DNA from: Diacronema lutheri
Lineage: Eukaryota; Haptophyta; Pavlovophyceae; Pavlovales; Pavlovaceae
Assembly: GCA_019448385.1 (NCBI GenBank)
Contig: JAGTXO010000067.1
Coordinates: 62,001-126,000, forward strand
Reading direction: 5' to 3'
Length of the DNA: 64,000 nucleotides
Both the position numbers and the translations under genes were made by a program. Below the pieces are notes generated by a model. It had not been told where the DNA came from, ran no database searches, and worked only from the letters and a program-made list of their open reading frames with translations. This document shows, in pieces, positions 1 to 64,000 of the stretch (position 1 is its first letter; each line of letters opens with the position of its first letter).

Positions 1-2031
1 CTCGCATCGGTCGGCGTGCCGCTCCCGCCGAGCGCGCCGCGGATGGACACGCACGTGCCTCTTGCGTACGTCGGTATGCACATGTCCGTGCGCGAGCATG
101 CTGATCGGCTTTTCCCGCTCATCGAGCGGCTGCTCACCGTCGCGCTCGTCGCGTCGCTGTGCGTCGCGCCCTTCCCGCCTGCGGCGGACGCGCTGCGCGC
201 CGCGCTCGTCCGCTCGGCGGTTGCGCTTGTCGCCTTTGCGCTCACCGGCCAGCGTCTCTCTGAGCTCGCGCTTGAGCGGAGATCAACCGTTGTGCTCGGC
301 GAGCTCTGTGCCGCGTGGTCACGTCAGCTGCGGGTGTGTGCGCGTGCGGCTCGCGTCCAGCGCCCCGACCGAGGCGGCAGCCGGTCCCGACTGTGTTGCG
401 CGTGCTCGAAGCGCGCCTTTACACCTTGTGCGCGTGCGCGCCCCACCTCATCCCGCCTCGCCGCCCTTCTCCAACTCGACCTTCCCCCCCCCCCCCCCTT
501 CCCTTTGCGGTGGCTCTCGATGCCTTGCGGTCGGGCGGGTCGGGCGGTCGGCGCGGCGGGTGCGCAGGAGGGCAAGCAACGGAGCGAGATCGCCGAGCGC
601 GCGCTTGCGCTCCGGCAGGCGGTTGGCCGTCGCGACTCAGCGTCGGGCGCGTCGACGGTGGGCGCGGGCGGCGCGGTCGCGCGGATGCGCCGATGTCGCA
701 GCATCTCCTCCTACTCCGACACGGCGGAGTCGATCCACACGGTGCTCGCGGATGCGGCACGCGACGAGCGCGAGCGCGCGCAGACCTCGCTTGAGAACCT
801 GATGGCGGCGCTTGCCGCGGCCGAGAACGCCCTTCAGCCCGCGCACGGGCTCACCGCGCGGTGCGAGCTTGTCGACGCGCGCGTCTGGTCGGCACACCTC
901 GCGCGCGTCCTCGCCGACAGCCACACAGCGCTCGTGCGCGTGCGTGCGCGGCCGCCGCGCGTGCGGCGCGACTTGAGCGCGCCGTCCCCGCTCCTCCTCG
1001 CGTATGCCAAGCGCATCGACCCGGCGGGCAAGCCGCGTTCGCTTGTGGCGGTGGGCGCGGCGGACGGCGCGGACGGCGGCGCAGCGCCGGCGGCCGGCGC
1101 GCCGCGCGCGTGGCACGCGCAGCGCGGTGGCAGCGCGGCCGAGGCAGGCGCCGCACCGGCCGCTCCGTCGGCGCCGCGCGAAGGCGTGGCGGTCGTTGAC
1201 AGGCGGCGGCTCGTGCACGGCGGGATGGGCGAGCCGCGCGCCGCCGGCGCGGGCGGTGGCGCCCACGACGAGGGCGCGGGCGCGGGCGCAGGCGCACGGC
1301 CACAGACGAGCGCCGCTGCGCTGCAGGGCGGGCGGCTCCTCGGCGCGGCGCCCGGCGCGCGCGCGCTCGGCGGCGGCGACGGCTTTGGTGGTGGCAGCCT
1401 AATTCTGCCACATCAGCGCGCCGCTACGCACCGCAACGTGGCCGCGCCCCTCCGCGCGTCGTCGCCGCCGCGCGCGCTGCCGGCGCAGCGCGTCTTCGGC
1501 CACTCGGCCGCGCGGCGCCGGACGCACGTGGCGTTTGGACGCGCGCTGCACGCGGCGCCGGCCGACCGGCCGGTTGGCTCGCCCGCGCGCAGCGCGTCAG
1601 CGGACGCGCCGTGGCGTGCGCTCTCGCGCGAGTGGGGCGGGTTGCCTCAGACGTGGACGGGCCTCGACGGGTTGGAGGCGGCGGCTGGCCAGCACGTGAG
1701 CCCGTGGGCCAAGCCGCTGCGCGCGCTGCGCTCCGAGCCCGACCTCCATTGCTCGGTCGGCGGCGCAACCCTCTTCCGCCCGACGGCGAAGCGCGAGGCC
1801 GAGCAGGAGCGCATCTACCGGCAGTACGAGCTCGTGCGCGCGCAGGCCAGGGCAGACGATGCGTCGCTGCGCGCCGCGCGTGCGCTCGAGGTGCAGCGCC
1901 GGCGCGCGATCGAGACGGTCTTTGACGACGGCGTCGAGGCGGTCGAGGCGCTCGCCGCGCGCATCGTGCACAAGCGGCCAGGCCAGTTCATCGAGCGCGT
2001 CAACGACGCGGCGGGCACCACCGGGCTGTGA
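1..2031 (+). CDS. Unknown protein, 5' end outside window
   Basis: The reading frame is open from the first base, so the true start lies upstream. The N-terminal 110 visible residues contain two hydrophobic stretches (roughly residues 35-75 of the visible part) that could be membrane segments. The rest is Ala/Arg/Gly-rich and soluble, ending in a charged, probably helical tail (from about base 1780). An intron at 334-567 (GTGTGT..GCGCAG, phase 0, 234 bp) is likely: it contains a run of about 15 C at 484-498, like introns elsewhere in the window, and splicing joins two better-behaved coding stretches. I recognise no domain. It could be the cytosolic tail of a multi-pass membrane protein, but that is a guess. 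Confidence 0.55.
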   Translation, partial: LASVGVPLPPSAPRMDTHVPLAYVGMHMSVREHADRLFPLIERLLTVALVASLCVAPFPPAADALRAALVRSAVALVAFALTGQRLSELALERRSTVVLGELCAAWSRQLRVCARAARVQRPDRGGSRSRLCCACSKRAFTPCARARPTSSRLAALLQLDLPPPPPFPLRWLSMPCGRAGRAVGAAGAQEGKQRSEIAERALALRQAVGRRDSASGASTVGAGGAVARMRRCRSISSYSDTAESIHTVLADAARDERERAQTSLENLMAALAAAENALQPAHGLTARCELVDARVWSAHLARVLADSHTALVRVRARPPRVRRDLSAPSPLLLAYAKRIDPAGKPRSLVAVGAADGADGGAAPAAGAPRAWHAQRGGSAAEAGAAPAAPSAPREGVAVVDRRRLVHGGMGEPRAAGAGGGAHDEGAGAGAGARPQTSAAALQGGRLLGAAPGARALGGGDGFGGGSLILPHQRAATHRNVAAPLRASSPPRALPAQRVFGHSAARRRTHVAFGRALHAAPADRPVGSPARSASADAPWRALSREWGGLPQTWTGLDGLEAAAGQHVSPWAKPLRALRSEPDLHCSVGGATLFRPTAKREAEQERIYRQYELVRAQARADDASLRAARALEVQRRRAIETVFDDGVEAVEALAARIVHKRPGQFIERVNDAAGTTGL

Positions 2032-2139
2032 AGAACAGTGTTCGTCGATTGGTTTGGGGGTGGGGATGGGGGGGAGGGGCTGGCGGGCTGCTACTGCTTG
2101 TAGTACCCATACCCCAGTTCCGCACACCCCTACGGAAGT

Positions 2140-3627
2140 TCAGTAACGGAAGAGGAGCGCAGCACTGTCCGAGCGGAGGAGCGACTGCTCCAGCGGGTTG
2201 ACGCCGTGCAGCCCCAGGTCGAGGCGCAGCAGCTGCACCGACGACAAGCTGGTCGGCACGGCGCCCGCCGCGCGCGGCTCGCCGCCCCCGCCGCGCGCGC
2301 CCTCGTCGCCATCATCGCCGTCGCCGTCGTCCGCGTCCGCGTCGCGCGCGAGGATAAGGTCCGCGTCCAAAATCGACTGGAAGGACTCGATCGCAAAGAT
2401 GCCGGAAGGCGAGCTCATCACCGCGCGCGCGCGCCTGGCCTGCGTCGCCATGCGCTGCTCGGGCGGTTCGTCGGCCGTGCGCGGCGCGCGGCCGGCGAGC
2501 ACGGCGCGGCGTGCGAGAAGCCTGTCGGCAAAGCGATATATAAACAGGCCGGCCATGATGACGGCGAGGCCGGCAAAGTTGGTGCGCGTGGGCGGCATCG
2601 AGCCGGGCACGAAGGGCAGCGCGAATGCGATGTTGCCCAGCGGCACGAGTAGCGTCATCGCCAGGTAGAGCAAATTGGCGCTGCCGAATTTTAACATGAG
2701 CACGATGAGAATGTTGAACGCCTGGTTGAAGCCGAGGTACAAGCCCGTATATACGAGCGAGCCGGGCCAGCACGCGTCAATATGCCTGCCCGTGCGCGCA
2801 GCCTCCGTCGCGCCGACCGTGTCGACTCCGACAAAGCACCGCCAGCCGTCCAGCAGGTTGGACGGCACGTCGCGCATCGCCACGCCCGACAGCGGCGCAG
2901 CGGGGACCGAGAGCGGGAGAGAGATGGCGAACTGCCACAGCGCGACCCAGCCGTTGAGGAAGACGGGGTCGCAGTCGACGGCGGCGAGCGCGCGCTCCTT
3001 GTACACCGTCGAGAGGCACATGGGCACGCAACTACACACGAGCACGGCCGACCAGAGCGCGATGCCGCCGCTCGAGCCGCCGGCCGCGTCGTGCGCGCTG
3101 TCGCCCACACACAGCGACGGGAGGAGGATGACGGCGATGCCGGCGATGACGACCGCCGCGCCCGCCACCTGCGCGCGCGTGTAGTCCGCGCGCAGCACAA
3201 GGCGCGAGAGCAGCATCGAGATCGGAATCGAGCTCTGCTGCAGCAGGATGAGAAGCGAGCCGGACGGGATGAACGTGGTCGCGAGCAGCTGCATCAGCCC
3301 GGCGAGTGCGTCGAGCGCGCCGATCGTGGCGAAGACGAGCTGCGGTATCTGCAGCTCGCGCTGCGTGAAGCGTCCCGCTGCAGCCATCGGGATGATGTAG
3401 GCGAAGGACGTCGGCACGTACGTGAAGGACGAGAAGGCGTTTAGGAAGAGCGGGTAGTTGTACATCGGCAGCGTCGCGAGCTTGATGCAGAGCTTGTTGC
3501 CGAGGCCGGCAAAGAGCAGACCGCCAAACGTGAGCAGCAGCCGCCGCTTCTTCGCCGCCGTCTCCGCCGGCGGCGGCGCGCGCAGCAGCGCGGTTGCCTT
3601 ATCGGTACCATTGGAGGCGCTCGCCAT
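2140..3627 (-). CDS. CRT-like (chloroquine-resistance-transporter-like) membrane transporter
   Basis: Single exon, 495 residues, starting at an ATG (3627). About ten hydrophobic segments follow a short hydrophilic N-terminus. The stretch GNKLCIKLATLPMYNYPLF near residue 43 and the segment LLQQSSIPISMLLSRLVL near residue 125 are typical of the CRT-like branch of the drug/metabolite transporter superfamily. This branch includes Plasmodium CRT (digestive vacuole) and plant CLT proteins (plastid envelope, thiol/glutathione export). Substrate and membrane cannot be told from sequence; no clear plastid presequence is seen. The last 100 residues form a charged cytosolic tail with a D/E-rich patch. 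It lies tail-to-tail with the partial gene on its left (108 bp apart). Family assignment is fairly sure, function is not. Confidence 0.8.
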   Translation of the reverse strand: MASASNGTDKATALLRAPPPAETAAKKRRLLLTFGGLLFAGLGNKLCIKLATLPMYNYPLFLNAFSSFTYVPTSFAYIIPMAAAGRFTQRELQIPQLVFATIGALDALAGLMQLLATTFIPSGSLLILLQQSSIPISMLLSRLVLRADYTRAQVAGAAVVIAGIAVILLPSLCVGDSAHDAAGGSSGGIALWSAVLVCSCVPMCLSTVYKERALAAVDCDPVFLNGWVALWQFAISLPLSVPAAPLSGVAMRDVPSNLLDGWRCFVGVDTVGATEAARTGRHIDACWPGSLVYTGLYLGFNQAFNILIVLMLKFGSANLLYLAMTLLVPLGNIAFALPFVPGSMPPTRTNFAGLAVIMAGLFIYRFADRLLARRAVLAGRAPRTADEPPEQRMATQARRARAVMSSPSGIFAIESFQSILDADLILARDADADDGDGDDGDEGARGGGGEPRAAGAVPTSLSSVQLLRLDLGLHGVNPLEQSLLRSDSAALLFRY

Positions 3628-3805
3628 GCTCGCCTCCTAGGTACTCGACGTCCCAGCTGCCGGCGCGCACAGGCTCGTCGCTTCCGAAAAGACTTTGGAC
3701 CTGCGCTGCGCGACGATCGTCGCGCCTCGGCTCTTCCGAAGCGTCGTCACGGGTCAATTCCGAGGCGCAGCGGGACTTTTGCTCAATATTGAATATTCCG
3801 AAGGA

Positions 3806-5440
3806 CTACGCCGCCCCGGATTCGCCGGCCGCGGCCGCGCGCGCGAGCAGCCACGCGACGCCGCGGCTGACGGTCGGCAGCTTGGCCGAGCCGTGATCCT
3901 CGCCCTCGAGCTCGTGCGCGCCCTCCACCGCCACGCCGCCCGCGCGCAGCACCGCTGCGAGCTCACGCGCGAGCTCTGGGATCGACGTGCGGCCGGCGGG
4001 CCCCACGTTTGCGATCGTCGCGCTCCCGCTGCGCTCGAGCGCGCCGCTGATGACGAACGCGCCGACCCCCGCCGCGGCTCGCGCGGCGCCCGGCCGCGCG
4101 AGCGTCGCCGCCAGGTCGGGCAGCAGCTCCGGGTCAAGTGGCACAGATGGCGAGCCGAGCACAAAGTCACTGAAGTGCGCAGCGCCTGCCGCAATGCCGG
4201 CCGCGGCGCCGGCCGCGGCGCCGGCCGCGGCGCGCTCGGCCAGCGCTGCGCCCAGATCGCGCGGCGGCGGCGGGGATGGCGGCGATGGCGGCTGCTGCGC
4301 GGCGCGTGACGGCGCCCCGACCACAGGCGGGCGTGGCGGTGGCGGTGGCGGCACCCATCGCTCGTCCTCGACTTGGCGCTCGAGCAACTGGAGCGCGAGC
4401 GACGCGCTGTACGACGCGCCCAACACGCACCGCCGCACCGGCCGCGCGCCTGCGCCGCCACCGTCGGCGCGCGCGCCGGGCCCGTCCGCGCTGAGGCCGA
4501 CAGCGCGGTGGCCATGGCGGAGGCCGAGTGCCGCCTCCGCCGCCTGCGGGATCGCGCCACGCAATGCGCCGACGAACCGCGCGGCGTGCGCGTTGGGCGC
4601 GCGCTCGGCGGCGTGCGCTTTGACGCGCGTCGGGTGTACACGCGGCGGCAGGTCGCGCCGGCGCAGCTCACGCAGCGCGACCGCATCGAAGGCGGCGAGC
4701 GGCTCGCAGCCAAAGTCAGCCGGCCGGTACCCGATGCCAACGATGTGCAGCGCACGGTAGCCAGCCTCAGCGGCGGCGTCGTCAGCGGTGGCATAGTAGC
4801 CGGCCTGTGCGTACACGTAGCTTGCCACCAGCCCGAACAGACACGGCGTCGCGTCGAGCACGTATAGGACGATCGCGAGCTGGTCGGCTCGGCGCGCGCA
4901 TGGCGGCGGCGCGACGTACAGCTCGAGGTGGAGCGCGGGGAGGTACTCGCCGGCCGTCTCACCGCACGCGCGCACGGCGGGCAGAGTGAGCGGCACGCGG
5001 CGCACGCGCCCCATCGGCGGATAGCAGCCGCCCGCCGCGGAAGGGTCGCTCGCATCGCCGGCGAGCGTCGCCGCGCGCGCAGCGGCGAGCGCCTCCTGGA
5101 GGGCGGCAGTGGCAGCACGGCCGGCTGCGAGCTCGACGCGCATCGCACGCACCGATGACGCCGCCTCGTCGGGCTCCGGCGGGACCTCGCGCGACGCCGC
5201 CGCCGCGCCCACCACGCCGGCGACGCGAGCCGGCGAGCGCGTGCGCCCGCCGGACGCGGGCGCGCCCGATGATGCGCGCACAGGCGGCGCGAGCGCGGCA
5301 CCACGCGCGCGAGTGGCAGAAAGTACGCGCGCAACGAACGCGGCGGCGAGCGCGCAAAAGGCGAGCACGTCGAGCGCGCCGGCAGGCAGCTCGGCGCCGC
5401 ATCTGGGCACGTACGGCGGCGGCTGGAAGAACTCCGCCAT
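3806..5440 (-). CDS. Unknown membrane-anchored protein
   Basis: Single exon of 544 residues with an ATG at 5440. One hydrophobic segment near residues 22-42 looks like a signal anchor. It is followed by an Ala-rich, probably coiled segment (residues 95-130), a central region (about 140-330) of mixed composition with many aromatic and Cys residues that looks folded, a Pro-rich linker (about 340-375), an AAAGAAAG-type low-complexity stretch, and a C-terminal globular-looking part. I do not recognise the family. Upstream, 5441-5523 is an AT-rich island unlike its surroundings and probably holds the promoter. The central region argues for a real gene; the other frames across it are Arg-rich shadows. 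Confidence 0.6.
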   Translation of the reverse strand: MAEFFQPPPYVPRCGAELPAGALDVLAFCALAAAFVARVLSATRARGAALAPPVRASSGAPASGGRTRSPARVAGVVGAAAASREVPPEPDEAASSVRAMRVELAAGRAATAALQEALAAARAATLAGDASDPSAAGGCYPPMGRVRRVPLTLPAVRACGETAGEYLPALHLELYVAPPPCARRADQLAIVLYVLDATPCLFGLVASYVYAQAGYYATADDAAAEAGYRALHIVGIGYRPADFGCEPLAAFDAVALRELRRRDLPPRVHPTRVKAHAAERAPNAHAARFVGALRGAIPQAAEAALGLRHGHRAVGLSADGPGARADGGGAGARPVRRCVLGASYSASLALQLLERQVEDERWVPPPPPPRPPVVGAPSRAAQQPPSPPSPPPPRDLGAALAERAAAGAAAGAAAGIAAGAAHFSDFVLGSPSVPLDPELLPDLAATLARPGAARAAAGVGAFVISGALERSGSATIANVGPAGRTSIPELARELAAVLRAGGVAVEGAHELEGEDHGSAKLPTVSRGVAWLLARAAAAGESGAA

Positions 5441-5523
5441 CGGCTCTCTTTTGGTATATTTTCCTGTTTTGAGTTTTTACTTTTTCCTTCATTTTTGGCG
5501 GGAGTTGAGGTAGGCTCGGCCTG

Positions 5524-7845
5524 TCACACGCGGCCCGTCCACCTGCCCAGCGCGTGCGCGTGATGGCGCGGCGACGAGGGCTCGGGCGCGGCCCATGCGC
5601 CGGCGGCGCACCATGGGCGAGCAGCCGCCACACCCGGGCCGGCCCCGCTTGCGCCGTCGCATGCGGCGGGCTGTGTGGGCGCCGGCCTCGCGCGTACGGC
5701 GCGCGCGAGGCCATACGGCAGCGCGGCGGGCGGCGTCGGCTGGCACTTGGCGCGGGGCGCGCCGTCGCCGAGCGGCTGCGCTCCGCTCAGGAACTCACCG
5801 ACGCACGACAGAATGCTCGCCGCCGGCGGAGGACGCGCGTCAACATCGCCGCCGGCGCTGTCGGTGCTCGTGCCGCGCTGCGGCCGCGGCTCGAACGACG
5901 GGCCGCGCGCGCGCCTCGGCGGGTCATTGTCGCCGTCGTCGGGCTTGACGCGCACGACCGCGTACCGCGCCGCGATGGAGCGCGCTGAGTCCGCGCCGAC
6001 CGCGGCGACGAGCTCGGGCAGGGTGAGCATCACCGGGTGCATGCCCGGACAGTCAATCCCCGCGTCGAAGCTCAGCCGCTCGGCGCGGCGAATTGCGCGC
6101 TCAAGGCCGCGCACGACGAGCGGCGCCCAGCCGCCGTGTGCGCGGTACGCGCACAGGTAGCCGAGCGCGTCGGCGAGGCGGCGCGGCGTCGGGCCGGGCG
6201 AGCCGAATGGGGCGTAGCCGCTCGGGATCTCGCGGTAGCGGCGCAGCTCGCGCTCGACCTCGCGCGTCGCGTCGAACGAGCCGACCACGATTGCGATGAA
6301 GAATTGTGACACGATGAGAAACAAAAACAAATTCGTGACGTAGTGAGCGAGCGCCGCGCCGGCCGGGCTTACCCGCATCGCGTCCTCGTCCACCTCGGCG
6401 CCGACAGTGAAGCTGGTGAAGACGCGCGTGAAGGCCATGCCAAACGATGCGTACGCCGGGTGCCACGCGCCAAACAGCTGCACGAAGACGGCCGCGAGCA
6501 CGGCGATCGCGCAGAGCATCGCGATCGAAAAGGAGAGGAGTTGACCGGCGGCGTTGGCGAGCGTCAGGACGATCACCTTGAACGGGGGTAGGACGTGGCC
6601 TTCGTGGAAGCAGCGCACAAACATGAGCAGCTCGTTGGCCGAGACCCACAGCGTGTAGGACGAGACGGAGATCGGCCGCTGCGTGAGCTCGGCGAGCGCG
6701 GGCAGCGCAAACGACGGCACCGTGAGGAGCAGCCAGTAGGACGAGCCGAGCCGGCGGAGCAGCGCGCGCTTGGACGGGTTGTGCGCCCACAACCGGATCA
6801 GCTCGTGCGTGACGCACAGCAGCGCGAGCGCCGTCGTGAGCCGCGCGAGCTGCGCCTGCGTGCGCCAGTCGTCATACCTGTAGCTCCAGTACGCGAGCCT
6901 CGTGACGACACGGTCGGGGCTCCACTCCTTGGAGACCCAGCGCGCGTGGTGCTCGATCCCAACCATCCGCTGTGCGCGCGAGACGATCAGCTGCACGACG
7001 TACCCGCCGTCAATCGCCGACTCGACGAACGCGCGCGCGCCGGCGCGCGCGCGCTCGGCGTCGCGCGGCGCCTCCGGACGGTCGCCCATCGCCGCGGCAC
7101 CCATCAGTTCGAGCGAGAAACGCACGAGGCGCGCGTCGTCGCAGCATGGCGCCGAACTGGTGGAGGGAGCCGCCGCCCAGCGCGCATTCTCCACCGCGCA
7201 CGCACGCGTCGGGTAGGCGTCGGTGCCCGACTCCGAGGAGAAGTCGGAGCACACAAAATCGGTGAGGTTCAGCCGCTCCATGTCGGCGGCCGACTGGGTG
7301 AGCGCCAGGTCGCAGCGCGGGCAGGCGATGCGCATTGCCGTGAGCAACTGTGGAATCCCCGCGCCCACAAAATCGACGACCTGCGAGACGCGCGTCAGGT
7401 GCTCGAATGGCCAGAAGCACGGCTCACCGTCGCGCGAGACGCCGCGCCATCCACAGCTCGGCTCAAGGAGCGCCGAGACAGGCGGCACGTCCGTAACGAC
7501 GTCGCCACGCCGTGCCTCTTCAAACCACTGCAGTGTCGAGCGCCCCCACGCCGCGTCGATGCGCACCGCCTGCAGCACAAAGTAGGCCGAGAAGTAGAGC
7601 GCGAACAGCACAAACCCCTTCACGCCCTCGGCTTGGTCGAGATCGTGCACGGCCGGCCGCAGCGCCACGTACACTTCGCCCGGCTCGCCGCGCAACTGCG
7701 GTGGGCTCCCGCGCGCGTCATAGCCTTCCGAGCGCGCGCGCCGCAGCGCCGACGAGGTCGACAGCAGCCGGTGGACGAGCCGGGGCGCCACCGGCGCCGG
7801 CATTGACATGAGCGCGAAAACGCGTGTTGTCGGTCCAGGACCCAT
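5524..7845 (-). CDS. Polycystin-2-like (PKD2/TRPP) cation channel
   Basis: Single exon, 773 residues from the first ATG (7845); an in-frame GTG at 7863 is less likely in a eukaryote. Order: cytosolic N-terminus (1-75), first membrane segment (about 75-95), a long extracytosolic domain (about 100-330) with Cys residues and NLT glycosylation sites matching the polycystin TOP domain, then five more membrane segments. A pore-like segment containing FTRVFTSFTVGAEVD precedes the last helix, which reads NLFLFLIVSQFFIAIVVGSF. The C-terminal 200 residues are hydrophilic and low-complexity. Family members conduct Ca2+ or other cations, often in cilia or flagella, which fits IFT43 and WDR92 in the same window. 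Selectivity cannot be read from sequence. Confidence 0.85.
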   Translation of the reverse strand: MGPGPTTRVFALMSMPAPVAPRLVHRLLSTSSALRRARSEGYDARGSPPQLRGEPGEVYVALRPAVHDLDQAEGVKGFVLFALYFSAYFVLQAVRIDAAWGRSTLQWFEEARRGDVVTDVPPVSALLEPSCGWRGVSRDGEPCFWPFEHLTRVSQVVDFVGAGIPQLLTAMRIACPRCDLALTQSAADMERLNLTDFVCSDFSSESGTDAYPTRACAVENARWAAAPSTSSAPCCDDARLVRFSLELMGAAAMGDRPEAPRDAERARAGARAFVESAIDGGYVVQLIVSRAQRMVGIEHHARWVSKEWSPDRVVTRLAYWSYRYDDWRTQAQLARLTTALALLCVTHELIRLWAHNPSKRALLRRLGSSYWLLLTVPSFALPALAELTQRPISVSSYTLWVSANELLMFVRCFHEGHVLPPFKVIVLTLANAAGQLLSFSIAMLCAIAVLAAVFVQLFGAWHPAYASFGMAFTRVFTSFTVGAEVDEDAMRVSPAGAALAHYVTNLFLFLIVSQFFIAIVVGSFDATREVERELRRYREIPSGYAPFGSPGPTPRRLADALGYLCAYRAHGGWAPLVVRGLERAIRRAERLSFDAGIDCPGMHPVMLTLPELVAAVGADSARSIAARYAVVRVKPDDGDNDPPRRARGPSFEPRPQRGTSTDSAGGDVDARPPPAASILSCVGEFLSGAQPLGDGAPRAKCQPTPPAALPYGLARAVRARPAPTQPAACDGASGAGPGVAAARPWCAAGAWAAPEPSSPRHHAHALGRWTGRV

Positions 7846-7863
7846 GACATTGTTACTATTCAC

Positions 7864-7873
7864 GTTTTAAAAG
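7864..7873 (-). promoter_or_regulatory. TTTTAAAA box upstream of the PKD2-like gene
   Basis: An AT-only octamer about 20 bases upstream of the start codon. The same TTTAAA core recurs 30-60 bases upstream of three other starts in this window, in DNA otherwise near 70 percent GC. Inferred core-promoter element. Confidence 0.3.
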
Positions 7874-7955
7874 TGTTTTGGTCATTCTGTGTCAGTGTCC
7901 GTGCCGACGATCACTGGGCATGCCGACGATCACCCTCCGGGGCTCAGCCAGCGAC

Positions 7956-9902
7956 TCAGCGCTTGCCCGCGCGCTTCTCCTTCGCCTTGCCGCCGCCCAC
8001 CGCGGGCGCCGCCGCGCCAACCTCGCCCTCGCCGGCCGCGCGCGGCTGCGCGGGCGCCGCGCGTTTCGCGCTCGCGCTCGCCGGTGCCGAGCCGCTGCGC
8101 TGCCGTTTGGCGCCGCTCGGCGCCGCCAAGGCGGCGCCTTCCGCCATGTCCGCCGGCGTGCGACCATCGGCGCTCGCAGCCGCCTGCCGCGCCGTGGCCG
8201 CGCGGGCGGCCGCGGCCACGCGCGCACACGCAGCCGCCACCTTGGGCGGGTCTGCCGCGCCCGCGCGCGCCAGCGCGTCGAGCGCGTGAAGTGTTGGCGC
8301 GAGGTCGAGCATGGCGGGCGGCGTGGCGCGCGCCAGCCGCTCGGCGGCCTGCGCGGCGGGGGCAGGCGGTCCGCGCGCACGCGGCGCGGTGGGCGGCGCT
8401 GCCGGTGCAGCGCGGGAGGGGAAGGGGACGGAAGGGGAGGGGGGGGGGGGGGGGGGGGGCAAAGCGTACGGCACGCACCTGTGCGAGCGCGAGCTGCGCG
8501 CTGAGAAGGGGCAGAAGCCGCTTCACGCGGCCAGCGTCGTTACGTGCGCCCGCCGTGCCGCCCGCCTTGGCGCCGGCGGCCTTGTCCTTGGGGGCCTCGA
8601 AGGGCGTAACGGCTGGCACCGCGCCGACGGCGGCGCGCGCCGCTGGCTGCGCGCCCGGCGCCCCGGCATCGCCGGCCGCGTCGGGCGCAGCGCCCGCGTC
8701 GCCTGGCGCGAGCGCCGCGTCGACCGCCGTCGCGAGCGCGCGCTGCAGTTGGTCGAGCGCGCCGAGCGCGGCGTGCGCGTCGCGTGCGGCTGCGCCGGGG
8801 GTCTGCTTGGCAAGCACGACCGCGTGCGAGGCGAGGTCCGCGCGGACGTAGGCGGAGCGGCCTGCGCAAATGCCCTCGCACAGCTCGGGCTGCGGTGAGC
8901 GGGGGGGGGCGGGGGGGGGGGGATGAGAGGAGAGAGGGGGGGGGGGGGGGGGGAGGGGCAAGGCAGGACGGGGAAGGGGAGATGAAGGCAGGACGGAGGG
9001 TAGGGCAAGGCAGGACGGGGGTGAGGTAGAGCCAAGAGGGGTTGCAGGGCAGGGCAAGGCAGGACGAAATTGAGATGGAGCCAAGTGAGGCAACGCACCC
9101 GTGTGGTACCTGCCACCCAACCCTTCCCCTCCTCCACCCCACTCCCCCTTCACCCCTCTGCCGCCGCTCTTACCGGCGGCGCTCACGCGCACGTGCGACG
9201 GCGGGCGGCGCCTCGCGGCGGCAGCGCGCGCGCACCATGAGCTGCCAGCACAAGGCGGGCTGCGCCTGCACCACCTTTGCCCAGAAAGGCGACGTGAGCC
9301 GGCATTTTTTGACGAAACCGTACGAGCGCATGGCGTCCGCGAGCAGGCTGCGCGCCGCGCCGCTCACGAGCGCGACGGCCGCGGGCTCGGCGGCGTTCGA
9401 CGCGGCGAGCCCGCCGCGGCGTGCGCCACCGCCTCCTCGCCCGTCGGCCCCCGCTCCGTCCGACACACCCGGCGCCGGCGCGCTCCCGGACCCGCTGGCG
9501 TCTCCGAGTCCGGGTGCGCGCACAGGCGTCGAGGTGAAGGGCGGCAGGAAAGACGCTGCGCCCATGGCCTTGAGCAGCAGGCACAGCGCGTCCGCCGCGA
9601 CGCCCATCATCACGCCATCGCGCGCGGCGTTGGTCGCAAACGAGAGGACGCGACGCATGGCGGCGAGTGTAACGTCCGCGTCGAGCGATGGCGGCTGCGG
9701 CGGCTGCCGCTGCTGCCGCTGCTGCTGCGGCGGCGGCTGCGCACATGTGAGCGCGCGCGCAAGCTGCTTGGAGCGAAGGAGCCGCGCACAACGCGCGAGA
9801 ACCGGCGCCTGCTCGGCGGAGCCGTGCGCGCGCGCCGCGCCGTCGAGGAGCGGGAGCACGAGCGAGACGCTGAGCGCGGGCACGGCGTGCGCGCCGCCCA
9901 CC

Positions 9903-9954
<52 letters not shown>

Positions 9955-10430
9955 GGCGCGCGCCGCCGCCGGCGCGCGCGCAAAGGGCGGCGGCGTGCTT
10001 CACAAACGCCTCGACCAGGTCGAGCACGCGCAGCTTGAAATGGGCGAGCTGCGCGGCGCGCTCCTTGCCAGCGCTCAGCTGCTCCTTTTTTAATTTGACC
10101 AGGTTTGCAAGCTGCGCGTCGACTGCGTTGATCTCGGCTTCGTCCTCGGGCATCGGCACGTCGCTGTCGTCGTCGTCGTCGTCTTCGCTCGCATTCCCGT
10201 CATCAACGTCGGAATCGGCGTCGTCGCCCTTGCCCGCGCCGTCCGTCTCCGCGGCGGCGCGCCGCAATGCCGGCGCGCGCGCGTCGGCGCCCGCTCCGTC
10301 CGCGCCTTGGCCCTCGCGCGCGCGCTTGGCGCCACGCGCGCGGGCGGCTGCGGTCGGTGCGGCAGATGGCGGCGCAAGCAGCGAGCCGAAGAGCAGCTCC
10401 GCCGCCTCCGCCTTGCCCTCCGGGTCGGAA

Positions 10431-10516
<86 letters not shown>

Positions 10517-13500
10517 CGACGCACGCTCGTCGGACTCGGTGTCGGACTCGTCGTCGGACTCATCGTCACCACCCTCGCCGCCGTTCGCGCCCTCGCCGCC
10601 TTCGTCGTCCGTTGTGGACTGCATGCGCGCGTCAGCGTCGGAGAGCACGTCGGTCAAGAGGCGCAGCGCGCCACCCAGCGCCGCAGGCCGCGCGCCGCCG
10701 GCCGCGGGCGCCGGCGCGTGCCCGGCGAGCGACGCGCCGCGCGGGTCGGAGGGCAGCGCGCCTTCGCAGAGCGCGCGGAAGGCGAGCGTGCAGCCTTCAC
10801 GCAGCAGCAGCGACGGGCGCGAGAGCAGCGCGAGGCAGACATCGGCAAGCACCTCCTCAACCGAAGGAGGGCCGTCACCGTCACCGTCACCGTCACCGTC
10901 ACCGTCACCGTCACCGTCGGCGCCATCCGGCGCGCCCGCGCCGCCGTCGAGCAGCGCGGCGCATTGCGCAATGTCGCGCAGCAGCTCGGTGCCCGTCCTC
11001 GGCTCGGCCGCCTGCACGAGCAACGCGTGGCAGCCCAGGAGCTCGATCGCGGCCCACGCGCCGTCCACACCGTCACCGCCGTCACCGCCGTCACCACCGG
11101 CGTAGTGCGCGCGCGCACGCGCAAGCGCGGCGGTCGCAGCGGCGCGTGCCGCCGCGGCGCGCGGCTTGAGCGGCTTGAGCGCGAGCGACGCGCCGGCCGC
11201 GCGCGCGGCCGCGTCTGCAGCGATCACGACGCGCGCGGCGCGCAGCGCACAGCCGAGCGCCGAGCCCGCGCCGCGCCCGCCGCCGCCGTCGCCGTCGCCA
11301 TCGTCGGCGCCGTCGTCGGCGCCGGCGCCGGCGCGCGCGGCGCGTGCGCCGCGTGCGGGCGGCGCCGGCGGCACACTGCTCTCGCGCAACAACGCGGCAA
11401 ACGCGTCGCGCGCGAGACGGCGTGTGTGCAACGAGAGCGGCGGCGTCGGCGCGTGCGCGTGGGTCGGCGGCGGAAGGCCTCGCTCAGCGGGCGCGAGGGC
11501 GGCGGTGGGCGCGGCGCACAAGCGCGTGGCGAGCGCGGCGGCGCGCTCCTCGGCGCTCGGCCGCGCACCGCCGCCCTCGCCGCCGCCCGACAAGAGCAAA
11601 GTCACCGGCGCCGGCGCGGGCGTCGCCGCCGAGCGCGCGCTCGCACCGCGCCGCGCGGGCGTGGCGGCGCGCGCGGCGGCGGGCGGCTGCGTGGCCTGTG
11701 CGGCGCGGAAGTGCGCGAGCGTGTACAGCAGTGCGAGGATCTCGTCGAGCGGCGCGGCCCCACCACCGCTGGCGCGCGAAGCGCCGAGCTCGGCGGAAGA
11801 GCGGCGGAAGAGGCCGCGAAGCTGCGCGAGGGCCCACGCGCGGCGCGCGGCCGCCTCGGCCTCGACGTCGGCGGCGAGAGCGGCCGCCATGGCGGCGGTC
11901 GCGCGCGCCTTCTCCTCCGCTGCGCTTGCCGCTGCGCGCGCGACGGCCGCGGCCGCCGAGCCGCCGCCGCCGACGCCGCCGCGCTTGCCCGCCGCCGGCG
12001 GCGGCGGCTGCGCGCGCGCGGCCGCAGCCGCCGCCGCCTCAGTGGCGGCGAGCGCGGCGGTGGCGGCGGCGGCGGCAGCGGGCGCGGACGGGCAGTCGGG
12101 CGCGACGAGCTGCGCGCACAGCCGCTGCGCGAACGCGAGGGCCGCGCCGCTGCCCAGCCGCGCGACGATGCGCGCGGCGAGCGCACCGATGGGGTGAGCA
12201 GGCTCGACCGATGCGCCGCCGCCGTCGGCGCGGCCGTCGGCGGCGTGCGCGCCGGCGGCGCGCGCGCCGAGCTGCGCTCCGAGGTGTTGCGAGATCTGGC
12301 TGAGCAGCGCAACCGCCATCGCTTCACTCGACTCGGCGGCGCGCTCAACTGCCGTAACGGTCCGTGCGGCGACTGCCTCAAGCCAGTGGCCTCCTCCACT
12401 CCTCGCGCCGCCATCGCCGTCAGCGGCGCCGGCGGTGCCATCGGCCGCGTCGCGCGCGCGCTCGTCACCGCCCGGCGCCGCTGCGGCGGCGGCACCGCCC
12501 GCGCCTCCGCCCTTCCCGCGCCCGTGGCTGCGCCCGTCAGTCAGCCTGCGCAGCGCGACATGCAAGCACGCCACGATGGGCTTGGAGACCAAGGAGGCGG
12601 CCGCTGCGGCAGCCGCGGTGGCGGCCGCGTGCTCGTCGGCGCCGGCAGCGACCGTTGCGGCGCGCGCCGAGGCGGCGACACGCGGCAGCGCAGCCTGCAG
12701 CAGCTGCAGCCCCATGTACCTGAGCGCGCACGATGGCGTCGACGGGACGTGGCAGTGTGGCGGCGTGGCGCGGAGGGCCGGTGTGCGGGGACATGAGGGG
12801 AGGGGGAGATGAGGAGGCGGCGGCGGGGGCGGAGCGGCAATGGGAGGAGGAGGCGGGAAGGTGTGGTCGCGCGGCCGCGCAGCACGTCGGAGTTTGCGCG
12901 GTCAGGGCTCTGGTCGGGGGACACGTCACACGCACCGGCGTGCTCATGCGCACGCAGCGCGCGCAAAGGCGGCGCATGCGAGTGCGGCGCGCGTACTTGC
13001 GCTCGGCGGAGGGCGACGTCATCAGACCCTCGTCGATGACCGCGCTCCACAGCGCGCGCAGCCCGCTCGCATCAAAGGCAAGAGAAGGCGGCAGAGTGGG
13101 CCCTCCGTCCGCGCCCACGCCGGTCTGCACCGCCGCCCCGTCGGAAGGCAGCGGTGCGAGCTGCGCGAGCAGCGCCGCCCACACGGCGTGCAGCCGCGGG
13201 TGCGCGCACGAGGCGCCGCGGAGCGGCTCGACGAGCATGGGGGCAGACGATGAGACGGAGAGCATGCCCGATGTCTTGTCGAGCTCCAGCAGCGGGAGCG
13301 CAGCACGCAACTCGCGGCCAAGACCGGCGGCGCCAAGCGCGGCGCCGGCGCGCACGAGCAGCAGCAGACCGGCCGCGCTCAGCTCGGCGAGCCGCGCGCC
13401 CGCGCCGCCGAGCGCGGTCGCGACCTCGGCGACGAGCGGGGCCGCGGCGCGGCGCATCGACTCCGCGGCGCTGAGATCGCGGGACTCCGCACCATCCGCG

Positions 13501-14162
13501 GCGCCGCCGTCAGCGCGGCCGCGCGCAGCACTCGTCAGGGACGCGTCGATCAGATCGGCGGCAAGCGACATTGCGCCCTCCGCGAGGATCCACCGCCGCT
13601 CCGCCGCGCGCGCGAGGCCGCGCAACGCGCGCACGGGCGGCGACGGCGCGCCGCCCGTCGGCGCGGCGTCGCAAATGGCCGCGGCGAGCGCGGCCGAGCG
13701 GACCAGCGCGGCGTGCGCGAAGAAGAAGCCAAGGGCCTGCTCGCGCTCCTCCGCCGCGCCCTTGGTCCCGCACGTCAGCTCCGCGTCGATCAGGTCGAGC
13801 ACGTAAGACGGCGAGATGATCGGGGCCGGCGGCGGGCCGTCCGCGGGCGGCTCGGAGCGCAGCAGCTGCGTGAGCGCGAGGGTGAAGCCTTGGCGAGCGC
13901 AATCGCGGCTCGATGAGAGACCGCGCACGAGGCGCTGCGCCGCGTACGCCACCTCGGCGCACGGCGCCGCCGCCGTCGCAGCGTGCACGCGCGCACCGCC
14001 GACGTCACGCGCGTCGGCGGCCGCGCGCGCGGCGCGCAGGTGGGCGAGGAGGGCGGCGGCCGCATCGACGCGCGTCTCGGGCTCAACGTCAGTCAAATTC
14101 CAAAAGAAGCCGAGCAGCTCCTTGGACGCAACCGGCTGCCGGGCGGCGCTGGCGCGCGGCAT
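7956..14162 (-). CDS. MYBBP1A / POL5 family (DNA polymerase phi) nucleolar protein
   Basis: Four exons: 14162-12925, 12719-9236, 8889-8479, 8348-7956, with consistent phases (2, 0, 0), giving 1,841 residues. Family signatures: an opening KELLGFFWNLTDVEPETR, then RLVRGLSSSRDCARQGFTLA, the helix-repeat segment around YMGLQLLQAALPRV across the first splice, a long Asp run typical of the acidic domain (encoded at 10434-10508), and RSYGFVKKCRLTSPFW at the end of exon 2. Yeast Pol5 and animal MYBBP1A act in nucleolar rRNA synthesis and pre-rRNA processing; the DNA polymerase name is historical. The protein is longer than usual (1,000-1,350) because of Ala/Gly-rich inserts. Introns 2 and 3 carry C homopolymers on the sense strand. 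The start is the second in-frame initiator; an upstream GTG was not used. Confidence 0.85.
9907..9953. repeat. CCG trinucleotide run inside POL5-family exon
   Basis: About 15 tandem GCC/CCG units. On the coding (minus) strand they encode a glycine run inside exon 2, so the microsatellite is translated. Confidence 0.85.
10434..10508. repeat. TCG/GAC trinucleotide run encoding poly-Asp
   Basis: About 25 uninterrupted TCG units on the plus strand; on the minus strand this is GAC repeated, giving the acidic domain of the POL5-family protein. Expandable and translated. Confidence 0.9.
10872..10918. repeat. CCGTCA hexanucleotide repeat in coding sequence
   Basis: About seven to eight tandem copies; on the minus strand they encode alternating Gly-Asp in the POL5-family protein. 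Confidence 0.85.
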
Positions 14163-14292
14163 CCTGACCGGCCGCTGGCGACCCGGCGACACGGGGCTGG
14201 CTGGCCACGTGCGGCCCCACTTTCACTGCTCACAAGCTTTTTTTTAGGCTTGAGAGTTGTTCCGTGAAAAGTCGTACGTTCGCGGTGGCAAC

Positions 14293-16210
14293 ATGCTCGA
14301 CAACACGTTCTCTCCGGAGCAGCTGCGCTCCAAGCTCGCCGAAGCGCGTGCGCAGGGGGCAAAGCGCGTGCGCCGCATCACGCGCCCCACGCTAACCGCT
14401 GGCCTGCTCCTCATGGCCTCGGCGGTCGTCACGTCAAGTGTGACGTCAATGCGAGAGGGTGCTGCGCCCGTGCCGGGCGTCGGATCGGTCACGATCTCGC
14501 TCAACACGGTGGCGGCGTACCTCATCATCCTCGCTGTCACACCGCTGCAGCCGCGCGCTGTCTCGCGCGTGGCCGCTCTGCTGAGCGTCCTCGTGCTCGT
14601 CCCAGTCTTCTACCTCGTCAACACGTTTGTCCCGGCGCACCTGCGCAACGTGCGCGCCGACTGTGCCGCCTACGCGGACCCACGGACGAGGTGCAGGGTC
14701 GAGCTCGTGCTCCTCATCCTGCGCGCCCTCTGCGTGCCCGTCAATGGGGCCGCCAGTGCGCACCTGCTCTGGCGGCTCTGCCGCAACGCGAGCGTCTTCC
14801 AGCGCGTCGACGCGATCTGGGTGGCCTTCTCCGCGTCGTGGTTTCTGCCCGGTCTCTCCGCCGTCATCGCATTCACCACCGGCACGTACATCTCCGACCT
14901 GGCGGTCCAGTTCCAAAGCGAGGCGTCCGGCGTCACGATGCTCTTCTTCAGCCTCCTCGGCATGAGCAAGGGCGTGCGTCGCCGCGCGCACGGCTGGCTG
15001 GCGTCGATTGGCGGCGAGACCTCGGCCGCCGTCACCATCAGCACCATGTTCGCGGGCGGCGGGCTGCGCGCCGATGAGGATATGCTCACACGCACGCAGG
15101 CGACGCTGTGCTCCGTCTCGGCCGCTCACGTCACGCTCGCCGCCTTCTGCAGCAGCGAGTCGGCAGACGAGCTATTCGATGCGACAAGCCCCGCTCGGCT
15201 CGGCGAGATTGACGCGTTCATCTCGCACAGGTGCGCCGCACGCCGTGCCCTTCCTCCGCTGCTGTCCGTGCCCTCCGCCTTTTGGCACGCAGTGCCTGCC
15301 CGCATGCCGAGCGCCGCGTGCGTCTGCCGCGCCAAGCGCGCTCGCTCAACCCACGCGCGCACACCTACGGCCGTGGCTGCGCGTGTCTTCGCGCAGCTGG
15401 TGGGACGATCCGTCCGAGCGCTTTGCCGCGTTCCAGGCGTGGCGCGCCGAGTTCAAGCGCGAGCACAAGCGCGAGGCGACGGTCTGGCTGGACAAGTACT
15501 GCATGCAGAGCGACGACGCGGCGCGCTCGCTGCCGTGCCTGCCGCTCTACGTGAGCGGCTGCCGCAACCTCGTGCTGCTCCGAGGGCCGACACTGCTCGG
15601 CCGGATGTGGTGCCTGATCGAGGCGTGCCGCGCAGCGCGCCCTTCCGCGCTGCACGCGCGCGCGCGCGTCCTGAGCGTGCCACCGTGCCCGCCGCTGATG
15701 CCGCCGCCGCCGCCGCGTGGCCGTGATGCGCTGTTTCATCACGCCCCATTGGGCCGCCCCGTCGCCCCGCGTGCGGCCGCACAGCTGTTCATCTTCCTCA
15801 CGATGCGCGACAGCGTGGACGAGATCGTGGTTATCCCGTTCGGCAATGCGCCCAGCCTCGACGGCGTCGAGGCGACGCCCGAGGACGCATCGCCCTTTGA
15901 CGTCTTTACGACGCGCGCGGACGGCTGCTTCGACGCGCGCCGCGCTTCGTGCACGTACGAGGCGGACAGCACGTTCCTCGCGGCGGTGATGGACGCGTTC
16001 CCCGGCGGGATCCACCGGTTCAACCGCGAGCTCCTCGCCGCGCTCGCGCGCGGCGAAGAGCGCTGGGAAGCGCGCCGGAGCGCCGTGCGCCCGAGCATCC
16101 GCGGCGCGCGCGTCCGTCCGCAGGCACTTGCGCCGGCGCACAGCATGGCCGCGAGTGAGCGCGGAGCGGTGGCGCGGCTGCCGCAAGCGCCCAGCCCACG
16201 TCCGTCATAA
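14293..16210 (+). CDS. Multi-pass membrane protein with C-terminal TIR-like domain (paralogue 1)
   Basis: The first ATG is 14293 (an upstream in-frame TTG at 14257 was not used). Exon 1 (14293-15230) encodes about six to seven hydrophobic segments. It ends inside a conserved motif that the splice to 15397 restores as DAFISHSWWDD (phase 2, CACAG/GTGCGC..GCGCAG). Exon 2 carries WLDKYCMQ, a CLPLYVSGC segment, GRMWCLIEA and, after a Pro/Ala-rich insert that may hide another in-frame intron (near 15620-15784), a tail with VVIPFG, FDARRASC and FNREL. The order SH[SR]W, LDK.C..Q, RLWC..E is that of TIR-like domains; the Glu after WC aligns with the catalytic Glu of plant TIR NADases (inference). Without a third intron it is 583 residues. 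A paralogue lies at 35175-37885. Its start is 131 bp from that of the POL5-family gene, divergently. Confidence 0.75.
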
Positions 16211-16316
16211 ATAGTCACAGTCAATTTCGCGGACTCCGCGGGGGGGTTACACGTCACACGTGTCGCGTTCTACGTGAGAAGGGCGCAACGCGAAACCTCC
16301 ACGTGCCTACTCCGAC

Positions 16317-16979
16317 ATGCCGCCCAAGGGCAACAAGCGCAAGTACGCCGACGGGCCGGCGACCAAGCCGGCGCCGAAGAAGGCCGAGCCGGTGAATGAG
16401 GAGGAGGATGACGATGATGACGACGTTGAGGACGACGCCGTCGAGACCAAGGATGACGACGAGAGCGAGAGCGGCGAGGGCGACGAGAAGGATGCGGATT
16501 CGGACAAGGATAGCGAGGAGGAGGAGGGCGCGGAGGAGGACGAGGGCGCGGATGAGGAGAAGGAGGAGGAGGAGGAGGAGGAGGAGGAAGGAGAGGAGAA
16601 GGAGGAGGCTCAGGGCGAAGAAGGCGATGTGACGCTCAAGTGCGCCGATTGCGCGAGCGCCTTCGTCTTCACCGCTGGCGAGCGCGATTTCCTCCTCGAA
16701 AAGTTTGCTGGGCAGGGCGACGTCGTGCCCAAGCGTTGCAAGCCGTGCCGTCAGGCCAAGAAGGCGCGCTTCGGCGATCGGGGCGGCGGGCGCGGCGGCG
16801 GCGGGCGTGGCGGCGGCGGCCGCGGCGGTGGTGGCCGAGGCGGTGGTGGCCGCGGCGGTGGAGGCCGCGGCGGAGGTGGCGGCCGGGGAGGGCGCGGCGG
16901 CGGCGGCTTCCGTGGTGGTGGACGCGGCGGTGGCGGGCGCGGCGGCGGGCGCGGCGGCGGGCGCGGATCCCGCGACTGA
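16317..16979 (+). CDS. Acidic zinc-ribbon RGG-box protein
   Basis: Single exon, 220 residues, ATG at 16317. Three parts: a Lys-rich then strongly acidic N-terminus (residues 25-105, almost all D/E), a four-cysteine zinc ribbon (C109, C112, C141, C144) with the pattern CADCASAFVFTAGERDF and PKRCKPCRQAKKARF, and a C-terminal tail of RGG/RGGGG repeats from about 157. The middle part matches the small 'probable zinc-binding' domain family (Pfam zf-trcl type, recalled from knowledge). RGG tails usually bind RNA or nucleic acids and are arginine-methylated. The exact role is unknown; an RNA-binding or chromatin accessory protein is likely. TCATAAATAG at 16207-16216, overlapping the previous stop codon, could serve as a TATA-like element. 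Confidence 0.75.
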   Translation: MPPKGNKRKYADGPATKPAPKKAEPVNEEEDDDDDDVEDDAVETKDDDESESGEGDEKDADSDKDSEEEEGAEEDEGADEEKEEEEEEEEEGEEKEEAQGEEGDVTLKCADCASAFVFTAGERDFLLEKFAGQGDVVPKRCKPCRQAKKARFGDRGGGRGGGGRGGGGRGGGGRGGGGRGGGGRGGGGGRGGRGGGGFRGGGRGGGGRGGGRGGGRGSRD

Positions 16980-17389
16980 GCAAGACCGCGGCCTCGTTGG
17001 CTATGCCGCGGCTCGCGGCGCAGCGCTCCGCGCTGGCCGCGCTGCTGCCGCTTGGCTGGCGGGCCCAAATGCGGGACGCCCTCGGCCCTGTTGCCATGCA
17101 CGGGCGCACGGCCCCGACCGCGCTCGCGCTCGGGGAGGCCACGTCGCGGCGCGCGGCGCACGGGCGGGCCGCTGGCGTGGGCGACGCGGCGCACGGGCGG
17201 GCCGCTGGCGTGGGCGACGCGGCGCGGCGCTCGTTATGCTTCACCTCTTGACTGCAGATTGCCCACGCGACCGGCCTCACAGGCACGCTCTCTGGCCTGC
17301 GAAGACCGGCCCTCAATCATGTGCAAAGCCACACACGCACACCCTGTGTGGCTGTGTCATCACTTGTGCACTCGACGCCACGCCGCAAA
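16980..17389. other. Intergenic region with tandem repeat and hairpin
   Basis: Between the RGG gene and the porin. It holds two perfect 33-bp tandem copies (17153-17185 and 17186-17218) and a 9-bp inverted repeat (17327-17335 with 17345-17353, loop 9). No gene seen. It probably contains the 3' region of one gene and the promoter of the next. Confidence 0.5.
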
Positions 17390-18778
17390 ATGGAGTGCTG
17401 CTCGGCGAACGGCACGTGTTCATTGCCACCTCCGGCGGACGGCGGGTGCTGCGGTGGTGCGATGGAGCCGCTGCCGCCGCCGCCGCGCGCGGCGAATGGA
17501 TCTGCCTCGTGCGAGTCCGGTGTGCGCGCGCGCGCGCGCGCGCCGCCCGCCGACCCGGCGATTGTGCTGAGCCGTGTGCGCGTATCGCCGCACTGTGCGC
17601 GCGCGGCGACGTATGGGCGGCAGGCTTTACGGACATTGGTAAGGCGGCCTTCGAGCTGCTCACCGCCGATTTCTCCGTCGGAAAGGCAACCGCCGAGCTC
17701 AAGTCGTGCGCGCTCTCCGGGGCTGTCGTGCGCTTGAGCGGCCAGCATGCGCTCGCCGGCGCGCCGTCCGGCGGCTGCTGCGGAGGCGGCTGCGCGCCGC
17801 CCGGCGCCAGCGTGCAGGTCGAGAGCACACCGTTGCGCGGCATCATCGCCAAGCTCAAGCTGAGCGAGGCAGGCGTCGCGACCACGTCCCTCGAGACCCA
17901 CCTCCACCCGTCGGTCAAGCTGGTGTGCGCGGCGCAGTTGGCGCAGCGGGCGCAGCTTGTGCCGCTGTCCTCGCCAGGCGTACGCGTGCACATGGCCCCG
18001 CGCGAGTGGCTTTGGTTCAATCATCTCTTTGCGCTCCACCCGTACCAAGCCGCCAGCGCGCGCCCCTCACCCGCCTCCAAGGCTCTGCCTCCGGTGCAAA
18101 ACCCCACATCACCTTTGCCCCCCCCCCCCCCTTCCCACCCGCGCGCGCGCCCAAAAACCCCGCGCGCCGCAGACGGTCGCCGGCTCCACCCCGCCCGCCG
18201 GCGCTGGCGGCTGCCCCGTCGCGTCGGCGTCGGTTGGCATCGAGCTCGCGACCGGCCTGTGCTCGGCGCAGGCCTCGTTCGAGCGCATCAAGAAGACGGG
18301 CGCGCTCTCGCTCGTTCGAACCGCCGGTGGCTCTTTCCCGCTCACCGCCGGCATGAGCGTCGGCTACGACGGCGAGACGCGGACACTCTCGGGTCGCGCG
18401 GTCAAGCTGGCGTACGGCATGCCAGGTCACTACTCAGTCACCGCGTTCGCATCCGACCTGGGCAGCGGCAAGGGCGGCACGTCGTACGGCTGCTTGGTCC
18501 ATTCGATGCCGTCCGGCGCTGCCGGCATGCAGATTGCAACCGAGGTCCGTTTCGCCGACGGCAGGCCTCCGCTCTTGAGCGCGGCGGTGAGCGCGCCGCT
18601 CACGGTGGCCGGCGATGGCGCGACGGTCAAGGCCAAGGCGGGCACCGACTCGCTGCTCCACCTCTCGCTCAAGCAACGCCTGTCCGCGAGCACGACCGTG
18701 ACATTTGCAGGCTGCGTCGATCTTCATCTCAACAGCGCAAAGACGCGGCTTGGCGTGCACCTTGCGCTCGCGCCGTGA
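17390..18778 (+). CDS. VDAC-like mitochondrial porin
   Basis: Three exons are inferred. Exon 1, 17390-17519, gives a Cys/Pro-rich leader of 43 residues; exon 2 starts at 17624 after a phase-1 intron (G/GTGTGC..GGCAG). Exon 3 starts at 18173 after an intron holding a C run at 18117-18131; its donor is not fixed (17959 or 17980 both keep phase). Exon 2 begins FTDIGKAAFELLTADFSVGK, the N-terminal signature of voltage-dependent anion channels, and the end (KAKAGTDSLLHLSLKQRL, then alternating beta strands to LGVHLALAP) matches the last strands of that barrel. With donor 17959 the protein is 356 residues, longer than the usual 280 because of the leader and a Cys/Gly insert. Family members exchange metabolites across the outer mitochondrial membrane. 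TOM40, a relative, is less likely. Confidence 0.72.
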
Positions 18779-18814
18779 TTGGAGGGCCCGCCGTTCCCCA
18801 GGTGGCAACGCGCG

Positions 18815-21800
18815 TCACGACGCGATGGCCAGCTGGTCCAGCACGCCCTGCAGCCCGAACGTTGCCACGGTCACGATGTGCTGCAGCGCCGGCGGCGCCG
18901 GCGCTTGGCCTTCGGCTTGAAGACCGGGGCGAGCCCTTTGGCCTGTTACAATGTCAGCGCCGCCATACGGGCCGGCCCGCCGATGGTCACCGCCGAGAAC
19001 GGAGGACTCCAACAGAAACGTCGAGTAGAAAACCAGGATACGTGCGTCGCGCGGTGCCAAGCTGCGCGCGCCGTCTGAATCTCGCTTGTCATCGCCGTTC
19101 GGCAGCTGCTCGTCATGCACGAGAGCAAGCGACGTGATCACCTGGTTGGCGTCGCAATCGAGCGGCTCGTTGTCGTTCGTGTTGCCGTTTGTGTACATGG
19201 TCGTTGTCGTGCTTGGCAGGCAAAACTCGACGCCCAGCCGCTTGGGCGCAAACGGCGGCGCGTCGTCGAGCGTGAAGAAGACGTGCGTGAAGAAGCGCGC
19301 GGGGCGGTCGGTGCAGCGGCGCGAACCCTCGGCCGACGTCGGGCAAGGCCGCTCGGCGCGCGCGACGCCGAGCAGCTCCGCTGAGTCGGCGAGGTGCACG
19401 AGCCCAGCGGCGATGGTAAGCGCCGCCCTCTGGTTGTAGAGGAGCGTGCGGTCGACAACTTCGCCCAATCCCCACGCCAGCCTCTCGCCGTCCTTCGTTG
19501 TGCTCGAGGCAGTTTCTCCGCGCGCGGTTGCTCCGTCGGCGGTTGCGCGAGCGGTTGGTCGTGCGCGCGCGAGCTGCACCGGCGGCGCGCAGCAGCGTAC
19601 GGCCGCTCCGACGCTCGAGGGTGGCTGTGTGGGCAGGTGCACGACGAGCGCGCGCCTCGACAGCTCGGCACCGTGTGCGTAGAGCTCGCCATGCGACGAG
19701 AAGAAGAGCGGCCTGCGTGGCGGCGAACGAAGCATGCCGAGCCCTGATGGTGCCTGATCGCCCTTGCCCGCGCTCTGCCACCGTGCACGCGTGCGCCGCT
19801 GCTGCTCGACCTTACCTCGATGAGCCGTGATGTGTGGCATCGACCACGCCGGCCCAAGCGTCGCCACAAGCACCTCGCAGCCCTGCTGCTGCCCACAGCT
19901 CGCTGCATCCATCGTCGAGAGGCGGAGTGGCGCCATGACCGAGAGCTCGCGCTCTTCCTGCTGCGCCAACCCTGCCATCGCGCAGCTGCAGTGCAGCCAC
20001 AGCGCCAATGCCACGTCGCGTGCGTCAGCAGGGCGAGGCGCATCGGCTGCGGGAGCTGCGCTCGACCCGGAGCTCGAGTGCCTGAACAGGCGGCAATCGA
20101 CCAAACGTGCGCGCTCGGGCACGCATGGCGCTAAAGCGCCTGCGCTCGCCAGCGGTGCGCGAGCAATCACGCCAAAAGACGAATCGAGAAGAATGACGCT
20201 CGCGCTGCGAGCCCCATCCACGTGCACGTCGACGCCGGCAAGAGCGCGTGCGCTGCGGCTGTCCGACGCGTTGGCCGCTCGAGCCCGCCCCATATAAGGC
20301 GCTAGCACGAGGGCTGCGAAGCGCGCGATGCGCGCGAGCGGCGTTGGCAGCTCGGCAACGTCCGGCGGCTCGAGCGCGGCGAATGCGGCGAGCCGCTCCG
20401 CATCGGCGAGCGACGAGAGCGGCGCGCGGCTCGACGCATCGTGCGGTACGCGCTGCGCGCCAAACGCGCGCGGCACGCGCGCGACGGAAAGCGGCCGAGC
20501 GACGAGCGGAGCCGCGCACGCATTCTGCCACGCGCAGCTGAAGCTCGGCGCACTCACCAGCTCGCCCAACGCGAGCCGCGGCGCGCAGAAGGGCGGGGCG
20601 CCGCGAGACGGCGAAGGCCTCTCTGCAGCTGGCAGGGCAGCCGGGCCTTCTGGCCGACGACGTGCATCCGACGTGAGGTTTGGGCGCGGCGCGTGGCGCA
20701 CGGCGCGCAGCTCGTCGAGCGCCGCGCTCGCAACCCACGCCCGCTTGAGCGCGCGCTGGAGCCCCGAGAAGGCATCACCGCACTCGGCTCTGCCGCAGCC
20801 GCGCGGCGCGAAGACAAAGTGCGGCGCAACGCGCTGCATCGCCGCGCGCTTGCGCGCTACCCACGCATCGTCCGCGGCGAGCGCGATGAGCCGCTGGAGC
20901 CATGCGTCACCCGGCTGGATGACCTCCGCCTCGTCGATGAGCACCGCAAACTCCTCGTATGGCACCGTCAGCGTTGACCCACGCGTCTCGCGCCCACCGC
21001 CGTTGGCCGGGTCGGCGGGCGAGGACGAGTTTCGCACAGCGCTTGCGCCTGCCGAAAGGCGCTGCGCGAGGTCGCCGTCGGCAGCACCATCGTCGGGTGT
21101 GCTCGACGGCCTGGCGGGCCGCCACGGCCACCACGTCGGCCCCGGCGCGTACGCGCGATGGCCACCGTCGATCAGCACCGGTATGCAGCCGCTCTGGATG
21201 GCGAGAAAGGGGTGTGACCGGCCCAAGGTGTCGCCGGGCGGCTCGATGCAAAATGTGGCGCGCAGCGGCTCGAAGACGCCGCTCTCTGGGCCCTCGCCCG
21301 CGGCGCACCAGCCCGCCTGGTCGCTCACGCCCGGCGCGCAGATGACGCAGTGCGACATGTCTCGGTTGGTGCAGCGCGCGCCCGCCGCAAGCAGCGCGTT
21401 GGCCATGCGCGGCCGGATCGCCTGGTGCCGTCCCCGCGCGAAGAGGACAGAAGTGCGGCTGATGCCAGCTGACCACAGGATAGCGATGTCGCGCCGCACG
21501 ATCCGGTTCGCGCTCGCCTCGGGCGCAGCAACGCCCGCGCGCCCGTGCTGCCGCAGCTGCTGCGCGTCAAAGGCGAGCAGGTCGAACGCTTGCGAGTAGC
21601 CCATCGGGATTGGAAGCGTGATGAGCAGCGGACCTCCAAAGCTCAGCGGCATGGGTTCGTGCGCCGAGCGCTGCCATCGCGCGAGGAGGCCTTCCCTCCG
21701 GCGCAGCTCCTCCTCCGCGCCGTCGCGCCAGCCGGGCTCCATGCGCGCTGCGCTCGCCGAGTCGATGTTCGACATGATGGTGCCGATCGCAACGCGCGAC

Positions 21801-22549
21801 ACGAACGCTGGCGGGAGCGCAGCCAGCAGCTCCACGTTGGCATGTACGGCGTCCCAGGTGCGCGGCTCGGGCACAAAGATGAGTGGCCCACCGCGCGGAT
21901 CGTCCATGCGACCGTGCCGGCGCAGTGCGCTCTCCCAAAACGCCCACATTTGTTTGGCGTGGAAGCAGCCCGACCGGATGCCCTTTTCGTTGACGATGAG
22001 CTGCACGTGGAACGTGAAGGACGGGACGACCACGATGTCTGCGCCGCAGCTGCCGCGCTCGTCGGTGCAGATGGGTACGATCTGCAAGAAGCGCGAGAGG
22101 ACGACGAGGTGCAGCGAGTACTGGTCGACGATGTACTTCTTGTCGAACGGCGTCGAGTGCACGCACATGCCGCGCGGCGCGACCGGGCGCGACGCGCCGT
22201 GTGGCCCGTCTGCGCACTTGCTCGGACAGGTGCGCGCGCGCGCGTTGTACAGCACACTTTCCGAGAGTAGCGAGCGGTTGAGCTCGGCGAGCGTGGGTAG
22301 CGGCAATTTTGAGCGCCTCTTCGTCACGCACGCGGACCGGCTGTTGTTTGAGCGCATCAGCTCGCGAAAGAGCTCGCTTACGACAACGCGCGGCCGATCG
22401 GGCGTGGCCGTCGTGCACGCCGTAGGCGCGAATGTCACGCCGAGGAGCAGGAACGTACAATGGATCGGCGGGAGGCCGAAGCCCGCGCGAGGGGGCATGC
22501 CCGTTCTCGGCCAAGACCTGGGTGGGTTTGATGAGAACCGAGTTTTCAT
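18815..22549 (-). CDS. Exostosin-like (GT47) glycosyltransferase with long C-terminal extension
   Basis: Single exon, 1,244 residues, ATG at 22549. A hydrophobic stretch near residues 24-46 suggests a signal anchor for the Golgi or secretory route (type II topology). The GT47 exostosin signature is clear: GADIVVVPSFTFHVQLI near 160, and FCIEPPGDTLGRSHPFLAI followed by QSGCIPVLI near 420-450. GT47 enzymes add sugars to cell-wall or proteoglycan chains from nucleotide sugars; donor and acceptor are unknown here. Residues from about 680 to the end form a second region with many Ser/Ala and possible beta-rich stretches (CVPERARLVDC, RALVVHLPT, FFTHVFFTLDDAPPF) that I do not recognise. It converges on the porin gene (36 bp apart). 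Confidence 0.8.
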   Translation of the reverse strand: MKTRFSSNPPRSWPRTGMPPRAGFGLPPIHCTFLLLGVTFAPTACTTATPDRPRVVVSELFRELMRSNNSRSACVTKRRSKLPLPTLAELNRSLLSESVLYNARARTCPSKCADGPHGASRPVAPRGMCVHSTPFDKKYIVDQYSLHLVVLSRFLQIVPICTDERGSCGADIVVVPSFTFHVQLIVNEKGIRSGCFHAKQMWAFWESALRRHGRMDDPRGGPLIFVPEPRTWDAVHANVELLAALPPAFVSRVAIGTIMSNIDSASAARMEPGWRDGAEEELRRREGLLARWQRSAHEPMPLSFGGPLLITLPIPMGYSQAFDLLAFDAQQLRQHGRAGVAAPEASANRIVRRDIAILWSAGISRTSVLFARGRHQAIRPRMANALLAAGARCTNRDMSHCVICAPGVSDQAGWCAAGEGPESGVFEPLRATFCIEPPGDTLGRSHPFLAIQSGCIPVLIDGGHRAYAPGPTWWPWRPARPSSTPDDGAADGDLAQRLSAGASAVRNSSSPADPANGGGRETRGSTLTVPYEEFAVLIDEAEVIQPGDAWLQRLIALAADDAWVARKRAAMQRVAPHFVFAPRGCGRAECGDAFSGLQRALKRAWVASAALDELRAVRHAPRPNLTSDARRRPEGPAALPAAERPSPSRGAPPFCAPRLALGELVSAPSFSCAWQNACAAPLVARPLSVARVPRAFGAQRVPHDASSRAPLSSLADAERLAAFAALEPPDVAELPTPLARIARFAALVLAPYMGRARAANASDSRSARALAGVDVHVDGARSASVILLDSSFGVIARAPLASAGALAPCVPERARLVDCRLFRHSSSGSSAAPAADAPRPADARDVALALWLHCSCAMAGLAQQEERELSVMAPLRLSTMDAASCGQQQGCEVLVATLGPAWSMPHITAHRGKVEQQRRTRARWQSAGKGDQAPSGLGMLRSPPRRPLFFSSHGELYAHGAELSRRALVVHLPTQPPSSVGAAVRCCAPPVQLARARPTARATADGATARGETASSTTKDGERLAWGLGEVVDRTLLYNQRAALTIAAGLVHLADSAELLGVARAERPCPTSAEGSRRCTDRPARFFTHVFFTLDDAPPFAPKRLGVEFCLPSTTTTMYTNGNTNDNEPLDCDANQVITSLALVHDEQLPNGDDKRDSDGARSLAPRDARILVFYSTFLLESSVLGGDHRRAGPYGGADIVTGQRARPGLQAEGQAPAPPALQHIVTVATFGLQGVLDQLAIAS

Positions 22550-22686
22550 TCAAGTGTGATAAGACGTGGTAGTTGCGTTGTTGTGTACGATTCGTCTCGT
22601 AGGATGGCTGCTGGGCTGTGTTCCGTGTGTCGGTGTGTGGCGTGTGCACAGGGCAGAGCGAACGCAAGAATGCCGCAAAGCCGAGC

Positions 22687-23193
22687 CTACTCGAGGCCAC
22701 GTGCGCGAAGCGCCTCCGCCGCGGCCACGTCGCCGACGCCCGTCGGCACGACGTTGCACGCGCACTCCGCGCCGACGCCCAGCCGATGGAGCAGCAGGTC
22801 GGAGCATAGGTTGGCGACATCGTAGGGTCCGACAAACGCCTCGTCAAACAGGTCCGAGCCGGCCGACTCGGCGATCAGCCGGTCGGCGATGCGGATGAGC
22901 AGCGTGCCCGAGTCGAACGGCGGCGGCGCGACGGACGGCGCAATCGGCGTGGCCGCGTCCACGAATACGTCGGCGCACAGCGCGGCGATGCGCGCGTGGC
23001 ACTCTTGCGGAATCCACTCCGTGTCGAGGTGCGCCGTGACTTCGGCGCGCAGGTAGGCAGCAGTGCCGACGGGCTCAAGCATCGAGAGCGAGCGCCCAGC
23101 AACCATCGACGGCGACGCGCGCGGCACCGCGCGTGACGGGGCGCGCGTGTGGACGTGGGCGAGCAGCGCAAACGCGAGAATCGCCACCGCCAT
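22687..23193 (-). CDS. Small conserved-looking protein with plastid-type presequence
   Basis: The first methionine that gives a good N-terminus is at 23193 (168 residues); in-frame Mets further upstream overlap the divergent gene and look non-coding. It starts with a hydrophobic signal-peptide-like stretch (MAVAILAFALLAHVH), then an Arg/Ser/Pro-rich segment, as in bipartite presequences for secondary plastids. The mature part has AEVTAHLDTEWIPQECHARI and LFDEAFVGPYDVANLCSDLL, which look conserved, but I cannot name the family. Its start is 37 bp from the start of the NYN-RNase gene on the other strand, so the two probably share a promoter. Function unknown. Confidence 0.6.
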   Translation of the reverse strand: MAVAILAFALLAHVHTRAPSRAVPRASPSMVAGRSLSMLEPVGTAAYLRAEVTAHLDTEWIPQECHARIAALCADVFVDAATPIAPSVAPPPFDSGTLLIRIADRLIAESAGSDLFDEAFVGPYDVANLCSDLLLHRLGVGAECACNVVPTGVGDVAAAEALRARGLE

Positions 23194-23230
23194 CTCTCCC
23201 CGGCCACGACGGAAAAGATATGGCGTCGCG

Positions 23231-23623
23231 ATGAGGGCGTGGGGCGAGGGCCCGCCCGAGGAGAGGAAGGCATCACCGGAGGAGAGGGCTCGAGCGCGCA
23301 TCGCCTCGGTGTGTACGCGCGCTGCACGCGCCGCGCCGACGGTCGCCGTCGCGCACGACGGCACCCGGTCGATGAGCCCGCGCGCGGCGCCGCGCGGTGG
23401 GATCCTCGTCCTGCCGCGCGCCGTGGCCGCCATCGCCTGCGCGTCGGCGCTGGCGGCGGGTACGGATGAGGCGCGCGCTGAGGCGTTGGCCTGCATCGGT
23501 CAGCTACCTTCCGCTTGCGGCGCGCGGGCCGCGCGCGCCGGCAACGGCGCGGCGGCCGGGGATTGGGCGGCGGACGAGGATGAGGATGTTGCGGTCGCCG
23601 TCGCCGAGGCGGTGCTCGCGCTG

Positions 23624-23654
<31 letters not shown>

Positions 23655-25627
23655 GCTACAGCAGGCAGGCGTGCATTGACGACGCCGAGCCCGATGCTTT
23701 GGAAATGCGCGGGCGGCCAGCCATCGTGGCCAGGGCGAGCGCTGCTGGCCTGGGCGGCCCGGCATCGGAATACGGACGCTCTGCCGCGGACGACGCGGCG
23801 GCGGAGGAGGCGACGGCGGCGGCGGAGGAGGCGGCGGCGGCGGCGGAGGCCGCGGCGCTGAGCGCAGCGGAGCGGCTGCCGCTTGCCGCACTAATCGCCG
23901 AAGCCAAGGCGGCGGGCGCTGCGCTCGGCGCGGCCCTCGCCCGACCACCCGTGCTACCGTCGGCCGCCGCCGACCCGCCCGATGCCGCGCGTGCGCCGCT
24001 CGAGCCCGCTGGTGCGTCCCCAGCCAACGCGGCGCGGATCGGCTGTGCGCTTGCGGCAGCGAGCGGATGCGGCGGCGCGCACGCGCCGCCGCCCCTCGAG
24101 CGCGCGCTCGTGCGCGCGCGCATCGCCCTGGCCGCCGCGTGCATCGAGCGGCCCGCCGACGCCGCGCGCTTACGAATGCACGCGCGGTTGTGGGCCATCC
24201 ACCGGCGCGTGCTCGATGCGGTGGGCGACGCGGCGGACGAGCAGCGGCGCGCGGCCGCGCTCGTCGATGGCGGCGTCGCCTTCTTTGCGCACGTGCGCTT
24301 GCGCGCGCAGCACGCGGCGCGCGCGCAGCGGTGCATGGACGGACGCTGCGCGGCGGCAGCGGCCGGCGGTAGCGCGAGCTGCGCCGCCGGCGCGGGCGAC
24401 GAGGGCTGGGCGTTCGAGGCGGAATGGGAGGCGGAGTGCGCGGTGCGTGCAACGCTCGACCTCGCCCTCGCTGAGCTCATCCGCGCGCGGCTCGCGCGAC
24501 GCGGCGCGCGCGCGGCGCCGCTCGCGCCGGGCAGCTGCGGGCGCACGGGCGGCGGCTGCGTGGATGCGCGCTTGGCCGCACCGTCGGCCGCAGCGTGGCT
24601 CGCGCGCCTTCCGCTCGTCGGTGGCGCGTGCACCACCGGACAGTTGTGCGCGCCTTTTACGACGCCGCACCCGCTCGGCCTTGGCGTGGCCAGCGCGCCG
24701 CGCGCTCGCACGGCGTTGCGCGCCCTGCACCTGCGGGCTGCCCTCGCAATGCCCACGCGCGAGGAGGGTGTGGCGGGCTGGTCGCAGCTCGCAGCGCTCG
24801 ACGCGCGCGAAGGCGACCCGCTGTGCGCGCTGCTGCACGGCGCGAGCGCGCTCGGCGTGGCGGAGGCGCGCGCGGCGCGCACGCCGGGTGCCGAGGCGCG
24901 TGCAGCAATGGGCGCCGTGCGGAGCCGGCTGCGCGCGCTCGTCGACGCGGGCGTGCGCGGCGCGGCGGTGCCGCAGGGCGGTGCGGTGGGCGTCGAGAGC
25001 GCGCGGCGGGCGAGGCTTGGTCGCCTCCTCTGCCGCCTCTCGCCGCCATGCTGCGAGCTGCTGCTGCGCGCTTCGCAGGCAGGTGCGGACAGCGCGGCGC
25101 CGACCGCACCCATTGTGTCGGGCGACGCGCCGGCGCGTGTGCCTGCCGCCGCGCTCGCGTCCCTTGTCGACGCGGTCGCGGACGAGGATGCGCCTGCAGG
25201 GCTTGCCGTCGCCGTCGCCGCTCTCCTCCTGCGCGCCGCGCGCCGCCACCCTCTGCTGCGCGGAACGGGCGCGGGCGTGTGCGCAGGCGTGGACGCTGAT
25301 GCGGGGGCGCGCGCCGATACCGGCGCGTGCGCAGCAGCGGATGGCGGAGCGCCGCTGGCACGGGGGCGCGCCGCGCGCGCGCTGGCCGCAGCGGCGGTAG
25401 TGTCGGCGGCGGTGTCGGCAAAGGCGGCGACGGAGGCGGCGGAGGCCGCATGGCCGGCGGCGGAGGCCGCATCAGAAGACGCGGCTGACGAAGCCCTCAG
25501 CGCGTGCGTCCACCTCGCGTCCGCCGTGCTCGGCCGCCTCGGCCTGGCGCTGACGACGGGCTCGCCGGGCGCGTGCGCCGAGGCGGCGGACGGGCCGTGC
25601 GCCGAGGCGGCGGACGGGCCGTTCGTC

Positions 25628-25673
<46 letters not shown>

Positions 25674-27478
25674 ACGCGGCGGCCGCGCAGCTGGGCGAGT
25701 GCTCGCCGCTCGCCGAGCGACTGCTGCCCGTCCTTGCGCTGCTTGCGCCTCCGCTCAGCGCCGCGCTCGAGCTCGGCGCCACGCACGCGCGCGCGCGCGA
25801 CGCGCGACGCGAGTCGCGCGCGTGCGCCGCCGCGCGCCGCGCCGGCGGCGCGCGACACACGGGCGCGCGCGTTGTATGCGTGCAGGCGGGCGATGGCGGC
25901 GGCGACGACGACGGTACGGGCAGCGAGTCGAGTGACAACGGCGGCCATGCTGGCGGAAGCGGCGAGGAAAAAGGCAGCGGCCGCGGCGGCGGCCGTGCGG
26001 ACGCCGCCGTGCGAGCGGCGGCGAGTGCGCGGCGGCGCGCACTCGACGCGGCGTGCGAGCGCGCGCTCGCGGACGACGACGAGGGAGGAACGTTGGCGCC
26101 CATCTGGCCAGCGCTCGCCGCCGCGCTCAACAGCGGCTTCCTGCCAGTCACACCGCGCGCGCTCCGGCCGCTCTCGCCGCCGCTTCCCGAGGAGCTTGCG
26201 ACGAGCGCGGGCGCCGTGCCAGCCTCGACGCGCGGCGTGCTTCTTGATGACGATGGTGCATGCATCTATGTGCACGGCGCGGATGCGCGCGGAGGTGCGG
26301 GCGGCGAGCGCGTGGCAAGCGGCGTGGAGGGCGTCGTGCGCAGGTGCGAGAACTACTGCGCGGCCGACGCGCTCGAGGATGCGCTCCGCACGCGCGCGGC
26401 GGCCTCTGCTGACGGCGGGCCGCAGCGCGCACGAGCCGCGCGCGCGCAAGCCAGCGCGCGCGAGGGCGCGGCGGCGCAGGCGCAGGCGCAGGCGCGGGCG
26501 CAGGCGCAGGCGCAGGCGCAGCCGTTGAGCCGCGCGCTGGGCTTAGCAACGATGGTGGCGGCCGAGTCCACGCCTGTGCGGCCGCGGCCGCCGACCGCCG
26601 GGCCGCGCGGCGGCGCGACGGGCGACGAGGCCAACATTGATGGCGCGGACGGAGCGCGCGCGCTCGCCTCGCGCTTCCGCGCGGAGCGGCTGCGGCGCGT
26701 GCTCGAGCTGGCGGCTACAGCTCTCGCCGCGCGTCGCGTCTTCCGCGCCGCCGACGGCACGTACACCGTGCGCGCGCGCTCGCTCCCGCCACCAGCGCCG
26801 CCCGCGCCCGCCATGCTCGCCGCGCTCGCCGCCACGCCCGTAGATCGCACTGCGCCCACGCTGCGCGCGCGCGGTGTGGCGGGCGGCATTGGCGGCGCCG
26901 CTGGCGCCGCGCCAGCGTCCTGCGCGCGCATGGGCGCGACTGGCGAGCCGCCGGCGTGCGGCGGCGGGCTGCGACCGATTGTGGTCGACGCCGCGAACGT
27001 CGCCATGTTTCACGGGAAGCAGACGGTCTTCTCATGTCTCGGCATCGAGCTGGCGCTGCGGTACTGGGAGAAAAGGGGCCACCCTGCCGTTGCCGTGCTG
27101 CCATCCTACTATCTTGATTACGAGCAGGTCGGCGCGCGCCGCAGGCTGCGCGCGCTTGGCGGCGACGTGAGCACGGCGAAGCTTCCAGACGACATTGCGC
27201 GGCTTGAACGCCTCGTCGCCGATGGCCGGCTGGTCGTGACACCGGCGCACGACTACGACGACAGCTACGCGCTGCACTTTGCGCGGCTGCATGATGGCTA
27301 CGTGCTCTCCAACGACCGATACGCTGATTTTGTGGACAAGGCGGGCATGGCCGGGCGGAGCAGGCGCGACGCGGCAGCGTGGGTGCGCGCGCATGTGGTG
27401 AGCTTCGCGTGGTTTGGCGATGAGCTGATGCCGAATCCAGAGTTTCAGATTGTCAGGCCCGCGCGGCAGGGGAGCTAG
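23231..27478 (+). CDS. Large protein with C-terminal Zc3h12a/N4BP1-type NYN ribonuclease domain
   Basis: Single long exon, 1,415 residues from the first ATG (23231). Most of the protein is Ala/Arg-rich with low-complexity patches (Asp run near 23625, GA repeats near 25630, QA repeats near 26480). The C-terminal 165 residues form a complete PIN-like NYN RNase domain: RPIVVDAANVAMFHGKQ, FSCLGIELALRYWEKRGH, then HDYDDSYALHFA and YVLSNDRYADF. The Asp in VVDAAN, the paired Asp in YDDSY and the Asp in SNDRY match the metal-binding acidic residues of Zc3h12a (Regnase-1) and N4BP1, so the nuclease is predicted active. Relatives degrade mRNAs or viral RNA. No CCCH zinc finger or KH domain was recognised upstream. 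Confidence 0.8.
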
Positions 27479-27877
27479 CAGTGCGATGAGTGCGCCAAGG
27501 GCACTGAGGGGAAGTCGCTCGTGATCGCGGCCGCGTTGCGCGCGCCGCGCGCGCTCGGCGCGCCGCGGGATTGGCGCGCCGCGGCGCGCCTTTCCGGGGA
27601 CGCGCCTTTCCGGAAAGGGGCGGGGGGGGGGGGGGGGCGGGGGGGGGGGGGGGGGGGGGGGGGGGGATGGCAGATGGGGGACGCGCCTTGCCCGTGCCGC
27701 GCCGCGAGAACCGAGACCTCTCCAATGCAAAACATCTTGAATGGCGTGCGTGCGCACACGGAGATGTGCAGCGCCCAATTCTGAATTTTCGGGGACTTTT
27801 GGCCCCAAAACTGTCTTCCCTTTAAAAGTTTTTGTCTCCATTGCTATTCGGGCAGGGGATCGGCGATCAAGTTGCAG
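27479..27877. other. Intergenic region with G homopolymers
   Basis: About 400 bp between the NYN-RNase and TLC genes. It contains GC-rich palindromic blocks (27540-27600) and long G runs broken by single C (about 27612-27666). Poly-C on the minus strand marks minus-strand introns elsewhere, but no minus-strand exons flank these runs. The 3' half (from 27790) is AT-richer and probably holds the TLC promoter. Confidence 0.5.
27816..27826 (+). promoter_or_regulatory. TTTAAAA box upstream of TLC gene
   Basis: CCTTTAAAAG about 52 bases before the ATG at 27878. One of four TTTAAA boxes at similar positions in this window; inferred core-promoter element. Confidence 0.3.
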
Positions 27878-28738
27878 ATGCGCCACGCGGCGGCGCACGT
27901 CGGCGGCGTTGCCGTCGCGACGCTGGCGGCGCACGTGGTCAGCGGCGTCGCCGCAGCAACGGTGGCATTTTACATGGCGCGCCGCGGGATCGGCGCGCTT
28001 TTCCCGCACGTGCCGCGCAGGCAACGCAGCGTCGCTGCGCTCGCAGCCGTCTCGTTCTCGCACAACGTGTTTGTGACGACGACGGCGATGCGGATCGCGC
28101 GCTACCGCACGCTGCTCGAAGGCGATCCGCAATGGCTGGTGGAAGTTCCCGGCTTTGAGTTGCCGGCGCTGGCGTGCGTGAGCTTCTTCCTTTTCGACGT
28201 CTGGATGAGCCGCCTGTGGACGCAGTGGTCCTGGGTCCTCGCTGCGCACCACGCCTTCTCCATCTTCTGCCTCGCGGGCGGTGCGCTCACGGGCGCCGGG
28301 CAGGTGTGGCTCGCGTACGCGCTCTCGACGGAACTGAGCTCCACATTCCTTTCGTGCCGGACGCTCATCGCGCTCCTCGGCGACAAGTCGAGCGCCGCGT
28401 ACGCCATCGTGACCGCGCTCTTTGCGCTGAGCTTTCTGCTCTTCCGCACGTTGCCACTCCCCTTCCTCCTGCGCGCGTGGCTTCGGCAGCCGCCGATTGG
28501 CGCGGCGGCGTGCGGGCCGACGCGTATGGCGCAGGTCATGGGGCCGATGAGTCTCCTGCACCCGATTATGAACGCCCACTGGACGGTCGCCATCGTTCGA
28601 GTTGCGCTGCGCCGCCGCGGCGGGCGGAGCGGCGAGCGAGCACAGCGAGCGCACGCCAAAAGCGGCGAGAACGGCCACCCAACCGGTGGTGCAGCCGGCG
28701 GGGGCAGCCGCCGGAACGCCGGCAGAAAAGGCGAATGA
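27878..28738 (+). CDS. TLC-domain (TRAM/LAG1/CLN8, TMEM56-like) membrane protein
   Basis: Single exon, 286 residues from ATG 27878 (the frame is open a little further up but has no earlier ATG). Six to seven hydrophobic segments span residues 8-240, with a central HHAFSIFCLAGG and downstream STELSSTFLSCRTLI, which match the conserved His-His and Glu/Arg positions of TLC domains. The tail is basic and Gly-rich. TLC proteins include ceramide synthases and lipid-regulating ER proteins. The catalytic ceramide-synthase Lag motif is not evident, so the TMEM56/TLCD group is a better guess, probably acting in lipid homeostasis in the endomembrane system. Confidence 0.72.
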   Translation: MRHAAAHVGGVAVATLAAHVVSGVAAATVAFYMARRGIGALFPHVPRRQRSVAALAAVSFSHNVFVTTTAMRIARYRTLLEGDPQWLVEVPGFELPALACVSFFLFDVWMSRLWTQWSWVLAAHHAFSIFCLAGGALTGAGQVWLAYALSTELSSTFLSCRTLIALLGDKSSAAYAIVTALFALSFLLFRTLPLPFLLRAWLRQPPIGAAACGPTRMAQVMGPMSLLHPIMNAHWTVAIVRVALRRRGGRSGERAQRAHAKSGENGHPTGGAAGGGSRRNAGRKGE

Positions 28739-28933
28739 GTGGCCGCCCTGAGAGCGCCGCGCTCGCCGGCGGACACCGCGCTCGCCATTGCGCGCACGCC
28801 GCGCGCGCGCAGCGCGCCTGGGCGCCGCGCGCACAAGCGGGGCGCACGATCCGCCCGCTGGACATGGGCGTCACTGGCACTTCGCGCAGCCATTGCAAAG
28901 GTGTTGTTGTACAAAGCAGTGCACATTTCCCGC

Positions 28934-30530
28934 TCACGAAATCTCTGAGCAGATTTGACGACACGTCAAACCATCCTCGCCATCCGGCTCCGGTTGCGGC
29001 TGCGGCCGTGCGGCGTTGGCCCGCACACGCAGCCGCGCCTGCTCAGCCTCGAGCCAGATCGCGAGCTCGGCGTGGCCGTCGCACGCCGCCATGCGCGCGG
29101 GCGTGTGCCCGCCCTCGTCTGGTTGCACGTGGCGCAGCCCGAGGCCCGCGTCCGCTAGCAGCCACGCGCACACGCGCGCGTGCCCCTTGATTGCCGCCTT
29201 GTGCAGTGCGGAGTGGCCGTTTCGGTTGAGCAAGCCCACATCGAGCCCCGCGGCGCGCAGCCACGCGCACATTCGCACGTCGCCAGACTGCGCCGCCCAC
29301 TGGATCGCGTTGCACCCGTACGCGTTGGTCGCGTGCAGGTCCGCACCTGCTGTCTCGACCAGCCAGCGCACGACCGCCCACCGCCCCTGCCACACAGCCC
29401 AGTGCAGCGCGACCGTGCCGTCGCGCGTGGGCGTGTCGGGCGGCACGGCGCGCTCGCCCACCAGCCAGCGGCACACGTCAAGGTGGCCGTTGCGTGCGGC
29501 CCAGTGCAGCGCACACCGCCCGTCGCGCTGCTGCGCGCTGCACGCGTCCACGCCGCACTCGTCGACGAGGAAGCGGCATGCGGCGAGGTGGCCGCCGCCC
29601 GCCGCCCAGTGCAGCGCCAGTGAGCCGTGCACGTCGACCGCCGCGCGCGCGTCCCAGCCGCCGGTGCGGACGAGGGCGCGGAGCGCGGCGACGTCGCCGT
29701 CGCGCGCAGCGGCGAGACCGGGCTCGAGGCTGAGCGCCGCGCGCGCGGACGGCGCGCGACGTTCGAGCGCGGCGTCGCGCCGTGCAACTACCGCCGAGTC
29801 GGCGACGCAGGCGGCGCCATGCGCCGCGGCGGCCGCAGCCGCAAAGAGGCGGGCGGCGGGCGCGGCGGCGTACGGAATGAGCTGCGTCCGGGAGACGTGC
29901 ACGACCTCCATCGCGTCCTCGTACCTGCGACCGCCGCGGCGACGGCGAAAGGCAGGCGTGCCGTGCACGGCCTTTGTGAGCGGCAGGTGCGCGGTGAAAG
30001 CGCGGTGCGAGGCGGTGCAAGCGCGGCGCGGCGCGGGGCCTGAGCGCGCCGTACGTGCGGCCGTGCTTGACAAGCTGGTGGTCGCGCAGCCCGCGCTCGC
30101 CTGCGCAAAAGATGCCGCACGCCGCGCAGTGCAGCAGCCCGCTCGCCCGCAGCCGCGCAGAGTGCGCGCGCGAGCAAAAACGGATGCGGCCGTCATCCGT
30201 CGCGCGCGCGTCGGCGATGGTATGCCGCGCCTCTGTAGGGAGGTGATCGATGAGCGCTTGCGCGAGCTCGCGCGCGTCGGCGAAGCGGCGCAACCGCTCG
30301 AGCCCGAGCTCGCTCACGGTCATGAACTCGACGCCGCCCGGCCCGCCACGCCGCAGGCGCTGGAAAGCCGTGCTCGCCGCGCGCGTCTCAAAATCGCACC
30401 CAACCCAGCTCGACGCGGCGGGACGGACGGCATCCTTTGCGCGAGCGGCGAGGCCATGCAGCTCGGGCGGAAGCACCTCGCGGCACGCCGCCTCGACGCA
30501 GGCCGAGAGGATCGCGCGGGTCCCGTCCAT
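28934..30530 (-). CDS. C2H2 zinc-finger / ankyrin-repeat protein
   Basis: Two exons, 30530-30055 and 29924-28934, joined by a 130-bp phase-2 intron (AC/GTACGG..GTCGCAG), giving 488 residues. Exon 1 ends with a C2H2 finger (CAACGIFCAGERGLRDHQLVKH: Cys-x2-Cys-x12-His-x4-His). Exon 2 carries about six ankyrin repeats from 29700 down to 29050, with repeated ALHWAARNGHLDVCRWLV-type units in which the usual AA is often HWAA. Ankyrin repeats mediate protein binding; the partner is unknown. The start is 100 bp from the divergent start of the single-pass protein at 30631, with a 15-bp tandem repeat between them. Confidence 0.78.
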
Positions 30531-30542
30531 ACGTTCATAAAG

Positions 30543-30575
30543 ACGTCAAAAGGCCAAACGTCAAAAGGCCAAACG
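30543..30575. repeat. 15-bp tandem repeat in a divergent promoter
   Basis: Two perfect copies of ACGTCAAAAGGCCAA plus the first three bases of a third, in the 100-bp gap between two divergent start codons. It contains ACGTCA, a bZIP/CREB-like half site. Candidate shared cis-element. Confidence 0.6.
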
Positions 30576-30630
30576 TTTTCTCCACGCGGTACTCATACGT
30601 AAAAAGACTGTAGAAAAGTTTCGTCTTGCG

Positions 30631-31599
30631 ATGTTGGTGGCCCTCTTCGTCACTGTTGCCGCGGCTCGACACGCGCCGCACAATGCCAGCGCAGACGTGG
30701 CCGGCGCCGTCGCTATCGCGGCGCTACCCCGTGCACCGCACAATGTGTCTGACGGCGCGCCCTTCAACGTGACGGACGGTGTCGCCAGCGCGTCGGACGA
30801 TGTCGCCGGCGCGTCAGATCGCATCCTTCGCGCCCCCGACGTCGCGGTCGTGCGAGACAAGATCGTCTCTCTTTTTGAGGGGCGCGTGACGACGATGAAC
30901 GCGACGAGCACATGGGTGGCGGATGACCTTGTGCGTGCGGTCGTGGCGGCGATGCAGAATGCGACTTGGGTCGAGCTCGCGGCTGACTCTGCCGCGCTGT
31001 TCGGCGGCAACAGCGCTGGCGACGACGCCCGCGCGCCGGCGGCGCTCGGCTGCATCGCGGTCGCACAGGCGCAGGGCGAGCTGGTCAACCACCTCAACTT
31101 TCTCATTGGGCACATGAACGGCACCTCGATCATCGCCGCGACGCAGCTGGTACGCGAGCTGCTCGAGGCGATGGAGGACAAGACCGCCATCAATGCTCAC
31201 GCCCTCGCCCTCGTGCCGGGCGTTCCGCCGCCCGTCGAAGGAGCACAGGCCGTCGCGACCGACGTGAGCGCAACCGACGTCGATATCGACACCGAATACG
31301 AGAGCGCCACATCGCTTCTCGCGCTCGGCGAGTCGGAGGCGGCAGCGGCGCGCGCGCCTGTCCTCGCCTACGCGCTCGTCGCGCTCGGCACCGCCGCGCT
31401 CGTCAGCGGCGTGGCGGCGCGGCGCGCACGCATGCCGTGGGCCGCCGGTGCGCGCGGTGGCGACGACGCCAACGACGGGCTCGCGCTCTATTCACAGGCC
31501 GATGGCGTCGGCGAGCTCTCATCGGCACGGTATGCGCGCTTCGAGGGGAGCGGCGATGCGGCGATGAGCGGCGCGCTGCTCGCCCGGCATCCTGCCTAG
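30631..31599 (+). CDS. Putative type I single-pass surface protein
   Basis: Single exon, 322 residues, ATG at 30631. A short hydrophobic signal peptide (MLVALFVTVAAARH) is followed by an ectodomain of about 230 residues with several N-glycosylation sequons (NAS, NVS, NVT, NAT twice, NGT), one membrane segment near 240-260 (APVLAYALVALGTAALVSGV) and a short cytosolic tail with tyrosines. The repeated pattern of sequons and amphipathic helices suggests a helical, glycosylated stalk. I do not recognise the family. It could be a surface or endomembrane protein specific to this lineage. Confidence 0.65.
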   Translation: MLVALFVTVAAARHAPHNASADVAGAVAIAALPRAPHNVSDGAPFNVTDGVASASDDVAGASDRILRAPDVAVVRDKIVSLFEGRVTTMNATSTWVADDLVRAVVAAMQNATWVELAADSAALFGGNSAGDDARAPAALGCIAVAQAQGELVNHLNFLIGHMNGTSIIAATQLVRELLEAMEDKTAINAHALALVPGVPPPVEGAQAVATDVSATDVDIDTEYESATSLLALGESEAAAARAPVLAYALVALGTAALVSGVAARRARMPWAAGARGGDDANDGLALYSQADGVGELSSARYARFEGSGDAAMSGALLARHPA

Positions 31600-31726
31600 G
31601 CGCACTCGCCGCGACGGGCTCGGGCGCGTGTGTCGCACGCTCCTGGCTGGCCACGAGTCTGGACTCTGGATCGCTGTGCACCGCACTCTGAGAATCGCAC
31701 AAACAAAGCCTTTCGGACTTTTGGCG

Positions 31727-33187
31727 TCAGTCGTCCGAGAGGCGCGTGTTCGCCGTCGCGAGCGCAACGCGGGTGCCCACGCGGCCGCCATCGCGATCGC
31801 CCGCGCGAGACGCGAGCGGCGCGCCCGCCCCCTTCGCCTCGAGCTCGCGCAAACGTTCCGCCCGCGCCGCTGCGGCCGTTTCATCTGCAAGCAGGTCGTG
31901 CGAGATTTGCGTCATCTGCGCGGGAAACGCGTCGATGCGCGCAGGCGGCAGGCGGCAGAGCCGTCCGTGGCAGCGCCGGGCGAGTGAGAGCGGGCAGAGG
32001 GCAGACACCGTTGTTCCCGGATATGCGCAAGCCAACGCAAAAAAATTTGGCGCCAGCACAGACGGGGCTAGGCAAGATGGCATTGCCGATCCGCCACGTG
32101 GCGCACCGTGGGCGCACCATAGGCGAGGGGCGGGTGGGCGGCCGCGAGGCGACAAGTTCCCGCCACAAGGGCAGCGCAGGACCGGGCGGCGCAGCCTGCC
32201 TGAGCATGCGGGGCTCGCGCGGCACGGGCGGCGGGCGGGGGCTGTGCCGGGCACGGCTGCACGTACGAGCTGGTCAAACTGCCATTCCTCGTCGGGTTCG
32301 ACGAGCTGGTCGGCGGGGTAGAGCGCCTGCGTGAGCACGCCCAGGTCGAAACCCACCTCGGCCGCCGTGGGGAGCGCCGAGGGCAGCTGCGCGCACCGCG
32401 AGCGCCCAGGCAGAGAGAAAAAAGGAGGGGTTGGTGTTTGTGTCGGAGGATGGGGAGGGGGGGGGGGGGGGGGGAGGGAGGGGGGGGGGGGGGGGGGGTC
32501 CTGCGGTGAGCGCAGTCGCACGGAAGGGCGGGACGTGGACGGGGCGGGGCCGCGCGTGCGCGCGCTTGCGCCGCGGGTGGAACGGCGTGCCAGCACGCCG
32601 CGCCATCGGTGCCGCGCGCCGCGCTCGCGAGCCGCACCTGCGCATCGAGCTCGGCAAGGGTGGGCACGTGCGCGTTTGCGCGCGCGGCCGGCGCGTTGGC
32701 GATCGTTGCCGTCACCACCTCCGCGTCGGCGGCGGCCTCGTCGAGGTCGGGAATGACGGGAATGCCGTCGTCGTCGTCCACGTCCCCCGATCTTTTTCCC
32801 GAGCTTCGCGCGCGCGCGCGCGCGCGGCGCGCGTAGGGCGCGAGCGAGGACCGCGTGCGGTGGGAATTCTTGCCGACTGGGCGGCGCGGGCGCGGACGCG
32901 CGGTGCCGCGGTCGCGCGGCGCACCCGTCAGCGCCACTTCTCCTGCTGCCACTGGCGGTGGCCTCTGCGCCGAGCGTTGGGATCGAGTCCACGCCCGGGC
33001 CCTCCGACCAGCCTCCCGTCTTCTTGGCGATCGGCCGGTCGGGCGGCGGCGAGCCGGACGCGGCGGCCGCGTCAGCGGCCTCCTCCTCGGCGGTTTTGGG
33101 CGCGCGTCGGCGACGAGGGGCAATCTTCTCCTTGAATGCGCCGTCAAACTCGTTGGCCCCGACGCCAAAGCCGCCGGGCATCGCCAT
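31727..33187 (-). CDS. IFT43: IFT43, intraflagellar transport complex A subunit
   Basis: Start ATG at 33187. Exon ends supported by phase: exon 3 32386-32267, exon 4 31915-31727; the exon before exon 3 ends at 32638. Introns 32387-32637 (with sense-strand C runs) and 31916-32266 are both phase 0. An intron between about 33000 and 32820 is needed to bring GDVDDDDGIPVIPDLDE into frame, but I could not fix its ends. IFT43 hallmarks: KKTGGW, then GIPVIPDLDE, VPTLAELDAQ, VGFDLGVLTQALYPADQ and EPDEEWQFDQLMTQISHDL. IFT43 is a small peripheral IFT-A subunit used in retrograde flagellar transport. Its start is 126 bp from the start of a divergent gene. It supports a flagellated organism. Confidence 0.8.
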   Translation of the reverse strand: MAMPGGFGVGANEFDGAFKEKIAPRRRRAPKTAEEEAADAAAASGSPPPDRPIAKKTGGWSEGPGVDSIPTLGAEATASGSRRSGADGCAARPRHRASAPAPPSRQEFPPHAVLARALRAPRARARAKLGKKIGGRGRRRRHSRHSRPRRGRRRRGGGDGNDRQRAGRARKRARAHPCRARCAGAARERGARHRWRGVLARRSTRGASARTRGPAPSTSRPSVRLRSPQDPPPPPPSLPPPPPPPHPPTQTPTPPFFSLPGRSRCAQLPSALPTAAEVGFDLGVLTQALYPADQLVEPDEEWQFDQLVRAAVPGTAPARRPCRASPACSGRLRRPVLRCPCGGNLSPRGRPPAPRLWCAHGAPRGGSAMPSCLAPSVLAPNFFALACAYPGTTVSALCPLSLARRCHGRLCRLPPARIDAFPAQMTQISHDLLADETAAAARAERLRELEAKGAGAPLASRAGDRDGGRVGTRVALATANTRLSDD

Positions 33188-33230
33188 CGCGCACTCGGCC
33201 GGCAGCGACCTGCCGTTGCCGCTGCAGTCG

Positions 33231-33240
33231 CGTTTTAAAG
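33231..33240 (-). promoter_or_regulatory. TTTTAAA box upstream of IFT43
   Basis: CGTTTTAAAG about 45 bases upstream of the IFT43 start codon, between divergent genes; one of four similar boxes. Inferred. Confidence 0.3.
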
Positions 33241-33313
33241 AAACGCGCGCAGATCTCAACCCGTGATGGACGCCAAGGCGAGCCGTCGGGCGTGATCCGT
33301 CACCCACGAGCGG

Positions 33314-35083
33314 ATGAGGTGGCCGGTGCGGCTCGGCGGCGCGCTGGTCGGCGCGGCTCTGCTCGGCGCGTGCGCGCTCGACACGTCCGCAACGTCCGCT
33401 TGGGAGGCCGTCGAGACCGACCTGCGCTCGCCGTCTGTCGTGATCTCGCCGGCGGCGCGCGCGTCGTCCGCGCGCCCAACGGTGCTCGTCTACCTCGCGG
33501 GCCACCTGCGCACCTTCTTGCTGATCGCGCCGCAGATGAAGGCGCTGCTCGACAGCATGGCGGGCGGACCCGACGGCTACGTTGTGTACATGCACACGTG
33601 GGACGAGCTCGACCACCGCGACGCCGTCTGGTGGCGACGCGTGCGCGCGCGCGCGCTGCGCACGGGCCCCACGGCTGGCTCCGGCTCGCAGCTTGGCCGC
33701 GCGTGCTCGTGTTCTGCTCGCATTCTCTATCGCATCCCAGCGACCACCATGCCCCGAGCTCACAGCGCGTGACGCTCCGCGCAACGCCCAACCCACAACC
33801 ACCGCTCTTGGCCCTTTGCGCGGCCGCATTCGTCCAGTCGCGCCCGCCCACTGTGGCGCTCTCGCCCGTCCCGCGCTGCCTCCATCCACCCCTCGACGCA
33901 CTGGCCGCACGCGCGCGCCACGCGCAGAAAGCTGAAGCCGACCCAGCACGCGTCAACCTCCGCCCGCCTGATGTCGCTGCCTCCCTGTCCGACCCCACAC
34001 TGAACGCCCTCTTCGCTGACCGGCGCTTTGTCGCGCGCGTCGACAGTCATCCCGGCTCGGCCGCGATCTCGCAAAAGTGCGCGGCCTCGGCGCACGCGCG
34101 CACCGGGCGGCCGCGCGAGCGCCGCGCCGCGCGCCGCGCCGACGCGCCGGCGCGCGCGGCGGCCGCCGCCAATCAGCGCGAGCGCGGCGCGCGTTGTGAA
34201 ACGTCCGAAGGTACGGCACAGCCGCGCTCAACGCGCAGTGCGGCGGGCACGGGCTCAAGTGCATCGACCACACCGCCGCGCAGCTGCACGAGCTGCACGT
34301 CACGCACGCGCTCGCGCGCGCGCATCTGCGCTCGCTCGGCGCGTGGCCGATGGACCGGGGCGCCGGCGCCGGCGCGCGCACGGACGGCGGCGAGCGTACG
34401 CCGGTGATCAAGTCGAGGCCGGACGTGCTGCTGAGCGAGGGATGGAAGGCGCACGCGTCGATTGGTCGAATGGCCAAAGCGTTCGGCTCAAGTCTGGGCG
34501 AGCGGCGATGTCTCGGCCATTCGGGCCCTTGGCCAGGCGGATGGGGCGACATCGCGTGGGTGATGCCGCTCGGCGCCGTGCAGGTGGTGCTCGACGCCAC
34601 GACGGCCTCGCGCCTCGCGCCGCTGCTCCTCGACGACGCAGCCGGCGACTTTCGCACGTGCGCGCCGCATGCGCGTGACGCGCGTGACACGAGTGACGCG
34701 AGTGACGCGGGTGACGCGAGTGACGCTCCGCTCGGGCCGCGTGCACCAATCGGCGCCTCTCACGCGCGGACTTACCACGCACGGCACGGTGCGCCCGCGC
34801 CAGGTACCGCCCTCTCGTGAGCGCCAAGGCCGCCGGCGAGTACCACGCGGAGCAGGCTTGGCGCGAAATTCTGATTAAGGCCGGCGTGCGCTCGTTCGTG
34901 ACGGGCTGGTTTGCGGGCCTCGCAAAGGCGCGGCTCGCGCGGCTCGCGGACGGGCGGCTGGGCATCGACAAGTGGCACTGCTACCGCGCAAAGGCGTGGC
35001 AGGAGCTGGGCGTGTGGCTGCGCGCAAAAGGCTTTGCGCTGGAGTGGGCCCCAGTCGCGCCGCGGCTGGCGGGTGATCAGTGA
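33314..35083 (+). CDS. Putative secretory-pathway glycosyltransferase-like protein
   Basis: Four exons with matching phases: 33314-33640, 33928-34076, 34211-34657, 34804-35083, giving 400 residues. The N-terminus has a hydrophobic signal anchor (residues 5-22). The core reads VLVYLAGHLRTFLLIAPQM, then GYVVYMHTWDELDHRD, later VIKSRPDVLLS and WGDIAWVMPLGAVQ. The pattern 'refusal to name a sugar apart', LAGxxRTF near the start, HTWD and KxRPDV resembles a loosely described group of algal and giant-virus-like glycosyltransferases, but I cannot place it in a CAZy family. The third intron contains GTGACGCGA-type minisatellite (34673-34728). Splice sites fit GT..AG with phase 0, 2, 2. Product name is tentative. 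Confidence 0.55.
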
Positions 35084-35174
35084 GGTTGAGCCACCGACTC
35101 TTTTTCTCTCACACTGTCACAGTGCGACAGCCACGCTCACAGTCGCCGGACACAACATGGCCGGCTGTGGTTCG

Positions 35175-37885
35175 TCACCTCGGCGGAACCACCGGACGAG
35201 CATCGTCGATCGGCTCGAGCGCGATGATGGGAACGGCAGGCGGCGGCGGCGCGGTGGCGCTCGCGACCGGTGACGGCGCGGCGAGGGCGTCGAATGGCAG
35301 CGGCGCGACGGGCGTGACGGCCGCCTCCCCGCGCCAGCGGGGCCCTCTGGGCAAGGCAGCGCCCCAGACTCTGCTCTGCGCGACGGGCGTGTCCGCCGCT
35401 GCAACGCACCGCGCGGGCGGTACGGGCGAGGCGCCAGTGCTGGCGCTCGTGAGCACGACGGGCGCCGACAGCGCAAGGCGGCGGGCCATCGTCGGCGTGA
35501 CGCCGCGCGAGCTCATGCGGCGAGGCCACGCGCTGATCTCGGCGCCGAGCCACGTGTGCCCCAACTGCGAGACGTTGGGCAGCTGCGCCTTGCCGAGCGC
35601 GCCGAGCGTCGCGTGCGCGGGCGGCGGCGCGGCAAGCATGGCGTCGGTTCGCACCGTCGCAGCGCGCAGCCCGTCGCGCACCGCCTTGTTGAAACCGTCC
35701 AAGCTCATCGACGTGGCCTCGACGACGGCGATGAGCTTCACGTAGTCGGTCTCGAGCGACGTGCTCGCGTCGCGCACGTCAAAGTGCTCGAGCTGCTCGC
35801 CGAACGTCGCGCTCACCCCGCGCGAGCCACTCGCGGACTCGCAGTCGTCCGCCGAGCCGGGCGAGACGCGCGACGAGTAGGGGCGCATGCTCTCGCGCCG
35901 GCGGCCGCTGCTCAAGCGCGCGGAGAAGGCGGGCGAGCTGCTCGTCGCCGCGACGAAGCTCGCGGCGAAGCGCGCGACCCGGAGGGTCGGGCTGATCTGC
36001 CGGCCGGATGCCGACGCGCGCGGCGCGCTCGACCGGCGCGTGGCCGAAGGGAGCGTGCCAGAGTCCGGCGCGGTTACGCTGTCCGGTGCGCTCTGCCGCG
36101 ACCGCGACGTGCGCTCGCACGAGGCGTGCGAGAGGCACGCGGAGGAGCGCGCGGGCGCGTGGCTGAGCGGCACGACCTCGATGCCCGTGTACCAATCGCG
36201 ACCCATGCCCTGCATCTGCGCCCATACACTCACCTCGACAATGCACCACAGCCGCGAGAGCCACGTTGGCCCTGCGAGGATCAGCAGCTTGTCGCAGCCC
36301 GAGAGGAAGAGCGGCAGGCAGGCGAGACCCACCTCGATGTCGTCCTGATCGATGCAGTACTTGTCAAGCCTGCGCGTCGTGCGAGCCGGCGGTCGTCGCG
36401 GCGCGCGCGTGTGCGGGGCAGGGGGCGTGAGGTCCCGGTGCGGCGCGGCGCGGTGGGGCGGGACAGCGCGGCGCGCGCGCGCGGACCAAACGTAGGGCTC
36501 GCGCCGGTGCGCGGCCACAAAGTGCGCACGCCACGCCTGCAGCGCCTCGATTTTGGCCTGCGCGTTGTCCAGCCAGCTGCGCACAGCGCGGCGGCATCGT
36601 GTGTATGTGTGTGTGTCCCGGGGGGGGACGGGCGAGCGGATCGCGCGGGATCGCGTGACGCGCGGGCGACATGGGGGCGACGCGCGGGCGATTGTTTGAC
36701 GCGCAATGCGCAATGCATCGTGACGTGGGCGTTTGAGCGCGCGGCGCGCGGGAGGTTCGCCCCTCACCTGTGGCTCACAAACGCGTCGACTCTCCCGGCG
36801 GTGGCGCGGACAGTGAGCTGGCGCAAGTCGGCCGTTGCACTGGCGCTGCGTGCGCTCGACGACGCGCGCAGGGCGTCGAGCGTCACGTCCACGGCGCGGA
36901 CCGCACGGAAGTGCGCGACGGCCAGCGAGTGCACCTCGGCGGGTTCGCGGCCCTGCATGAGCGCCGCGATGTTTGCGGCAACCTGCCCGTTACGCGAGCC
37001 GCGCGAGACGATCATGTCCTGCACGCGCTCGTGCGTCTGCTGGAAGATGAGCAGCAGCGCGGCCAGCGAGAAGCAGCTGCAGAGCGCGATGATCAGCGAC
37101 GCGCGCTCGGCCGGTGGCGAAATGTGCTTCAGGTCGTGGTGCGAGCCCACCACGACGAGAATCACCAGCGCGAGCGTGTACATGAGGGCAGCTCGGCCGT
37201 TGGCGATGGCCGAGACGCGCAGAATCTCGCGCGGGCGGGTGCCGACGCACAGGCACGCGCCGAGCGAGAAGACGAGGTAGGCGCTGCCGACGATGAGAAG
37301 CAGGGAGGAGCATATCGTCGCATGCACGATGCTGCACGTGACGCTGCGGCCCCGCAGGACGCATGGCGCCTCGCCGCGCGCGCGCGTGAGCTCGACCGCG
37401 AGGCCGTGCATTGGGTAAGCAAAGATGGCGGTGAGCAGAGCCGCGACACCCTGCATGCCAAGCACGAGCGTGCGCGCCATCGGAGGCGAGCACGCGAAGA
37501 GCAGGATCGACGTGCCCGCCGGCCAGAATGCGAGCGAGATGAAGACTGCGCCCATGGGCGCCACCTTGCCGCGCGCGAGCAGCGCGACCGGCGCGGAAAT
37601 CGACGCGGCGCAAAGTGCGCAGCCGACGGCAAGCGGCGGCAGCTGCATCCGCCAGAAGAAGGCGCGCGCAAGCTTGCGCGCGTCATCCACCTTGGCGCGG
37701 AGGTTGGCTGCTCCGAGCACTGGTGGCGCCTCATCGCGCGTGCTGTCGTCCGGCCCCTCGTGCTCGCCGCGGGAATCGAACGGTTCGACACGGCAGGCGC
37801 TCCCCGTGGGCGTGCCCCGCGGCAAAGGCTCGACCTGCCGGGGCCCGTCGCCCCGCCCCAGCTCCCGGCGAGCCAGCGGGTTCAT
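35175..37885 (-). CDS. Multi-pass membrane protein with C-terminal TIR-like domain (paralogue 2)
   Basis: Three exons, 37885-36768, 36576-36487 and 36369-35175, both introns phase 2, giving 800 residues. Exon 1 has about seven membrane segments (residues 95-285). The first splice restores DAFVSHSWLD at exactly the same codon and phase as paralogue 1 (CACAG/GTGAGG..GTGCGCAG). The second splice restores VWLDKYCIDQDD; then come CLPLFLSGCDKLLIL, LSRLWCIVEV, and near the end FDVRDAS and LIAVVEATSMSLDGFNKAVRD. The Glu after WC corresponds to the catalytic Glu of TIR NADases (inference from family knowledge). A Ser/Arg-rich insert lies between the two halves and the tail is Pro/Ala-rich. Role probably signalling; no experimental link known to me. 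Confidence 0.78.
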
Positions 37886-37916
37886 CCTGGAGGAGCCCCC
37901 GCAGCGGTGGAGCCTT

Positions 37917-37930
37917 GAATTTTTAAAACT
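37917..37930 (-). promoter_or_regulatory. TTTTTAAAA box upstream of TIR-like paralogue 2
   Basis: GAATTTTTAAAACT lies 32-45 bases upstream of the ATG at 37885 within a short AT-rich island (37915-37945). Inferred core-promoter element. Confidence 0.35.
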
Positions 37931-38025
37931 TATACTTAATCCTGTCCTGCGGTCGCAACGATCATCCTAAAACGGTCGACGGGCGACGGCGCCATCGAGG
38001 GCACTGGCGCCCCCCCACGGCGCCC

Positions 38026-38568
38026 TCACACTTTTGAGAGCTTCGTGCAGACGACGACGCGGAATGACTGGTCAAGCACACCCATCACCGCAAGCCCCTC
38101 CTTGTCCGCGCTCCAGTCGAAAGACGAGATGGGCTGCGTCGAGAGCGTCGTCTTCTGCAGCTGCGTGACCGAGCCGAGCACGCCCTTGTCGTGCCCGTCA
38201 CGGTCCTTTGCGCGCCGCTGCGCCGGGTAGTTGTACCTGCGCACGCACGGAGCATTCCGGAGGAGGAAAAGGGGTAGGGAGGGGGGGGGGGGGGGGGGGA
38301 AGGGGGGGAAGGGGGGGGGGGGCGACCGCATCTCAGGCGGTGCGGCGCCGAACACGCGGCGCCCTCGCAAAGCAAGGCGCTCAAGGCGCGCGTGCAGGCG
38401 GCGCTCGACCGCGCGCACTTCCACAGCTCGAGCGAGCCGTTCCCGCCGCACGTCATGAAGACGTCGCGGTTCTGCGGCAGATGCGCGACGCCCCAGACGG
38501 TCGACTCATGCGCGTCCTGCGAGAGCATTGAATAGCCTGCGAGTGAGTGCAAGGGGGGGGGGGGGGGT

Positions 38569-38600
<32 letters not shown>

Positions 38601-39542
38601 AGTTGTGCCGCGCAGTTGCAGCCCCGCGCGGTGGGGGGGTGGGATGGGGGGGGGGGCGGGGGGAGTTGTGCCGCGCAGTGGCAGCCCCGCGCGGTGGGGG
38701 GTGGGATGGGGGGGGGGGGGGGGACGCAGCTGTGCGCGCGCGCGCGGTGGGGGGTGGGATGGGGGAGGGGGGGGGGGGGACGCAGCTGTGCGCGCGCGCG
38801 CGCGCGCGTGTGGTGCCCGGCGGACGGTCGTGCGGGGGCGGGGCGAGGCACGTGGCGGCATCGCGTGGCGTACCAAACGTTGGGTGGAATGTGCGCATGT
38901 CGTAGAGACGAAACTTGGATTCGAGTGTCGTCACGACGAGCTTGTTCGCCTCAATGTCAGCCCGGTCGAACTGCAGGCCGCACACACCGTTCTGCATGTT
39001 CGCCTCCCAACGTACCTTGCCCGCGCGCAGGTCAAGAAGCTTCACGTCGCCATTGTCGTAGCTGCCGAGCGCGCGGCGGCGGCGGCGGCGCAGCGGCCAG
39101 CCGCCGGGTGTGGGTGTGGCTACACGACGCGCGCAGCGACCAGGCGCGCGCGGCGCGCGGCGCGCGGCGCGCGTCGCGCGGCGCACCCCGCCGCGACGAC
39201 GCGGTCATCGGCGGTGTGCGCATCGCCAAACGCGACAGCCCAGCAGTCGCGAGGCACGTCGCCTGCGCGCGGCTCCATCGATGCGACGGGAGCGTCCGCC
39301 TGCCGTTGGTCCCAGACGAGCACCTGTGGCGGCGGGCAATGTACGATGGGAGGTCAAAGAAACAGACACGATGGGAGGCGCACATGCACGGTCGGGGCAG
39401 GGTGGGGCGGGGGGTCTCGGAGGTACGGGCAGGGAAGGTTACGAACAAGAAAACGACACACAGCCATGCGCGTATGCGCGGCCATGCCGGAGAAACCATG
39501 GACGGCCCATCGCTCCCCCCCCCCCCCCCTGCTCCAACTCCG

Positions 39543-39574
<32 letters not shown>

Positions 39575-40819
39575 CCCGCCCGCCTCGACGCGGGCGCACG
39601 GCCGCGCCCGCCTGCGGCCGAGGGCCGACGTGCGGCCGGGCGCTCGATGTCGCGCACCCTGCCATCCTTGCCACCCGTTACAATCTCCGGCGCGCCTGCG
39701 CCTTTCAGCCCGCCTACGCCGTCCATGCAGTTGAGCAGACCCGTGTGCGCCTGCGCACTGAAGACCGGCGTGCTGAGCGCCTCGAGGTCCCTGCACGGCG
39801 CGGTGCGGCGCGACGGGACGTTGGGCAGTGGCAGGTGCGGGGCAGGTGCGGGGCAGGTGCGGGGCGGGTGCGGGGCGGGTGCGGGGCAGGTGCGGGGCGG
39901 GTGCGGGGCAGGTGCGGGGCGAATGCGCCGGTGCGCAGCGCGCGGCGACGTGCAAGGCATGGGGCGACGGGCGGCGGTGAGAGGCGGGGGGGGGGGGGGG
40001 AGGGGGGGGTGCAGCCATTTCGCTTCACTACGCCAAGCCAGACACTCGGCGGCTGCGGGGCGCGCGCAGAGCCTTGCGTGCCGACCGCCCACCCACCCGC
40101 GCCCTTGCTCCGACCCCGCCCGCCCCTGCCCCTTTCCTGTCCGACCATCCCCCCCCCCCCCCCCCCCCCCCGCCCCCCCCCCCCCCCCCCAACGCTACCT
40201 TTCGGTCACCCCGCGCGCAGCACGGCGTACCAGACGTGAAGCTTCCCCGTAAAATCGCCCGTCGCCAGCCTCCGATCTGCAAGCGACGACGCGCCGAACG
40301 AGCCGCACTTGAGTGGAGACGTCTTTTCCGCCTGCGCACGGAACGCCGTGTGCGCGCGCGGCAGGCGTGGCGTGCGCGCGTCGGAACGAGCGGCAGGGTG
40401 GCGGCGCACGCGGGGCCGACGCGTGGCCAGCGGGTGCAATGGATCGGCAGGATACAATCAAACGCGGCCGCGTACGATGCCCGCGTGCGAGTGTCCGTCT
40501 GCGGGCGCTCGTGCGCCACATGCGCGCCCACGCGCGCGCGGGCCGCGGCACGCGCGCGTGCGGGCGGCCAAGCGGTAGGCGCGCGCGTAGCGGGTGCAAG
40601 GGGTGCGCGTACCTCATGTAGGAGCGACAGCTCGCCCTTATTCAGCGCGTAGATTTGGATGAGCCCCGTGCCGCGAGGCGGTGAACCGAGGACGACAAAG
40701 CGCGCCGAGCACGGCACCCAGCGCGTCTCGTAGACGGTCTGCGTGACGGACTTGCGCGCATGCTCGATGATCTGCGGCTTGTTCATGACGTCCATGCCCG
40801 TCTCGTACGGCGCCGCCAT
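38026..40819 (-). CDS. WDR92: WDR92/Monad (DNAAF10), axonemal dynein assembly WD40 protein
   Basis: Seven exons: 40819-40613, 40331-40231, 39790-39658, 39323-39187, 39061-38874, 38536-38419, 38236-38026. All phases agree and the product is 364 residues, close to the animal protein (357). Diagnostic pieces: [136 protein letters not shown]92 works with the R2TP co-chaperone in cytoplasmic pre-assembly of axonemal dyneins. Five of the six introns carry long homopolymers; four have C runs on the sense strand, while introns 2 and 3 have G runs on the sense strand. Divergent from the tryptophanase gene (182 bp between starts). Confidence 0.93.
38551..38800. repeat. Minisatellite and G homopolymers in a WDR92 intron
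   Basis: The fifth WDR92 intron contains four related tandem units, each a G run, then a core (AGTTGTGCCGCGCAG.. or GACGCAGCTGTGCGC..), then GCGCGGTGGGGGGTGGGATG. The first two and the last two units resemble each other most. G runs reach about 20 bases on the plus strand. Confidence 0.75.
39831..39928. repeat. GGTGCGGGGCA minisatellite in a WDR92 intron
   Basis: About nine tandem copies of a roughly 10-11-bp unit (GGTGCGGGGC with A or G) within the second WDR92 intron (39791-40230). Confidence 0.8.
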
Positions 40820-41001
40820 CGCGCGGCCTGCTGCCTGCCTGCCTCTCCGCGCCGAGCTGCGTCGGTTCGGCCGTGCCGACCTGCTCGCTCTCAACCGCCA
40901 ATGGCGTCGGGACACGAAATTCCGAGCGCGGGAGTTCGTGTGGCATCCAAACGGGAGAGTAGAGGACGGACGCCCCGCTCACGCGCCGCAAACCCGACGA
41001 G

Positions 41002-42681
41002 ATGGAAGCGCGTTCGTCCGACCGTCGGCTCGTTGTGATGATCGCCCTGCTCGGCGGCGCACTCGCAACGCGCGCGATGGCGTCCGCCGTGCCGCCGCCG
41101 CGCGTGCACATTGTGCCCACCGCCGACGGCGGCGCGCACGAGAGCGACGGCGCTGCGAGCGTCAGTTGGGCTCCGCGCTCGCGGATCGAGCCGTTCCGCA
41201 TCAAGATGGTCGAGCCGCTCAAGTTCACAACGCGCGCGCAGCGGGCCGACGCTCTCGCGCACGCCGGCTACAACCTCTTCCGCATCGAGGCGGACGACGT
41301 GCTGCTTGACTTTTTGACTGACTCGGGGACGGGCGCGATGTCGTGCGCGCAATGGGCCGCGATGATCGAGGCGGACGAGTCGTACGCGGGCGCGCGCGCG
41401 TGGCGCAAGCTCGAGACCTCGTTCCGCCGCCTGTTTGACTTTGCCTGGCTGCTGCCCACCCATCAGGGCCGCGCGGCGGAGCGGCTCCTTTTCGCCGAGC
41501 TCGGCGGCCCGAGCGCGCGCTTCGTCGCCAACGCCTTCTTCGACACGACGCGCGCAAACGCGGAGGCGACCGGCGCGACGTGCGTCGACCTGCCCGGCAC
41601 CGCCGCCGACCACGCCGCCGGCTTTGGCGGCAACATTGATCTCGACCGGCTGCGCGCTGAGCTCGCGACGGGCGGCGTGACGGCGGTCGTCATCACGGCG
41701 ACGAACAACGCAGGCGGCGGCCAGCCTGTCTCGCTCAGCAACATGCGCGCGGCGTCGGCGCTGTGCCGCGCTGCGAGCGTCCCGCTCGTCCTCGACGGCT
41801 GCCGCTTCGCCGAGAACGCGCACTTCATCCGCACGCGCGAGCCGGCGATGGCATCGGCGAGCATCGACGAGATTGTGCGCGCCATGTCGGCGCTCTTCGA
41901 CGTGATGACCATGTCGGCCAAGAAGGACGGGCTGTCGAACACGGGCGGCTGGCTCGCGCTACGCGACGACGCGCTCGCCACGCGGTTGCAGGGCCGTCTG
42001 ATCATGACGGAGGGCTTCACCACGTACGGCGGGATGGCCGGGCGCGACATGGCTGCGGTTGCCGTCGGTCTCGAGGAGGCGACGCGGCCGGAGTATCTGG
42101 AATACCGCGCGCGCACGGTCGCCTACATGGCCGAGCGCCTCGTCGCACACGGCGTGCCCGTCGTCACGCCGCCCGGCGGGCACGCGGTGTACCTCGACGC
42201 GTCCGCGATGCTGCCGGACGTGCCGCGCGCGCAGTTCCCCGGGCAGGCGGTCGCATGCGCGCTGTACGTGGAGGGCGGGCTGCGCGCGTGCGAGGTGGGC
42301 GCGCTCATGTTTGGCGCGGACGCCGCCGAGGCCGCCGGCCGGCGCGAGCTCGTGCGGCTTGCCTTCCCGCGGCGGATGTACACGCAGGCACACTTCGACT
42401 TCGCCATCGAGGTGTGCGTGCGCGCGCACGAGTTGTGCAAGGCGGGCCAAGTGCGCGGCATGGTGATCACCCAAGGCGCGGACTCGCCACTCCGCCATTT
42501 CTCTGCGACCATGCGACCCGTCGACGACGCCGGCGCCGACGCCGGCCGCACCGGCGCGGCCGGTGCCGGCGCAGATGTGCGCGCCGCGCGGGGCGCCGGC
42601 CGCGGCGGTCGTCGGGGCGGCCCAGCGCCAAGCGGTGCGCCCGCCGGCATGCCCGCCGAGGTGCGCAGTGGCGCCGCCTGA
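41002..42681 (+). CDS. Tryptophanase (L-tryptophan indole-lyase), PLP-dependent
   Basis: Single exon, 559 residues, ATG at 41002. Near-complete match to the bacterial tryptophanase/tyrosine phenol-lyase family: PFRIKMVEPL, NLFRIEADDVLLDFLTDSGT, WLLPTHQGRAAE, ITATNNAGGG, VLDGCRFAENAHFI, the PLP-lysine motif TMSAKKDGLSNTGG, EGFTTYGGMAGRDM and RLAFPRRMYTQAH. The C-terminal RHFSATM and the LRACEVGALMFG segment favour tryptophanase over tyrosine phenol-lyase. The reaction splits tryptophan into indole, pyruvate and ammonia. Unlike bacterial copies it has a hydrophobic N-terminal leader of about 27 residues, possibly a targeting signal, and an Ala/Gly/Arg-rich C-terminal extension. The intronless, bacterial-type coding region suggests transfer from bacteria. 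Composition matches the host. Confidence 0.88.
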   Translation: MEARSSDRRLVVMIALLGGALATRAMASAVPPPRVHIVPTADGGAHESDGAASVSWAPRSRIEPFRIKMVEPLKFTTRAQRADALAHAGYNLFRIEADDVLLDFLTDSGTGAMSCAQWAAMIEADESYAGARAWRKLETSFRRLFDFAWLLPTHQGRAAERLLFAELGGPSARFVANAFFDTTRANAEATGATCVDLPGTAADHAAGFGGNIDLDRLRAELATGGVTAVVITATNNAGGGQPVSLSNMRAASALCRAASVPLVLDGCRFAENAHFIRTREPAMASASIDEIVRAMSALFDVMTMSAKKDGLSNTGGWLALRDDALATRLQGRLIMTEGFTTYGGMAGRDMAAVAVGLEEATRPEYLEYRARTVAYMAERLVAHGVPVVTPPGGHAVYLDASAMLPDVPRAQFPGQAVACALYVEGGLRACEVGALMFGADAAEAAGRRELVRLAFPRRMYTQAHFDFAIEVCVRAHELCKAGQVRGMVITQGADSPLRHFSATMRPVDDAGADAGRTGAAGAGADVRAARGAGRGGRRGGPAPSGAPAGMPAEVRSGAA

Positions 42682-43100
42682 AGCGAGGCGCGCCAGCAGG
42701 GCGAGGCCGGGTCACTCATGGCGGGAGCTGTAGCGACATACCCAGCGGTCAGTCATCAATTATACTAACGACGCTTTCCGAGCAGGCCCAAAGGCCCACA
42801 CGCGCCTAGCCACCGCGTCGTTACTATATACGGCGCGGTCCGGGCTGGTCCGGCCAGTGTAAGGCTGAGAGTACGACCCGGGTCGTACAATCAAGGGTTA
42901 AAAGCCAGCCAATGAGCGCTCGAGGGGTCGGGGCGAGGCTTATGACGAGCCTAGGACCGAGACACCCTCCTGACCGGCCGATTTGGAGTAGAATTCGGGG
43001 TCGAGCGGGCGCGGCGGACGGAGGGCCCGAGCCGGGCCGACGGAGGGTCCGACCCCGGAATGCGGGCGACCGGAAGGGCTTGGGTGATTTACGCCTAGTA
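42682..43100. other. Non-coding, lower-GC region with perfect palindrome
   Basis: No convincing gene. It contains a perfect 18-bp palindrome GTACGACCCGGGTCGTAC (42871-42888) and repeated motifs of the type GGAGGGCCCGAGCCGGGCC / GGAGGGTCCGACCCCGG (43020-43060). Composition and texture differ from neighbouring genes; probably mobile-element-derived. Confidence 0.45.
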
Positions 43101-43542
43101 GAATAGAATGGCGGATTCCGGGGGGGCTCGCAACTGGCATCGCGCAAGCTGAGGCCCCCTGACTGACCGGACCGCGCCGAGTGCGCGTGCACCCCGTGGA
43201 GGGCGCGGCCAGTCGGACACTCTTCGCGACTGAGCTCGCCGCGGCATACCGTGCGCTGCGCCGGCGCGCTACTTGCCGTTGGCCGAGCTGCGGGTGTTGC
43301 GCACCGCCGTGTTGCGCAGCCAGCGGCTGGATGCGCCGGTGGCCGGAACCTTGGCGCGCTTTGGCTAAGCGACCTCGGCCTGCACAGACTCGAACGCGTG
43401 CGTAAACTCGAGGCGTTGCAGGTGGCGAGCACGTGAGTTCGCGTAGGAGGTCTTGTACTCGGTGGCCTGACTGTCGACCGACGAGAGCTTGGGCGAGTTC
43501 GGCGGCACGTTGGCTCACTTGGGCTCGGTGCGCGGCTCTGCC

Positions 43543-43575
<33 letters not shown>

Positions 43576-44520
43576 CTTCGGACTCGCTGCCCGGCTCTGC
43601 CTGTGCGGGCGCGATGCACTCGGACTCGATGCCCGGCTCTGCCTTCGTGGGCGCGGTCGCGGGCACGGGCGCGCCCTCGACCCCGTCGCGGTTGAAGACA
43701 TCGAACTCGACGCACACGCCGTGGTCCTTGAAGTCGGTGGCCTCGCTGTCGTTCGCGTAAGCCTCGGGCGAACTCGCAACGAGCGACGACATCTCGGCGT
43801 GGAGCCAGCACATCTCATGCTGCACCGCGTGTTCAGGTTCTCGAGCGCTCCGTTGAAAGAGTCACTCTCACCGAGGCGCTCGCTGCACCACACCAGATAG
43901 CCATCGAGCTTGTGAGCGTGCTCGTGCGCCCGTGCGAGGTCCTTGGAGAGCGCGTCGGCGCGCGCGCACATGCCGTCGCATGACTTGGCCGGTGTCATGC
44001 TGTGCTTCCAAGGCCTGGTGCTCGGCGTTGAGCGTGTCGTGATCCTCGCGAACGAGCTGCAACCAGCTGCAGCAGCCGCGCGACGCCGCTGTCGCCGACG
44101 ATGCGCTGGAGCATGTGGCCCATGAGGTGTGCGCGGCACGTGGCGAGCGCCACATTTTTGCGCAGCAGCGCGAGGATCCGGGCGCCGCGGACGAGCCGGC
44201 CCATGCACTTGAGCGCGTAGATTCGGCCGCACATGCACGCGCCGACGACCGAGTCGGCGGGCCCGCCGTCGAGCCAAAAGTTGGCCTCGGCCGCATCGCG
44301 GCGGCGGGCGACGCGCTGAAGGATGCGCACGCGGTAGTGCCGGTCGACGAGCAGCTCGTCGCCGAAGATCTCGTCGGGCAGCAGCTCGGAGACGTTCTGG
44401 GGGTACATGCTGTGCGAGCGTGCACGCGACGAGATCTCGTCGGGCGTGCCGTCCGTTCGTTCAGAGCAGAGCGCGTCGGACCGGCAGACAGACGATGCAG
44501 CGCGCGAAGGCACCTGCGGC
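43100..44520 (-). pseudogene. Frameshifted remnant of an unidentified coiled-coil protein gene
   Basis: Protein-like sequence on the minus strand jumps between three frames: MYPQNVSELLPDEIFGDELL and MCGRIYALKCMGRLVRGAR (44400-44150), then EDHDTLNAEHQALEAQHDTG (about 44040-43980), then ADALSKDLARAHEHAHKLDG and YLVWCSERLGESDSFNGALE (43960-43850), then KDHGVCVEFDVFNRDGVEGA (about 43735-43675). Few splice signals explain the jumps, so indels are more likely. The middle part is a coiled coil. I do not recognise the family. It sits beside other transposon debris and may be element-derived. Confidence 0.4.
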
Positions 44521-44825
44521 GCGCGGCGTGGCCTCGCGTGCCGTCACGAAGCCGCCTGCGCGCACTGCGGAGGCGGCGAGCGCGACGAGGGCGGGCGCGG
44601 ACGAGGTGCTGAGCGGCGTCACGTACGCGCCCTCGCTCGCCGAGCTCGACGCCGCGGCGCTGACGATGCGCGCGGCGTACCACACCGACCGCCCCTGAGA
44701 CGATGCGCGGCGCCCGCGGAGGACTGGTCCGTTGGCGCGCAAACCGTGGGCGAAAGGGCGCGAAGCCAACGGCCGTCCGCGCACGTTCAAACGCGCGCAT
44801 ACGGGTGGCATCCTCCCACCTTCGG

Positions 44826-45140
44826 CGCCGCTTTCTAAAAGGGTGTAGGGTGTAGGGTGTAGGATGCAAAACAAGCCCTCCCCACATTTGGGCCCGACGT
44901 CATTCCTTCTTCGAAGCCGTGACGTTACTCACATACGAGTACCTTTACTTAGTGTAGGATGTATCTATTCTCTAGGTATTTGCATAGTGTAGGGTGTAGG
45001 ATACGTACGGTTATGAAAGTCCCATAGGGGGGAGAAGGAATGACGCTGTGACGAAAGAAGGAATGACGTCGGGCCCAAATGTGGGGAGGGCTTGTTTTGC
45101 ATCCTACACCCTACACCCTACACCCTTTTAGAAAGCGGCG
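44826..45140. mobile_element. Foldback/MITE-like element with perfect 86-bp inverted repeats
   Basis: The arms 44826-44911 and 45055-45140 are exact reverse complements (86 of 86 by eye). The 143-bp centre is markedly AT-richer. Each arm contains three TGTAGGG-type heptamers, and the centre has further TGTAGG variants and a partial copy of the GAAGGAATGACG end. The arms start CGCCGCTTTCTAAAAGGG. No transposase lies inside and no clear target-site duplication was found. The perfect arms imply recent origin or gene conversion. A non-autonomous DNA transposon or foldback element is the simplest reading. Confidence 0.7.
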
Positions 45141-45289
45141 GCGCCTCGGAGCATGGCGGCTCGACAGCATGGCGCCTCGACAGCATGGCGTCGTCCAGCG
45201 TCACGCCGCGTCGTGGTCCTGCCGCTCCTCCGTGGCGCACGGATGGCGCTCCTCCGTGACGCAGCCGAACGACGCCGCGGCGTCACGGC

Positions 45290-46860
45290 CCGGGCGCAGT
45301 CGCCATCCTGGACGCCACGGATGGCGAACCGGTCGACGAGATCCGGCACGAGGACGTCTGCGCCATCGCCACGCAGCTCGACTGCGTCTACACGGGGCTC
45401 ACGGGCTCGATGTTTGGCACCAAGTGGAACGTGTGCGGGGTCATGCTCCCGAAGCGCGCCGAGCAGCGGCCGCAGCCCGGCTCGGACGCCTTCGCCTCGT
45501 ACAGCGTGGCCGCCTGGGCCGACACGTTCGACTCCACGGGGCTGTACGTGCCCGACGAGCGCGAGCGCGCGGCGGCGCTCGCGGCGGTGGCCGGTCTGCG
45601 CACGGCGCGCGCGCCGGCCGGGCCGGGCGGGCGCGAGCTCGCGCGCGCGCAGGGCTACGATCGCGCCGAGCAGGCTGCGAGCGCGGCGGCGGCGCGCGCG
45701 GCGATGGCCGAGACCGGCCAGCAGCGCGCGCTCCACGGCGCGGTCGTCGACTCGGCGCTGCGCGGCGTGGGCGACCGGCTGCACTTTTGCGACGCGCCGG
45801 GCGGCACGGGCAAGACGTTCGTCGAGCGCGCCATCATCGCCGCCGTGCGCGCGGATGGGCACGCGGTCGTCGTGTGCGCGTCCTCGGGCGTCGCCGCCAC
45901 GCTGCTGCCCGACGGCCGCACCTTCCACTCGACCTTCAAGGTGCCCGTCGGCGCCGACTCGGACGGGCAAGCCGTTCAATGGCGTGCCGCGCTCCGAGCG
46001 CGGGCGCTCCGTGGCCGCCGCGGCGAATGATCGTGGGGGACGAGGCGCCGATGCAGAAGCGGGGCCGCCTCGACTCGCTCGATCGGTGTTTGCGCGACGT
46101 GACGGGCGTCGACGAGCGCTTCGGCGGCAAGACGTTGCTGCTCGCCGGCGACTTTTGCCAGTGCTTGCCGGTGGTGCGGCGCGGCTCGCGCGCGCAGATC
46201 GTGCGCTCCTGCCTCGAGTACTCGGCATCGTGGCAGCACGATCGGCCGTACGCCTTGGTCGAGAACTCTCGCGCCTCGAACGCGGCGCGCGACACGGGCG
46301 ACGCGCTCGGCGCGGGCGAGTGGGCGAAGCTGCCGCGCAGCCTCGGCGACGGCGCCTTTCCCGCGGCGGTGCCGCCTGCGGGGGCCATGCCCGGCGCATT
46401 CCCGCTCGATCCCGTGCAGCTGCCCGAGGCGTCTCGGCCTACCCGGCGGAGCTCGTAGCCACTCGCCTCCTCTCGCTCGGCGAGGGGCTGTGCAGCGGCA
46501 CGCGGCTGGTCGTGCGCGGCGTGCGCGCCGGCGGCCGGCTGCTCGAGTGCGCGCGACCCGGCGCGGCCGCCGGGCGCGACAGCACCGTGCTCATCGCGCG
46601 CATCGGCCACCACTCGCCCGACGAGGGCACGTTCGCGTTTGCATGGCTGCACCGCCAGTTCCCGGTGCGGCCGGCGTAACAAGGCGCAGGGTCAAGCGCT
46701 CGGGTGCGCGGGCGTGTGGCTCGCCGAGCCGTGCTTCACGCACGGCCAGCTCTACGTGGCCGCTTCGCGCGTCGGGCACGCGTCGCGCATCCGCTTTGCG
46801 CTTGGCCCGGACCCTGTGACGCGCACCGTCGTCTTCAAAGAGGTGCTCCGCGCGGTCAGC
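45290..46860 (+). pseudogene. Decayed Helitron-type PIF1-like helicase
   Basis: Helicase motifs appear in order but in changing frames. CDAPGGTGKTFVERAII (Walker A) and VCASSGVAATLLPDGRTFHS are in one frame (45790-45960), GKPFNGVPRSERGRSVAAA in a second (45965-46025), and MIVGDEAPMQKRGR plus GGKTLLLAGDFCQCLPVVRR in a third (46027-46190). A stop follows at 46456; AYPAELVATRLLSLGEGLCS continues in another frame to a stop at 46677, and NKAQGQALGCAGVWL with PCFTHGQLYVAASRV in yet another (46680-46790). The order and wording (RSERGR, LxxGLCxGTR, INKAQGQ, SHGQLYVALSRV type) are those of Helitron helicases, not host PIF1. At least four disruptions make it non-functional. No Rep nickase domain was seen. 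Confidence 0.75.
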
Positions 46861-47400
46861 GGTGGCGAGGCGGCGGCGGCGGCGGCGGCGTTCGCCGCGG
46901 CCGCCGTCGCCGCCGCGCGCGAATGCGCGGCGGCGGCGCGCGGTGGCGGCGGGCGCGGCGGGCGCGGCTCGGACGGCGCGCGCGGCGCCGGCGGCGGGCG
47001 GCGCGCTGGCGGCGGGCGCGACGCCGGCGCGCGGTGCTGCCCAGCACCCGCCGGCGCGACGCCCGCCGCGCCGCTCGCGGCCGACGCGCAGCCGGCGGGT
47101 GCTCGCCAACACCGCGCGCCGCGCGACTGGCCCGCGTACCTGCGCGCCCTTCTAGGGCGCGCAGGGCGGCGCCAATGCGGCCGGCAAGCAGGGGCCTCAA
47201 GCCGGCGCGCTGCCCGACGCCGCGTGGGTCGCCGCCGCGCGCGTGCCGTCGGCGCTGCCGCCGTCCGGCGTCGCGCTCGCGCCGCTGCCGCAACCTCAGC
47301 CGCCGCCGCCGCCGCCGCCTGCCGGCAAGCAGGGCAAGCGCGCAGCGGCGGCGACGGCGGTGCGCGGCCCGGCGAGCAAGCGGTAGCGGTGCCGCCGAGC
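46861..47400 (+). other. Ala/Gly/Arg low-complexity tail after the helicase remnant
   Basis: Continues one helicase frame as runs of Ala, Gly, Arg and Pro. No motif is recognised. It may be the degenerate C-terminal part of the helicase gene or unrelated GC-rich sequence. Confidence 0.3.
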
Positions 47401-48566
47401 CGGGGGCGGGCTCCGTGGGCGACGCGGCTTGGCCCGCCACTCGCACCACTCGCGCCGGGCGCGCACAACGCGCCGTGGTCCGCTGCGTGGCCGAGCGAAA
47501 ATGCGGTCCTGGCTGCGGGGCGGATCCGACACGCCATGCGGGAGAGGCCGTACAGCGCGTGAGCTTGGGCCCGTGATTTATTACTCATGGATTTATTACT
47601 CATGCCATGGCGTCGCGCCACGATTACGCCCGTGGCCCCGGCCGCCAGCCTCGCGCCGCTACGCCGTGTCGTCGCGGCCGGCGCACACAGCGAACTGTGT
47701 GTCCGCGGCACATGCCCGGCTGCTCGCGAGCTGCAAGCTTGCCGAACTGCTCGCGCTAAAATGGCGCGTTGCGGGCGTGCCCGCGCACCGCGCGTATGTT
47801 CCGCGCGTTCCAGGCGCGCCGCGCCGCGCGCCGAAGCGGCGCGCGGCGCACGTGCGGCCGCGAGCCGAAGAGGGGCCGGCGCGACCGGCCGCGAGGCAGA
47901 CGCAGACGCTCGGCGTGCCGGTCGACGCGTCGTCCAAATCCGCGTCGGGCGGATGCGCGCCTAGGCCGGCGCTGCGTGCAATCGGCGCGGGTCGCCGCCG
48001 CATGACGAAGCATGCTTCCATCCGGTGCTCGGCCACGCGCTCGGGCGTAACGTTCGCGCCTGTTCGGCCGAGGCGCACTCGCCGTCCCCTCGCGCCGGCA
48101 ATGCGCGTGCGTGCCAGCACGCCGGCAGCGGAGGATGCCACGGCAGCGGCGAGCGGGTCCCCGCCGGTGTGCCGCTCGGCGCCCCGTCACGCGCAACGCG
48201 CGCGCCGCCCGCTGAACGCGCACAATTGCCTGGGCAAGATCGTCCCGCGCTCACGCCGCCGTCGCATCGTTCCATGCATGGCGCCCGGCTCGTCCGTACC
48301 GCTTTCGGGCAGTGCCGCGACGCCCTTTTTCAAAGGCGGGTGCCGCGCTGATTCGTCATCGGCCACCATCCATCTGGCCCTCTAAAGCCGGTTTGCGCGT
48401 GGGCGCCCGTCCGGTGCGAGAAGCGGCTCGCGTCCTCGCGCGGGGCGCCTCCGCGCCAGGCGCCCGGCGCGCGCTCGTCTTGCCGCGCCACCACGCTGAT
48501 CTGCGCCCAACCCTCGCTCGCCTATTCCCCCGTCGTTTCTGCTGCGTAGCCCGCAACAGCGCGCGC
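47400..48566. other. No gene recognised; probable 5' region of the giant gene
   Basis: All frames are Arg/Ala-rich with no recognisable motif. It contains a perfect 15-bp tandem duplication GATTTATTACTCATG (47575-47589, 47590-47604), unusually AT-rich for this DNA. Promoter, leader exon or the mobile element's 5' end may lie here. Confidence 0.4.
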
Positions 48567-51500
48567 ATGACGCGTGCACGGCGCAGCGCCTGGAGCAACT
48601 TCCGAGTCGTCGGCCGGCAGCCTGTGGGGGGCGCGTTCATCGGCCCGATGTGGCCGGTGAGAGTGCCCGACGTGCCGCGTGGTGAGCGCCTGCACGGCTC
48701 GCCGGGTTCGGCGCGTTCCCAGTCGGCCTCTCTCCGACCCGCCGTAAACCTTGCGTGCGCACCCCGCACACCCGGCGCTGCGCGGCGCGGCGCAGGCGTG
48801 AAAAACGAGGGCAACGCGTGCTACGTGAACGCCCTCGCGCAATCGCTCGTCGCCTTGAACGTGCTCCGTCCGATGCCCCGCTCCGCTTCGCGCCGTGCGG
48901 GAAGAGTCGAGAAGGCGCTTTTTCGGGACTTTGGCACGCTGCTCGAGGACACCGAGGCGCCGGCACAGCTGTGTCTTGTGTCCGTCGTCGACGTCATCTT
49001 GGGCCGTGGCACGCGAGGGACGCAGCAGGACGCTGCTGAGTTCTTCCAGATGCTACTCGGCCGAGTGCCCGGGCTCGCTGCTGCCTTCGAAGACGACAGA
49101 CGCGTAGTGCTCGAGCCGATCGCTGTGGCCTCGAGCGAGCGCGGTGAGGGCATCGCCATCCTCGTCAGCATTGGCGGCGATGCGGCGCGCACGCTCGCAC
49201 ACGCTCTGGGGGGCGTCGCTGGGCCGCCGCAGGGTGGCAGCCCGGACGCGTGCCGCTCGGACGTGCTCATGCCAGCCAGCATTGCCGTCGAGGTGCCGCG
49301 CACGACGCGCGGCAATGGCTCGCAGTGCAAGAACAAGCACGCGTTCGTGTGCGCGCCGCGGCTGCTACTCGGCGGGCGCGACTACCTCCTCGTCGCCGCC
49401 GTCGTGCACTTGGGCGAGGAGTCGACGAGCGGGCACCTTGTCGCCATCGTGCTCCGCAACGGGGCTTGGTTTCTGTGCGACGACGACAACGTGCGGCGGC
49501 GCGCACGGCCGCTTGGCGCCGCGACCGGCGGTTGATCGCAGCCGCAGCCGCCCCGTCCTCCCGCGCGGCACGCGCGCGTGGCCTGAAAGCTCGCGCCGCG
49601 CGCCTGCCGCACGCACGCGCGTTGCCCGCGCAGATGCACAACTTGTCTCAGTCCGACGCGCTGGCGTGGGCAAGTGGTGCGAGCATGCTCTTCTACAGCC
49701 GGCTCGACGCGGAACCGTTGGACCCGGCGCTGGGCTCAGCGTCACCGCCGTCGGCCGCATCGCCTGCGTGGCCGAGCTCGGCGCCCGACGCGCCGACCCT
49801 GTCGGCAGCCTGGTCGCGGGTGCGGCAGATGGCAGCGGTGCCAACAGATGCGACGATCGGCATCGCGGAGACGGCTGCAGACACCTCTGCGGCGGCGATC
49901 GGCCCAGCTGCGTGCGAGGCCCGCCAAGTTGTCTCCGCGACGCGCGCATTGCCAATGGCGGTGAGTGCCTCGCACGCGCACGCCGTCCGCTGTCCACAGC
50001 GTGGCGCCCGGCGCTTGCGTTCGCGCCAGGTAAAGTTTGCGCGTATAGCGTGCAGCACCCTCACGCATCCCCTACGCCTCCCGCCCGCCCGACCTCTTGC
50101 CCGCCGGCCGCGCGCAGGACCAGCGCACGCCAATTGTTGGGCGCGGCCAAATCTGGGCATGCGCAAATTTTGAGCCGGCAGCGGAGGGCGGGGATGCGCA
50201 GCACAACTGGCGCAAGCGCACGTGGTGCCCGCAGCACGAGCAGCGCGAGCAGCGCGAGCAGCGCGAGCAGCGCGAGCAGCGCGAGCAGCGCGAGCAGCGC
50301 GAGCAGCGCGAGCAGCGCGTGCAGCGCGTGCAGCGCGAGCAGCGCGAGCAGCGCGAGCAGCCCTGGCAGCCAGCGCGGCCAGGCCTCGGCGCGGGCGCTG
50401 GCGTTCGGCCCGCTGCTCTGCCGCCGAGCCATCCGCGCGCCAGCATGCGCGCGAGCAACCGCTTCGAGCCGCTCTTGTTGGCCGAGGCGGACGTGCCCGC
50501 CACCGAGCCCGCCGCCGCCCAGCCCGCCGCCCAGCCCGCCGCCGAGCCCGCCGCCAAGCCAGCCGCTGCCAAGCCCACCGCCGAGCCCGCCGCCCAGTCC
50601 ACGGCCCAGCCTCCCACCGTGCCTGACGCCAAGCCAGCCGACCAGCCCGCCGTCAAATGCGCTGCCGCCAAGCGCGCTGACGACCGCATTGCTGCCGCTG
50701 AGGTAGGCGCCGTCGCCGCCACGCTTGCCGCCGCCACCGAGCCTGGCGGCGTTGCCGAGCTCGCCGCCGCCGCCGACGAGGGCTGCAGGGCGCGTGCCGA
50801 CGCGCTCGCCAAGCGCGAGACCCGCCGCGCGCTCCACCGCGAGCAGCTTTTTCGCGAGGACAAGCGCGCGGCCGGCCGCCTGATCGAGCAGTGCGCGCTG
50901 GGCTCTGCGGACGATGCAGCGCGCGCGCGCGCCCTGCTCGAGCGCGTCAAGGCGCGTGGCCACGCGCTGCCTCCGCACCTGCTGCGGTCGCTGCGCGACC
51001 TCGCGTCGCCGCGGCTCGCGCTCGCCGCTGAGGCGGCGGGCGTGCTCGCCGCGTCCGAGATGGGCGAGGCGGACGCACCTGCGGAGGCGCGCGCGCTACT
51101 CATGCACGCCGAGGCCGTGGGCGCCCACCTGCCCGCGCACACAGAGCTCGCGCTGCGCCGCGCCTGCATCCCCACCGCCGAGCAGGCGGAGCTGCTCGCG
51201 ACTGCGCGCGAGCTGCTCGCGCCGCGCGACCCCGAAGGCTCGGTGGCTCCGGCGGGCGCGCGTGCCGAGTGCGACGGCGCCGCGCTCGGCACTCGCGCGC
51301 GCGAGCTCCTCTCGCGACTCGACGAGGCGCACCTCGACGTGCAGCCCTGCATTGCGCGGCAACTGCGCCGGCTCGCCGCCACCGAGCCAGACGCAAGTTC
51401 GAGCGCTGCGCTCGCCGCCACGCCCGGCACCGCCGGTCGCGCGGCCGCCGAGCCGCGGCGCGCGTGGCGCCCGCGCGGGTGGCGTCTCGCGGTAGGCGCA

Positions 51501-53410
51501 AAGGGTGCGCGCGCGCGCGCGCGCGCCGCGGCTGCTCCGCTCGACACGGCGCCGCCCGCGGCGGCCGGCGCCGTCCCGCCGCTCGAGCCGCAGCCCGAGC
51601 GCCGTGCAGCCGACGCCGCGGCCGCCGCAGCGGCGCCGGCGGCCGGCGACGACGGCGTGGCACGCGCGCTCGCAGCCGCAGCGCGCGGCGACGGCCTCGA
51701 CGGCGTCGATGGCGCCGACGACCTCGTTTGCGCGCCGTGCGACCGAGGCTGCGCGCACGCACGCGACGGCGGCTGCTGCGAGCCTGCCGCGCGCAGCTCG
51801 CCCGACCAGTGCCCGCGCGCACCGCCGCGGCGCGCACGGCGGGCGGCAAAGCGCGCGCGCGACCGGCTGCGGAGATCAATCGACAGGTCAGAGCGGGCTG
51901 TCGGCCGCCGATTGCGTGGCGGCGACGCGCGCCGCGAGCGCAAGCGCAGGTGCGCGACGGGCGGCCAGCACGCACCGCAGCCGCTCCGCCGCGCGAGTCG
52001 CAGCCCGCCGTCGCGCACCGATCGGCCCTCGGCCGAGCATGCCGCCGAGCCTGCCGCCGAGCCCGACAGCCCCCACCGCCGCCCGTGTGCCGGTGCCGCC
52101 GTCGCCGTCGCCACTGTCCGGTGCGCCGTCGGCATCTTCGCGAGTGTCGTCGCCGCCTCTGCCGTCCGGGCCGCCATTGCTCCGGCCGCTCGCCCGTCTG
52201 CAGCCACCGCCTTTTGGCTCGTCGCCGTGTGCTCGGCCGCCGCATGGGCCGCCTTCGCCTCCGCCGCCCGCCCGACCGCCGCCTTGGCCGCGCCGCAGCC
52301 TGCCACGCAATCGTCGGCCGCCGAGCCCACCGCCGCCGCGCCAGCCCCCGCCCAGCCCGCCGCTGCCGAGCCAGCCGCTGCCCAGCCCGCCGCGGCCGAG
52401 CCCGCCGTGGCGCAGCGCGACGTCCAGTCCGCCGCCCCGGCGCTGCTCGCGTGGGCGGGCGACGCGGCTGCGCTCCGGCTGGCCGATGCCGCCGCGCGCG
52501 CCGGCATCCCGCAGGCAGAGGTGGACTGCATTGCGGGCGGCGACATGCTCGCCTCCACTGTGGACGCTTGCTGCGAGGTCGTGCTGCGCGTGCACGGGCA
52601 GGCCGGCGAAGGGCGCGTCTGCCACGTACCGCTTGCCGCTCAGCCCGCGGTGTTCCAGGACGGCGCCGAGCGCGCCGCGCTGCTGCACCGCCTGCACAGC
52701 GAGGCGACGACGCAGGCGGTCATCGGCATGTGGAGCCCGCCGGGCGGGCGCGGCGGTGCGGGCAGTGACGATGGCACGCCGCCCGCCTCCGGCCATTTCA
52801 CCGCGTTGCGCCTCGTGCGCGTCGCGCGCGCGGGCGAGCATCGCTACGACGCGGTGCTTGTCGACACGCTCGCGTCGCCGAGCAGGCAGGCGCTCAAGCG
52901 TGCCAGGTCGATAACCGCCACGCTGCACGCGGCGGGCCTCGACGTCTTGCCCGTGCGCCGCGCGCGGCTGCTCGACAACGCGGCGCAGCGTGGCGCGACG
53001 TGCGGCCTCGCCGTGGTGGGCGCGCTCAACGACGCCGCGCTCGCTGCGGCGGGCGGTGCATCCGCGCCGCGCACGTTCAGCGTGGCGGACATGTACGCTG
53101 TTGGCGAGCACCTCCGCGTCGCGTTGACTGGCGCGGTCAGCGGGCGTGCGCCGAGCGGCGCCTGCGCCGGGGCGGGCGCGGTGCGCGGCGGGGGCAGCCG
53201 CGATCGCGCTGCCGAAGCGCCGCGGCAGACGCGCGGCGCCAAGGCCGCCGCAGACGCCGCCGCCGCTGCCGCCGTTCCGCCGCCGCCGCCACCTCCGCCG
53301 CCCGCGCTGGGCGCCGCCGCCGCCACCACCACCGCCGCTGCCGCTGCTGCCGCCGCCGTGGCCGCGCCGCCACCGCCGCCACCGCCGCCGCGTGCCGGCG
53401 ACGAGGGCGA

Positions 53411-53458
<48 letters not shown>

Positions 53459-56400
53459 GCGCACGTTCTTGAAGCTCGCGCCCAGGGCGCGCGCGGCCGC
53501 CTCGGCGCGCGAGGCGTTGCGCGCCGCGTGTGCGCGCGCGGACGCGGCGGCGTCGTCACACGCGTCGGCGCCGCACGCGCCCGCCGATGCGCGACGCCGG
53601 CGGCGCGCGGGCGCAGGCGAGCTGGCGCTCGCGGCTGCGCGCGCGCTCGCCTCGACGGAGCACGGCGATTTGACGGACGACGCGCTCGAGGCCGCCGTCG
53701 AGCAGGAGCTGGGCGACGAGCGCGGCCAACTGCTGCTGTGCACGCGGGGCGCAGCGGCGCAAAGGCCCGCGCTTTGCCGGCTCCTGAAGCACGCGTGCGC
53801 GTCGGCGCGCGCGGCGAAGCGCGCGCAATTCACGGTGTTCGTCGTGCGCGCGGCCACGCGCGGCGAGCGGGGGGGCGCCGCCGCGAGGCGCGTGGACTCG
53901 GTGGTCGAGCTGTCGTGCGCGCTGCACGAGAAGGCGGGCGCGCTCGGCGGCCTCCAGAGCGTCTGTGTGCGTGGCTTTGCCCTCGAGCGCCGCCGGACAC
54001 TCGACGCTGGCGCCGAGGCCGGCGCGTCCGCCATCGGCCAGGACGAGCAGGTCGAGGCAGAGGCGGGCGAGGCGTGCGTCGCCGGCGTGACGATGGCCAA
54101 GCAGCTGCGTCAGTTTGCCGAGCAAGCTGCCCGCGACGACGTGCTCTTCCGCGTCGCCGTGTCCGAGGCCGACGCCCACGCCCGGCTGGCGCGCGTTGCG
54201 GGTGACGATGTCGGCGCGTACAGCGTCGTGCTCGCAGTCGCCGGGCTCGTCTGGCTGGCCAAGGCCGACGAGGTTGCGCCGGCGGCCGCCCAGTCCGCCG
54301 CCGCGCCGCCCGCCGCCCCGCCTGCTGCCGCCACGTCCGCCGACGCCGAGCGCGACGCCTCGCCTTCCGACCGCCTGCGCGCGCTGACGCTCGCCGTGCG
54401 AGTCGCGCTCGCGCGCGGCGTGCTGCGCCACCTCCTCGCCGACGCGTCGCCGGGCGCGTCCGCGACCGCTGGCGGTAGTTGCGCGACGCCCGTCGACGCG
54501 GCCGCGTCCGACGCCGCGCCGCCCGCCACGGGCGTCGTGACGAGTGGCGTCGCGGCGGGCGCTGTGGCGGCCGCACCGGCTGCTGCGGGCGGTGCGACGG
54601 CGGGTGCATCGCCCATCACGCGGCCGGCGAAGCGCGCGCGGCGCACGCTCACCGCCGCTCCAGCCGCCTCGGCCGTTGCGGCCGCTGGAGGCGCACGCGC
54701 GGGCGCACGCGGCGCGGCCGGCGCGCCTCGCGCGCGCGCCGCGCGCGCGCCGGCCGAGTACGTCTGGCTTGCCATCGCGCGCCGGATGCTGGCGGCGCGA
54801 CACGCGGCGGCCGCGGGCGGCGACTTTGTCGCGTCGTGCGTCGCCGCGATGCAGGCCGAGTACGGCGACGGCTGTGCCGTCGTCGTCGGCGACGCGCCTG
54901 GTGACGCCTTGGTCGAGGCTGCGGCGGCGGCGCTGCTCGAGGGCAAGCACGCGGCGGTGAGCCTCGGCTGCGTCGACCGGCCGGCGGTGCTCGTCGTGCA
55001 GCGCGCCGTGGACGCGCCCACGTCGCGCGTGCACGGGTGGTGCGCGCACGCGGCGGGCGCCGCCGAGTTTGACGAGGGCGCCGCGCACGGCGTGTTCAAC
55101 GCGATCGTCGAGCGCGCGTGGGCGCTGCGTCCGGACCCGGCCGACGGCAGCCCGCCGCCCACGCGCACGTGGGAGGTCGAGCGCATCGCTGACGACGCGC
55201 CCGACCAGGCGGGCGTGGCCGCGCTGCGCGTGCTCTACGCGCTCGTCGCGGCGCACGGCCGCTACCGCTCGGCCGCCGCGCTCTTTGGCGCGCTCGCGCA
55301 GCTGCACGCGCCCGACGCCGCCGGCGCGCGCGCGGAGGTCGTCGCGGCGGCGTGCGCGGTGCCGCACGGCGCGCGGCCGGGCGCCGCGCCGGCGGCCGCG
55401 CGGGACGACGCGAGGGAGCGCGCATGGGAGGGCGCTCAGATCGCCGCGCTCGCCGTCGGCGCGGACGCTGCGCGCAGGCGTGTCGCGCCCGTGCGCGCGC
55501 TCGTCGACGCGCTCGGCACGCCACCGACCTCGGCGATCACGGGCGGGCCGGCGGTGCGGCTCGCGGGCGCGGGCGACGGCGGCCACGGTGCACGGTGGGT
55601 GGGCGGGCAGGCGGCGACGCCCGCCGAGCAGCTGCCGAGGGAGCTGCTGCGCGCCTACCACGAGGCGGTGCTGTGCGTCACGCCCGGCAGCCTCCAGCTC
55701 GGCCCGGCGGCGCTCGACGCGGTCACGCGGCCGCGCGAAAACGACACGCTGGAAGGCCTCCTCGCGCGCGTCAGCTGGCAGTGCGGCGCGAGGGCGAGCA
55801 CGTGCGCCATGCTCGCCACGTTTTCCGAGCAGGCGGGCACCGGCTCGCGCGTCGCGCTCAAGGCCCTCCGCACGAGCTCCGACCTGGCCGGGCTGACGGC
55901 GGCTGCGGTCGGGCAGCAGGCGCCGCAGACGCCGCCGCCGCCGCTGCTCGTGATGCTCGGCCGCTGCCCCAGCCCGCTCGTCGGCGGCGGCCTCTTCCCG
56001 CCCGACCGCGCGACGGGCGAGCCGGCGGTGCACGCGGCGACGTCCGAGCTCGCCGTCGAGCTGCTGCGCGACGCGCGCGCGCTGGCCGGCACGGACGGGC
56101 GGCTCGTCGTGCTGTGCCTCGAGGCGTCCAACCCGCTCTGGTTCTGCCCCAAGGTGCGCGAGCTCGAGCTGCCGCGGACGCGGTCGGACGGCGTGCGCGC
56201 GTCCGGCTGCACCTGCCCTGCGACGTGCAGCGATGCGCGCGGCGCGGCGGGTGGCGCTGCCCGCGGCGCATCGACGCGGCCGGCGGCGCGCGCGATCAAC
56301 AAGGCGGTGCTCGACCACTTCGTCGCGCTTTTCGGCCGCGAGGGCTTCGCGACCTTTGAGTTTGCGGGCGGCGGCGAGGCGAGCTGGCTGTGCGACAGCG

Positions 56401-59400
56401 CGGCCGGCAAGACGACCGTCGCGGCGTGCGCGTCGCTCCCGCCGCGCATGGGCGATGGGCAGCTGGCCATCCGGCGGCACACGCTCGGCACGGGCGCCGA
56501 CGCGCCGGCGCACGCCGTCGTCTCGCTCCGCGTCGCGCACGTGAGCCACGCCATCCGCCGCGCGGCGGACGACGGCGGCGCGCGCGCCGAGCGGATGGCG
56601 CGCGCCGCGCGCGCGTTTTGCGATGTGGCGGCCGCGCTGCGCGTCGACGCGATCCTGGCGGAGGTGCCCGAGGACCGCCCGACGGGCACGCCCTTCCTTG
56701 GCGGGCTGCTCGAGTTTTGGAACAAACGCCACGGGAGCTCGACGGCGCCAGCCACGCTCGCGCTCGGAGACGTGCGCGAGGTGGCCAAGCGGACGGCCGA
56801 CGCAGCGGCCGGCCGAGCGGACGAGGTCCCTGCGGCTGGCCGTCCGCAGGTCGCGGCGCGCGCGTGCGCTGGCGCGATTGGCGGCGGCGCGGGCGCGGCG
56901 GGCGCCTCGGACGCTGCGCCCCGTGCACTGGCGGGCGCGTCGGGTGCGCGCACGGACGGCGGCCCTGCCGACGCACCGCGCCAGCTGGAGAGCCGCTACG
57001 GCGAGGCGAGCAAGCTCGACCTACCCCAAGATTCCACTACGGGCTGCGTCCTCGACGCTCGCGAGGCCCAGGACCGCGCGCGCGTGCCTGCTGCGCCCGA
57101 CGGCACAGCGCTGCGCCGCGTGCTCGACGCCGTCGGCGCGGGCGCGCCCGCGCAGCGCAGCCCGCGCTGGCACGACGAGCGATGGGAGGAGGTCACGGGC
57201 AGCAAGGTTGGCGACGTCGTGAACGACAACGCCGGCGTCGCGCACGAGACGCTCACCGACGAGTACGTGCACCGGCGGCGGCGCGAGGTGCGGACCAAGG
57301 CGACGACCGCGGGCATCCTCGGCGAGGCCGTCGCGCTGCGCAAGCTGGCGGCCGCGTACGGCATCACCGTCGTGTGCAACCTGCCGATGGTGCGTGCGGA
57401 CCCGCACGACAAGAGCGCGCCGTTCGCCTTCTCGCCGGACGGGCTCGCCATCCTCCCCGAAGACAACGAGCAGGTCCTCGTCGAGGTGAAGACGCTCACC
57501 AAGGCGGACGCCAAGGCGCACGAGGACGGGCCGCCGCAGCCGCACCGCGATCAGCTGCAGCTCGGCATGCACGTCCTCGGCGTGCGCAAAGCGCTCTACG
57601 TGCAGTACCTCAGGCACGAGGACCGGATCGTCGTGCACGTCGTGACGCGCGGCGTCGGCTGGCTTGCATTCGCGCAGCCGAGGGTGCAGGCCTTCTGGGC
57701 GCGCGTCGTCGAGCGGCGCGCGCGGCTCGAGCGCGCGCGCGCCGACCACCCGGCTGCGAGCCGGCGGCACCGGCGGCAGCAGACGCCGGCCGGGCCGCCG
57801 CTCGTGCTCGCGCTGGACGGGCGCATCCCCGCCGCGCGCGCCGCCGCGCTGCACGCCGTCGCGCACGGCACCGCGAGCGCGGCGGCGGTGGCGGCGACGG
57901 CGGCGACGGGCGACGCGACGGCGTTGCAAGACGCGATCGCGGCGCTGCGCGCGCCCGTCGGCAATGCGGCGATCGACAGCGCAGCGCGTGCGGAGCGCGC
58001 GGCCGTCGAGCGGGCGATCGCGTACCTCGGGCAGCCGGCAGGCGACGCCGCCGCCCGCGGCACGGCCGAGGCGGCCGAGGAGGAGAGGACGGTCGACGCC
58101 GACATCTGCGCGTTGCTGCACCAGCTCGGCGCGAGCGTGGCGCACGTGCACGTCGAGGACGCGGATTGCGTCACGCGTGAGCACTGGGGCGGGGCGGTGC
58201 TCGCTGCAGCGGGCGACCCGTCGAGCGCCCCCGCCATTTCGAGCGTCATCGTCGCGCACATCGTGCGGCTCGCCGGCTTTGGCGTCGAGCTCCCGCAGTC
58301 GATTCGCGTCGCCCCCAGCACGGCCGACTGGCACGAGGGCTGGCTCGACGTGCAGTGCGTGCTGCTGCGCACGCGCCGGCGCGGGCGGCGCGACGACGAC
58401 TTTGTGGCCGTCGTCAGGCGCGGTGGGCGCTGGTTTGCGTGCGAGCCCGGCCGCGCGCGGCGGCTGCAGTGGCGGTCGGTCCTGCGCCGCGCGCGCGGCG
58501 GCGTCGACGGGACCGGCGAGGAGGCGTTCGCGGTCGTCTACGTGCGGCGCGGCGACGCGGCCGGCGACGCGGCTGGCGACGCGCAGGCCGAACGGGCGCG
58601 CGGCGGGCGCGCGCGCAGGCGCACGCGCGGCGGCACGCGCAAGCGCAAGCGCGGCGCCTCCGCCGGGCTCGAGGCGGCCGCGCCCGCCGGCGCGCCGGCG
58701 GGCGCTGCTCACCGCCCGCCCGCCAGGCGTGCCACGGTCGCCGCGCGCACCACGCGCTCTGTGACCGACGCGCGGCACTCGGCGCCTGCCGCCACGGTTG
58801 CACCTGTCTTCGACTGGCGCGCCGGCCGCCCGCCCCCTGCCGCCGCCGCCGCCGCCAAGCGCGGCCAGGCGCTCGAGCCGGGGCAGTTCGCGCGGCCGCG
58901 TGGGCGCGCGCCATGGGGCAAGGTCTGGGACAGAGTCTCGGGTGCGTGGGCGGACAAGCCGACTGGTGCTGCCGTCGCCGCCGCGCCGCCGCCGCTGCCG
59001 CCCGCCGCCGCGCCGCCGCCCGCCGCCGCGCCGCCGCCCACCGCCGCGCCGCCGCCCGCCGCCGCGCCGCCGCCCGCCGTCGCGCCGCCGCCCGCCGCCG
59101 CGCCGCCGCCGCCGCCGCCACCGGCGGCGCTCGGCCGCCGGCAGCACGTCGGCGCGGGCGGCAGCGCGGCGGGCCGGCGGCTCGCGGCCATCGCACGGCG
59201 GCAGCGCGGCGTGCGCGCGCCGCCGCCCGCCGCGCGCTTCCTCGCCACGCTGCCGCCACCGCCACGCGACGGCCTCGCGCGCACGAGCAAGCAGGCGCGC
59301 GCGAGGCGCAACGCGGACGGACGGCCGGCGCACGCGCGCGCGGCCAACGCGCGCGCCTTCTACCGCGGCGTGGAGCTCGGCGTGCACGCGACGCGCGCCA

Positions 59401-62400
59401 TCGTCGACGCGCGCCACGCCGACCTGCCGCAGGCCGTCTTCGTGGCGGAGGCGCGGGCGATCGTCGCGCGCTCCGCCGGCGGCGGCGCGCTGCTCGCGCC
59501 GGACGACGTGCGCGACCTGTGCGACGCGCAGACGGACGCCGATCGCGCTGCGATCTGGGCGTCGGTGGGCGCGCACGAGGCGACGCGCATCTTCGCGCTC
59601 GTCACGCGCAACGCGAGCTTGGCGGGCGCGGCGCTGCTCGTGCTGCACACGCCGGCGGGCGCGCCGGCGCGCGCGCTCGGGCTCGTGGCGACGCGCTCGC
59701 GCGCGCCGTCGACGGGCGCGCCGCGCGACGCGCACAGGGCGCTGGTGCAGCGGTTGGACGTGCTGATGGACGCGATCGCCGCGGCGCGAGGCGCGTCGCC
59801 GCTCGAGCTCGAGCTCGCGCTCGCGCCCGAGCCGCAGAGCGCGTGCAACGCGCGTGCGGCCGCGCTGCTCTGCCTGCAGGCCGTCGCGGACGCGAGCGGC
59901 CGTCCCGCCGCTGAGGACGCGCTGGCCGCGCTCGACGACGCGCGCGGCATCGACCGGCACTGCCACGCCGTCCGGCAGCAGATCGAGGCGAAGCTCGCGT
60001 GGCGGCGCGCCGACGGCGCCGTCGGCGTTGACGGCGCCGACGGCGCGCCCGCGCTCGCGCCTGCCGCCGCACCGCCGGCGTGCGCGCCGGCGCACGCTGC
60101 CGGCGAGGCGGCGGTCGACCAGGCGATCGTCACGCGGGTGCGCGACGCGCTGCGCGCGTGGGCGACGACTGGCACCGCGCCCAGCGCGGCGGTGCTCGAC
60201 GACGCCTGCGCCGCGTACACGGCCCGCGCACGCGCGCGCAAGGACGCGCGCACGGCGCTGGGCCCGACGCGCGCGGCCGAGCTGCTCGCCGCGGCCGCGC
60301 GCGGCGGAGCCGACGGGGCGGATGCCGCGCGCGCGCTGCTCGGCGGCACGCCGCGCCTGCTCGTCGTGCTCCTCTGCGTGCCCGTCGCCGCGCCGTCCGG
60401 CGAGCCGCCGCGCCCGGTCGGGCTGCTCGTCGCCGACCGGCCGACGGACGACTCGCGCCCGGCCGCGCTCGTGCGCTACGACTTTGCGCCGCTCGACGCG
60501 GACGTGGCCGTCGCGGTCGGCGCGCATGCCGTCGCGCTGGCCAGTGCGATCTGGCCGCTGCTCGCGGCCGAGGGGGAGCCGCGGCCATCGCCCGTCGTGC
60601 GCTCGCAGCCGCGCGGCGGCGACGATGGCGCGCGTGCGCTCGCAACGTTCGCGTGCCTCGACGCGCTGATGACCGCCAGCGTCGGCGCGCACGGCCTCGC
60701 GGGCGGCGCGGGCATGCTGCCCGCGCTGGTCGCGCGAGGCGCCGCGGCCGCCCAGCGCGAGCGGCAGCTGCGCGCGGCCGCCGAGAGGCTGGGCGGCACG
60801 GTCGCTGGGTGGCCGGACACGGGCGCGAGCGCGGCGGGCGCGAGCGTCGACGAGGAGGCGCGCACGTACGAGGTCGAGGCGGTCGTCGACGAGCGCCGCA
60901 AGGCGGGCAAGAAGGTGACGTTCCAGTTCCGGATCAGGTGGCGGGGCTACGACGAGAGCGCCGACACGTGGGAGCCTGAGGCCAACGTGAGCAGGGACCT
61001 CGTCGCCCAGTTCCGCAAGACGCGCGACGAGCAGAAGCGGCGCGCGGGCGTATCGGGCAGCGGCAGCGGCGGCGCGGGCGCGGCGTCGGCATTGGCGTCG
61101 GCGCCGCTTCGCGCGCACGGCGAGTCGGGCGCCGCGGGCAAGCGCGCCGCGGCGGGTGCCGCCGCGAGCGCGCGCGACGCCGCGGGCGCGCGCGCGCCGA
61201 GCGTTCCCCGCGCGCGCGGCGTCGAGCGCGCGCGCGTGGACGAGCCCGCTGCGCCGAGCGCGCGCGCCGCCGGCGGCGCGACGGCGCGCACGCGCGTCAG
61301 CGTGCTCCCGGGCTTCGTGGTCAAGCGCTCGACGCTCAACGCGGGGCCGCAGGCGGTGACGGCGCAGCCCGGTGCGCGGAAGGAGCTGCGGCGCATCGCG
61401 GCGGCCGTGCACAGGCTCACGACACAGGCGTACCGCGTCATCAACAAGGTGGTGCGCGACGAGGCTGCGGTGGCGAGCGCGCAGGCCGTCGGCGCGGCGT
61501 CGGGCGGCCCGTCGACCAGCGTGCACACGTCGACCACGATGGACAAGGGAACCGTCCGTGCGATCTTCTCGGCCATCGGCTGGCACAAGGACGAGAGCAC
61601 GTACGGTGCAGCGCCCCGAGGCAAGCCCGCCGAGCAAGCCGCCGCGCAGACCAAGGCGGCGACGGCGCGCGCCGTCGGCGAGATGGCCGAGGGCGTCCAG
61701 CCCGTCTGCGCGGTGGGCCTCACGGAGATCCTCGAGGCGGAGGCGACGCAGGTGTCCACCGCGTGCCTGATGCATCCATCGCGCGTCGTGAACGGGCTGC
61801 TCCGCGACGTCGTCCGCGCGGCAGTCGAGCGCGACGAGGCGCTCGTCGCGCTGCCCGAGATGCAGCGAAACGCGCGCGTGCGCGAGCTGTGCGAGCGGCT
61901 GCTGCGCGGCGACGTGGAGGGCGCGCGCGTCGGCTGCCCCGCCGCGCTCGACCGCCACCTGCCCGACATGGTCCTCCACAAGATCGACTACAAGTGCACG
62001 CCCACGAAAAGGTGGAACTACGACCGGCACACGACGCGCTACTTCCTCGTGCAGATCCGCACCCTGCAGCACGTGGCCGAGGGGCAGGCGCTGCTCTGCC
62101 GGCTCGCGCACATCCACACGCAGCTGACCGGACGGCCGCCGCGGTACAATGTGGCGCCGCTGCGCACGCACAATGTGCGCGCGAGGCGTGGCTGCCGCTG
62201 CCGCCGCCGAGCGCCCAAGCGCGCGCGCCGCCGCCGTGCGCGCCGCCCCGCGGCCAGGTTGGTCACGCGCCCGCGCGCTCGCGCGCCGCGCGCTGCGCGC
62301 AGGTGCCGCGCAACGTGCGCCTCGCCGCGAGCGCCATCTGGGTGACGCTTTCGGATGACGAGCGCAAGGAGCTGCGCGCGCGGCTCAAGGCGCTGGACCT

Positions 62401-64000
62401 GCGCGACCACGATGGCGAGCCGATCAAGTGGACAGGCACAAACGGCAACACCCCGCCGATGTCGGACGTGCGCGTCAGGTACGCGGTCTTTGCGACGCGC
62501 TTCGACATCTCCAACCGCGTCTTCGACTACGCCGGGCGCGAGCGGCCGCCGGCCGATCTGCCGTGGCACGCGCGGCGCTCGTGGGTTGGCCTCGCGCCGC
62601 TGCCGCGCGTGCCGCTCCCGGGCCGGCAGCCCGTCAAGTCGGTGGTGACAGATGGCGTCGCCGTGCACGCCGTCGGGACCGTCCTCGTGCCGAAGGCGCA
62701 GGCGCCGGCCGGCGGCTCGGGCGTCCTGCACCGCTGGCGCCGGCCGGACGGGCGCATCGCCGTCGCGCTCGGCTCCGAGCTGCGGCGGGCGATCGACGTC
62801 GAGGCGGCGGTCGTCGTCGCGGCCGACCCGAACATGGGCAACATCACCACCTACTCTGCGCACGTCGGGCGGGCGGCCGTCTGGCGGCAGTTCACGCAGC
62901 GCGCGCGCGCGCGCGCCGCGGGCTTTGCGCGCGAGACGGCCAAGACCAACGCGGCGCGGCGGCGCGTGCGCACCGACGGGCGCGGCGAGGAGTTCAGCGT
63001 GGAGGCGGACGAGGCGCGGCTTGGCGAGGCGCACAGCGCCAAGGTGCTCGACGCGGGCAAATACATCGCCTTCCACCGCGAGAGCGCGCGGGTGCGCGAG
63101 CGCGCCGCCGAGCACGTGTACGACGCGCCGGCGCGCCGGAAGGAGCGCTGGCGGCGCGACAGCGGCGGGCGGTCCAACGCGGCGCGCGTCGCCGAGGCGC
63201 TCATCGCGGCGCACTGTGTCGACGGCGTGACGCGCGACCGGCTGCTCGTGTGCGTGGGCAAGTGGCTGCGCGACCACAAGGGCGCGCAGCCCAAGGGCGC
63301 GCCGCCCGCCTTCCAGGTGGGGCTGCTGCGCGAGCTGCGGCGGCGCGGCGTCGCGGCCGTCTTCGTGCCCGAGCCGTACACGTCGATGCACTGCTCGATG
63401 CCGCGGCTCGCCAAGGGCGGCAGGCTGCAGCGCTGCGGCGCGGAGCTCGCGCAGAACCCGCGCCTGCCCGTGGCAAAGGGCGGCACGCGCACGGTGCACG
63501 CGCTCGTCATCTGCCCGGCGTGCAACGGCGGCAAGAAGCCCGTGCACCGCGACTACAACGCCGCGCGCAACATCTTCTACGACGTGCACGACATGGCGGC
63601 GCACGCGGCCGGGCGCGACACCACGTCGACGCCTGAGCGCTTTGCCCTCGTGCTCGCCTGGTGGGCGCGCGGCGAGGTGTGGGAGCGTGAGGAGCGCATG
63701 GTGCACGGCGAGGGCGACGACTGCGACGACGAGTGCGACGGCGACGACGAGGGCGACGACGAGGGCGACGACGACGACGACGACGATGGCAGCGGCGACG
63801 GCGGCGGCGGCGAGGGCGACGGCGACGGCGACGGCGACGGAGGCGGCGGCGGCGACGACGACGATGACGGCGGGGGAGGCGGCGGCGGCGACGGCGGTGG
63901 CGACGACGGCGGCGGGCGCGGCGGCGGTGGCGGCGGCGGCTCTCGCGCCCGCACCCCCGCCCGCGGAGCTGCCAGCGCCAGTGCCGGCGGCGGCAGCGCG
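48567..64000 (+). CDS. Giant mobile-element polyprotein: USP protease, Ulp1-like protease, YqaJ nuclease, chromodomain, Fanzor
   Basis: Four exons, 48567-49490, 49634-50029, 50118-62174 and 62303 to the window edge. All three introns (143, 88, 128 bp) are phase 0 with GT..CAG ends, and each exactly corrects the frame, giving 5,025 residues with no stop yet. Order: USP-type protease (Cys85 in NEGNACYVNALAQSL, His290 in STSGHLVAIVL, end ASMLFYSR near 325); Q/R/E repeat (about 482-522); helical region; Ulp1/C48-like protease (His1333, Asp1356, Gln1397, Cys1402); unknown domains (about 1,400-2,780); YqaJ-like nuclease (about 2,785-2,975); Pro/Ala linker; unknown region; chromodomain (about 4,024-4,075); Fanzor (about 4,190 to beyond 4,900) and acidic/Gly tail. 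The ATG at 48567 is the first in frame; an upstream exon is possible. I know of no described gene with this order. Confidence 0.78.
48796..49720 (+). other. USP-like (C19) cysteine protease domain of the giant gene
   Basis: Cys box GVKNEGNACYVNALAQSL at 48796-48849 and His box TSGHLVAIVLRNGAWFLCDD near 49425-49484. The intron 49491-49633 splits the domain, after which SGASMLFYSRLD closes it as in ubiquitin-specific proteases. QDAAEFFQMLLG (near 49030) is the usual QQDAxEF box. Predicted to cleave ubiquitin or the polyprotein itself. Confidence 0.75.
50238..50360 (+). repeat. GAGCAGCGC nine-base tandem repeat in the giant gene
   Basis: About 13-14 copies of GAGCAGCGC with two adjacent GTGCAGCGC variants, translated as Glu-Gln-Arg triplets. 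The length divides by three, so copy-number change keeps the frame. Confidence 0.85.
52440..53110 (+). other. Ulp1/C48-like cysteine protease domain of the giant gene
   Basis: GHFTALRLV supplies the His, VLVDTL the Asp, and NAAQRGATCGLAVVGAL the Gln and Cys with the Gln-x4-Cys spacing of Ulp1 and adenain-like enzymes. Such proteases are common in eukaryotic DNA transposons. Assignment rests on catalytic-residue order and spacing. Confidence 0.6.
57140..57720 (+). other. YqaJ-like PD-(D/E)XK nuclease domain of the giant gene
   Basis: SPRWHDERWEEVTGSKVGDV opens the domain as in viral YqaJ exonucleases. It is followed by AGILGEAVALRKLAAAYG, FSPDGLAILPEDNEQVLVEV then KT (catalytic Asp, Glu and Lys), and HRDQLQLGMHVLGV (the Q-x-Q helix). 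Predicted DNA exonuclease or recombinase. Confidence 0.75.
58985..59125 (+). repeat. 18-bp Pro/Ala repeat in the giant gene
   Basis: About seven tandem copies of an 18-bp unit of the form GCGCCGCCGCCCGCCGCC, translated as APPPAA units; a flexible linker between domains. Confidence 0.8.
60867..61022 (+). other. Chromodomain in the giant gene
   Basis: TYEVEAVVDERRKAGKKVTF, then QFRIRWRGYDESADTWEPEA and NVSRDLVAQF show the beta-sheet and helix of a chromodomain, with aromatic-cage-type residues at Tyr, Trp and Tyr/Trp positions. Chromodomains in transposons and retrotransposons guide them to methylated histone H3. Confidence 0.85.
61370..63640 (+). other. Fanzor (eukaryotic TnpB-like, RNA-guided nuclease) domain
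   Basis: The N-terminal part reads VLHKIDYKCTPTKRWNYDRH and NVAPLRTHN/VPRNVRL across the 62175-62302 intron, as in Fanzor1 proteins. RuvC-I Asp4634 is in VVVAADPNMGNITTY, RuvC-II Glu4816 in VFVPEPYTSMHCS and RuvC-III Asp4876 in VHRDYNAARNIF. A zinc ribbon uses Cys4823, Cys4837, Cys4863 and Cys4866 (ICPACNGG). All catalytic positions are present. Fanzors cut DNA guided by an omega RNA usually encoded at the 3' end of the element, which would lie beyond this window. Confidence 0.85.
62175..62302 (+). other. Phase-0 intron inside the Fanzor domain
   Basis: GTGCGC at 62175 to GCGCAG ending at 62302, 128 bp. Removing it moves the frame by two bases and joins APLRTHN to VPRNVRLAASAIWVTL. Without it the long frame ends in an Arg-rich shadow at 62345. 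Confidence 0.8.

Follow-up and report, generated by a model that had tools for sequence, protein, structure and literature searches.

Organization of the locus

We analysed 64,000 nucleotides of Diacronema lutheri DNA (contig JAGTXO010000067.1, positions 62,001 to 126,000 of the forward strand), here called the window. Positions 42824..64000 of its plus strand hold a mobile element copy of subfamily A, which runs on past the window to a 3' end at 64432, giving a total of 21,609 bp. Near its 5' end we read a perfect 18-bp palindrome, GTACGACCCGGGTCGTAC (42871..42888), followed by a short minus-strand ORF with no assigned product (43998..44543; GC3 high in parts, no Pfam match) and an inverted repeat (44823..45143) with 89-nt arms, 99% complementary and 143 nt apart. 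A PIF1-type helicase gene follows on the plus strand (45260..46870, approximate limits). It consists of several frames, presumably exons; its C-terminal part was placed by eye, and successive or overlapping frames matched PF05970 (E 6.5e-19, 2.7e-23 and 2.6e-24). At least 148 copies of this helicase were scored genome-wide, of which 4/148 contain a stop.

The predicted main gene lies downstream on the same strand. The original prediction was of three phase-0 GT..CAG introns restoring a single frame of more than 5,000 residues, and joining the four exons (48567-49490, 49634-49960, 50118-62174 and 62303-64027) indeed gave one stop-free frame of 5,010 codons, which ends at a single stop codon (64025-64027) slightly beyond the window. 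Exon 1 (48567..49490) carries a USP domain. Intron 1 (49491..49633; 143 nt, GTGCGG...GCGCAG) is followed by exon 2 (49634..49960), which contains the end of the USP fold (ASMLFYSR, by eye) and a linker, and by intron 2 (49961..50117; 157 nt, GTGAGT...GCGCAG). Exon 3 (50118..62174) has 4,019 codons and no internal stop, and even without splicing a stop-free frame of 4,098 codons runs from 50049 to 62345. Intron 3 (62175..62302; 128 nt, GTGCGC...GCGCAG) leads into exon 4 (62303..64000 within the window), which encodes the Fanzor RuvC part, zinc ribbon and an acidic tail.

Frame restoration by itself lends the introns weak support, because other GT/AG pairs keep the frame open too. Intron 3 was further supported by the annotated D. 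lutheri protein KFE25_006464 (P0002), the product of a diverged copy, which at the protein level runs directly from RTHN to VPRN, as predicted. For intron 1, a copy of subfamily B provided support: its intron is 142 nt long, one less than in the window, and lacks the TGA of the window's intron 1, while the differences in its exon 1 are whole codons.

It is very improbable that this gene reflects misassembly, or frames that happen to stay open in GC-rich DNA. Such an origin would suit the roughly 79% GC, the long antisense frames (1,787 codons; the longest antisense run inside exon 3 has 1,717) and the contigs that in several cases start at the element's end. However, 200 dinucleotide shuffles of the exon 3 stretch reached at most 1,830 codons (mean 684) against the observed run of 4,019, the domain matches fall in frame, and the identical order recurs at many sites with different flanks. 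GC3 of the gene frame was 0.86-0.95 (bins 50501 to 62500), and a Pfam search of the antisense giant frames returned no match.

Taken at face value, the USP, an Ulp1-like segment, a YqaJ nuclease, a chromodomain and a Fanzor appear to be encoded as one predicted polyprotein of 5,010 residues. Four of these five originally claimed domains were recovered by profile; the exception was the Ulp1-like segment, which showed a His-Asp-Cys motif only.

The USP and Ulp1-like segments

The USP domain within exon 1 has its Cys box (GNACYVN) at 48810 and its His box (SGHLVAIV) at 49428. It matched PF00443 (E 7.3e-15) and, in the PDB, USP46 and USP12 (E 2.5e-6 to 4.7e-5), and at least 146 copies were scored genome-wide. 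The Ulp1-like cysteine-protease segment (52500..53193, plus strand) is assigned by motif only, with His, Asp and Cys motifs beginning at 52788, 52857 and 52995. This segment had no match in Pfam (up to E 5), NCBIfam or the PDB, and none of the nine matches of PF02902 (Ulp1 / Peptidase C48) in the genome fell at a listed Ulp1-like place. The predicted structure of the Ulp1-like pair was too poor for use (mean pLDDT 41).

We then compared subfamilies A and B. The dN/dS ratio was 1.08 in USP exon 1 and 1.67 in exon 2 (p 0.61, a ratio of about 1), and 0.40 in the Ulp1-like segment (Fisher p 2.8e-4); dS was 0.13 for USP exon 1, against 0.21 for the Ulp1-like segment. By this substitution measure, the comparison shows purifying selection on the Ulp1-like segment between forms, but not on USP exon 1. 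The proposal that the protease modules process the product is thereby weakened: a part for the USP is doubtful, at least in one subfamily, because no constraint was detectable between subfamilies, and the Ulp1-like protease is known by its motif only.

These data also bear on the possibility that exons 1-2 form a USP gene of their own, next to an independent giant gene for the exonuclease, chromodomain and Fanzor that starts at the ATG of residue 527. The loss of constraint on the USP would agree with this, residue 527 is the first in-frame ATG of exon 3, and a B copy (C9) departs from A immediately past the intron 2 donor and differs in everything read beyond it. In A, however, the donor GTGAGT and acceptor GCGCAG bring the frame back exactly, and we consider two separate genes a tenable but less favoured arrangement.

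The YqaJ nuclease, chromodomain and Fanzor

The YqaJ / lambda-exonuclease / RecE-like nuclease lies at 57147..57716 on the plus strand, with SPDG at 57432 and LVEVKT at 57477. It scored 22.2 bits against PF09588 (57168-57575; cut-off 22), or 16.9 bits with a longer query, and matched the RecE-like PHROG 434 (phrog_434) with E 1.5e-17; TIGR03033 gave E 6.9e-8 and 32.7 bits, under its cut-off of 68. The PDB held no convincing match to the segment. YqaJ matches in phage genomes had 27-30% identity among those listed and a best E of 4e-3, which we treat as background only. The likeness to phage RecE / lambda-exonuclease nucleases consists of the profile matches and the SPDG/EVK motifs; the segment studied here differs in belonging to a predicted eukaryotic polyprotein that also contains a Fanzor. 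The predicted structure of 55401-57060 was too poor for use (mean pLDDT 36). The chromodomain (60867..61019, plus strand) matched PF00385 with E 2.9e-12.

Fanzors are the eukaryotic homologues of TnpB. The N-terminal half of the Fanzor was placed at 61299..62174 by context and by P0002, and exon 4 carries, on the same strand, ADPN (62822), VPEPYTSMHC (63365), CPAC (63512) and HRDYNAARN (63545). The interval from the chromodomain to the Fanzor has no start codon, since residues 3950 to 4225 include no methionine codon. The zinc ribbon matched PF07282 above its cut-off (E 1.8e-6), this profile was found at no fewer than 148 scored places genome-wide, and at least 91 scored copies of the exon 4 region had 99-100% identity. 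In the PDB, the Fanzor part found no convincing match (Cas12f1 at E 0.41).

We compared these residues with published Fanzor motifs. The described pattern is D-X(125,275)-[TS]-[TS]-X-X-C4 zinc finger-X(5,50)-RD (PMC3627910). The predicted protein has 184 residues from D to TS, then TSMHC, four cysteines including CPAC, and HRD; by eye, the first Cys pair is wider apart than CxxC. Fanzors have also been described as having a displaced catalytic Glu, six positions before the zinc finger (PMC10711439), and EPYTSMHC at residue 4793 places a Glu six residues ahead of the first Cys. RuvC-I reads DPN at residue 4611, with DP kept and G replaced, versus the DPG described as near exclusive in Fanzors.

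A conserved 405 bp separates the Fanzor stop from the 3' end of the element. Rfam gave nothing at gathering threshold in window positions 42000-64000 or in a copy containing the 3' end (L048), and two stretches of 150 nt from the 3' region showed no folding advantage over their shuffled versions (z -0.59 and -0.90).

Copy number and element ends

From 150 scored Ulp1-like matches (of 231 candidates) and 150 scored YqaJ matches (of 232 candidates), we obtained at least 178 distinct places with one or both segments, and the count was the same when pairing was loosened to 25 kb on either strand. The domain order was far from unique to the window: a YqaJ segment lay 4.3-4.9 kb downstream on the same strand in 122/150 scored Ulp1-like matches, 109 of them with equal open-frame length. 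The open frame around YqaJ spanned 4,000 or more codons in 110/150 scored matches and fewer in 40/150.

The element termini are 5'-CTATATACGGCGCGG ... GACCATCTATAC-3'. Left ends read C/TATATA in 22/26 cases and right ends ATCTATAC in 40/42, the others being a few bases different, and the ends carry the short direct motifs CTATATAC...CTATAC. Beyond the window, a near-perfect palindrome, GGGGCGCGATCGTGCCCC, was read 28 bp away from the element's 3' end. The flanks of the compared copies were largely unrelated, except that L012 and L013 have one flank in common; the window copy, L053 and L073 adjoin one and the same small repeat. One copy (C5) starts at the equivalent of 42920, without the first 96 bp. 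These common ends and many copies support the original view that the locus is the coding part of a very large mobile element with a Fanzor, and the element was extended to 42824-64432, with the PIF1 gene added.

A target duplication was lacking at 12/14 paired ends (at most 8 bp in common; mismatched controls reached 11). The two exceptions were a 13-bp match adjoining the ends and a 39-bp repeat around the window copy. We first noted the latter as a possible target duplication and then rejected it, because it is offset by 6 bp on the left and 32 bp on the right and resembles a dispersed repeat. An association with telomeres was also considered, as nine contigs begin at most 30 bp from the 3' end of the element; the simpler account is that the assembly broke at a repeat exceeding the read length.

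In the A-form frames scanned with Pfam, no transposase, integrase, recombinase or Rep was recognised, and PolB, retroviral-like integrase, ATPase, capsid and reverse transcriptase also had no match. The element might be a giant Helitron-like (Helitron2-type) rolling-circle element, with the PIF1 helicase as a remnant or separated RepHel helicase, a Rep acting in trans or too diverged for recognition, and the Fanzor, exonuclease and proteases as cargo or helpers; we give this tentative credence, with the odds against it. Helitron1 elements have TC...CTRR ends and insert between A and T. The ends found here are of another kind, the right flank begins with G in 24/40 and the left end is C, not A/T or T/T, an asymmetric terminal inverted repeat was equalled by 40/300 shuffles, no Rep (HUH) matched in the scanned A-form frames, and PF14214 (Helitron_like_N) occurred at one genome place only (C63:35738), on a contig where no listed copy lies; a strongly diverged Rep, or one in the B-specific sequence, may have escaped these scans. 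On the other hand, the recurrent PIF1 helicase, the mostly absent target duplications, the captured Fanzor and the palindromes close to both ends would fit such an element. Fanzor1 occurs in Chlamydomonas Helitron2 elements with variable or no target duplications (PMC3627910), and deubiquitinase domains are known in Helitrons (PMC9741609).

Longer forms and exchange between them

The element occurs in forms of about 21.6 kb (A, the window copy), 29 kb and 31 kb. Among the scored Ulp1-like matches, 118/150 had 83-85% identity and belong to the diverged, longer forms, which outnumber A (30 at 100%). In the B copy C9, 7.8 kb of extra sequence lies between the USP and the Ulp1-like segment.

A true transposase could reside in the longer B/C forms; the A form of the window would then be a non-autonomous relative, or one shortened by deletion, that depends on them in trans. 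The greater abundance of those forms and the absence of a recognisable transposase in A agree with this, and the short end motifs CTATATAC...CTATAC would suit a tyrosine-recombinase element (Crypton- or Starship-like). However, about 0.7 kb of the roughly 7.8 kb extra (the end of L074) was read and had no long frame of its own. In our reading, where the element splits a small repeat, the joint carries G in place of the C found in the terminal motif, which falls short of demonstrating a simple core-site crossover. We regard movement in trans as unlikely, if still a serious contender.

The forms share blocks of near-identical sequence. Against the window, a 31-kb B copy showed 99.97% identity across the final 3.6 kb and 99.7% across the initial 2.2 kb, and around YqaJ a long-form copy on C71 reached 99.7% over 3.4 kb, despite the dS values of 0.13 and 0.21 given above. 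Such block-wise exchange fits recombinational copying, as far as sequence comparison goes; ordinary gene conversion could instead account for it.

Relatives and known elements

A search of 5.8 billion proteins with residues 2300-4050 of the exon 3 frame found no relative at E 1e-3 among 1,703 scored candidates. For the Fanzor part, 8,000 scored proteins yielded only P0001 (98% identical, 570 aa, from a 2,435-base contig) and the D. lutheri protein P0002, and viral contigs of IMG/VR gave no confirmed Fanzor or YqaJ relative. In the literature searched, no element with this architecture was found.

The nearest parallels are partial. CRe-1, -2 and -3 of Chlamydomonas reinhardtii are Fanzor1 Helitron2 elements (PMC3627910) and likewise place a multi-exon Fanzor1 in an algal mobile element, with full-5'-end copies inserting without target duplication. 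They are described as carrying no exons but those of Fanzor, as most probably non-autonomous, and as often 5'-truncated, then mostly with flanking duplications (about 70% of CRe-1); the Fanzor here instead forms the C-terminus of a predicted polyprotein of 5,010 aa, and the element, 21.6-31 kb long, mostly lacks a duplication. SpuFz1 / Spu-1 of Spizellomyces punctatus is also a Fanzor in a multi-copy element, for which a possible cut-and-copy role was suggested, but it is described as about 2.1 kb long with inverted repeats and a single stand-alone Fanzor frame (PMC10432273). Helentrons/Helitrons with VTD or OTU deubiquitinases similarly combine a helicase with deubiquitinase-kind cysteine proteases, yet encode RepHel and AP endonuclease (PMC9741609); the words YqaJ and Fanzor are absent from the main text of that paper. 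Giant eukaryotic transposons (Polinton/Maverick, Terminons, giant Gypsy; Polintons are 15-40 kb) resemble the element in size range (PMC6431247), but the scanned A-form frames lacked their PolB, retroviral integrase, capsid and reverse transcriptase matches.

Proposed mechanism and significance

Direct observation covers the frame, the domains with profile support, the shared ends, the number of copies and the block-wise exchange between forms. As their best explanation, with a probability of about 0.5, we propose that the locus holds the principal gene of a giant DNA mobile element that amplified recently in the D. lutheri nuclear genome. The element would work as follows. The conserved 405 bp would yield a guide RNA that leads the Fanzor to a vacant or sister site, which it cuts. 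The break would be resected by the exonuclease joined to the Fanzor, and the element would be copied in via homologous recombination. The chromodomain may tether the complex to chromatin, and the Ulp1-like protease may release the parts of the polyprotein. First insertions lack an explanation in this model, because no transposase, integrase, recombinase or Rep was recognised in the A form; they may involve a helicase-assisted, possibly rolling-circle step.

It is rather doubtful, though conceivable, that the element represents a new class of giant transposon, in which one polyprotein unites Fanzor, as an RNA-guided cutter of both DNA strands, with lambda-exo/RecE resection and acts as a self-contained natural gene drive with no conventional transposase, making up about one-tenth of the host genome.

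Why eukaryotic transposons retain Fanzor is an open question; one idea, derived from TnpB, is that cutting aids persistence or recombinational copying. Here the cutter apparently shares one polypeptide chain with an enzyme of the type that initiates recombination at cut ends, and scores of near-identical, mostly open copies are present in a small sequenced alga, so the Fanzor-recombination idea becomes directly testable. Each right flank would be a guide, which would provide many natural guide/target pairs at once, and the natural nuclease-exonuclease-chromodomain fusion is a possible scaffold for genome editing.

Gene structure and domains of the predicted polyprotein

We searched the Diacronema lutheri genome (43,492,796 bases in 103 contigs), whose contig C101 contains the window. 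A stop-free frame of 4,098 codons was found at 50049-62345; the exon-3 stretch, dinucleotide-shuffled 200 times, gave open runs of no more than 1,830 codons. The plus-strand exons 48567-49490, 49634-49960, 50118-62174 and 62303-64027 join to encode 5,010 amino acids, and introns 1, 2 and 3 (143, 157 and 128 nt) are each in phase 0 with a GCGCAG end. Frame restoration alone is weak evidence, because alternative GT/AG choices also work. The exon/intron model gained support from the annotated protein of a diverged copy, P0002 (KFE25_006464), whose sequence runs directly from RTHN into VPRN, the very junction expected from intron 3, and from a longer B-form copy on contig C9, which differs from the window by one base in intron 1 and by whole codons in exon-1 length. 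These results bear out the original observation of a single frame joined by three phase-0 introns.

Profile matches were obtained for four of the five predicted domains. The USP segment matched Pfam PF00443 (E 7.3e-15) and USP46/USP12 in PDB (E 2.5e-6 to 4.7e-5), and the chromodomain matched PF00385 (E 2.9e-12). The YqaJ segment matched PF09588 at 22.2 bits, just above the cut-off of 22 and falling to 16.9 bits in a longer query, as well as the RecE-like PHROG 434 (E 1.5e-17) and the lambda-exonuclease family TIGR03033 (E 6.9e-8; 32.7 bits, below the cut-off of 68). The Fanzor part matched PF07282 above cut-off (E 1.8e-6) and the TnpB profile NF040570 weakly (E 0.017), and carries a D...TS...C4...RD motif with a displaced glutamate. 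The Ulp1-like segment (52.5-53.2 kb) had no match in profile and PDB searches, and its assignment as a protease comes from His, Asp and Cys read by eye in the expected order.

No methionine occurs at residues 3950-4225, a stretch that holds both the chromodomain (about 4000-4050) and the beginning of the Fanzor part (4145). Unless an exon was overlooked, translation of Fanzor from an ATG of its own would therefore either include the chromodomain or lose the Fanzor N-terminus. The connection between the USP exons and exon 3 is less secure than that between chromodomain and Fanzor, because exon 3 has its own ATG (residue 527). P0002, from a contig matching C69, is a host gene model that fuses a Fanzor fragment with SAM domains, through genuine capture of an exon or through a chimeric annotation.

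Element ends and insertion sites

Around the Fanzor exon, matching between 30 loci stopped at one common point, ...GACCATCTATAC, with 28 exact, one shorter by a few bases and one, at a contig end, with A as its last base. Around the 5' end, matching between 25 loci began at CTATATA(C/G)GGCGCGG or a few bases from it. With later loci added, the common form was present at the right end in 40 of 42 cases and at the left end in 22 of 26, counts that include L012 and L013, two loci that share a flank. A further copy, on C5, starts late, at the position equivalent to window 42920. The nearly identical flank of L012 and L013 lies on two contigs (C68 and C69), which suggests that the assembly has kept a duplicate or haplotig.

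These ends place the window copy at 42824-64432 (21,609 bp), so the PIF1 helicase gene (about 45.26-46.87 kb) and a minus-strand frame without an assigned function belong to the element. A short direct motif stands at each end (CTATATAC at one, CTATAC at the other), and no terminal inverted repeat was seen there. An inverted repeat (44823-45143; 89-nt arms, 99% complementary) separates the minus-strand frame from the PIF1 gene and is possibly a terminator or divergent promoter. A beta-eliminating lyase frame (40963-42681; PF01212, E 5.2e-64) ends 143 bp before the element. The small repeat at 42740-42823, bounded by TATACTAACGACGC / GCGTCGTTA, is found again next to several insertions (L011, L053, L073, L083) and resembles a very small transposable element in its own right.

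We compared insertion sites in 14 copies with both flanks read. The shared flank word was at most 8 bp in 12 of them, against a mean of 6.2 and a maximum of 11 in 182 mismatched pairs; one copy shared 13 bp adjoining its ends, and the window copy shared a 39-bp word offset from its ends. The A-form (short, window-like) frames scanned gave no recognisable transposase, integrase, recombinase or reverse transcriptase, and Helitron_like_N had one match in the whole genome (C63:35738-36019, 86 bits). Fanzor1 is known in Helitron2 elements (PMC3627910). The element resembles these in its helicase, absence of target duplication and palindromes, but neither Rep, in the A-form frames scanned, nor the Helitron end signals were found, so we do not class it with them.

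Copy number and forms

At least 91 genome matches were found for the Fanzor exon, 92 for the chromodomain plus Fanzor N-terminus, 146 for USP, 148 for PIF1 and 150 each for YqaJ and Ulp1-like, the last two together marking at least 178 distinct places. YqaJ lay 4.3-4.9 kb downstream in 122 of the 150 listed Ulp1-like matches, with equal open-frame length in 109, indicating repeated copies with the same domain order. Among the 150 YqaJ matches listed, frames reached at least 4,000 codons in 110 and stayed below 3,600 in 27.

At least 30 USP matches and at least 30 Ulp1-like matches are 100% identical to the window (form A). The remaining USP matches listed showed 77-80% identity, with one at 95%; among the Ulp1-like matches listed, 118 showed 83-85% and two showed 94 and 97%. 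In the C9 B copy (31,039 bp), USP-to-Ulp1-like spacing exceeds that of A by 7.8 kb. Ulp1-like lay downstream in 46 of 52 PIF1 matches at 99-100% identity, at about 7 kb in 29 (form A) and about 15 kb in 17 (form C), in a test that took in 52 of 148 listed PIF1 and 48 of 150 listed Ulp1-like places. Form C combines an A-like PIF1 with a long middle, and measures ~29 kb from match coordinates on C30.

If every copy were full length, the element would total an estimated 5 Mb (30 x 21.6 kb + 148 x about 30 kb), or about one-tenth of the genome. By YqaJ coordinates, nine contigs (C1, C5, C6, C10, C12, C26, C29, C83, C91) start within 30 bp of the element's 3' end, so the element is probably one cause of breaks in the assembly and the actual copy number is likely above our count.

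Exchange between copies and selection

Identity of the C9 B copy to the window reached 99.97% in the final 3.6 kb and 99.7% in the initial 2.2 kb, yet dS for the pair was 0.13 for USP exon 1, 0.04 for exon 2 and 0.21 for the Ulp1-like segment. The C71 copy (L001) has a USP match of the 77% kind, yet 99.7% identity across 3,414 bases around YqaJ. Such near-identical blocks beside diverged ones mean that copies have exchanged sequence.

Selection was tested between the window and one B copy, that on C9. The Ulp1-like segment had a dN/dS of 0.40 (34.5/188 synonymous versus 39.5/502 non-synonymous sites, p 2.8e-4), and USP constraint was not detected (dN/dS 1.08 in exon 1, 1.67 in exon 2, combined 1.14, p 0.61). 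In the B copy, moreover, the USP Cys box is altered and the sequence past the intron-2 donor is unrelated to A. The proposal that both protease modules process the product is therefore weakened for the USP; it may rest on the constrained Ulp1-like segment, identified by motif, instead.

Related Fanzors and possible mechanism

The literature searched, which took in few subscription papers or bioRxiv preprints, yielded no description of this architecture. The D. lutheri genome paper gives 22.9% repeats, with annotated repeats mostly LTR and LINE, and the words Helitron and transposable are absent from its main text (PMC8379373). Among 148 listed PF07282 matches, 31 outscored the value common to the element family (examples at C1:154701, C9:378667, C69:650235, C85:60775 and C89:783182), some in frames of 1,500-1,800 codons, and probably represent additional Fanzor families. 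One of them (C49:215742), however, sits 3 kb from a Ulp1-like match, and four (C25, C71, C75, C78) have PIF1 7-20 kb upstream on the same strand.

By analogy, the place to expect a guide RNA is the stretch from the Fanzor stop (64027) to the element end (64432); an Rfam search and folding of the 3' region gave it no structural support. A cut-and-copy role for Fanzor has been considered by analogy with TnpB by Saito et al. (PMC10432273). That Fanzor is linked to an exonuclease of the lambda type in this element suggests that Fanzor cutting and exonuclease resection would be coupled.
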